Assembly: GCA_937910235.1 (NCBI GenBank)
Contig: CALENB010000405.1
Coordinates: forward strand, 1 to 40,566
Direction: 5' to 3'
Origin: an uncultured Myxococcales bacterium
GTDB lineage: Bacteria > Myxococcota_A > UBA9042
DNA length: 40,566 nucleotides
Below, piece by piece: positions 1-40,566 of the stretch; position 1 is the first letter of the stretch, and the number at the start of each line of letters is the position of its first letter. Made by a program: the position numbers and the translations under genes. The notes under the pieces are model-generated. The model did not search any database. It was not told where the DNA came from and saw only the letters and a program-made list of their open reading frames with translations.

Positions 1-2
1 CG

Positions 3-317
3 CTCAAGGGCGAAGGCAAGTACGACATCGTGATCCACTGGGGCGCGCGCGTCGTGAAGAAAGACGGCGAGACGAAAGTGGAGTCGACGGGGCCCAGCAC
101 GGTCGATGGCAAGATGGCCGACGCGAAACGGAAGCAGAACCAGATCTTGGCCAAACCCGAAAACGCGATCAACAAGGTGGATCGGGTCGTGAGCACGCCG
201 GAGCGGACCTACAAGTCCGCGGAGAGCATGGGCAAGCGGGTCGAAGGCACCTACAAAAAGGGTGAAGGGCTGTTCAAGAAGGTCGAGGGAATTGGCGGCA
301 AGATTAATAGTCTGTAG
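3..317 (+). CDS. C-terminal part of an unrecognised protein (5' end outside the window)
   Basis: The frame is open from the left edge and stops with TAG at 315-317, so only the last 104 residues are visible. A GTG at position 30 could start a 95-residue protein, but the frame is already coding-like upstream and no Shine-Dalgarno sequence precedes it, so I treat this as a truncated gene. The visible part is very rich in Lys, Gly and Glu, with short imperfect repeats ending in a KKGEG / KKVEG pattern near the C-terminus. There is no membrane segment, no cysteine and no recognisable catalytic motif. It looks like a basic, probably helical or disordered tail. No function is assigned. Confidence 0.5.
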   Translation, partial: LKGEGKYDIVIHWGARVVKKDGETKVESTGPSTVDGKMADAKRKQNQILAKPENAINKVDRVVSTPERTYKSAESMGKRVEGTYKKGEGLFKKVEGIGGKINSL

Positions 318-368
318 CTACGCGCCGCACCCGTTGCCAAGCCGGCCACCCGCCGCGTTGGACCTCGC

Positions 369-662
369 ATGTCTGAACTTCTCGACCTCACCAAGCCGGA
401 GCTCTTCATCGTCGCGCTGACGATGGTGCTCTGCGTGGTTGGCTTGCTGCTGCCCCGCTTCGGCAACCAAATCGGCAAGGCCGTGATGGGCGAAGACCCC
501 GAGGTCACGGGCTGGCGGAAGGTGTGGGCGGCGCGACGCGCCCAGCGTAGACGCGAGCGCGACGACCGAAAAGCCAGCGCTCGCCAACGGAAGGCGGTCC
601 GCAAGGCGGCGAAGTTGGCCCAACCGTCAGGCACCAGCGAAGCCGGCTCAACGCTGACGTAG
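369..662 (+). CDS. small single-pass membrane protein with basic tail, loosely TatA-like
   Basis: A 97-residue protein. Residues 9-29 form one hydrophobic segment, beginning with a PEL motif and ending at a Leu-Pro-Arg. A short amphipathic stretch (FGNQIGKAV) follows, then a long strongly basic Arg/Lys/Ala-rich tail (residues 50-88). This layout recalls the TatA/TatB family: a short N-terminal transmembrane helix with PEL, a hinge, and an amphipathic helix containing LGK. The match is short, and the charged tail is basic where TatA tails are usually acidic or mixed, so this is only a resemblance. The ATG is the first in frame but has no clear ribosome binding site. It lies 51 bases after the preceding gene and 88 bases before maf, on the same strand. 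It could equally be an unrelated small membrane protein. Confidence 0.6.
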   Translation: MSELLDLTKPELFIVALTMVLCVVGLLLPRFGNQIGKAVMGEDPEVTGWRKVWAARRAQRRRERDDRKASARQRKAVRKAAKLAQPSGTSEAGSTLT

Positions 663-750
663 CGCTCCCTTCCGCTGTCTTCTGGACGAGCGGGCGCGGA
701 CGCGCACCATGCACACACGCGGGCATTCTCTGCCCACTGAGGAGATCTAG

Positions 751-1392
751 ATGCCCAGCGCCACCCTCGTGCTCGCCTCCGGTTCACCCCGCCGCAAAGA
801 GCTGTTGGAGCGCGCAGGCTTCAACGTCAAGGTTGTGCCCGCGACGATCGACGAAGAGCCGATCGCGGGTGAGACGCCAGTCGGCTACACGAAACGCCTC
901 GCGAGAGAGAAGGTCCTTTCGGCGGTCCGCCGGCTGCAGTCGACCCTCTACAACACCGAGAATCCGGGCTGGAGTGGCGAAGCTGACATTCCGCGCTGGG
1001 TGGTGGGCGCCGATACGGTCGTGACAATCGACGACATGCTGCTCGGCAAACCGACGGACGTGCAGGAGGCGCGAGAGATGCTGATTCGTCTCGCGGGACG
1101 AGAGCACACCGTGATCACGGGCTTCTCGCTCTTCGATCTGCGGCGCGACCGAGAGGGGCTGCAGGCCGTGACCACCCGGGTGAAGTTCAAGCCGCTGACT
1201 CGGTCCGAGATCGAGGCCTACGTCGCCGCCGGTGAGAGCATGGACAAGGCCGGCGCTTACGCGGTGCAGGGCGTCGGCGCCTATCTCGCTGAAGAGATCA
1301 CCGGCTCGTATACGAACATCGTTGGGCTGCCGCTCTGTCAAGTTATCGAGATGATGCAAGAGATGGGCGCGACCGATATCTTGCCCTTCTAG
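751..1392 (+). CDS. maf: Maf-family nucleoside triphosphate pyrophosphatase (YhdE type)
   Basis: A 213-residue protein of the Maf family, cytoplasmic enzymes that hydrolyse non-canonical or modified NTPs, or dTTP/UTP, to the monophosphate plus pyrophosphate. It shows the N-terminal LASGSPRRKELL phosphate-binding motif, the central VVGADTVV metal-binding motif (around residue 89), a GKPTD loop, the AGREHTVITG strand-turn, and the C-terminal DKAGAYAVQGVGA and GSYTNIVGLPL blocks. The spacing and these last two blocks fit the YhdE (dTTP/UTP pyrophosphatase) branch better than YceF. About 20 extra residues (roughly 64-84) sit between LAREKV and VVGADT, making it slightly longer than the usual 190-200. 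The ATG is preceded by GAGGAG at good spacing. It converges on fadH with a 28-base gap. Confidence 0.93.
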   Translation: MPSATLVLASGSPRRKELLERAGFNVKVVPATIDEEPIAGETPVGYTKRLAREKVLSAVRRLQSTLYNTENPGWSGEADIPRWVVGADTVVTIDDMLLGKPTDVQEAREMLIRLAGREHTVITGFSLFDLRRDREGLQAVTTRVKFKPLTRSEIEAYVAAGESMDKAGAYAVQGVGAYLAEEITGSYTNIVGLPLCQVIEMMQEMGATDILPF

Positions 1393-1420
1393 CCGCGGCC
1401 GGCGCCGCCACTTCGCGGGC

Positions 1421-4595
<3,175 letters not shown>

Positions 4596-4631
4596 GGGTC
4601 TCCTTGCAATACGATGGGTTGATGCGCGCGC

Positions 4632-6434
4632 TCACTCGTCGTCGCGGCTCTTTTCGAGGTAGCGAAAGATGGTGCGCACATCCACACCGAGGTCAGAGGC
4701 GGTCTTGGTTCGGTTGCCGCCGTTCAGATCGAGGATCTTCTCCACATAAGTTAAGGCGTAGCGCTCCTTCGCCTCGTTTAACTTCAGAATCCGATCATCC
4801 TTGAGCTCGCCGAGGTCCATATCTTCGGCCGTCAGCGTGTCGGTATCACAGAAGATCACGGCCTTCTTGATGCGGTTCTCCAGCTCGCGAATGTTGCCCG
4901 GCCACCGGTGCAGCCGCATCGCCCGCATGGCGTCCTCCGAGAACCCGGCGACGTTGGCGCCCATCTCGTCGGCGCTGCGCTTGAGGAAGTAGCGCGCCAG
5001 CAGATGCACGTCGTCCCCGCGTTCGCGCAGCGGCGCCAGCTCCAGGCGCACGACGTTGAGCCTGTAAAACAAGTCTTCGCGGAAGGAGCCCTCTTTCACC
5101 GACTCGGCGAGCACCCGATTGGTCGCGGCCACGACGCGGATGTCGATCGCGACCGCGGTGCCCTCGCCGATGCGCGTCACCATGCGGTCTTCGAGCACCC
5201 GCAGCAGCTTGACCTGCAGGTTCAGCGGCATCTCACCGAGCTCATCGAGAAACAACGTGCCACCGTCGGCCTGCTGGAACTTGCCGTCCCGCGTCGCCAC
5301 CGCGCCGGTGAACGCACCGCGAACATGGCCGAAAAGCTCACTTTCGAGCAGGTTTTCCGGGATCGCACCGCAGTTGATCACAACGAAGGGCCCGCTCGCG
5401 CGCGGCGAGCGACGATGCACCTCAGCGGCGACGAGCTCCTTGCCGGTGCCCGTCTCGCCCTCGATCAGCACCGAGACATCCGTCTTCGCGACCTTGTCGA
5501 TCTTCTTGAAGATGGCCCGCATCGACGGGCTCGCGCCGATCAGCGAACCGAAGTTCATGCGCTCGATCTGCTGCGTCAGGCTCTCGTTGGAGAGCTGCAG
5601 CTCGCGGATCAAGATCGCGTTGCGGAGCACCATGGAGGCCTGCACGGCGAACACGGTGGCGACGTCGAGGGCCTCGCGGGAGAACAGGTTCACCACGTTG
5701 TCGTTGCCGAGGTAGATGACGCCGAGCAGCTCGCCGCGGACCAGCAGGGGCACACACAGCACGGAGCAGAGCTTGTAGTCCATGACCGAACGGGCGGCCT
5801 GAAACTCGGAGTTCAGCGCGTCACTGACGATCTCCGGCTGGCGCGTCTCGATGACCTTGGCGACGATGCTGTCGCTGATCTGCATGTTGCTGCGCGACAT
5901 CTTGCCGCCCGACTCACGCGCCGCCTTCACCTGCGGCTTGCCCTCAACGAGCAGCATCACCACGCCGCGGGAGGCGTCTGTGACGTCGATGATGTTGTCG
6001 AGCATGGTCTCGAGCAGGTCGTCGATCTTGTAGGTACCGGCGAGGCTCTCGGAGAAGCTGGCGAGCGCGTCGAGCGTCGAACGAATCCGCTGTCCGGTCG
6101 CTGGGCTCGGCGTGGGAGCGGAGCGCCGCGGCGAGGCCACGCGCATCTCGAACCGCAGACGCACGCTGCCGAGATCGATCTCGTCGTTCTGCTGGAGCTC
6201 ACGGTTGTCGGCGCGACGCCCGTTGATCACCAGCCGCTCGCCGGCGACGGCCTCGATCTGAATGCCGCGCGCACCGACACGGAGCTGCGCATGCACCGGC
6301 GCGACGCCGCGTCCTTTGAGCCGAATATCGCTGTGTTTGTCGGTGCCGACGCTACAAACGATCTTCTCGATCGCGTGCGACGCCTTGATCACGCCGCCCC
6401 GGCCGAGTTCGTGTAGCCAAGCTTGCGGGTTCAT
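4632..6434 (-). CDS. sigma54-dependent transcriptional activator with FHA and GAF domains
   Basis: A 600-residue regulator. Residues ~20-95 form an FHA phosphopeptide-binding domain, residues ~130-270 a GAF sensor domain, residues ~300-520 the sigma54-interacting AAA+ ATPase, and the last ~45 residues a Fis-type helix-turn-helix. The ATPase shows Walker A GETGTGKE (near residue 325), the GAFTGA loop that contacts sigma54 (near 372), and Walker B GTLFLDELGEMP. The ATG at 6434 is preceded by GGGAGG; upstream in-frame codons are low-complexity and are rejected. FHA-fronted sigma54 activators are common in Myxococcota and usually respond to Ser/Thr kinases; no kinase gene lies nearby. Its position upstream of fbaA suggests it may be cotranscribed with central-metabolism genes. 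The target promoters are unknown, and I found no -24/-12 promoter close by. Confidence 0.95.
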   Translation of the reverse strand: MNPQAWLHELGRGGVIKASHAIEKIVCSVGTDKHSDIRLKGRGVAPVHAQLRVGARGIQIEAVAGERLVINGRRADNRELQQNDEIDLGSVRLRFEMRVASPRRSAPTPSPATGQRIRSTLDALASFSESLAGTYKIDDLLETMLDNIIDVTDASRGVVMLLVEGKPQVKAARESGGKMSRSNMQISDSIVAKVIETRQPEIVSDALNSEFQAARSVMDYKLCSVLCVPLLVRGELLGVIYLGNDNVVNLFSREALDVATVFAVQASMVLRNAILIRELQLSNESLTQQIERMNFGSLIGASPSMRAIFKKIDKVAKTDVSVLIEGETGTGKELVAAEVHRRSPRASGPFVVINCGAIPENLLESELFGHVRGAFTGAVATRDGKFQQADGGTLFLDELGEMPLNLQVKLLRVLEDRMVTRIGEGTAVAIDIRVVAATNRVLAESVKEGSFREDLFYRLNVVRLELAPLRERGDDVHLLARYFLKRSADEMGANVAGFSEDAMRAMRLHRWPGNIRELENRIKKAVIFCDTDTLTAEDMDLGELKDDRILKLNEAKERYALTYVEKILDLNGGNRTKTASDLGVDVRTIFRYLEKSRDDE

Positions 6435-6544
6435 GGCGCCTCCCGAGGCGAGCGTCGTCTGTGGGGCTGGCGTGTCGCGCTCAGAGTTCCGCGCCGAAGT
6501 GTGCGACCTCGACCGAACCCTGTCGAGGGCCAGACGAAGGTCGA

Positions 6545-7447
6545 CTACATGAGCGGCAGCTGCGCGTCCGGGACGAGGTGCCAGAGTCGCGCGCCGCAAT
6601 CCACCAATCGCGCCACGGCCACTGCGTCGTGATGCCACACGACGACGTCCTTTGCGCCGCTGTCCGTGACGAGCGCGCGCAGACTGACTTCATCGGCCGC
6701 AGCGCTCCACGGCACCGCCGGCCAGTCGCGCAGCGGCGCGGCGCCCGGCGCGAAGAAGTGGAGCTTGTCGCGGCCGGTGAGGGTGGGCGCCGGGCGACCA
6801 GGCGACCAGAGCAGGACACCGCCGCCGGCGAGGTGCTTGGCGAAGCGGCGGACGGGCAGCCCGGCCAAGTCCTGGACGCGACGGGCGACCTCGCCGGCGG
6901 CGTAGAGCGGAGTGGCAGGCGGCAGCGCGACGGCGATGGCGGGCGCGAGGCGTGGATCGTCCAGCACGATCACGCCGCCGCCGCGCGCCACGAGGGTGTT
7001 TAAGGCCGCGATCGCGGGCGCGTCGGGCGCCGGCGGCGCGCTGAGGCCGACGCCGTCGAGCAGCAAGATGTCAGCGCCGCCAACGTCGGCAGGCAGGCTG
7101 CCGGGCAGCGCCACGCCGCGGGCCGCGAGCGCGCACACCAACAGGTCACCGCCGAGCTGCACACGCAACACCGCGGCCTCGGGGCTCGTGCCCGCCGGGC
7201 CCGAGGCGACCGTCAGCTGACCGATCTGCATCGGTCTGCCCCACGGCAAGCCGAGGGCGCGACCACTCGGCCAAGCCCCGGCCAGGACGCTGCTGCACAG
7301 CACACGCCCGCTGCGGCGTGGCGGGGAACCCCAACGGTCCGCAAAAGCGAGGCCGTGGCGCGGCGGCCCCAGCAACGCGAGCCGAGCCGCGGCCAGCACG
7401 GGCACGCCTTCAACTCTCAGGCCAAAGCCGCTGCGGATGCTGTGCAT
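6545..7447 (-). CDS. unknown protein; possible metal-site-deficient MBL-fold exonuclease homologue
   Basis: About 300 residues, rich in Ala, Gly, Pro and Val. The order of elements resembles the metallo-beta-lactamase-fold RNA/DNA exonuclease group: an N-terminal GLRVEGVPVL, a middle GLPWGRPMQIGQLTV followed by a PAG turn and a beta strand with GGDLLV, then ADILLLDG and GGGVIVLDD. In active members the PAG is followed by His and the next strand ends in Gly-Asp; here those positions read Thr and Ala-Arg, and no HxHxDH motif exists. If the relationship is real, the metal centre is lost. There is no signal peptide or clear membrane segment. ATG 7447 sits only two bases after GGGGAG, so the start is uncertain (GTG 7450 is the alternative). 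It is divergent from plsB and 110 bases upstream of the sigma54 activator. Confidence 0.55.
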   Translation of the reverse strand: MHSIRSGFGLRVEGVPVLAAARLALLGPPRHGLAFADRWGSPPRRSGRVLCSSVLAGAWPSGRALGLPWGRPMQIGQLTVASGPAGTSPEAAVLRVQLGGDLLVCALAARGVALPGSLPADVGGADILLLDGVGLSAPPAPDAPAIAALNTLVARGGGVIVLDDPRLAPAIAVALPPATPLYAAGEVARRVQDLAGLPVRRFAKHLAGGGVLLWSPGRPAPTLTGRDKLHFFAPGAAPLRDWPAVPWSAAADEVSLRALVTDSGAKDVVVWHHDAVAVARLVDCGARLWHLVPDAQLPLM

Positions 7448-7596
7448 CACTCCCCTGGGTGGGCCACAGACACATCGGCCGAGCCTTCGCGCGCAGGCTG
7501 ACGCGGGCCACGTCTGCGCGCAAGGACCGGGCTGCCGCGGCTAGATTGACCGCAGTCGGGACGGCAGCCTACGATCGGCGCTGGTCTGGAGACATC

Positions 7597-10500
7597 ATGA
7601 CGGCAGTTCCGCCGATGCAGCCCGCAGGGCAGCGCACAGCGTCCACCCCTTCACGCACGAACGCTGAGGCGTCCTCGGCCGGTGACCTATCGAATCGCGC
7701 CAACGACGAAGCCGACCCACGCGACGCGAGCACTGGCGACTCCGACTCACTTGACTCGAACACCGGCGACGCCAACACTGGCGACGCCAAGACCAGCGCG
7801 CCACGCGAACGCTACGCCACGCCCTCGCGCCTCGTCGCACCCACGACGCACGGCCCGGTCGACGACGGCCTCTCCGAGCGCGATCTCAGCCACCCATCGC
7901 GCATGACCACGCAATTTGGCCTGCTGGCGCGCTGGCTCGCCGGGATCTTCTTCGCGCCGGTGCAGTTTCCGCCGCAGATCGACACGGCCATCGCCACTTG
8001 CGCGCGTGAAGGCGTGCCCGTCTACGTGATGAAGACCGTCAGCTTCCTCGACACCCTCTTCTTCAACTTCGCCTTTGTGCGCGCGAAGCTCCCGCTCGCC
8101 GAGTTCACCAACGGCCCCGCCCTCACGGCGTTTCAGCCGTGGCGCCAAGCGATCGCGGTGTGGTGGCGCAGACGCTGGTCCACCAAGGCGCCGCGCCCCA
8201 ACAGCGAGATCGTGACGGGTCTGCTGCGTCGTCGCCGCTCGATCCTGCTGTTTCTACGCCGCGGCTTCTCGTTCACGCAGCTCGCCGCTGGCCCGCCCGC
8301 AGATCCACATTTGATCGATCTGATCGTCGCGCAGCGGGCTGTGACGTTTCCGATCTTCGTGATCCCCCAAGTGCTGATCTGGGAGCGCAGCGCCGGCTCG
8401 GACGGGACCAACATCTTGGAGACGTTCTTCGGCGATCCCGAGGCGCCCGGTCCCATCCGCAAGTTCGCCGGGTTCTTGGCCAACCATCGCCGCGCTTTTG
8501 TGCGGCTCGGTGAGCCCGTGAACCTGCAGACCTTTCTCGCGGACCACGCCAACTCGACGGACAACGGGTTGCTCGCTGAGCGGCTGCGCTTGCTCATCCA
8601 GCAGCGATTCGCCAGCGAAGATCGGGTGATTCGCGGCAGCGTGGTGAAGCCGCCGCGCGTGATGACCGAAGAGATCCTCGCCGATCCGCGCTTTGAAGCT
8701 CGCCTCCGCGCCGCGCTGCCGATCGATGATCCACGCAGCCTCGAGGAGCTCAAGAACGCCGCCAGACCGATGCTACTGGAGATCGCGGCGGACCTGCGCC
8801 TGTGGATGATCGAGCTGTTCAGTCTCACGCTGACGCTGGTCTGGGCGCGCATCTACACCGGACTCGAGATCGATACAGCGGGCCTGGAGCGCATTCGCCA
8901 AGCCGGACGTAACGGCCCTGTGGTGATCGCGCCAAGTCACAAAAGCCACATCGACTACCTCGTGATCAGCTACCTCTTTTACCGCAACGGCATGGTGCCG
9001 CCCCACATCGCAGCCGGCGCGAACCTGTCTTTTTTCCCGATGGGCTGGCTGTTTCGGCACGCCGGCGCGTTCTTTCTGCGGCGCACGTTCCGAGGCCAGC
9101 CGGTGTATGCCGCGGCTTTTGAGGCGTACATCACCAAACTTCTCAGAGACGACCACTGGATCGAGTTCTTCATCGAGGGCACACGCTCACGCACGGGCAA
9201 GCTGCTGCCGCCGCGGTTCGGCATCTTGCGCATCATCCTTGAGGCGGTGGCCGATGGCGTCGTGCCAGACGTCATGATCGCCCCGACCAACTTCGGCTAC
9301 GAGCGCTTGATCGAAGAGACGGCCTACCGCCGCGAGCTGGAAGGCGGCGAGAAGAAACGCGAAGGCATGACCGATCTGATCGGAGCCACGCGGGTGTTGG
9401 TGCACAAGTATGGCCGCATGCGCGTGCAGTTTGGCGAGCCCCTCTCGGTGCGCAGCCTGCTTGAGTGCGAAGGTGTGACGCCCGGAAAAACCTACGATCC
9501 CAAGCAATTTTCGCGCGCGGTCAAGGTCTGCGGCTACCACATCATGGGTGGGATCAACTCTGCGGCGGTCCTCACGCCGACCGCGCTCACCGCCGCTGTG
9601 CTGCTCACGAAGATCAACCGGGGCATCAGCCGAGAAGATTTGTTGACGCGTGTCGGGCATCTGCTCGACACGGCGGTTCGACGCGGGGCTGTGCTCTCCG
9701 GTCCGCTGCGCACCGCGATGCGCATGCGGCGCCAGTCCCTCGTCGTCGCGGAGAGCCAAGACCGCGTCGCGCAGCGCGAAACCGGCGGCGCCCATGACCC
9801 GCTCGGCGCGCAGAGTCGCCGTGCGCGCGCGCTCGGTGAAGCGGTGGAGCCTTTTCTAAACGGCGCGCTCGAGATGTTCGAGGAGGCTGGTTGGCTGTTT
9901 CGGAAGAAGTTTGAAGGCGATGATGACGACGTCTTCATCGTCAAGCGCGACGGCCGGTTGCACCTGGACTACTACAAAAACAACCTGATCCACCTGTTTG
10001 TGCCCGACGCCCTGCTCGCGACCGCCCTGCTCGGCGGCATGGACGGGGAGGGCCGCATCGACCCCGAGGCGCTCGCGGAGGATACGAAGTTCCTGAGCCG
10101 GGTGATGAAGTACGAGTTCGTCTACGAGCCCGGCGTCACGTTCGCGGTGCAATACCAGCGCACGCTCGACTCATTTATCGCGCAAGGTTGGCTGCGCACG
10201 CTGCCGTCCGGCGCGCTCCAAATGAGCGCCCGCCTGCGGCCGCTCGTGCAGCTCTACGGCAAGCTGCTGCAGAACTTCATCGAGAGCTACATGGTGCTCG
10301 GCTACGCCTTGCCGACGCTGGGTGAGGCGCCGACGACGGACAAAGCCTTCGTCGCTCATTGCCAAGCCATCGCCGATAAACACTACGAACTTGGCAAGGT
10401 GCAGTGCCGCGAGGCGATCAGCTACGTGAACCTGAGCAACGCGCTAAAGCTCTACATCGAAGAGGGCTACGTGGAGCAGCGGGCCGAAAAAGTCGGCAAG

Positions 10501-10620
10501 CGCTCCGTCAAGATGTTGCGCGTGGAGACAGGCGGCCACACCGCTGCGCAGTTCGCGTTCTTCGTCAAAAAGCTTCAGACGTTTCACGAGCCCTGGAATG
10601 TCGGTGAGCGTGAATTCTGA
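7597..10620 (+). CDS. plsB: glycerol-3-phosphate 1-O-acyltransferase PlsB, long form
   Basis: A 1007-residue protein that acylates sn-glycerol 3-phosphate at position 1, the first step of phospholipid synthesis, at the inner membrane. The acyltransferase core has HKSHID (HX4D, His near residue 448), the GAFFLRRTF block (~488), FIEGTRSRTGK (~525-535) and a downstream MIAPTNFGYERL block. The order and wording match E. coli PlsB (807 residues). An N-terminal half typical of PlsB (YVMKTVSFLDTLFF) precedes it, and a long C-terminal region follows. The extra length is mainly a disordered N-terminal extension of about 100 residues with repeated TGD/NTGD units rich in Ser, Thr, Asp and Ala. ATG 7597 follows GGAGA at good spacing; the longer upstream reading is Arg/Ala low-complexity and is rejected. 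It is divergent from the 6545-7447 gene. Confidence 0.95.
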   Translation: MTAVPPMQPAGQRTASTPSRTNAEASSAGDLSNRANDEADPRDASTGDSDSLDSNTGDANTGDAKTSAPRERYATPSRLVAPTTHGPVDDGLSERDLSHPSRMTTQFGLLARWLAGIFFAPVQFPPQIDTAIATCAREGVPVYVMKTVSFLDTLFFNFAFVRAKLPLAEFTNGPALTAFQPWRQAIAVWWRRRWSTKAPRPNSEIVTGLLRRRRSILLFLRRGFSFTQLAAGPPADPHLIDLIVAQRAVTFPIFVIPQVLIWERSAGSDGTNILETFFGDPEAPGPIRKFAGFLANHRRAFVRLGEPVNLQTFLADHANSTDNGLLAERLRLLIQQRFASEDRVIRGSVVKPPRVMTEEILADPRFEARLRAALPIDDPRSLEELKNAARPMLLEIAADLRLWMIELFSLTLTLVWARIYTGLEIDTAGLERIRQAGRNGPVVIAPSHKSHIDYLVISYLFYRNGMVPPHIAAGANLSFFPMGWLFRHAGAFFLRRTFRGQPVYAAAFEAYITKLLRDDHWIEFFIEGTRSRTGKLLPPRFGILRIILEAVADGVVPDVMIAPTNFGYERLIEETAYRRELEGGEKKREGMTDLIGATRVLVHKYGRMRVQFGEPLSVRSLLECEGVTPGKTYDPKQFSRAVKVCGYHIMGGINSAAVLTPTALTAAVLLTKINRGISREDLLTRVGHLLDTAVRRGAVLSGPLRTAMRMRRQSLVVAESQDRVAQRETGGAHDPLGAQSRRARALGEAVEPFLNGALEMFEEAGWLFRKKFEGDDDDVFIVKRDGRLHLDYYKNNLIHLFVPDALLATALLGGMDGEGRIDPEALAEDTKFLSRVMKYEFVYEPGVTFAVQYQRTLDSFIAQGWLRTLPSGALQMSARLRPLVQLYGKLLQNFIESYMVLGYALPTLGEAPTTDKAFVAHCQAIADKHYELGKVQCREAISYVNLSNALKLYIEEGYVEQRAEKVGKRSVKMLRVETGGHTAAQFAFFVKKLQTFHEPWNVGEREF

Positions 10621-10725
10621 TGCGCGCGAGACGGATAGACCGCGCCGTTCTGCTGTGCTAGGTAGGCGCCTCAATTGTGGAGCGGTTTCCGCAATCTCAC
10701 ACCGACACCAACCGGGAGTACGTCG

Positions 10726-11253
10726 ATGAGGCTGTACGCTGGCAAGGTCACACCGATCGCAACCGAGATGGTCCAGGTGCTCACGAGCACAGGGGCTGTC
10801 GAAGCCGAGCCGGAAATGGAGGGCGAAGTCCTCCTAGACATCGAGAGTGTGCTCAAGGAGTACATTCGAACCGATCGCGAGATCGTCAATCACGCACGGG
10901 AGCTGATCTCCAAGGGCGGGCTTGAGTTCCGGCAACTCCATCGTCTGAAGACAAAGATCGCCGAAGAGCGCTCGTTTGGCATCGGCGACAAAGCGATGGA
11001 TTACCTGACGCGACAGATCATCGAGTGTCTGTTTCACAGCCGGCATGTGGCGGAGATCTTCGTCGAAGATCACGAGCTGCGGAAGACGCTGCGCGAAGTC
11101 CTGCGCCAGCATCTGAAGGTCGCGGACGATCTCGACGAGGAGGTGCGCCGGCGCATCCAGAACTTGCAGGAAGGTACGTCCTCCTGGGAAGTCGAGTACA
11201 ACAAAGTGATGTCGGACATGAAGCGGCTGAAGGGTCTCGACGACGAGGCGTGA
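10726..11253 (+). CDS. DUF507 family protein
   Basis: A 175-residue soluble protein, mostly helical and highly charged. It begins MRLYAGKVTPIA and contains two similar halves: an LLDIESVLKEYIRTDREI segment near residue 45, and a second helical half with HELRKTLREVLRQHL near residue 125, ending in a QNLQEGTSSWEVEYNKVM segment. This arrangement is that of DUF507, a family of unknown function seen mainly in delta-proteobacterial-type genomes and in Aquificales. ATG 10726 is preceded by GGGAG. It lies 105 bases downstream of plsB on the same strand and may share its transcript. No catalytic residues are apparent. Confidence 0.85.
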   Translation: MRLYAGKVTPIATEMVQVLTSTGAVEAEPEMEGEVLLDIESVLKEYIRTDREIVNHARELISKGGLEFRQLHRLKTKIAEERSFGIGDKAMDYLTRQIIECLFHSRHVAEIFVEDHELRKTLREVLRQHLKVADDLDEEVRRRIQNLQEGTSSWEVEYNKVMSDMKRLKGLDDEA

Positions 11254-11295
11254 GCTTCGCCCAGGCCACACCCGTCCGCGCGGTCCACGTCCCAA

Positions 11296-11345
11296 GCGAG
11301 CCGCGCCCTGGCGAGCCGCGCCCTGGCGAGCCACGTCGTGGCGAA
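11296..11345. repeat. short tandem repeat, 15-base unit, 3.3 copies
   Basis: Three consecutive 15-base units begin at 11296, 11311 and 11326. The first two are identical (gcgagccgcgccctg), the third differs at four bases, and a partial fourth follows at 11341. It lies in the gap between the DUF507 gene and the GYF_2/DUF4234 gene. It appears to be a local duplication in non-coding DNA, and no function is seen. Confidence 0.8.
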
Positions 11346-11455
11346 CCCCAAGTGGCTAGCTACGCAGGCGGTGAACCATTGACTGTCTGCGCGTGACGAC
11401 CGATAAGATCTGGCGCACTACTACCCTGCCCGACGGGCTCTTGAGGATGCACATC

Positions 11456-12307
11456 ATGGCGTTCCACCTGCACCAAGACGGAAAAGCCGTCCAGTTTGAC
11501 ATTGAGACCCTGCGAGAGATGGCTCGAACGGGCGATCTTCCGCAAGATCAATACATCTACGACGACGGCAAGGGCGAGTGGATCGGAGCGGCGCTGGTCG
11601 CAGAGATGGCCGGCGCGTGGAACATCGAAGAGAACGAGGCGACCGTCGCCATGGAGATCCCTCCGGATTTCTTTGACGAGGTCGATCTCGGCGCCGCGGC
11701 AGAGCCCGAGCCCGAGCCCGTGGCGCGTGCGCCGGTTGCGTACACGGCCCCGGCCCCGGCTGCGATGGTGGCGATGACCCCAGAGCCCGTCTACACGGCC
11801 CCGGAGCCGGCTCCAGCGGCCCGTGCTGGCGGCGGCGGCGGCAACGCCGGTCGTGGCGGCGGCAACAATGGCGGCGGCGGCAACAGTGGCGGCGGCGGCA
11901 ACAGTGGTCGCGGCGGCAACGGTGGTCGCGGCGGCAGCGCCAGCCTGCCGCATGGCGAGTGGATCAGCCCGGTCAAGGTCGTGCTCTTCACCGTGCTCAC
12001 CTGCGGCATCTACGGCCTCGTCTGGCTGTGGAAGCGCATCAACGAGATCAACACGTTCCTCGGTCGCGAGGAGCTGAAGCCGATGTTCTTCTTCGCAGGC
12101 TTGTTCTGCGGGCCGCTCTTCTTGGTGCTGCTCTGGAAGATGATCAAGGTGTTGCCAGAGTTGGGACAGCGGGCCGGCGTGGAGATCGAAGACCGCGCGG
12201 TGGTGCTGTTGTTGCTGCTGCTGTGCTTCCCCTACGGTTTCTACTACTTGGTGCAGCAGGATCTGAACTCCGTCTGGGAAGCGTGCGGCGCGCAGCCCGA
12301 TAGCTAG
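11456..12307 (+). CDS. GYF_2 domain / DUF4234 membrane protein with glycine-rich linker
   Basis: A 283-residue protein in three parts. Residues 1-55 resemble a GYF_2 (DUF4339) adaptor domain: FHLHQDGKAVQFDIETL, an acidic turn, then GEWIGAALVAEM. Residues ~80-160 are a linker, first Pro/Ala/Glu-rich, then almost pure Gly with Asn, Ser and Arg. Residues ~163-283 contain hydrophobic segments with TCGIYGLVWLWKRINEIN and FPYGFYYLVQQDLN, the pattern of DUF4234, a membrane domain of unknown function. The N-terminal part would be cytoplasmic and could bind a proline-rich partner. Two ATGs compete: 11456 has GAGG ten bases upstream and begins exactly at the domain; 11447 is only a few bases from the same GAGG. 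It is followed after 191 bases by a lipoprotein gene on the same strand. Confidence 0.85.
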   Translation: MAFHLHQDGKAVQFDIETLREMARTGDLPQDQYIYDDGKGEWIGAALVAEMAGAWNIEENEATVAMEIPPDFFDEVDLGAAAEPEPEPVARAPVAYTAPAPAAMVAMTPEPVYTAPEPAPAARAGGGGGNAGRGGGNNGGGGNSGGGGNSGRGGNGGRGGSASLPHGEWISPVKVVLFTVLTCGIYGLVWLWKRINEINTFLGREELKPMFFFAGLFCGPLFLVLLWKMIKVLPELGQRAGVEIEDRAVVLLLLLLCFPYGFYYLVQQDLNSVWEACGAQPDS

Positions 12308-12345
12308 GTCGGGCAGCAAGCGACGACCGGCAGCTAGGCGAAACA

Positions 12346-12389
12346 GGGGTGACGGGCTATGCTCTTCGGCGCAGCAAGCGGTCACGCCC
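12346..12389. repeat. imperfect inverted repeat in the intergenic gap
   Basis: GGGGTGAC at 12346-12353 can pair with GTCACGCCC at 12381-12389 with one bulge, and an inner GCT/AGC pairing closes a loop around CTTCGGCGC. It lies 39 bases after the stop of the GYF_2/DUF4234 gene and 110 bases before the lipoprotein start, a plausible place for a transcription terminator or mRNA end. There is no T-run on either strand, so termination is not supported by sequence alone. Confidence 0.3.
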
Positions 12390-12498
12390 GACCGCGAGAA
12401 CGCCACTTGATGTGCGGACGCTGACAGAAGCCGAGGTGTCACAACAAGACACCGACGGACGGCGACGCCACCCCAGGACCAGCTTGAAAGGGACCACG

Positions 12499-12996
12499 AT
12501 GAAGAAGTGCCTCGCGATTGTGGCCATGACCGCCCTGCTCTCTGGGCTGACCGGCTGCTACAACACCTACCAGGTGCCGTCGGTTGAGTTTCGGAAGCTC
12601 CAGTCTCCGCAGGCGCTAAGCCAGGATCGGCGACTGGCCGAGGCGCTGACGGACAAGGAAGAGCGCAAGAAGCTCGTCACGCGGTCCGCGAACGACCCGG
12701 TGACGGTGAAGACGGTCAAGAGCAAGCAGGTCGCCGTGACGCGACAGACGAAGATCTTCGTCCGCTCGCAGGGTGGGCGTCGCTACCAGATCACGCCGTT
12801 CAACTTCGCGATGTACTCGAGCCAGCTCGTCGCGTCCGATCGCGACACGCTCATTCCGCTGGCGAGCCTGAAGAACTACGAGGTCGACCTGCTCTCCAAC
12901 GGCAAGACCGCCGGAATGATCGGCGCTGGTCTGGCCGTGGCAGTCGGTTTCATCGTGACCATCGTGGTGACGGCCGACAAAAAGAGCTTCAACTAG
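12499..12996 (+). CDS. small outer-membrane-type lipoprotein with C-terminal hydrophobic segment
   Basis: A 165-residue protein with a lipoprotein signal peptide: MKK, a hydrophobic core, and lipobox LTGC with Cys20. The mature part carries a charged segment (residues ~48-62), a beta-rich middle with KTVKSKQVAVTRQTKIFV, and a final hydrophobic stretch of about 20 residues (GMIGAGLAVAVGFIVTIVV) followed by TADKKSFN. A lipidated N-terminus plus a C-terminal hydrophobic segment is a common layout for small envelope proteins in this group, but I do not recognise the family. ATG 12499 is preceded by AAAGGGA; an upstream in-frame extension lacks a signal peptide at its own N-terminus and is rejected. 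The next gene downstream also acts at the cell envelope. Confidence 0.8.
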   Translation: MKKCLAIVAMTALLSGLTGCYNTYQVPSVEFRKLQSPQALSQDRRLAEALTDKEERKKLVTRSANDPVTVKTVKSKQVAVTRQTKIFVRSQGGRRYQITPFNFAMYSSQLVASDRDTLIPLASLKNYEVDLLSNGKTAGMIGAGLAVAVGFIVTIVVTADKKSFN

Positions 12997-13207
12997 CCCA
13001 CACGCCAAGTGGCCGACAAGCCGACTGGCCCGCCCCGCGGTTGCATCTGTCTCCACCGCGCTGCTGGTGAGCCGCGTCCCTAGCCGCTCGCAGCCCAGGT
13101 TTTGGCGCACCCGCCCCGCGTAGCGTAACCTGCCGTGGGCACCCGTCAGACCGCTTCCTCTCTGGTTCGGCCGCTTCTCACCGCCCCACAACTCATCGTC
13201 GCCCGTC

Positions 13208-16200
13208 ATGTCACGATCCACCGCCTCTGCCTCGTTCCGCGGTCGCTGGATCGCGCAAGGAATCGCCGCTATCGCTGGTGTGGCGTTGGGACTGGGGCTC
13301 TTCGCGCTACCTGGCCAGCTCGCCGTTGAAGTCGAAGCGCGGCTACAAGCCATGGCCTCGCGGCGCGGCGTGACGCTGCGTGTCGGTCACGTCTGGTTGG
13401 AGCCCTTCTCAGCGCTGACGCTCGACAATGTGGAGATCAGCGATCCGACGACCGGCAAGACGATCGCGCGGGTGCGGCGCGTCGCTGTGTCGTACGACGT
13501 CCACGGCGTCAGCGAACCCAAGGTGTTCCTCAAGCAGATCACCCTCACCTCCCCGAACGTCACGCTGCAGCGCGAGGCGAGCGGTCGCTACAACGTCGAC
13601 GACCTGCTGCGCAGCTTGCGCAGTAACGCCGCGCCGTCGGGTCAGAGCGGCGGCGGTGGGCTGCGGCGGTATGTGTCTCACCACATGCCGCGTGTGCGGG
13701 TGACGGGGCTGCAGCTACGGGTCGATGATGACCAAGGCGGGCCGCTGAAGACGCCTTCTGGCGTGGATTTACGGCATCTGCGCTTCATGGGTGCGTCTTT
13801 TGAGTTGGAGGATACGTCCCCCGTTCAGGAGTCCATGGCGCTGCAGTGGTCCGCGCGGACACGCATCGAGGGGATCGGTGGCGCGGTCGGTGCGCATGGC
13901 AAGCTTCAGCTGCCGCTGCGCACGGGTGAGGCGCACATCACGCTGCCAAAGGGGTTCGCGCTGCAGGCCGGCGGGCTGCGTGCCGCGGTGGGCGGCGTGT
14001 CCGCTTGGAGTGACGGTCGCGTCGAGGTCACGGGCATCAACTTGGCCAAGGACGGCGAGAATCAACGACTGGCGCTGGCGATCGAGCGTCTCACCGCGAC
14101 GGTTGGGTTGACGCCGGTGCCCGAGACCGACATCCCCGTGGCGTTGCGCAAGCGGCTACCGGCGGCCGTGTTGCTGGCCCTGCGCCATGTGCGGCGCGTG
14201 GCGCTGCATCACCCAGTCGTCATTGGCTCGCGACCGTCGACGTCCGCAGCCGCGACGCCGCCTGCCCATGGCAAATCAGGCGACACCCCTGCGAGCGCGG
14301 GCGGTGACGCAGATGAAGACAAGGCGGCCGCCGACCGACAGGACGACGACGACGACGCCGCGCCTGGCCGTGCGGCCAAGAAACGAACCGCCCGATCGCG
14401 CCGCCGCTTGCTGCCCCGCGCGACCCGTCGGACCGACAACACCGGCAAAGGCACTGGCATCAAGCGGGCGCGTGCCGGAGCGAGTCAAGCCGCTGTCGCC
14501 GTCGCGCCGCATCGCGGCAAAGCTAGCTCAAAGGCCGATTCGACGGGCGATTCGAAGGCCGGAGACACGGCGCCGGCGGCAAAGCCTGAGCCAGGTCAGA
14601 TCGTCCGTGAGGCGCTCCGGGATTTGCTGGTCGGCGCCGCGGACCGCATGGAGACCCAGCTTCGGCGCGTGCAGGAGATGCTGTCCGCCATGCCGCTCGA
14701 AGAGATCCGCGTGCACCACGGCAGCGCGCGCTTTCGCGGCGAGCGGGCGACGACCGGGCTGGCGCGAGTGGTGTCCGACTACAACCTGTTGGTCAAGCGC
14801 GACGGGGCTAGCATCGTCGCCGAGCTGGACTTCAGCGTCCCGGGTCGCAAAGGCACGCAGCGTATCGAGGGCCGCGTCGACACAAAGTCCGGCGATATGC
14901 ACCTCAAGGTCCGACTCGACCAGCTGCCCCTGGCGCCCTACGCCGCGATCTTGCCGAGCAACGTCTATGTGCACAGCAACAGCGCGCTGCACGACACGCG
15001 CCTGCAGCTGGTGGTCAACCGCAAAGACCGTACGATCTCAGTCGACGGTAGCGGCGCGCTGAGCCACCTCGACATTCGAGCGCGTCGGATTTCTCGGCAT
15101 CTGCTGGCCGATCTCAGCCTGCGCGCCAAGGGCCGGCTGACGCTGGACCTCGCCCGCGAGATGGTGCGACTCACCAAGGGTGAGCTGGCCGTCGGCAAGG
15201 TGACGGCGCTGGTGGACGGCTCGGTGCTGCGTTACCGCACGGCGCCGGCGTTCGATCTGCACGTGAAGATGCCGACGGTGCCCTGCCAAGACATCGTCGA
15301 CTCCATGGTGCCCAACGTCGCGCCGATGTTGATCGGCATGTCTTGCCACGGCACCGCGTCGCTGCGCCTCAACCTGGGCCTCGACACCAAAGACATGCGC
15401 AGCCTGAAGCTGGAGTACAAACCGCTGCTGCGAAAGATGGAGATCGACAGCCTTGGCAAGTACATCCGGTTCGACGTGCTGCAGAGTCCGTTCGAGCATC
15501 ACACACGGCAGAAAGACGGCACGCTGTACACCTTCGTCACCGGGCCCGGCAGCGATCGCTGGACGCCCATTGAGGCGCTCGGTGAGCATATGCCAAAGGT
15601 CGTGACGACTACCGAAGACGGCTCCTTCTACTGGCACCAGGGCTTCTCGCTCAATCAGATCCGCAGCGCATTTGTGACGAATCTGCTGCGCGGCCGCTTC
15701 GTGCGCGGGGCGTCGACGATCAGCCAGCAGGTGGTGAAGAACCTGTTTTTCGTCGAGTTCGAGAAGACGCTCGCCCGCAAGCTGCAGGAGGCGATCATCA
15801 CTTGGCAGATGGAGCGCACGCTCGACAAGCCGCAGATCCTGCAACTCTACTTCAATATCATCGAGTTTGGACCGCAGATCTACGGGATCCGCGCGGCGGC
15901 GAGCCACTATTTCAATCGGCCGCCGTCGGAGCTGACCCTGCTGCAGAGCATCTGGCTCGGCAGCATCATCCCCAACCCGAAGGCGTTTTATCACCAGTTC
16001 ACCAAGGGCGAGGTGAAGCCGTCGTGGCAGAAATACCTCTGCTGGATCGGCGGCGTCATGCGCAAGCGAGAGAAGATCACCGACAGCGAGCTGGCGAGGC
16101 TCGGCACCTGTCAGGTGGTCTTTGGCGACGGCACCGATGGCTCTGAAACCCCGAAAGATCAAGGGCTGGGGCATGAAGTGGCGATCGACGCCGACGGTCG

Positions 16201-16375
16201 GCCGCTCGATCCCGGCGGCGCGCCGCAGCCCACCAACCGCACCAATGACGACCTGCCGCTGCCACCACCGAAGCTCCGACCGAGCCTGCCGCAGCCGGGC
16301 AAAGGTGCGAATCTGCGACGCCGCAAGGCGAGTCGGCTGGCGGCGCCTTCTGTTCCAGGTGACGAGCAGCCCTGA
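13208..16375 (+). CDS. AsmA-like protein fused to a GT51 peptidoglycan glycosyltransferase domain
   Basis: A 1055-residue protein anchored by one N-terminal transmembrane segment (residues ~16-38). Residues ~45-330 and ~460-770 are beta-rich and AsmA/TamB-like, with RVGHVWLEPFSALTLDNVEIS near the start. Between them lies a disordered insert (~345-460) of Asp, Ala, Lys and Arg. Residues ~785-960 are a GT51 lipid II polymerase domain: TEDGSFYWHQGF with the catalytic Glu at 803, GASTISQQVVKNLF (~836-850), RKLQEAIITWQMER, and LYFNIIEFGPQIYGI. No penicillin-binding transpeptidase domain follows, so it is a monofunctional glycosyltransferase in domain terms. A Pro-rich tail ends the protein. The expected activity is polymerisation of glycan strands in the periplasm. 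The ATG has no strong Shine-Dalgarno, but the signal-anchor begins just after it. Confidence 0.9.
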   Translation: MSRSTASASFRGRWIAQGIAAIAGVALGLGLFALPGQLAVEVEARLQAMASRRGVTLRVGHVWLEPFSALTLDNVEISDPTTGKTIARVRRVAVSYDVHGVSEPKVFLKQITLTSPNVTLQREASGRYNVDDLLRSLRSNAAPSGQSGGGGLRRYVSHHMPRVRVTGLQLRVDDDQGGPLKTPSGVDLRHLRFMGASFELEDTSPVQESMALQWSARTRIEGIGGAVGAHGKLQLPLRTGEAHITLPKGFALQAGGLRAAVGGVSAWSDGRVEVTGINLAKDGENQRLALAIERLTATVGLTPVPETDIPVALRKRLPAAVLLALRHVRRVALHHPVVIGSRPSTSAAATPPAHGKSGDTPASAGGDADEDKAAADRQDDDDDAAPGRAAKKRTARSRRRLLPRATRRTDNTGKGTGIKRARAGASQAAVAVAPHRGKASSKADSTGDSKAGDTAPAAKPEPGQIVREALRDLLVGAADRMETQLRRVQEMLSAMPLEEIRVHHGSARFRGERATTGLARVVSDYNLLVKRDGASIVAELDFSVPGRKGTQRIEGRVDTKSGDMHLKVRLDQLPLAPYAAILPSNVYVHSNSALHDTRLQLVVNRKDRTISVDGSGALSHLDIRARRISRHLLADLSLRAKGRLTLDLAREMVRLTKGELAVGKVTALVDGSVLRYRTAPAFDLHVKMPTVPCQDIVDSMVPNVAPMLIGMSCHGTASLRLNLGLDTKDMRSLKLEYKPLLRKMEIDSLGKYIRFDVLQSPFEHHTRQKDGTLYTFVTGPGSDRWTPIEALGEHMPKVVTTTEDGSFYWHQGFSLNQIRSAFVTNLLRGRFVRGASTISQQVVKNLFFVEFEKTLARKLQEAIITWQMERTLDKPQILQLYFNIIEFGPQIYGIRAAASHYFNRPPSELTLLQSIWLGSIIPNPKAFYHQFTKGEVKPSWQKYLCWIGGVMRKREKITDSELARLGTCQVVFGDGTDGSETPKDQGLGHEVAIDADGRPLDPGGAPQPTNRTNDDLPLPPPKLRPSLPQPGKGANLRRRKASRLAAPSVPGDEQP

Positions 16376-16384
16376 CTTGGCTGG

Positions 16385-16427
16385 GGCCTCCACACGGACC
16401 CTGCGCGAGCGACCCGAGAGTGAGGCC
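16385..16427. repeat. inverted repeat between convergent genes
   Basis: GGCCTC at 16385-16390 is the reverse complement of GAGGCC at 16422-16427, and the pairing can be extended by an inner AC/GT after one unpaired base. It occupies most of the 69-base gap between the GT51 gene (+) and the 249-residue unknown gene (-), whose 3' ends face each other. That position suits a bidirectional transcript end, but there is no T-run on either side. Confidence 0.35.
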
Positions 16428-16444
16428 GTGCGACGCGCTCGGAC

Positions 16445-17194
16445 CTACTCGCTGCCCGCGGACACCACACGGATCATGTCGTAGATGTTGGTCGCGCGGT
16501 CGGCGCCCTCTTGGCCGCGTGGGACGATACGATTCTGCGGTCCACGAATCGGCTCAGGGCCCCACCACGAGTTCGGCATGTCCTGCGGGTGGGTGCCCTC
16601 AATGACGTACTGGTAGACCGGACCATCGTGGTTGGCCTTGGCTTCTGCCCCGAAGCGATGCTCCCACGGGTCTTCGAGCAGCAGACGGCGGAAGCTGTCG
16701 CGCACGGTGCCCATCATGCGCTGACTCCAGACGTCGGCGTATTGCAGCTCCGGCATCTTCGCTGAGCGAACCTCCTCGAAGAGGCCATCTGCGGCGCGCG
16801 CGGACACGCCCTCCTGCCGTTGCATGGGGAGGCGGTCTTCGGGGTCGACGTCGGTCTTCTCGACGCGGCCGATGTTGCGCAGGTTGAACTGTGGGTAGTG
16901 ATTGTGCTCGATCGCCTCGAGGATGTCGCCGGGGATCGCGTGGTCGGAACCGGCACGAAACGTCGCCGCGTAGGTCTGTTGCGCCTTCGTGCGCGCCTCC
17001 ACAAGATCCGTCAGCTTGTCGAACTGGAAGTCATGGGCCTCGAACACCACAAAGCTTCGCCGACGCTCTAGCTCCCGATCCAAGGGCAAGATCCCGCGTG
17101 AAAACGCCTGCCGGCGCCGGATCGTCAGGTTCAATGGCCACGCTACGTTGGCGGCCGGACCACGGAGCAGATCTTTGGCGCGGGCTTCCGTCAC
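16445..17194 (-). CDS. unknown protein at the end of the Ycf46/Ycf35 gene group
   Basis: A 249-residue protein with no signal peptide, membrane segment or recognised domain. It is rich in charged and aromatic residues. Visible blocks include LTIRRRQAFSRGILPLDREL, a WSQRMMGTVRDSFRRLLLEDPWEH helix-like segment, and a C-terminal Trp/Pro/Asn-rich stretch with NSWWGPEPIRGPQNRIVPRG. GTG 17194 is chosen because GGAG lies just upstream in a GGGGAGAGTGGAG tract; the longer reading from 17242 has no such site. It starts 103 bases after the DUF2997 gene and is the last gene of the minus-strand run, so it may work with the AAA ATPase. Function unknown. Confidence 0.7.
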   Translation of the reverse strand: MTEARAKDLLRGPAANVAWPLNLTIRRRQAFSRGILPLDRELERRRSFVVFEAHDFQFDKLTDLVEARTKAQQTYAATFRAGSDHAIPGDILEAIEHNHYPQFNLRNIGRVEKTDVDPEDRLPMQRQEGVSARAADGLFEEVRSAKMPELQYADVWSQRMMGTVRDSFRRLLLEDPWEHRFGAEAKANHDGPVYQYVIEGTHPQDMPNSWWGPEPIRGPQNRIVPRGQEGADRATNIYDMIRVVSAGSE

Positions 17195-17297
17195 GGCTCC
17201 ACTCTCCCCCAAGATCGTCGCGATGCTGCGGCCGGAGCACACCCCCGATGGCGCTAGCAGCCCGGATTTTCAGCGTTTGAGCTGGTCGATTTCGACG

Positions 17298-17501
17298 CTA
17301 TTCACTGTCGATCTCAATCGTCTCTTCGGTCTCACCCTGAATGTAAAACTCGCTGGTGCGCTCACGGCTGCTCACCACGCCGAGCGCCTCCTCGATGTCG
17401 CGTGTCAGCGCCTCGCATTCCCCACCCTCCGCGCCCTTCACCTGCAGGGAGACGTTGCCTTCCTCATCGATGCTGAACTGAATCTCGCGGCGCTTGGCCA
17501 T
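17298..17501 (-). CDS. DUF2997 family small protein
   Basis: A 67-residue acidic protein. It shows the DUF2997 pattern: an N-terminal beta strand (EIQFSIDEEGNVSLQV), a Gly-Cys-containing turn (GGECEALTRDIEEALG) and a C-terminal SEFYIQGE. DUF2997 genes commonly accompany DUF1257 (Ycf35) genes in cyanobacteria and other bacteria; their biochemical role is not established. Here the gene lies 40 bases downstream of the DUF1257 gene, with AGGAG before its ATG. The single Cys and the small size are compatible with a binding partner or adaptor, not an enzyme. Confidence 0.8.
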   Translation of the reverse strand: MAKRREIQFSIDEEGNVSLQVKGAEGGECEALTRDIEEALGVVSSRERTSEFYIQGETEETIEIDSE

Positions 17502-17541
17502 GTCGGTCTCCTGGGCTGGGTTGGTGGGGCTGTCGACTGCG

Positions 17542-17952
17542 CTAGTCGCCCCAGCTGCTCACGGTCACGTGGATGTGGTTCTCCTCGTCGACCGTCTCTT
17601 CCTCGAGGGTGTAGCCGCGCTTGGTCACCTCCTCCTTGACGGTGTGGTAGGCGTACCGTTGCATGACCTTGCGTGTGAACTCAGCCTGGTCGTACCCAGC
17701 CGTTGTCTCGACAAACTCCCAGTCCGCCACAAACGTCGCGGTGCCGGTCTCAGCGTCGATGTTGATGCCGATCTCGTACGTCTTCGAGGCGTGGATCACC
17801 AGATCAGCCTCGGTCGTCTGCCCCAGGTAACCCTTGACGAGCACCTTCTGACCCACCTCAGCTTTGGTGAAGTTGAAGCCGAGCTCCTCCAGCACAAGCT
17901 CGAGGCGCAGCACGTTTTTGATCTTCGTCTGAACGGTCGTGAAGTGCGACAT
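17542..17952 (-). CDS. DUF1257 (Ycf35-like) protein
   Basis: A 136-residue soluble protein matching the Ycf35/DUF1257 family throughout: the start MSHFTTVQTKIKNV, a middle ADLVIHASKTYEIGINID, a FVADWEFVE strand, and the C-terminal YAYHTVKEEVTKRGYTLEEE block. Ycf35 is a conserved open reading frame of red-algal plastids and cyanobacteria with no established activity. It lies 35 bases downstream of the Ycf46-type ATPase and upstream of DUF2997; AAGGAG precedes its ATG. The combination with Ycf46 and DUF2997 suggests one complex or pathway. Confidence 0.9.
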   Translation of the reverse strand: MSHFTTVQTKIKNVLRLELVLEELGFNFTKAEVGQKVLVKGYLGQTTEADLVIHASKTYEIGINIDAETGTATFVADWEFVETTAGYDQAEFTRKVMQRYAYHTVKEEVTKRGYTLEEETVDEENHIHVTVSSWGD

Positions 17953-17987
17953 GAGGGCTCCTTCGGGCGGTCACGTGAGGTGTAGGG

Positions 17988-19649
17988 CTAGAGCTCCAGC
18001 CGGGGGCTGTCCTGATCGTCCTCGTCCAGCTCTTCATCCGGCGGTGACGCACGCCGCGCGCGGGACTTGGCCCACTCACGCATACCCGCCAACCGCTCAC
18101 GCATGGTCTGCGACAGCGGGATGACCTCAGCCATCGCCTCCACCATGGACGCCGTCGTGATGTCCACGTCGCCGTGGCCGATGTCATACGCGTTGTACAG
18201 CGCGGTGACGATGACCTCCTCGAGCTCAGAGCCAGAGTAGCCCGCGGAGGCCTCGACGAGCTTCCGCATATCAAAGGTCGCTGGGTCACGACCACGACGG
18301 GTGAGGTGAATCTCCAAGATCTTCGAGCGCTCCTCCCGGTTGGGCAGATCGACGAAGAAGATCTCGTCAAAACGGCCTTTTCGCAGCAGCTCGGGCGGCA
18401 GCTGGGAGACGTCGTTGGCGGTCGCGATGACGAACACGGGCGACTCCTTCTCCTGCAACCACGTCAAGAACGTCGCGAATACACGCGCGGTCGTGCCACC
18501 GTCGCTCGAGCCTGAGCTCTTTGTGCCGCTGAAGCCCTTCTCCAGCTCGTCGAGCCACATGATGGCCGGGGCCACGGCCTCCGCCGTCTGAATCGCGCGG
18601 CGCATGTTCTCCTCGGAGGAGCCGACGAGCGAGCCAAAGACCTTGCCGACGTCCAGACGCAACAGCGGCATCTGCCACGCCTGCGCGATCGCCTTCGCGC
18701 TGAGCGATTTGCCGCAACCCGGCACACCGAGCAGCAAGATGCCCTTGGGCGACGGCAGGCCGAAGGCGCGGGCTTTGTCGGTGAAGCTGTACTCCCGCTT
18801 CTGCAGCCAAGACTTCAGCTCGGGCAGGCCGCCGACCGAGTTCAAGCCGAGCGTGGTCTCGTAGAACTCCAGGATGCCGCTCTTGCGGATGATGTGCTTC
18901 TTCTCCGCCAAAATCGTCTTGATCGAGAACATCTTGTCGCGCACGGACGTCTTGTCGAAGACCTGGCGCGCCTCAGCCTCGGTGAGCCCAAGCGCGGCCT
19001 CCGCGATCTCGCGCTGCAGGTCCTGACTCTCCAGCACCAGCTGGAAGTTCTTGCCGAATCGTCGTGACCGCGCGCCGGCAAACGCCTTCTCGCGAACGAT
19101 GTTGAGCAGCGTGGCGACGTCCGGCAGATCAAAATCGATCACCTGGATGTCCTTCTCCAACTCCAGCGGGATCTTCACCAGCGGCGACAGGAACACCACA
19201 GTTCGCTTGGTCTGCGCGCCGTCAAAGAGGTTCACCAGATCACGGACCCGGCGAGCGACCATGGGGTCTTTGAGGAAGGGGTGGAAATCGCGGAGCACCA
19301 CCACCGCGTCACGCGTGAGCCCGTTGGCGATCCAGTCGAGCGCGCGAATCGGCTCACGGATATCGCCCGGCACGTCGATCGCGTCGCTGCGGAAACCCTG
19401 CGAGCAGGACCACGTCACGAACTGGCGGCTCTTCCAGTTGGTGATGTCCCACCGATCACGGAGCACCTCGTTGTCGAGATGGGCGAGCTCACGCACCCAA
19501 CGCTCGACCCGCGCCTCCTCAGCGGACGCGACGTACACCAGCTTGTATTGCGCGCGGATGAGGTAATGCAGGTCGTCGACGGCCTTCGGAACAGGGCGAT
19601 TCTTCGCCACAGCAGCGGCGTCCGCCACGGGGTTCTCAGACTGGTTCAT
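17988..19649 (-). CDS. Ycf46-type AAA+ ATPase
   Basis: A 553-residue AAA+ protein. The N-terminal half (residues ~25-250) has the Ycf46 opening LHYLIRAQYKLVYVASAEEARV and a degenerate nucleotide-binding-like domain with VVLRDFHPFLKD. The second half is a complete AAA+ module: Walker A GVPGCGKS near residue 307, Walker B IMWLDELEKGF, sensor VIATANDVSQLPPELL followed by RKGRFDEIFFVDLP with candidate Arg fingers, and a C-terminal helical lid. An acidic tail ends the protein. The family occurs in cyanobacteria, plastids and scattered other bacteria; remodelling of a protein partner is the likely activity. Its ATG overlaps the stop of the FHA gene (ATGA, 19646-19649), with GAGGAA upstream, so the two are translationally coupled. 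Confidence 0.93.
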   Translation of the reverse strand: MNQSENPVADAAAVAKNRPVPKAVDDLHYLIRAQYKLVYVASAEEARVERWVRELAHLDNEVLRDRWDITNWKSRQFVTWSCSQGFRSDAIDVPGDIREPIRALDWIANGLTRDAVVVLRDFHPFLKDPMVARRVRDLVNLFDGAQTKRTVVFLSPLVKIPLELEKDIQVIDFDLPDVATLLNIVREKAFAGARSRRFGKNFQLVLESQDLQREIAEAALGLTEAEARQVFDKTSVRDKMFSIKTILAEKKHIIRKSGILEFYETTLGLNSVGGLPELKSWLQKREYSFTDKARAFGLPSPKGILLLGVPGCGKSLSAKAIAQAWQMPLLRLDVGKVFGSLVGSSEENMRRAIQTAEAVAPAIMWLDELEKGFSGTKSSGSSDGGTTARVFATFLTWLQEKESPVFVIATANDVSQLPPELLRKGRFDEIFFVDLPNREERSKILEIHLTRRGRDPATFDMRKLVEASAGYSGSELEEVIVTALYNAYDIGHGDVDITTASMVEAMAEVIPLSQTMRERLAGMREWAKSRARRASPPDEELDEDDQDSPRLEL

Positions 19650-21664
19650 GCTTCCTCACTAGAGAGTTTGTCTTGTAGCTCTTGCGCCATGCGCACCTGC
19701 TCGGTGATGTCGCTCACCAGCACAACCGCGATGTCGTAGAGCAGATCTGCGGCCTCGCCGAGATCGCTTTCCTTGTCCAGCTTCTTCTCAAGCGTCTGCG
19801 CGTATTTTCGGACCAGACGCGCGTTCGACTTGCTCGCCGCTGCGGCGTCGACGAGGGCCTCGACGTCCTCGATCACGCCGTCGGGCAGACTCGGACCGGC
19901 CGGCGGCTTGTCCTCGATCGCCTGCAGCTCGGCGACGCGCTCCTCGGCAGATTCCAGGCGGGTCTGCTGGGTCTCGTGCTTCTTCTGCAGCAGCGAAAGC
20001 TCCGCTTCGAGCTTCTGGCTGCTCGCGCTGTCGACGGCGAGGTTCTCCAGCTTCAACTCGGCCTTCGCGATGTCGCGCTGAGCCTGCGAGAGCTGCTCCT
20101 GAACACGCTCCTGCTCACGCACCTTGGCCTTGAAATCCGGGTGATCCGTGATGTCCGTGGGGCCGGCCTTGCGCTCTTCGGAGACGCGCTGCGCATCCTC
20201 GAGCTCCCGCCGCAGCGCTTCGGTCTCGCGGCGCTGTTTCTCGATACGATCGGTCATCTCGTCTGAGCGTCGCATCGCGTTGTGGTAGTCCTCGAGCAGC
20301 GTGCGCTTCTCGTGCTCCAGGTCGCTGATGCCCACGCCCATCCGCGCTTGGCGAATCTCGATGTCCTTGTCGCGCAGGTCGATCCGGAGCTGCTCGATGA
20401 CAGCTTCCTTCTCCTGAATAACCTCTTGCAACAGGTTGACCTTGCGCTCCAGCCGGTCCGTCTCGCCGCCGCCGCGGTTGTAGTCGGCCTGCAGCATCTC
20501 GATCTCGTCGCGATGACTGCGCAGCTCGTACTCCAGCAGATCCAGCTGACGCTGCAGCTCTTCGATCTGACGGTCTTTCTGTGTCAATCGGACCTTCAGT
20601 CCAGACAGCTGCTCGGTCGCATCGGCCGCCTTAGTTCGCGCGCTCTCCAGCTCGCGTTCCAGATCGGTGACCTTCCGCTCGGCCTCGAACGCGTCGTCTT
20701 CGCGCTGGCGCTGCTCTTCACGGGTCTCCTCAAGCGAGGATCCCATGACACGATTCTGCTCCTTGAGCTTGATGTACTTATCGCCAAGGCCATCGAGCTC
20801 CACGCTGTACCGCATGGCGCGCGCTTCGGCGCTCTTGGAGTCGTTCTCAACTTGGGTGACACGGCGCTCGGCGTCCGCCAAGGCCGCCTCCAGGGCGGCG
20901 ACTTTGCGCTGCAGCTCGGCGGTATCGGCCGATCCGCCGGCCGCAGTCAGCGGCATCGCGTCGACCACACGGCTCTGGCCAGTCGAGTGGCTGCGTCGTG
21001 ACGGGCGTGGCCGCGTCTCGGGCGCTTCGCGCGGCGCGCTGCCACGAGCCTCCGCCGAACGCGGCTCCCGCTCGCGACTGGAACGAGGACGGGCCTCCTC
21101 CCGCTTCGGCGCTGGCTTGGCTTCGACGCGCTCACTGCGCTCGGCGCGGGCCGGTGGGGCCGCGCGGGCCGGTTCGGGCGCAGCGCCACCACGTCGCTCC
21201 TCTCGCTCTACCCGGCGACGCTCGCGCTCGGCGTCGCGCTCTGCGTTGCGGCGCCGGCGCTCGTCAGCGTCAGAGCCTGCGGCTGCGGGTGCGTCCGCTC
21301 GGCCGAGTGTGGTCGGCTTATCAGGACGACCACGCTTGCCGCGTCCGCCGCTCACCAGATCGGAATTGGGCTCGCCGCGCTCGATCCGAATCTCGAAGAC
21401 CTCGCCGATGCGAACGAGGTCCCCGGTCGCGAGCTCGGCCCGTGTGGTGCGATCGTTGTTGTGAAAGCTGCCGTTCGACGAGCCCAGATCCTTGAAGTAC
21501 CAGACCTGTCCATCATAGCCGATTCGCGCATGATTTCGCGATATCGTGCTCTCCTTGGCATAGATTGTGGAGCCAGGGTTGCGGCCAATGGTCACGGGCT
21601 CACCGCCCTCGTCCAAGGGCAGGTGAATCATGTTGCCCGAGACGTCGCGGTATTCCAGATACAT
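19646..21664 (-). CDS. FHA domain protein with long coiled coil
   Basis: A 672-residue protein. Residues ~1-90 are an FHA phosphothreonine-binding domain with IGRNPGSTIY, STISRNHARI and the DLGSSNGSFHN block. Residues ~95-235 are disordered and very rich in Arg, Glu, Ala and Pro. Residues ~240-590 form an almost continuous coiled coil with Glu/Leu/Arg heptads (for example LEREVESAR-like stretches and EYELRSHRDEIEMLQ). The C-terminal ~80 residues are helical. No membrane segment is seen. The start at 21664 is chosen because GGAGGAG lies seven bases upstream and the FHA domain begins immediately; two ATGs further upstream lack such a site. It is likely a phosphorylation-dependent scaffold. Its stop overlaps the start of the Ycf46-type ATPase, so they probably act together. 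Confidence 0.9.
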   Translation of the reverse strand: MYLEYRDVSGNMIHLPLDEGGEPVTIGRNPGSTIYAKESTISRNHARIGYDGQVWYFKDLGSSNGSFHNNDRTTRAELATGDLVRIGEVFEIRIERGEPNSDLVSGGRGKRGRPDKPTTLGRADAPAAAGSDADERRRRNAERDAERERRRVEREERRGGAAPEPARAAPPARAERSERVEAKPAPKREEARPRSSREREPRSAEARGSAPREAPETRPRPSRRSHSTGQSRVVDAMPLTAAGGSADTAELQRKVAALEAALADAERRVTQVENDSKSAEARAMRYSVELDGLGDKYIKLKEQNRVMGSSLEETREEQRQREDDAFEAERKVTDLERELESARTKAADATEQLSGLKVRLTQKDRQIEELQRQLDLLEYELRSHRDEIEMLQADYNRGGGETDRLERKVNLLQEVIQEKEAVIEQLRIDLRDKDIEIRQARMGVGISDLEHEKRTLLEDYHNAMRRSDEMTDRIEKQRRETEALRRELEDAQRVSEERKAGPTDITDHPDFKAKVREQERVQEQLSQAQRDIAKAELKLENLAVDSASSQKLEAELSLLQKKHETQQTRLESAEERVAELQAIEDKPPAGPSLPDGVIEDVEALVDAAAASKSNARLVRKYAQTLEKKLDKESDLGEAADLLYDIAVVLVSDITEQVRMAQELQDKLSSEEA

Positions 21665-21671
21665 TCCCGCA

Positions 21672-21678
21672 CTCCTCC
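21672..21678 (-). promoter_or_regulatory. strong Shine-Dalgarno deciding the FHA protein start
   Basis: The minus strand reads GGAGGAG here, seven bases before the ATG at 21664. Upstream in-frame ATGs at 21706 and 21724 have no comparable site, so the shorter protein is preferred. Confidence 0.75.
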
Positions 21679-21781
21679 GTACCGTCGGCTCTGCTACATC
21701 AGCCATGGAGCGACAGCCGCGCAAGTGTAGGGGACCGGTCGGAGGCTGTACAAGCCCAACGCCTCTCGCCGCGGGGTTTTT

Positions 21782-22984
21782 TTAGAAGTCTTTCGGCATA
21801 ACGGCGGCCATACCCCGCTCAAGCTCGCGTATCGAGTGCGTCAAGTACGCTAGGCAGTGCCGGTCGTACGCCTCCACCACCATCGCGATCCCGATCTGCT
21901 CATCCGGCCACTCTTCGATTCGTTTCACCGCGGTACCGCGCAGGCCGTCGCCGCGCCACACGATCTCAAAGCGATTGCCGCGCTTCACACCGTCCTGCGC
22001 ACCCTTGTCGATATAGACGTAGTGATGCTGGCCCGCGGCGGTCGTCTCGTGGTGGAAATCGATCAGCGTCCCGACGAGCTGCACTTTGTTCTTGCGGGGC
22101 GTGACCAGGCTCAGCGGTTCGAAGATGTTGGTCAGCAAATCACCGCGACTGATCTCTGAGTACGACTTATTGAGCAGCATGCTGACGACCTTGCGCTTGG
22201 TGTTGATGACCTCCGCTTCGCCAACGAAGTTGATTTTGTAGCCCACCGTCTTGCCCGTCGTCGGGTGCACCACCGGCCGCTCCATGCGGTAGACCACAAA
22301 GCGGTCGCCGCCCTTGACGCATGGACCGATCAGCTCCGGCGCCTTTGTCTTGTTGCCGTTGCGATCGCCCTTCGCCGCTTCACGGATCGACGTCCGCTTC
22401 TGGGCACTGCACCGCTTGAGATTGAGCCGCGTGTAGATCTCGTCCAGCGAGCCGAGCATGTTGCGCTCTTCGCGGCTACCAGCGACGCGACCGCTCTCAC
22501 GATAGTCACGAGCGGAGATGTAGCCGACGCGGCGCGCGAGGGTGATCGGCGTGATCTTCTTGCGCTTGAATCTGGACGTCGCAAACGTGATAGCGCGCTG
22601 CTTGCCGATCGGAGAGGCGCGGCGGCTGAGGAACACCACGTCACCTGGGTAGATCAGGTGGGGGTTGGTGATCTGGGGATTGTACGACCACAGCGAAGGC
22701 CAGTACCAAGCCTCATTGTAGAGGCCCTGCGCGATACTCCAGAGCGTGTCGCCCTGCTGAACGGTGTACGTGCGCTCTCCGCTCTTGGCGCTCTGCTGCA
22801 TCCGGATCGCGGGTTTTTTCTCGTCGAAACCCCAGGGCACCTGTGCGTCGGCGCGAGGCGCGACGGTCAGCAGGGCGGCCGCGACAACGAGACCGAGCAC
22901 AGTGGCGCGACGGGCCCTTGCGGTGGGGAACCTCGGCGACGGAAGCGGTGTCCCTGCAAACAAGGTGGATTGGGGCGTGCTCAT
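21782..22984 (-). CDS. secreted LysM domain protein
   Basis: A 400-residue exported protein. Residues ~25-47 form a signal peptide ending in ADA before Gln48. A LysM peptidoglycan-binding domain occupies residues ~72-118: YTVQQGDTLWSIAQGLYNEAWYWPSLW, then NPHLIYPGDVVFL. The remaining ~280 residues show several beta-rich blocks, including VGYISARDYRESGRVAGSREE and a GTLIDFHHETTAAGQHHYVYID stretch, with no recognised catalytic domain; this layout is common in LysM proteins of Myxococcota. GGGGAG precedes the ATG. It is separated by only nine bases from the CpoB-like gene upstream, so the two envelope proteins are probably cotranscribed. The FHA gene begins 117 bases downstream. Confidence 0.9.
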   Translation of the reverse strand: MSTPQSTLFAGTPLPSPRFPTARARRATVLGLVVAAALLTVAPRADAQVPWGFDEKKPAIRMQQSAKSGERTYTVQQGDTLWSIAQGLYNEAWYWPSLWSYNPQITNPHLIYPGDVVFLSRRASPIGKQRAITFATSRFKRKKITPITLARRVGYISARDYRESGRVAGSREERNMLGSLDEIYTRLNLKRCSAQKRTSIREAAKGDRNGNKTKAPELIGPCVKGGDRFVVYRMERPVVHPTTGKTVGYKINFVGEAEVINTKRKVVSMLLNKSYSEISRGDLLTNIFEPLSLVTPRKNKVQLVGTLIDFHHETTAAGQHHYVYIDKGAQDGVKRGNRFEIVWRGDGLRGTAVKRIEEWPDEQIGIAMVVEAYDRHCLAYLTHSIRELERGMAAVMPKDF

Positions 22985-22993
22985 GTGCTCCCC

Positions 22994-23923
22994 CTATGGA
23001 CGCCGCGGCGCTGCGCCGTTCGACCGAGACTCAGTTAGCTTCCGACGAGCGAAGTCGGCCGCGGGCGTCGTCGGGAAACGACGTATCAGCTCGCCGAGCA
23101 CCGCCTGTGAATCCGCCCGCTCGCCCAGTTTCGCGTAGCAGAGCGCCATCTTCAGCAAAGCGTCGGGGACCTTGTTGCCGCTGGCGTAGCGACGCACGAC
23201 GGTGTGAAACACCCCGGCAGCCTTGATCCACATGGCTTGCGCGTACCAAGTCTCCCCGATCCAGTACATCGCGTTGTCCGCCAAGGGATGTTTGGGGTGC
23301 TGTTGGCTGAAGGTGGCAAACTGGTCGCGAGCTTCCCTGAGGCGTCCAGCGTCGAGCAGCGACTTGGCCGCTCGATAGGCACCTGCGGCGCGCTCCTCGG
23401 CCGTGACGCCGTCTTGTGGCGTCGGGTCGCCACCATCGGCCCGAGGCCCTGCCGCGACCGTCCGTCGCGCTGAGCGGCCTGATTTTGTGCGCTTTCCGCG
23501 GGCTGCGACGGCTGTGTCCGTGACGCGCGGCACGTTGTCTGGACCGATCACGATCGTCCGGGAGGCACGCTCTCGCGACGCATCGGACGTGGCAAACGAA
23601 CCTGGAGCGTCCGCATGTGGCGCGACGACACGGGGCACGATGACACGGGGTAGCTCCGGCATCTGCGTCGCTGCGCCGCGGCGGTTGTTCGCGAGCCGCT
23701 CAGAGTCGAGCTTGTCTTGCAGGACGACGAGGCGGTTGCGGAAATCATCGAACTGGACCCGCTGTGCGGTCTGACCACGCCGCAGCTCGACCAGCTCTTC
23801 TTTGAGTCCGCGCACCTCAGTCTCTACCTGGGTCACCCGGACGCCCGTGCAGGCGCTGAGCGCGACAGAGAGCGCACAGGCGGCGCAGAGGGCAACGAGG
23901 GGTCTGTGGTAGCGTTGGGGCAA
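22994..23923 (-). CDS. CpoB/YbgF-like lipoprotein with TPR repeats
   Basis: A 309-residue protein with a lipoprotein signal (LSAC, Cys25), a coiled-coil segment (~32-75, EVRGLKEELVELRRG), a Pro/Arg/Ala-rich linker, and C-terminal tetratricopeptide repeats (~185-295) with YRAAKSLLDAGRLREARDQF, ADNAMYWIGETWYAQ and KMALCYAKLGERADSQAVL. This coil-plus-TPR architecture is that of CpoB/YbgF, the periplasmic factor that coordinates the Tol-Pal system with cell-wall synthesis. In E. coli CpoB is a soluble periplasmic protein, so the lipobox is a difference. The start appears to be TTG at 23923, with CGGAG upstream, because the signal peptide begins there and no in-frame ATG lies before it. tol or pal genes are not adjacent, so the function remains an inference. 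Confidence 0.8.
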   Translation of the reverse strand: MPQRYHRPLVALCAACALSVALSACTGVRVTQVETEVRGLKEELVELRRGQTAQRVQFDDFRNRLVVLQDKLDSERLANNRRGAATQMPELPRVIVPRVVAPHADAPGSFATSDASRERASRTIVIGPDNVPRVTDTAVAARGKRTKSGRSARRTVAAGPRADGGDPTPQDGVTAEERAAGAYRAAKSLLDAGRLREARDQFATFSQQHPKHPLADNAMYWIGETWYAQAMWIKAAGVFHTVVRRYASGNKVPDALLKMALCYAKLGERADSQAVLGELIRRFPTTPAADFARRKLTESRSNGAAPRRP

Positions 23924-24016
23924 GGAGGGCTCCGTACGTGGGGCGTGCGACGCGCGGCTGGAGCGCGTCGATCGGGTGGCACACCACGCGGATCGTGGGG
24001 GGGGGCACTGCTTGTG

Positions 24017-24406
24017 TCAAACTTTGCGTAGGCGGCGCCAACCGAGCCGCAGGTGCGGTGCCACGCGCGCCCAGCCGCTGCCGAGCCGACGTTGTGCTTG
24101 CGCGAGGGGTCCATGCGGTGGCAACCGCAACGTGCGCCCGCGGCACGCGATGGCGTCCACTCGGCCGATCACGGCGTCGCTGGGTACCGTCGGATCCGGC
24201 TGCAGGTTGGTGTCGCCGCGCGCGATGAGTCCGTCCGGGGTGGTGGCGACGACGCGGTGGGCGAACACCGACGCGCCGTCTGCTGCGATGAAAACAACCA
24301 GATCGCCGGGGACCACGGGGTCGTTCGAACAGACGCGAACCGACATGCCCTGGCCGAGCGGCCACATGGAGCGGCCAGCGACGGGCCACCAGCGGGCGTC
24401 AGCCAC
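24017..24406 (-). CDS. S26/S24-like peptidase, last gene of the RiPP-like group
   Basis: A 129-residue protein with a compact signal-peptidase-like fold signature: GRSMWPL with the probable nucleophile Ser13, VVPGDLVVFIA, FAHRVV with His50, and IARGDTNLQPDP. The nucleophile-His arrangement resembles archaeal/eukaryotic-type S26 peptidases, not the Ser-Lys bacterial leader peptidase. No transmembrane segment is apparent, so it may be cytoplasmic or peripheral. GTG 24406 overlaps the radical SAM stop by eight bases, which couples their translation. In this context it could remove the leader of the modified peptide, but that is an inference; general signal processing is the alternative. The C-terminal 40 residues are basic and Leu/Arg-rich. 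Confidence 0.8.
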   Translation of the reverse strand: MADARWWPVAGRSMWPLGQGMSVRVCSNDPVVPGDLVVFIAADGASVFAHRVVATTPDGLIARGDTNLQPDPTVPSDAVIGRVDAIACRGRTLRLPPHGPLAQAQRRLGSGWARVAPHLRLGWRRLRKV

Positions 24407-25574
24407 CGGTCGGCGAAGCGCCCTTTCGTTGGCCCCGCTCTGGCTGATAGATCGGAAACATGAACTTCTTCTTGTCTGCAGGGGGCAGCGTGGTCTCAGG
24501 TACCGAGCGCCACTCCTCCTCGGTGTACGTCACGTTGCCGTGCGGTTCGTAGGCAACCATCGCGAGTTTTGTGCGTTGGTGAAACACGTCAGGCGCCTTT
24601 CGGTAGTCACCGGTGCGCTTGTAGGCCTCACCGGCGCAGTAGAAACAGTGGCCGTTACCCGCGCACGATTGGCAGTCCGTCCGCTCCGCGTTGGTCCACT
24701 TCCGGAGGGCTGCGCGCTCCTCCGAATCGTGCCACGACTCAAGAAAGGGTCGCTCACGCACCTGACCAATGTGCATCGGGAACATGACACACGGCCAAAG
24801 CGCCCCATCCGGAGCGACGTACGCCAGCGTCCGGCCAGCGCCGCACGGCGCCCCGTCGGGGACGAAACTCGGCTTCACGCCCGAATCACGGGAAGCCTTG
24901 GTCAGCGTCGCGCGTTTGCCACGTACGTAGGCCTCCTCAGAGAGGCTGAGCGAGTCGAGTTGGTCCGTGGCTGAATGGTCGGGCAACACCTGCAGCGAGC
25001 CAGAAAACGAGCACCCGAGCGCGGTGAAGTACGCCTCCAAATCCGGCAATTCGTCCACATTTGAGTTCATCGCAACGGTCGCCGCGCGCACCTCCACACC
25101 GGCGTCGCGCAGCGCGCGAATCCCAGCGAGCGTCGCCGCCAACGACCCTGGCACCCGTGTGATGGCGTCGTGGATTTCCTCGTCCAGCGAATAGACGCTC
25201 ACGTCAACCCGCGTCACGGCCAGCGCCGCCAGCTGCGCTGCCAGCTCCGGGCTGATGTTGCCTGCGTGTGTCTTCACCGTACTGCTGAACCCACGCGCCG
25301 CAGCGAAGCGAAGCATCTCCATGAAATCCGGGCGAGCGAACACCTCGCCGCCACTCCAAATCAGGTACGGCACGCCGGCTACGTAGAGCTCTTCGAGCAG
25401 CTTCAACCAGTCCGCCGTCACCATCTCTGGCCAAGTGTCCTTCTGGTCGAGGTAGCAGTGTTCACAATCGAGGTCGCACCGGTACGTCACGTCCAGGTGG
25501 ACGATCGACGGGACGTCGGCGCGCGCCAGCGCAGCTCGAAGGCCGTCCAACGGGGTTGAGTCGGAGGTCATCAT
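24399..25574 (-). CDS. radical SAM/SPASM peptide-modifying enzyme
   Basis: A 391-residue enzyme. The CX3CX2C motif (Cys33, Cys37, Cys40 within TYRCDLDCEHCYLD) binds the 4Fe-4S cluster that cleaves S-adenosylmethionine. A radical SAM barrel follows with LIWSGGEVFARPD. The C-terminal part has a SPASM-type auxiliary cluster region: Cys244 and Cys262 (PDGALWPC), then CX2CX5CX2C at 301-313. SPASM proteins typically modify ribosomal peptides (sactipeptides, ranthipeptides, PQQ and mycofactocin precursors) or act as protein maturases. The ATG at 25574 overlaps the HprK-like stop as ATGA, and the S26-like gene overlaps its own stop. The candidate precursor lies 1 kb upstream in the same unit. No RRE domain is evident inside this enzyme; the separate PqqD-like protein could supply it. 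Confidence 0.93.
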   Translation of the reverse strand: MMTSDSTPLDGLRAALARADVPSIVHLDVTYRCDLDCEHCYLDQKDTWPEMVTADWLKLLEELYVAGVPYLIWSGGEVFARPDFMEMLRFAAARGFSSTVKTHAGNISPELAAQLAALAVTRVDVSVYSLDEEIHDAITRVPGSLAATLAGIRALRDAGVEVRAATVAMNSNVDELPDLEAYFTALGCSFSGSLQVLPDHSATDQLDSLSLSEEAYVRGKRATLTKASRDSGVKPSFVPDGAPCGAGRTLAYVAPDGALWPCVMFPMHIGQVRERPFLESWHDSEERAALRKWTNAERTDCQSCAGNGHCFYCAGEAYKRTGDYRKAPDVFHQRTKLAMVAYEPHGNVTYTEEEWRSVPETTLPPADKKKFMFPIYQPERGQRKGASPTGG

Positions 25575-26491
25575 GTCAGGCTCCGGAGCACGCCGAGGAC
25601 GTCAGCGTCGCAAGACGTAAGTGAGTGACTCATGGAACGTGGCGGGTGTCGCGAAAGCAAGGATTCATGCGCTGCAAGGTGTATCTCCACCGGAATCCCC
25701 GGCACCCACAGACTCGAACTGTGGAGAACCGTCAGCGCGTCGGCAGTGGTTGCGCGCCACGCTGCGGACCGGTCTCGCCGCTCGCTGAGCAGAAACAGAC
25801 CGCCGAGCGGCAGCACCGGCGGACGCTCCGTCGCCGCGGCCCGTTCTTGTGCATACCAGTGCGACTGCCACGATCCACCCGGCCCGGTGGGACTCAGAAA
25901 GGCGAACTCCTCGTTCATGAAATGACTCGGAAAACGCCTGCACAGCGTCGACTTGCCTCTGCCGCTGGCGCCCACGACGACGACGGCACAACCGTCGACT
26001 TCGAGCGTCGCAGCGTGAAGGAGCACTCCACCGTCTCGGAGCACCATGGCCATGAGCGTCCCAACGGCTCCCTCGACCACGCCTTTTCGGGCGGCGACGG
26101 TCTCCTGGCCCAGCTCCAGGTTCAACGCGAAGCGTCCCCGGCCAGTGACCCAATCTACCTCGCCTTCCGACCACGCGCCGTTCAGTCCGAAGCCACGCTC
26201 GTTCCAGAACGTGATTTCAGCTTTCGCGCGGCCGTCCCGAATGCGGTCGACAAATTCAAGCTCAACGCGCGCCGGCAGCCCGGGGGCGTCATGCCATCCG
26301 TACACGTCGAAGTAGGTCGGAGTCGCCGTGACGCCGACGCGATAGTCGCCCGCGCTGATGGTGATTCGACCGCCCTCAGCGTCGCACATGCGATGCCGCC
26401 ACATCGGGAGGAATTTGCCTTCCTCCGGCGCGACACGCCAACCTTGCGCCTCCTGACGAACCCGCTCAAATTCCGCTTTTGTGTACGCCAC
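25571..26491 (-). CDS. HPr kinase (HprK)-related kinase
   Basis: A 306-residue protein whose C-terminal half resembles the HPr kinase/phosphorylase catalytic domain: GGVLLHAATLEVDGCAVVVVG leading into the P-loop GASGRGKST (residues 174-182), then MNEEFAF in the position of the metal-binding acidic residues, and a later LPLGGLFLL. The N-terminal ~150 residues are beta-rich and unlike the regulatory domain of Bacillus HprK. Related kinases are found in lasso-peptide clusters, where PadeK and ThcoK phosphorylate the precursor, and in PqqD-linked loci. The start is GTG 26491, with GAGGG just upstream. It follows the candidate precursor by 81 bases and overlaps the radical SAM start. Phosphorylation of the peptide core or a carrier is the inferred role. 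No PTS HPr gene is in the window. Confidence 0.88.
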   Translation of the reverse strand: MAYTKAEFERVRQEAQGWRVAPEEGKFLPMWRHRMCDAEGGRITISAGDYRVGVTATPTYFDVYGWHDAPGLPARVELEFVDRIRDGRAKAEITFWNERGFGLNGAWSEGEVDWVTGRGRFALNLELGQETVAARKGVVEGAVGTLMAMVLRDGGVLLHAATLEVDGCAVVVVGASGRGKSTLCRRFPSHFMNEEFAFLSPTGPGGSWQSHWYAQERAAATERPPVLPLGGLFLLSERRDRSAAWRATTADALTVLHSSSLWVPGIPVEIHLAAHESLLSRHPPRSMSHSLTSCDADVLGVLRSLT

Positions 26492-26572
26492 ACGGCCCTC
26501 GCTGCGCCTGTCTGGGCACCCAAACCTAGCGGCGTGTGGCCGAGCCCACGGTTCTACCCCGGTCGCCGCAGC

Positions 26573-26761
26573 TCAGGCGGTGATGTCACAGCTGTCGAAT
26601 GGAGGGCCGTCGACTGTGGGTGTGCCGCAGGTAGGGCCCGAACCGAGAAGCGCCATGTAGTCGCCGCCGCTGAGGGTCTCCACAGCTGGCGCCTCGTACT
26701 GCGCTCGCGCGGGCGGCGTGTCTGCCGTGGAACTAGCTGTCGTCTGGTCTTCTGTGCTCAT
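26573..26761 (-). CDS. candidate RiPP precursor peptide
   Basis: A 62-residue peptide. The first ~20 residues are Ser/Thr/Ala/Asp-rich and look disordered. YEAPAVETLSGG (22-33) fits the YxxP motif recognised by PqqD-type RRE proteins in lasso and related peptides. The C-terminal part, about residues 41-62, is a short Gly/Pro/Thr/Asp-rich segment with two cysteines (Cys45 and Cys58) and ends in SCDITA; these could be sites of thioether formation or disulphide bonding, and Ser/Thr residues could be phosphorylated. ATG 26761 follows AGGGGG at good spacing; the longer frame from 26800 lacks one. It lies 48 bases after the giant lipoprotein gene and 81 bases before the HprK-like gene, in the usual place for a precursor. 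No similar peptide is known to me. Confidence 0.75.
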   Translation of the reverse strand: MSTEDQTTASSTADTPPARAQYEAPAVETLSGGDYMALLGSGPTCGTPTVDGPPFDSCDITA

Positions 26762-26809
26762 CGCGAGGCCCCCTATGAGAGAGTTGGTTGTCCAGTTCAC
26801 TGGAAATGA

Positions 26810-29800
26810 TCAGTAAATCAGCACCGCGTAGCCGCTGTAGGTGCCGACCAGCAAGTCTGGATGCCCGTCGCCGTTCACGTCCCCGATACTGCGGAAATTG
26901 AAGGACCCGAAATCTTTCGAGCCAGCGGCGAAGGGATGCTCAATGCTGAGGTCTTCGACGTGGTAGCTCGGCTCAGTGCCAGTGCCGGAGGCGCGAAGCA
27001 GCGGCGCGCGGATGGACACTCGTGTACGGCCAGTCGGGCCGTAGGAGGCCTGGGAGTACGCGATGGCGATAGCGCCTGTCCCCGACTGATCAAGGAAGTT
27101 TCCGGCGCTGCGCAATGGGTACGCGTAGGTGCTCACCGCATAGCCCATCGTGTGTTTCCGGAGACCGGAGACGCCGCTCACGACCGACGACTGCAACACC
27201 GTCACCTTGCCGAGGCTGGCGGTGATCGACTTGCCGCGCACCCAGTACAGCCAGATCGCGGCGTTGCCCGGTGCGTGCGCAAACATCAGATCCGGGATGC
27301 CGTCGCCATCGAAGCTGACGATAACCGGATCTTGGGGCGCCTTGCTGCCTGTTTCGCCGTCCAGTCGCAGGGCGACGGTCGTCGTGTCGCCCGTCCCCGC
27401 GCCAGAGAGCGTGCTGGTCAGCGTGAGGGTCTGATCGCCCGAGACTGGGCGCCCCTTCACGATGAACACGGTCTGCGGCGAGTTGAACTGCGTGATGACC
27501 AGATCGTCGTATTGTGTCCCCGTCCCGTCGCCATCGGCGATGATGTTCGCGCCACCACCCAGGCTAAATCCAAAGATCGGCGAGCCGGATGAGTCAGACC
27601 GGTAGATCGTCAGCATGTTGTGGGTCTTCCGATCCGCGGCGCTGGTTACGTCGACCGTGATCGGTGAGCTCGTCGACCAGGCCTTGTTGCCCGGCATGAC
27701 CATCACCTTGTCGTACGGCTCTGCGGTGGTTGGCGTGACGCGGAAGACGAAGTCGTCGATGGGCTGCGAGCCGCTAGCGAGATCCCCGGTGAAGTTGCCG
27801 GCCGAGGCCAAGTAGGCGACGCCAGCCGCTGCGGCGTTGCTCACATTCTTCAACGTGACGGCGGCGATCGACGTGAGCGGTTTGCCCTTCTCGCCCAGGT
27901 ACACGCGGATTTCGCGCGGTACGCCCGCGCCTTCACCGTAGGACGCAACAAGATCCTGCACACCGTCGCCGTTGACGTCGATGTTGGCGGCAACCTCCTG
28001 CCCCAACGTCATCGGCTCAATCCAGCAGTCGTGCGTCGAAGCGGACTTCGCCTTCAGGTCGATGTCGGGGAAGACCCCGCCAGTGTTGGCGACGCCGTAC
28101 ACCACGCAGAACGGCATGTTCGCGATAGAGCGCACGCCGAAATCAGCCATGCCGTCGCCGTTCACATCGCCAATCGCGAGCGGTAGCGCGTACAGGAACT
28201 TGCTGTCGTACGGGCTGACACTTCCCGTCACCTTCGCGAACTTCAATCGCAGCTCCTTGGTCGAGACCGCGTTGCTGATCGAGCCAGCGTTGCCGGCCGC
28301 GTCGAGGGCTCGCGCCGCGAAGTACCAACTCGACTTGCCGTTATCGGTGTGCGGCGCGAACTTGCAGGCGTCGGTCAGGTCCCTGCCATCCGGCCCCTCA
28401 ATCACGAGCGTCTCGGCGCTGCCAGGGGCTTTGGGCGCGGTCAACTTGGTCGTGGAGAGCGCGGTCGTGTTGCACGCCTTCTCGAACTCGGCGAGGTTCG
28501 TGATATCCGCCTTTGAGTAGCGGACCTCGTACTTCGCCGCTGCAATACCTGTGGCGCCATTGTCCCCCGGAGCCTTGAAGGTCAGCAGCGCGGACGGACG
28601 TCGGGGGTTCACCTTGGTCTCGTCGATAGCGTCGAGGACCAGCGCCGCTGGCGGCGTGCTGTCCGTGACCACCGTGAGCGTGGCGCTCCCCACGTTGCCT
28701 GCGCCGTCCGTCGCGGACGCCTGGATCTTTGAGGTCGCGTCAGCGGCCAGACTGATCAGCTTGACCTGCGCGGTCGCCGTGCCGCCGCTACCTGTCAGGT
28801 TGAGGGGGAACTTGACGGCCGACGCCAAGTCGACCGCCGTACCCTGCACATTCTTCAGGGACGTCAGCGTCGCGCCGCTCAGGTTGGCATCAGCCACCTC
28901 GATCAACGCGTGAATCTGGATTCCGTTCTGGCTTGGATCCTGGTCTCGACTGGCGCCATAAACAGGGCTCGTTCCACTCGCGGCCGTGTCAAACCCGGCG
29001 ATTTTGCCGGCGACAAAGCTCACCTTTGGGTTTGTCAGATCGACCTGGAGGGCTGCCGCGCCTGACGTGCCGACGTTCGTGGTTCCGGCGAAGACGATCG
29101 CCTCAACCTTCATGTCGTCGCCGTCCTTCACGCCGAGCGTGAACGATGCAGCGGAGTTGGAGGGCGTCACCTTGCCGGCCACGACCGAGCCTTTCATGAA
29201 GCGCACTTCCGTGATGTTGCCACAGGGCCCGACGTATTCGGCCTTGAGCGCAAGATTGACGCTCGCGCAATCGGTCCCCTTGGTCGGGCAGGACTGTGTG
29301 TTGACCTGGCCGGTCGACGGTAGACCCGCGAGCACGACCTTGCAGCCCGTCAGCGTCACCTTGAAGGGGCGATCCGCGGATGTCGTGTTGCCGTGTTCGT
29401 CCGTCACGCTCACCCGAACCACGTAGTTGTCGGTCTTGCCAAACGAGACCGTAACGCTGACGTCGGGCTCCGTGCCGCCGTCTTTCGTCACAGTTCCGGC
29501 AGACACGGTGTTGAAGCCGCCGCAATTGGCGAAGGTCGCGTCACAGTCCGTGCCCAGCTCGACCTTCCATGTATCGCCGCCGCTGCTGCCAAACGTCGTC
29601 TTGATCTGGTACCCGCTCGTGATGGCGTCCGCGTCGTCCGCGTCCCCAAACACCTGCTTGTCCGTCGGCGCGGCGATGCTGACCGTCGGCGCGGTCGTGT
29701 CGACGAGCAAGGTCGACGGCACTGTAGCGATGGTCGCCGTGTTGCCACATGTATCCTTTAGGAGCGCGGTCACCGTGTGGCTGCCGTCGGACAGCGTGCC

Positions 29801-32800
29801 GTACGTCGCATGCGCGAAGATCGCGAAGCCCTTGGTCATCGACAAGGTTCCGACCGTCTTTCCAGCGTCCTTCAGCACGACTGGCTGCCCTTCCACGTCG
29901 GCCGATGGGCTCGATACCGTGAGATCCAGCGTGTCACCTTTGACGATGACGATCTTCGGCGGGAGCACGAACTGTCCAAGCGGCGCGATGGTGTCGACGG
30001 TGTAGGTGCCCACAGTGAAGGCGGCGCTCTCGTTGCCCACGATGTCGGTTGCGACGGCCTGCAGCGTGGCGGATCCAGTGGGCAGCGTCACGCTGACACC
30101 AGCGATCTTGCCGGTGCTGGCGGCGGTACCGACCTTGGATCCGGCCGAAAAGACCGAGATCGTCGCGTCTTCGTTGTCCATGGTGGCCGCGAAGCTGAAG
30201 GTACCACCCGGCAAATCGTCGAGCTTGGTCTGCGACGCTGCGGCGAGACAACCGGCTGGGACGCCGCTGATCGTGGGAGCGAGCACCGACTTCAACGCCG
30301 GCGAGACAGTGTCAACGTAAATGTAACGGCGGCGCAGCGTGTCGCCGAGTGGCGTCGACACCGAGCTCACCCAGTCACCGGCGATCGCGGCGTTCTTTCC
30401 GACCGGCAGGACCTCGACACTGACCGTATGTTGTCCGTCGGGCAGATTCGCCACCAAGATGCCACCGTTGACGGTGATCGGGATGTTGGGACCCACGGCG
30501 TTGTAGCCAGGCCGTGCACACGCGCCATTACCAGTCACGCTGCTGCTCTTGGAGCAGACCCGTGCGACGGCGCCCGGCAACAAACCAATCGTGACAATGC
30601 TGACCTGCTTTGCCGACAGCTTGCTGAACGGTGTCGCACATTTCCCACCGACGCAGACACCTGCGCCGCACGACGCCGAGGTCGTGCAGTTGGTCGCGTT
30701 GACGTAGGTAGGCTGGCCGATCCGCACGTCGGGTGCGTTGACGACCACCTTCACCGTCACCTGAAGTGACGCGACGTTGCCAGCTGCGTCGCTCGCGGTG
30801 AGGACCAGCTTGACCTTAAGGCCGTCAGGCAAGGTGACAGCGCCGAAACCGACCTTCAACTTGCTCGTCTCGCCGACCGCTGGGTGGTCCTGCGAGGTGT
30901 AGCTCTGAACCTTCTTGCCGTCATCATCGAAGATATCGAGCGCGACGGCGCCGTTCTCCTCGAGCCCGGAGACGTTGACCGTGAGCAATAGCTGGAGGCC
31001 GTCCGCAGGGTTCTTGTTGAGGTCGTCTGCCGCTAGAAAGCTCGCCTTGCTGGGGCTGAGCTCAATCAACTTGGGTGCGACGCGATCGACGGTCACGGTC
31101 ACCGCGGCAGAATCCGCCTTCTGGCCTGCCTCGTCGGTGACGGTCGCCACAACGGAGCAGCTACCGCCGTGTACGAACTGCACGCCAGCGATCGTCGCCT
31201 TGCCGCCAGCGACCGTGCCGCTGTAGGTCTTGCTGCTTGCGCCGCAAGTGACGAGGGCGGTGACGCTCGAGCCGTTGATCGCGTTCCCGACGCTGGCTAC
31301 GACGGACGTGCTGCAGTCAGTGACGCCCGGCACGCACGCCGTCGACTGGCCATTGAACGAGGTCTTGTCGGCTGGCGACGTGATCGTCACCGTCGGCAGG
31401 CCGTCTTTGCGGGTGATGACGAGCACCGGGGACACCCCTTGGGCGCCGCCACCGGCCGGCGTGGCCACAAGCTGTAGCTCGTTCGCGCCCACGTTCAGTC
31501 CTGGGACAGTAGCCGTGTAGATCCCGCCAGGGGACTCAGCGACCTTGATCCCGACCTGTACAGGACCGTCGACGTGCACGACAACCTTCGCGCCAGCGAT
31601 GGGAGCGCCGTCCTTCTGGCTCGTGATCTTCGCCTGGACAGTGATGCTGTCAGTAGCGACCGCAGCGTTCGTCTTGGGAGAGACCCAGGTCACGATCACC
31701 GCGTTGGAGATGAGCGTGATGGTCTTTGCCGGGTTGGTCTTGGTGTTGCCTTGTTTATCGGTGCCGCTTACGACGAGGGAGTTCTGGCCGGCCTGCAGCG
31801 TCACGTCGGCGAAAGTCACCGTGCCTGCGCCCTTGATCTTCTGGCATGGCGGTCCAAACGCGTTGATCTTGAGACACACGGTGCTCTCGCCGGTCTCACC
31901 CGAAACGGCGACGGTTACGTCGGTCTGGTAGCCGGGCGTGGTCGCGTCCCCGTCTGGGTCAACGATTGGGTCGAGGCTCGCCTTGGTGGGGGCGGTGATC
32001 ACGAGCGCGGGCGCCGTCGAGTCCAGAACGATGGTCCGCGTGAGGTCGCTACAGGCGGAATCCTTGGCGTCGTTGCCGAGCGCGTCGGTCGTGCTGAGGC
32101 GCAGCACGTAGGTGCCGTCGGGCAGCTTCTTCGCCGGGTTGCCGGCCTGGAGCGCGAGGTTGAAGCCGACCGAGTTGTTGGCGACCTTGCCAACTGGCGC
32201 GTCGATGAACGTCGCGCCACCCTTCAGCGAGAGCTTGGCCTCGATAATGCGACCGTCCAGCCCGGTTGCTGTGGCCGAGATCGGCAGTGTTGCGAGGTTG
32301 GTGACCGCGTTGTTGCTGGGCTGCGAAATGACGAGGCACGGCGCCGGCAGCGCGATCGTGAACGAACTCTCGGGGCTTGTGGCCGGATTGGCTCCGTCGA
32401 TGGAGGCGCGGCACACGACGCCCGCGGTCAGATCGTTGATGTTGAGGGCGACTTGGATGGCGACACCCGATGCACCCGCCGGGAAGACGGCTGTCCCGTG
32501 TGCCGTGGTCCCATAGGCGCTGTCGATCGCGTTCGCGCGACAGAAGATCGAGACCTTGTCGCCAGCGTTCGCCTTTGCGACGTCAACGATCATCTCGGTC
32601 TCGTAAATGGTCGTCGTCTTGGGGTCGTCGTCGTCCTTTGCGAGCAGCACGTCATTGGGCGCTGGGCTCGAGATGACGAGCGTCGCCAGGTCCACGAACG
32701 CGGTGAGCGTCTTCTCTGTGGCGCCGGCCAGCCCGCAGCTGTTAGTGGCTGCAACGGCGACTTTGTAGGCCTGAGACTTGTCGAGCGTGAGCGTGGTCTG

Positions 32801-33853
32801 AAAGCTCGATCCGTTGGCGCCGATGTTCGTCTTGCCGACCGCGAGGCCGTTGACTGTGATCTCGATGGCCTCGAGCGGCTTCATCGTCGTCGCCGTCCCC
32901 ACGATGTTGACCTGGATACCGTCCGCTGGATTGCCATTGGCGTCGTCCGCGAGCGTGATTTGGTCGCTTGTTGGTTGAAGGATCGTCACCACGGGCGATT
33001 CGGTGGTCACCTGCACGGTCTGCTGGGCCGAACTTCCCACGGGTCGCGTCGGATAGGCCTGATCTTCGACCACGGCCTCGACTTGAGCGGTGGCGTTCGC
33101 GAGACCGGTCGACTTGCTCGACACGGTCACCACGACCGTGACGCTGGACAGGCCGTTCAACGCGACCTTGTCAGACTCGCCAGCCTTGCCCTCTGCGTCG
33201 GTGTACTTGATGTACGCGTGGCTGCAGTCGGGTGTGGTCGTGCTGACCTCAAGCGCGACCTGAAAGCCATCCTTGCCCGGATCGGCGTCGGCCGTCGTGC
33301 AGGCAGCTGTGGCCGCGAGCGTGGCTGTACAAGCGTTGGTGCAGTTGACGAGCGCGCTCTTCGTCTTTGATGCGCCGGCCGCCGCCACCACGATGTCTTG
33401 GGCCACAGAGGCGCACTGAATCGTAATCTTCGATAGGGTCGCAGCACCAGAGTTTATCGTCGCCTTGCCGAGGCTTGCGCCACCGATCGTGAGCGTGACC
33501 TCAGTGCCATCGGGCACGTTGGTCGCGGTGATGATCACGTCCGTCTGAAAGCCCGGATCGTCGGCGTACTTGTCTTGCGTCGTCGCCAGAATGACGCTGT
33601 TCGCGTTTTTCAACGCGTCACCACTCTTGAGCTCCAAATAGAAGTCCACCTGCGGCTGAGCGGCGGTATCGGCGCCCGCGTCGGCCGCGATGTCACCGCT
33701 CCCTGTGTCGTTGGCGACGTCCCCGTAACCGGCGGGACCCGCAGCGGCTTCGTCACTCGTGCCGCACGCAGCCGTGAGACCCGCGGTCAGCAGCAGGGCC
33801 AAGTGGTGGGGCCGAATCGCCCACGATCCGTTTCGAAGATTTCTGATTTTCAT
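26810..33853 (-). CDS. giant lipoprotein with Ig-like repeats and C-terminal FG-GAP repeats
   Basis: A 2347-residue exported protein. The signal peptide has a hydrophobic core and an AAC at residues 28-30, so lipidation at Cys30 is probable although the -3 residue is Thr. Residues ~60-1860 are a long array of bacterial Ig-like or cadherin-like domains; many begin with a VD..AP or VD..SP line (VDTTAP, VDTVSP, VDTIAP) and carry an acidic loop ending in Gly-x-Gln. A Cys-rich knot-like motif (CTTSASCGAGVCVGGKC) lies near residue 1060, and an FN3-like stretch near 1690-1780. From ~1868 to the end are FG-GAP/VCBS-type repeats with DVNGDG calcium loops (three clear copies), ending GYAVLIY. ATG 33853 follows GAGGGA six bases upstream. 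It lies between the PqqD-like and precursor genes and may be a surface partner of the RiPP system. Confidence 0.93.
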   Translation of the reverse strand: MKIRNLRNGSWAIRPHHLALLLTAGLTAACGTSDEAAAGPAGYGDVANDTGSGDIAADAGADTAAQPQVDFYLELKSGDALKNANSVILATTQDKYADDPGFQTDVIITATNVPDGTEVTLTIGGASLGKATINSGAATLSKITIQCASVAQDIVVAAAGASKTKSALVNCTNACTATLAATAACTTADADPGKDGFQVALEVSTTTPDCSHAYIKYTDAEGKAGESDKVALNGLSSVTVVVTVSSKSTGLANATAQVEAVVEDQAYPTRPVGSSAQQTVQVTTESPVVTILQPTSDQITLADDANGNPADGIQVNIVGTATTMKPLEAIEITVNGLAVGKTNIGANGSSFQTTLTLDKSQAYKVAVAATNSCGLAGATEKTLTAFVDLATLVISSPAPNDVLLAKDDDDPKTTTIYETEMIVDVAKANAGDKVSIFCRANAIDSAYGTTAHGTAVFPAGASGVAIQVALNINDLTAGVVCRASIDGANPATSPESSFTIALPAPCLVISQPSNNAVTNLATLPISATATGLDGRIIEAKLSLKGGATFIDAPVGKVANNSVGFNLALQAGNPAKKLPDGTYVLRLSTTDALGNDAKDSACSDLTRTIVLDSTAPALVITAPTKASLDPIVDPDGDATTPGYQTDVTVAVSGETGESTVCLKINAFGPPCQKIKGAGTVTFADVTLQAGQNSLVVSGTDKQGNTKTNPAKTITLISNAVIVTWVSPKTNAAVATDSITVQAKITSQKDGAPIAGAKVVVHVDGPVQVGIKVAESPGGIYTATVPGLNVGANELQLVATPAGGGAQGVSPVLVITRKDGLPTVTITSPADKTSFNGQSTACVPGVTDCSTSVVASVGNAINGSSVTALVTCGASSKTYSGTVAGGKATIAGVQFVHGGSCSVVATVTDEAGQKADSAAVTVTVDRVAPKLIELSPSKASFLAADDLNKNPADGLQLLLTVNVSGLEENGAVALDIFDDDGKKVQSYTSQDHPAVGETSKLKVGFGAVTLPDGLKVKLVLTASDAAGNVASLQVTVKVVVNAPDVRIGQPTYVNATNCTTSASCGAGVCVGGKCATPFSKLSAKQVSIVTIGLLPGAVARVCSKSSSVTGNGACARPGYNAVGPNIPITVNGGILVANLPDGQHTVSVEVLPVGKNAAIAGDWVSSVSTPLGDTLRRRYIYVDTVSPALKSVLAPTISGVPAGCLAAASQTKLDDLPGGTFSFAATMDNEDATISVFSAGSKVGTAASTGKIAGVSVTLPTGSATLQAVATDIVGNESAAFTVGTYTVDTIAPLGQFVLPPKIVIVKGDTLDLTVSSPSADVEGQPVVLKDAGKTVGTLSMTKGFAIFAHATYGTLSDGSHTVTALLKDTCGNTATIATVPSTLLVDTTAPTVSIAAPTDKQVFGDADDADAITSGYQIKTTFGSSGGDTWKVELGTDCDATFANCGGFNTVSAGTVTKDGGTEPDVSVTVSFGKTDNYVVRVSVTDEHGNTTSADRPFKVTLTGCKVVLAGLPSTGQVNTQSCPTKGTDCASVNLALKAEYVGPCGNITEVRFMKGSVVAGKVTPSNSAASFTLGVKDGDDMKVEAIVFAGTTNVGTSGAAALQVDLTNPKVSFVAGKIAGFDTAASGTSPVYGASRDQDPSQNGIQIHALIEVADANLSGATLTSLKNVQGTAVDLASAVKFPLNLTGSGGTATAQVKLISLAADATSKIQASATDGAGNVGSATLTVVTDSTPPAALVLDAIDETKVNPRRPSALLTFKAPGDNGATGIAAAKYEVRYSKADITNLAEFEKACNTTALSTTKLTAPKAPGSAETLVIEGPDGRDLTDACKFAPHTDNGKSSWYFAARALDAAGNAGSISNAVSTKELRLKFAKVTGSVSPYDSKFLYALPLAIGDVNGDGMADFGVRSIANMPFCVVYGVANTGGVFPDIDLKAKSASTHDCWIEPMTLGQEVAANIDVNGDGVQDLVASYGEGAGVPREIRVYLGEKGKPLTSIAAVTLKNVSNAAAAGVAYLASAGNFTGDLASGSQPIDDFVFRVTPTTAEPYDKVMVMPGNKAWSTSSPITVDVTSAADRKTHNMLTIYRSDSSGSPIFGFSLGGGANIIADGDGTGTQYDDLVITQFNSPQTVFIVKGRPVSGDQTLTLTSTLSGAGTGDTTTVALRLDGETGSKAPQDPVIVSFDGDGIPDLMFAHAPGNAAIWLYWVRGKSITASLGKVTVLQSSVVSGVSGLRKHTMGYAVSTYAYPLRSAGNFLDQSGTGAIAIAYSQASYGPTGRTRVSIRAPLLRASGTGTEPSYHVEDLSIEHPFAAGSKDFGSFNFRSIGDVNGDGHPDLLVGTYSGYAVLIY

Positions 33854-34028
33854 AAGGTTTCCCTCACTCACATGCGTACGACAGGCGCGGTCTCATCAAA
33901 ACGTGGCGCCATCTGGGGCGGCGGCAGGCTCCTACGGCGGGCGCTGCAACGCAACCCCCTGGCATCTAGATCCAATCACGGTAGGGTGCCATCTCCTGCT
34001 TGGAGCCACAAAGGCTGAGCCCACCTAG

Positions 34029-34310
34029 TTAGCCACCCACCGGCGCTGAGATTGGCGCGAGAATGTCGCGCTCGACCAAGGTCGCTACGAACGACGAGAC
34101 GTCCGTCAGCGCGCGATTGTAGTCGACCTCGTAGTGGCGCCCGAGTTCGGTCGCGAGCGCGCCAACGGTCGCTGGGCCGACCCGCAACGTGCGGAACACG
34201 GTCGTCGCGGTCGCGTTGGTGAACTGGTGCAGCGCGCGGTCCGAGGTCACGACAAAAACTTCGCCGGCGACCTCTCGGAAGGCAGCATCGGGATTTAGTT
34301 GGTACTTCAC
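34029..34310 (-). CDS. PqqD-like RRE (RiPP recognition element) protein
   Basis: A 93-residue protein with the PqqD fold pattern: a beta-hairpin start (VKYQLNPDAAFREVAGEVFV), a strand-turn around HQFTNATATTVFRTL, then helices containing ATELGRHYEVDYNRALTDVSSFVATLVERDIL. The family binds the leader peptide and presents it to radical SAM or other tailoring enzymes. GTG 34310 is chosen because GGAGA lies just before it and the domain starts there; an ATG ten codons upstream has a weaker context. It precedes the giant lipoprotein by 175 bases and the precursor by 7.3 kb, all on one strand. It is the likely recognition partner of the SPASM enzyme. Family members of this kind are also linked to HprK-related kinases. 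Confidence 0.88.
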   Translation of the reverse strand: MKYQLNPDAAFREVAGEVFVVTSDRALHQFTNATATTVFRTLRVGPATVGALATELGRHYEVDYNRALTDVSSFVATLVERDILAPISAPVGG

Positions 34311-34403
34311 GTTGTCTCCAGGTTGCCGGCGATGCACAGCCGCCGGTCGGATGATTGGTTGTCATTGCGACGCGAAAGGTTGATTGAGCTGTCGCGCGCA
34401 ACG

Positions 34404-35144
34404 TCAGCTGACGCGAGCGATCGCCGGGATGGCCGAGGCCTGCACATAGACGCCTGTGTTGCGCTCCGCGTCTGTCGCAGAGACGTAGAGCGGCCTGAGC
34501 GCCGCCCAGCCCTGTTCGCCCAAGTCTGGTTGTTCAGTGGCGACCACCGGTAAGATCGCTGCTGCGCTGGACCACGCCGCCGCTGCGAGCGCGAGGTCCC
34601 GAGCGCGCGGCCCTTCGTGCTCGACCAGGACCACCCCACCGGGCCATGCGGCCTCAATCGCCTCGCAGGTCTGAGATGGAGCGAAGACGACGGCGCCGTG
34701 TGGCACGTGCGTGTCAAACGCTGCAAATGCGGCCTCGTACGGCGTGTGCACCCGGCCGTCGGCGGTCTGCTGGGCCAGGAAACAGGTCGATGAGCGAGAC
34801 GGTAGGACGAACCAGCGCGGCCCGCCCGAGACGGAGGACGACAAGGACATGATCTCGAGCGCGTTCATCCCAAAGCAAGGCAGGTTGTTGGCGTAGGCGA
34901 GGGCGCGGACGGTGGCCAGACCGGCGCGAATTCCGGTGAAAGAGCCCGGACCAATGTCAGCTGCGAGCAGGTCGAGCGCCGACCAGGCGACGCCGGCTTG
35001 GGCGAGGGCAGTCTCTACGTCGCGCAGGACACGGCGCGGCTCGCGACGCACGAAGGACTGCGCCAACTCAACACGGACGACACCATCGACGGCCACGGCG
35101 ACGGTCTGGACTAGGCTCGACGAGCTCAGCGCGAGGATGTGCAT
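34404..35144 (-). CDS. tsaB: tRNA threonylcarbamoyladenosine biosynthesis protein TsaB
   Basis: A 246-residue protein of the ASKHA superfamily. The N-terminal strand MHILALSSSS, the ADIGPGSFTGIRAGLATVRALAYANNLP block (GPGSFTG at 65-71) and the following ALEIMS segment are diagnostic of TsaB. With TsaD and TsaE it transfers threonylcarbamoyl to A37 of ANN-decoding tRNAs; TsaB is the non-catalytic scaffold that dimerises with TsaD. The usual opening of the family, LaiDTS, reads LALSSSS here, but TsaB lacks catalytic function and tolerates this. The ATG has only a weak AAGG-type site upstream. It follows rseP by 43 bases and precedes the PqqD-like gene by 93 bases. Confidence 0.93.
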   Translation of the reverse strand: MHILALSSSSLVQTVAVAVDGVVRVELAQSFVRREPRRVLRDVETALAQAGVAWSALDLLAADIGPGSFTGIRAGLATVRALAYANNLPCFGMNALEIMSLSSSVSGGPRWFVLPSRSSTCFLAQQTADGRVHTPYEAAFAAFDTHVPHGAVVFAPSQTCEAIEAAWPGGVVLVEHEGPRARDLALAAAAWSSAAAILPVVATEQPDLGEQGWAALRPLYVSATDAERNTGVYVQASAIPAIARVS

Positions 35145-35187
35145 GGGTCAACGCCTTCGGTGATTCGGTGCGGTCAGTCTGAGGGGC

Positions 35188-36987
35188 CTACTGAATAAAG
35201 CTCTCGATGACGCGCTCGACGTCATTTTTCATCACCACGACAAAGATGAAGAAGATGAACCCCATGCCGACGTAGCTGGCCACCATGCGGGTGCGAAGAC
35301 TCACCGGTTTGCGCTTGATGGCCTCGATCGCAAGAAAGAGGAGCTGGCCGCCATCGACGAGCGGAATCGGGAGCAGGTTCAGGATAGCGAGGTTGATGCT
35401 TAGCCAGACCATGATGTGGAAGAAAAACCCCCAACCGAGATCTGCCGTGCGCGAGGCGATTTGAGCCATGAAGATCGGCCCGCCGACGGCCTTCATCGGC
35501 ACTCGTCCGCGGAAAAGGCCGACGACGGTGAGCGTAATGACCTTGATTTGCTCGACCATCGTGGTGCGCGTGTGGTCGAGGGCGTACCCGATACGAGCCG
35601 GGTTCGCCGTCATCTCCGGCGCCTCGTAGCGCTGCGCTTCACCGATACCGAACTTCAACTGGGGGCGTTTCGACGCTTTCTCGGCCTCGACCTCAAGGCG
35701 CAGGTCCGCGCGCAGCACCGAGGCGCTGTCCGGGCCGGCCCGGCGATAGGTCAACGCAAACGGTGTAGCGACCGCGGCGTTCAAGCGCGCGATGAGCTCC
35801 TCACCCTCAAGCCCGACGTTGCCTTCAGCGGCGCGTGCGGTGTCATACGGCCTTCGGATGATATCGGCGAACTCAAAGAGCGAGTTGACGGGGCGACCGT
35901 CGACCGTCAGCAGCTCGTCGCCCGGGCGCAGCCCCGCCTTCTCGGCCGGAGAATCGGGCCCTACGCGGCCGATCACAGCATGCGAGGGGCGAATACCGAG
36001 GGGCATCGCAGTCATCGGAACATCGAGTTGGACGGTGTGTGTCTTTGCCGCGTCGTGCAGCGGCGGCGCTGCGTCTTGCTGCGGCGACACCGTACCCTGC
36101 TCTGGGACCAATTTCTGCACAGCTTCGGTCTTCGGCGCGCTGTAGATGGGCTCGACTTCGAGCGCGATTTTGCCACCAGCCGCGCGCCGCAGCGCCTCCT
36201 CAAGCTGCCAATAGCCGGCGGTGGGCTTGCCATCGACTTTCGTGACCAAGTCACCGCTGCGCAGGCCAGCCCGCCACGCGACGGAGTCCGGCGCAACGGC
36301 CACAATCGCGGCCTGGGTCTTCGGCAGGACTTGGATGCGCCCGACGCGATCGACGATGCCGAGCTCCGGCAGACGCGCGTCCACGCTGGTGTCGGTGGTC
36401 ATCTGCAGGTCGCGCTGTTGCCCGGCGCGGTCGATGACGACCGCCACACGTTTGCCCGGTCGAGCCGAGACTACCCGCTGCAGGTCGCTGAAATGCCGGA
36501 TCTCTTCGCCATCGACGGAGAGGATCCGGTCCCCCGAGAGCAGGCCGGCGCGCGCAGCTGGGCCGCCAGGCAAGACCGTACCGACGCGATTCGAGACGAC
36601 CTGGCCGTCCAACATCAGGGAACCAACGAACAAGATCACCACCGGCAAGATGAAATTTGCGATCGGCCCGGCCGCCACGATCAGCGCCCGACGCCAGACC
36701 GCCTTCGCCGGGAAGCTGTCCTCTGGCAGCGGACCGTCTATCTCAAGCTCAGCGCGGCCACCTTCTTCACCGGTGGGATCTTCGCCGAGCATGCGGACGA
36801 AACCGCCGAGCGGCAGCGCGCGAATGGCGTACTGCGTGCCACCAGACTCCCACTCCAAGACGACTGGACCGAACCCGATCGAGAACGACAAGACCCGCAC
36901 GCCCATCCAGCGCGCGACCAAGAAATGGCCGAGCTCGTGGAAAAACACGAGGGGTACCAGCAGGAGGAGGAAGTACACAGCAAACAT
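35188..36987 (-). CDS. rseP: site-2 metalloprotease RseP with three PDZ domains
   Basis: A 599-residue intramembrane zinc protease. The first transmembrane segment carries HELGH (His17-His21), then ALPLGGFVRMLGED and a second membrane segment. Three PDZ domains follow: ~129-200 (GTVLPGGPAARAGLLSGDRI), ~219-280 (VAPDSVAWRAGLRSGDLV) and ~333-390 (VGPDSPAEKAGLRPGDEL). The C-terminal membrane part holds NLLPIPLVDGGQLLFLAIE, the second zinc-ligand motif (LDG type). E. coli RseP has 450 residues and two PDZ domains; the extra length is the third PDZ and a longer periplasmic insert. It cleaves anti-sigma factors and remnant signal peptides. ATG 36987 follows CGGAG at six bases; an upstream extension of 48 residues is rejected. 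It is divergent from the amidase gene. Confidence 0.94.
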   Translation of the reverse strand: MFAVYFLLLLVPLVFFHELGHFLVARWMGVRVLSFSIGFGPVVLEWESGGTQYAIRALPLGGFVRMLGEDPTGEEGGRAELEIDGPLPEDSFPAKAVWRRALIVAAGPIANFILPVVILFVGSLMLDGQVVSNRVGTVLPGGPAARAGLLSGDRILSVDGEEIRHFSDLQRVVSARPGKRVAVVIDRAGQQRDLQMTTDTSVDARLPELGIVDRVGRIQVLPKTQAAIVAVAPDSVAWRAGLRSGDLVTKVDGKPTAGYWQLEEALRRAAGGKIALEVEPIYSAPKTEAVQKLVPEQGTVSPQQDAAPPLHDAAKTHTVQLDVPMTAMPLGIRPSHAVIGRVGPDSPAEKAGLRPGDELLTVDGRPVNSLFEFADIIRRPYDTARAAEGNVGLEGEELIARLNAAVATPFALTYRRAGPDSASVLRADLRLEVEAEKASKRPQLKFGIGEAQRYEAPEMTANPARIGYALDHTRTTMVEQIKVITLTVVGLFRGRVPMKAVGGPIFMAQIASRTADLGWGFFFHIMVWLSINLAILNLLPIPLVDGGQLLFLAIEAIKRKPVSLRTRMVASYVGMGFIFFIFVVVMKNDVERVIESFIQ

Positions 36988-37145
36988 GGAGGCTCCGCTC
37001 GGCACGGCAGGCGCCGGTTCATGACCCTTGTAGTGTAATCCGCATCGCGATGCGCGCCCAGGGTCAGGCGCCGTGATGGGGCCGCGAAGCTGGTGTTGGT
37101 GCGGGCGATCCGCTATTGGATGGCACGACAACCACGGAGTCTGTC

Positions 37146-40100
37146 ATGGCGTGGCGGGGATTCGAACCGGGACGACACGAGGATCGCGACGCAGCGGACG
37201 GCACACCTACAAGCGCTCGGCGGCGCTGCAGGCGATGGCTGGTGCTGGCGCTTGTGGCCGGCGCGGTCGGCCTGCCAAGTGCGCGCGCGGCCGCAACGCC
37301 AGCGTGTGGCGATGGCGGGCTGCCGGCGCGCTTCACCGAGCACGACCGCGCGATCGCAGCGCCGTGGGCGACCGTCAAACTCGACGTGACGTGGGGACAA
37401 GACCGCTGGTTGGAGGACAGTGAGGTCGACGCTGTCTCTTGGTACTACGTGCACGTGCTCAGCTCGTGGGGGGTGCGACACGTTCGCCTGCTGGTTCGCG
37501 CACCACGCACGCTCTCGGACGCGGCGCCGAAAGGCAGTTGGATCGCGCTCGACGTCATGCTCCGACCCCAGCCGCCGGTGCCGAGTCGCGCATGGGAACA
37601 GACGCTGCCGCCGGCGCCTTTCCGCGCGCCAGCTCCGGCCGTGGTGGGGCAGCCCTGGTCGGGCGCAGGCGCGGGCGCGCTGGCCGGCAAAACGGTCTAC
37701 CTGAGCCCCGGCCACGGTTGGTACTGGAGCGACGTACTTGGTCGCTGGGCGACGCAGCGGGGCAATACGCACAACATCGTCGAAGACTTCGTCAACGCCG
37801 AAGGGGCGCTCCACTACTTGGTGCCCCTCCTGCGCAACGCTGGCGCGCAGGTCGTCGGGGTCCGTGAGCTGGATCTCCAGCCGACCATGGCGCTGATCGA
37901 CGACGGCGACGCCGCTGGCTACGCAGAGACGGGCGTCTGGCAACAGGGCGCCGACAAGGGCTTCGGCGCCGGGAAAGCGCCGTATTCGGGCAGCGCCAAC
38001 CCCTTCGCCCTTGGCGGCTACCGGGCCGTCAAGGTATCCGCAGGCGCCGCGTCGGCGAGCGCGACGTGGACCGCCAAGATCCCACAACCGGGCCTGTACA
38101 CCGTGTACGTCGGCTACACGGCGGGCACCAACCGCGCGGCCGACGCACGCTTTGAAGTCACGCACGCCGGCGGGACTGTGACGCATCACATCGATCAGCG
38201 CCGCCATGGTCAGACGTGGACGGCGCTGGGCCAGTACTGGTTCGAAGGCGTCGGCGTTGTGCGCCTGTTCAACGACAGCAAGGGACCTGCCGATCGCTAC
38301 GTGATCGCAGACGTCGTGCGCTTCGGCGGGGGGCAGGGCGAGATCGTGCGCGGCAACGGCAAACCACCGACGAAAGGCCCCACCTCCGGTCGGCCGCGTT
38401 GGGAGGAGTGCGCTCGCTATTACGCCCAGTATTCGGGGGCGCCGTCGAGCGTCTGGAACGCGTCCTCGGGCGACAACAGCGACGACGTGTCGGCTCGCTC
38501 CCGCTTCGCCGCGTGGCACCACGAAGCGGGAGAGGACGCCGTCTACGTCTCCTGGCACAGCAACGCGCCTGACCCAGCTCGGGGCACGTCGACCTACGTC
38601 TACGGACCGAATCCGCCGAACGGCAGCAAGAACTACACCGGGGTGAAAGGCTCTGCAGAGCTTGGCGCGCTGCTGCAGAAGCACCTCGTCGCGGACATTC
38701 GCGCCGCGTTCGACCCGACCTGGAAGGATCGGGGCCTGTACTCGGCGTACTTCGGCGAGGTCAACCCGTCGCACAACCCGGAGATGCCGGCGGCGCTCAT
38801 CGAGGGGGCTTTTCACAGCACCAAGGCCGACGCGGATTACCTGCGTGAACCGCGATTCCGACACCTGATGGCGCGAGCGATGGTCAAGGCGATCATTCAC
38901 TACTTCGCGCAACGTGACGGCAAGACCGTGGCGCTGCCGCCAGAGCCACCGTCCGCGGTGCGCCTCGACAGCACGGGCGCGCTGAGCTGGAAACCTGGCG
39001 CATCTGGCGGCGTACATGGTCACAAGGCCACTCAGTTCATCGTGCAGACCTCGAGCAACGGCCGCGCGTTCGATGCCGGCGTGGTGACCGACAAGACCAG
39101 CCTGCAGCTGACGATGCCGACGGCCAACGCCGCGCTATTCGCCCGGGTTTTGGCGCGCAACGGGGGCGGGAGCAGCACGCCATCGAGCGTCGTGGGCAGC
39201 AGCGCCGGGTGCGGAGCAGGCCCGGAGGTGCTGATTGTTGACGGCTTCACGCGTCTGCAGGCCTCGCAGATGCCCGTCGACGACCTCACGCCGTGGTCGC
39301 TAGGTCAGGTGCAACGACTGCGGCAATGGCGCATGAACACGTTCGATTTGGCGAAGGAGTGGGTCGACGCCGCGGCGACGGCCGACCGCACCGTCGCGAG
39401 CGTCGGTCGCTCCGGGTTTCTGCCCTTCCAGGTCCCCGCCTCCACTCGCTTGATTATCTGGGCGGCCGGTGAGCAGAGCACGCAGGACGGCGTCCTCAAC
39501 AAGGACGAGCGGGACGCGCTGGCAGCTTGGTTACAGCTCGGTGGTGGGCGGGCGCTGTTGCTCAGCGGCTCCGAGGTCGCCTGGGCGCTCGACAAGCAGG
39601 GTTCGCAGAACAGCGCAGACTGGCTGGCGACTTGGTTTGGCGCACGCTACGAGGCCGACGACGCGGGCGTCTACACAGTTGCGCCCGCGGCAGGCGCGGC
39701 GCTCGCCTGGGCCGGAGGTACATTCGATGATGGCGACGGCCACGCCTACGACGTGGATTGGCCAGACGTGCTCAAGCTCGTTGGCGCGACCGCGCTACTG
39801 GAATACGGCGGAGGCAAAGGCATCGCGGCGACGCGTTACGCGATCGGAGGCGCGACGACCCTGCTGCTCGGGTTTCCACTGGACGCGGTGCAGCCGACCG
39901 CGGTTCGCCGCGCGCTGCTGGCGGCGCTGCTGACGTCCGTCGCCACTCCGGCTGCGTTTGCCGCGGGTTGCGGCACGAGCGTCGCCGACGGGCAGCCAGC
40001 GGACGCTGGCGGAGGGGCCGATGACGCGGGCACCACAGACGGGGGCACATCGCCTGGGGACGCCATGACACCGCTGGACAGTGGTTTGCCGACCGACAGT

Positions 40101-40566
40101 GGCTCACCGACCGACAGCGGCTCACCGCCGGACGCCAGCGCCGCGACGGACGCCGGGCTTGCTGCCGACGCGGTGGTCTGGTTGGACGGCCAGGTGGCGG
40201 ATGGCGGCACGCCAACGACGACGTCCCGACCGGTCGACACGGGCTGCGGCTGCAGCGTCCGACGTGCCGCGAGCGGGCCATCGCACGGCTGCTACGTGCT
40301 GGTTGGTCTGCTGGCGATCGCGCTGCTGCGGCCTTGGTCATCGTTTCGTCCACCACGAAAAAAACAGCGACCGAACAGCAGCATCCAGCAGGTCCGGGAC
40401 GCCGAGCCGTTCCGGCGCACCCAGCGCATGAATTGGGTGCGGCTCTCCGGCGACGACGGCCAGGGCCACGACGGGGCCACGACGGGGCCACGACGGGGCC
40501 ACGACGGGTTGAAACCCGACGCTATCATTGCTGTGCCCGCCTTCGCGGGCACGAAAGCGACACCGG
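37146..40566 (+). CDS. secreted N-acetylmuramoyl-L-alanine amidase with golvesin-like domain and MYXO-CTERM-like tail (open at window end)
   Basis: I translated this frame codon by codon; it is open from ATG 37146 to the window edge (1140 codons), so the true stop is unseen. CGGAG precedes the ATG. A signal peptide lies at ~28-48 (RRWLVLALVAGAVGLPSARA). An Amidase_3 zinc amidase domain is split around an insert: SPGHGW (His190), SWHSNA (His471) and LIEGAFHS (Glu553) are the zinc/catalytic positions. The insert (~235-420) fits the golvesin C-terminal-like domain of xanthan-lyase-type proteins (GLYTVYVGYTAG, DQRRHGQTWTALGQYWF, SGRPRWEECARYY). An FN3-like region, a ThuA/DUF4350-like region (LIIWAAGEQ) and a Ser/Thr/Asp/Gly-rich stalk follow. 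Near 1034 a GCGCS motif, a hydrophobic run and RPPRKKQR resemble a MYXO-CTERM sorting signal. A further ~65 in-frame codons look non-coding. Confidence 0.85.
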   Translation, partial: MAWRGFEPGRHEDRDAADGTPTSARRRCRRWLVLALVAGAVGLPSARAAATPACGDGGLPARFTEHDRAIAAPWATVKLDVTWGQDRWLEDSEVDAVSWYYVHVLSSWGVRHVRLLVRAPRTLSDAAPKGSWIALDVMLRPQPPVPSRAWEQTLPPAPFRAPAPAVVGQPWSGAGAGALAGKTVYLSPGHGWYWSDVLGRWATQRGNTHNIVEDFVNAEGALHYLVPLLRNAGAQVVGVRELDLQPTMALIDDGDAAGYAETGVWQQGADKGFGAGKAPYSGSANPFALGGYRAVKVSAGAASASATWTAKIPQPGLYTVYVGYTAGTNRAADARFEVTHAGGTVTHHIDQRRHGQTWTALGQYWFEGVGVVRLFNDSKGPADRYVIADVVRFGGGQGEIVRGNGKPPTKGPTSGRPRWEECARYYAQYSGAPSSVWNASSGDNSDDVSARSRFAAWHHEAGEDAVYVSWHSNAPDPARGTSTYVYGPNPPNGSKNYTGVKGSAELGALLQKHLVADIRAAFDPTWKDRGLYSAYFGEVNPSHNPEMPAALIEGAFHSTKADADYLREPRFRHLMARAMVKAIIHYFAQRDGKTVALPPEPPSAVRLDSTGALSWKPGASGGVHGHKATQFIVQTSSNGRAFDAGVVTDKTSLQLTMPTANAALFARVLARNGGGSSTPSSVVGSSAGCGAGPEVLIVDGFTRLQASQMPVDDLTPWSLGQVQRLRQWRMNTFDLAKEWVDAAATADRTVASVGRSGFLPFQVPASTRLIIWAAGEQSTQDGVLNKDERDALAAWLQLGGGRALLLSGSEVAWALDKQGSQNSADWLATWFGARYEADDAGVYTVAPAAGAALAWAGGTFDDGDGHAYDVDWPDVLKLVGATALLEYGGGKGIAATRYAIGGATTLLLGFPLDAVQPTAVRRALLAALLTSVATPAAFAAGCGTSVADGQPADAGGGADDAGTTDGGTSPGDAMTPLDSGLPTDSGSPTDSGSPPDASAATDAGLAADAVVWLDGQVADGGTPTTTSRPVDTGCGCSVRRAASGPSHGCYVLVGLLAIALLRPWSSFRPPRKKQRPNSSIQQVRDAEPFRRTQRMNWVRLSGDDGQGHDGATTGPRRGHDGLKPDAIIAVPAFAGTKATP
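40462..40505. repeat. tandem repeat, 11-base unit, four copies
   Basis: Four consecutive 11-base units (ggggccacgac; the first has A at its first base) begin at 40462, 40473, 40484 and 40495. As 11 is not a multiple of three, the unit is read in a different frame in each copy. That is unusual for coding DNA and suggests that this stretch lies downstream of the real end of the amidase gene. Confidence 0.85.
40533..40552. repeat. perfect 8-bp palindromic hairpin (extragenic-type repeat)
   Basis: GTGCCCGC at 40533-40540 and GCGGGCAC at 40545-40552 are perfect reverse complements with a CTTC loop. A smaller inverted repeat (CGGGTT and AACCCG) lies at 40505-40518. Hairpins with a CCCGC-CTTC-GCGGG core are common as dispersed extragenic palindromes in bacteria. 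No T-run follows within the window, so a terminator role is not supported. Confidence 0.6.

Follow-up and report, generated by a model that had tools for sequence, protein, structure and literature searches.

Phosphorylated lasso peptide systems (PadeK, ThcoK, PsmK and BsfK, with a discrete B1 RRE) combine an HprK-like kinase with a stand-alone PqqD-like RRE and a leader of the YxxP type. In the precursors, the target of PadeK, ThcoK, SyanK and PsmK is the C-terminal Ser and that of BsfK is Ser3 (PMC9266682, PMC10368454), and the active-site motif of the lasso kinases is His-Lys-Asp-Asp (PMC9266682). The lasso RREs read the leader residues Tyr-17, Pro-14 and Leu-12 (PMC10368454), and several groups of RREs, those of PqqD, FusE and StsC among them, have been linked to W/Y/LxxP motifs (PMC12710340). 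Quinohemoprotein amine dehydrogenase also depends on the maturation of a leader-bearing small peptide, its gamma subunit: a radical SAM enzyme introduces the cross-links, a serine protease dedicated to the task removes the leader, and an ABC transporter exports the product (PMC7876137). Further systems for comparison are SynChlorMet (Scm, NCBIfam), the HPr-rel-A system (HprK_rel_A, PqqD_rel_X) and the sactipeptide and ranthipeptide maturases of the SkfB, AlbA, StsB and SuiB type.

The window analysed here, a stretch of 40,566 nucleotides from an uncultured Myxococcales bacterium, carries six genes which probably form the biosynthetic locus of an undescribed RiPP family, the finished peptide being the partner of a giant surface lipoprotein. 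The six genes lie on one strand in the order listed in Table 1, just as the sequence-only reading had described them, and the two terminal overlaps which it had noted are both real (ATGA, 4 bases, between the HprK-like and radical SAM genes; 8 bases between the radical SAM and S26-like genes). The peptide gene starts 48 bases past the stop codon of the lipoprotein gene, and its ATG is preceded by AGGGGG. The set is flanked upstream by genes for TsaB and an M50 protease and downstream by those for YbgF, LysM and FHA proteins.

Table 1 Features of the locus, with positions in the window
Feature	Position	Strand	Remark
PqqD-like stand-alone RRE	34029-34337	-	GTG start assumed
Giant lipoprotein, 2347 aa from ATG	26810-33853	-	Lipobox, Pfam repeats
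Precursor peptide MSTEDQTTASSTADTPPARAQYEAPAVETLSGGDYMALLGSGPTCGTPTVDGPPFDSCDITA, 62 aa	26573-26761	-	Homologous in 69 further loci
HprK-like kinase	25571-26491	-	Start codon uncertain
Radical SAM/SPASM enzyme	24399-25574	-	Pfam Radical_SAM and SPASM
S26-like peptidase (candidate leader peptidase)	24017-24406	-	Weak NCBIfam match and fold

PqqD, Radical_SAM, SPASM, FG-GAP and Ig-like domains were all recognised with Pfam. The kinase, the radical SAM enzyme, the peptidase and the RRE of the window reach no NCBIfam cut-off, and the identities proposed for the kinase and the S26-like protein are backed by weak matches below the cut-offs and by AlphaFold models matching the PEPCK/HprK and Sec11/LexA folds, respectively. 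The best NCBIfam match of the kinase is ScmC (E 9e-8; 31.8 bits against a cut-off of 125), followed by HprK_rel_A (E 5e-6; 25.9 bits against 200). Its AF2 model matches the PEPCK and HPr kinase folds modestly (TM at most 0.47). The kinase of the window has His159, the Walker A Lys180 and the acidic pair Glu194-Glu195, the last standing where the lasso kinases have Asp-Asp. H159, G174, S176 and K180 are invariant; the His and the Lys are kept in all 21 family members, whereas most members other than that of the window have DE or DD as the acidic pair.

The RRE is the only PqqD protein in the genome of the window. It exceeds the Pfam cut-off for PqqD (E 6e-8) but not that of NCBIfam PqqD_rel_X (21 bits against 35), which its relative in locus L112 passes (39 bits against 35). 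In a profile comparison with proteins of solved structure (PDB), its nearest matches were TbiB1 and TfuB1, both RREs of lasso systems. The radical SAM enzyme (Pfam Radical_SAM E 8e-22, SPASM E 3e-8) has SkfB as its top PDB match, with PqqE and the SuiB-type structure 5v1q also among its best solved relatives. Its invariant cysteines are C33, C37 and C40 of the CxxxCxxC motif together with C244, C262, C301, C304, C310 and C313 of the SPASM region. The S26-like peptidase matches the archaeal signal peptidase model TIGR02228 of NCBIfam below cut-off (E 4e-7), and its AF2 model (pLDDT 92.7) has human SEC11C/SEC11A and LexA-type proteins as top fold matches (E 0.0015 and above). Ser13, His50 and Asp65 are invariant, and no membrane anchor is evident. 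According to the model, the protein carries a catalytic Ser/His of the Sec11 type in an S26/LexA fold, from which cleavage of a leader is predicted.

Seventy precursors could be aligned, coming from 39 class loci, 28 loci outside the class and three sister loci of class genomes. They share the leader motif [KR][KR]P[YW]xxPx[VIF], often with FE..aL, followed by Cys. The Pro of YxxP is conserved in 99%, Tyr or Trp in 97% and the first Cys of the tail in 96% of the aligned rows. At least one Cys follows the motif in all 70 peptides, and a second one near the end is usual. The tails vary in length and sequence far more than the leaders and have Cys alone in common. Most of the peptide ORFs are preceded by a Shine-Dalgarno-like sequence, and each of the ten close pairs that allowed the calculation gave a dN/dS below 1, an eleventh being saturated at synonymous sites. 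Because of the conserved leader and the dN/dS values, the peptides appear to be translated and under selection. Homologous loci devoid of any small peptide had been named beforehand as evidence that would speak against a RiPP; the peptide is present in 39/39 class loci and in 31 more, and the homologue search and peptide alignment suggested at the same time yielded a conserved leader and a short Cys-containing tail. The peptides match no curated family in NCBIfam, Pfam and the other family libraries tried. Judged by sequence, they are RiPP precursors, having a conserved leader and a variable Cys-containing putative core and being encoded beside modifying enzymes, and the interpretation of the locus as a peptide-maturation system gains support from this conserved precursor family and from the recurrence of the enzyme set with it. 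The leader motif resembles the YxxP type bound by lasso RREs, and its binding by the RRE of the locus is predicted. Many of the class peptides contain LLxSGC, which resembles a lipobox; the peptides have no signal sequence.

A search of 379 genomes of the phylum with the HprK-like kinase gave matches in 21 genomes of the window's family, one copy in each, and hardly any beyond it. All 20 other family loci have the PqqD, giant, kinase, radical SAM and peptidase genes in identical order, with a short ORF bearing the same motif between the giant and kinase genes (20/20; two of the loci, L024 and L035, are interrupted by contig ends). The housekeeping neighbours are fixed across the family wherever the contig reaches far enough. 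With a kinase profile, the gene was detected in 41/52 genomes of the class. Among 20 class loci from other families, 18 are of the giant type, all 18 with the short ORF and several interrupted by contig ends, and two (L088 and L090) are of a sister type. The full architecture including the peptide is accordingly present in 39 class genomes (the window, 20 of its family and 18 of other families), and its recurrence in 20/20 loci within the family and in 18 from the rest of the class shows that the arrangement of the six genes is not due to chance.

Across the phylum, the kinase profile matched 77/189 genomes, many of them weakly. The peptide, with the same enzymes, is carried by 28 loci from other lineages of the phylum, 26 of which came from 33 fetched regions (one of these a repeat of L094) and two of which are L094 and L095. 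A scan of genome contigs with the giant protein alignment provided one useful relative, L095 (Myxococcales bacterium SP4258), besides chance FG-GAP matches, and a scan of genome contigs with a single radical SAM sequence gave no match. The giant-containing loci have two gene orders where the order was clearly recognised, PqqD-giant-peptide-kinase-rSAM-S26 and kinase-PqqD-rSAM-giant-peptide. The data establish directly which genes make up the set, that the peptide ORF is coding and conserved, and that these genes are inherited together.

The giant lipoprotein has a lipobox with Cys31, which is invariant in 12/12 aligned relatives, Ig-like (Big_13) repeats and C-terminal FG-GAP repeats (Pfam). 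Its length is 2347-2453 aa across 20 complete copies of the family, an unusual constancy for a repeat protein, and the identity within the family is 36-57% in the best local matches. In 15/28 loci outside the class, and in both gene orders, the gene immediately preceding that of the peptide encodes an FG-GAP/Ig giant, its stop codon being 8-139 bases from the peptide gene. With about 20 FG-GAP genes in the whole genome of the window, chance would produce this adjacency far less often; the loci are, however, not independent of one another. Chance or class-wide synteny as the sole cause of the adjacency was rejected on account of these 15 rearranged or distant loci. The peptide and the giant gene are thus genetically coupled across the phylum. 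The sequence-only reading had rightly counted the lipoprotein in the set but had left it the part of a bystander, and it proved instead to be the most constant partner.

The giant gene is absent from the other 13/28 loci outside the class and from the three sister loci in class genomes, and is therefore not needed to make the peptide. The peptide gene in these giant-less loci often follows immediately after the radical SAM gene. L118 and L107 have a gene for an ABC transporter, and in L130 an EGF-domain protein is encoded upstream; because the transporter was seen in L118 and L107 only, the data did not suffice to link the absence of the giant to an ABC exporter. On a tree of the radical SAM enzymes from 52 giant-bearing and 14 giant-less loci, two changes of label can suffice, consistent with a long history of joint vertical inheritance. 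Kept as a single vertically transmitted copy by most members of the class, the locus points to a core role at the cell surface and not to an optional antibiotic.

By the logic of its gene content the system is a RiPP system, and its sequences place it outside the lasso and SynChlorMet groups. It shares with the phosphorylated lasso systems the HprK-like kinase, the stand-alone PqqD-like RRE and the YxxP leader, and the C-terminal Ser targeted by lasso kinases is also the commonest last residue of the peptides outside the class. The radical SAM/SPASM enzyme and the S26-like peptidase, however, take the place of the B2 protease and the cyclase. Transglut_core3, the lasso B2 leader protease domain, is absent from the whole genome of the window and no asparagine-synthetase-like lasso cyclase was found with Pfam among the genes of the locus, in agreement with the initial view that this is not a lasso system. 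ScmC being the best match of the kinase and ScmE and ScmF also being radical SAM/SPASM proteins, the locus is similar to SynChlorMet, but it contains one radical SAM gene and no pair, ScmE scores 84 bits against a cut-off of 400, the S26-like peptidase and the giant lipoprotein are additional and the precursor is not recognised. The combination of an HprK-like kinase with a PqqD-like chaperone recalls the HPr-rel-A system, although the kinase and the PqqD protein of the window are well below both of its cut-offs. The sactipeptide and ranthipeptide maturases have the same radical SAM/SPASM architecture, and Cys is present in every tail here; unlike them, the locus has its RRE on a protein of its own and includes a kinase, and the cross-link is putative.

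In function, quinohemoprotein amine dehydrogenase offers the nearest analogy. Its QhpC/QhpD/QhpE pathway comprises a leader-bearing small peptide, a radical SAM enzyme forming Cys thioethers and a dedicated serine protease for the leader, and the product is assembled with large extracytoplasmic subunits (PMC7876137); the locus described here corresponds to it except that it has a kinase and a separate RRE, that it contains no gene for a heme subunit, flavoprotein or transporter and that the thioether is putative. The earlier statement that no system with this exact set had been described holds for the literature, where searches for SynChlorMet, HPr-rel-A and FG-GAP/RiPP, covering open-licence papers and a few bioRxiv preprints, did not retrieve it; partial precedents do exist in the ScmC and radical SAM/SPASM proteins of SynChlorMet and in the lasso HprK-like kinases with RREs (PMC10368454).

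We infer the bond chemistry, the phosphorylation, the removal of the leader and the part played by the giant protein as follows. The stand-alone PqqD-like RRE would bind the leader via [YW]xxPx[VIF] and offer the Cys-containing tail to two enzymes. The radical SAM/SPASM enzyme would probably cross-link it, through a Cys thioether or in another way, and the HprK-like kinase would phosphorylate a hydroxyl group of the core, which in most lineages outside the class may be that of the C-terminal Ser (last residue Ser in 21/31 and Thr in 3/31 peptides, the three sister loci of class genomes included). A C-terminal Ser as the universal target was rejected for the window's class, where the target is not evident because only 12/39 peptides end in Ser or Thr, that of the window ending in Ala. 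The S26-like peptidase would then cut off the leader, and the finished peptide may serve as a small modified subunit or ligand of the FG-GAP/Ig giant encoded upstream, as the gamma subunit does in quinohemoprotein amine dehydrogenase. The lack of any exporter or transporter gene in the class locus counts against this reading, in which a leader-cleaved peptide would have to reach a surface protein. To the more specific proposal that the modified, possibly phosphorylated and cross-linked peptide of a phylum-wide family is a built-in subunit or ligand of the giant, part of a conserved, co-inherited cell-surface device and not a free metabolite, we give somewhat less than even chances.

A released signalling or antimicrobial RiPP, with the giant acting as a receptor, a self-recognition or an adhesion protein or being merely co-transcribed, is in our opinion unlikely, though it is the most serious alternative. 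Tails much more variable than the leaders are found in antimicrobial and signalling RiPPs as well, and an ABC transporter is encoded beside the peptide or the kinase in some giant-less loci (L118, L107). The class locus, however, contains neither a transporter nor a regulator gene, its single vertical copy with housekeeping neighbours fixed in the family is unlike most antibiotic clusters, and the giant gene directly precedes the peptide gene in two different orders. It is far less probable that the peptide is the precursor of a small redox cofactor, similar to PQQ or mycofactocin, for a surface or periplasmic protein. PqqE, the mycofactocin maturase and maturases of the heme-d1/heme-b type do rank among the proteins that the radical SAM enzyme resembles most in sequence, but cofactor precursors have a nearly invariant core, whereas the tails found here differ in length and sequence with only Cys in common, and the conserved set includes no PqqB/C/F-like or oxidoreductase gene. 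An untranslated small ORF, with the giant lipoprotein or some other metabolite as the substrate of the enzymes, is hardly credible in view of 70 homologous peptides with a conserved leader, mostly with a Shine-Dalgarno-like sequence and with dN/dS below 1, even if the ORF is short and none of the family libraries tried recognised it.

If the interpretation as a peptide partnering a giant surface protein is true, these bacteria would possess a new RiPP family in which an S26-like leader peptidase is found alongside a radical SAM/SPASM enzyme and an HprK-like kinase; no curated model was found for the three together. The pairing of the giant and peptide genes in two gene orders leads to the idea that a very large surface protein may have a modified peptide as one of its functional components.

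A second system without the giant FG-GAP/Ig lipoprotein gene was found in one congeneric genome (locus L093, G138:C862:36500-49088). Its peptide is accompanied by PqqD-like, kinase and radical SAM genes, and a 1690-aa Laminin_G protein is encoded farther upstream. In L088 and L090, two loci from the window's class, the giant-less sister systems are immediately adjoined by a C25 (gingipain-type) peptidase, the C-terminal segment of which is hydrophobic and Arg-rich, and the tails of the two peptides are almost the same (CSSGPAPVSGSQTEGCPP).

No giant gene is present upstream of the peptide in the homologous locus L133, where an FG-GAP-rich ORF lies on the opposite strand, convergent toward the kinase gene. 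The giant gene of L081 is broken into two ORFs, so either this copy has decayed or the contig is misassembled there. About 20 further FG-GAP genes occur in the window's genome (G000) in addition to that of the 3168-aa protein. The L120 and L129 peptides form a divergent subgroup with longer, Gly-rich tails of the pattern ..FPDNCKMD..GAGGFGG..C.QSS.PTVMC.NIGS.

Features of the homologous loci, of G000 and of the window
Feature	Position	Strand	Remarks
Sister system	L088:4337-8098		kinase, PqqD, rSAM, peptide, S26
Sister system	L090:6072-9842		kinase, PqqD, rSAM, peptide, S26
L093 peptide	near 8781-8918		sequence ..RKPYAKPSFVVASFRRFFMVCSNNSNSCAGGPFVKPPNNAKACS
FG-GAP-rich ORF	L133:10557-18683	-	2709 aa
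Giant gene	L081:10753-17820	-	split
Divergent peptide	L120, about 9117		oriented coordinates
Divergent peptide	L129, about 9068		oriented coordinates
3168-aa protein	G000 contig C413, about 15735-17978		many FG-GAP repeats
Glycerol-3-phosphate acyltransferase-like protein	window 7318-10620	+	1100 aa
DUF748 protein	window 13208-16375	+	1055 aa; transglycosylase domain
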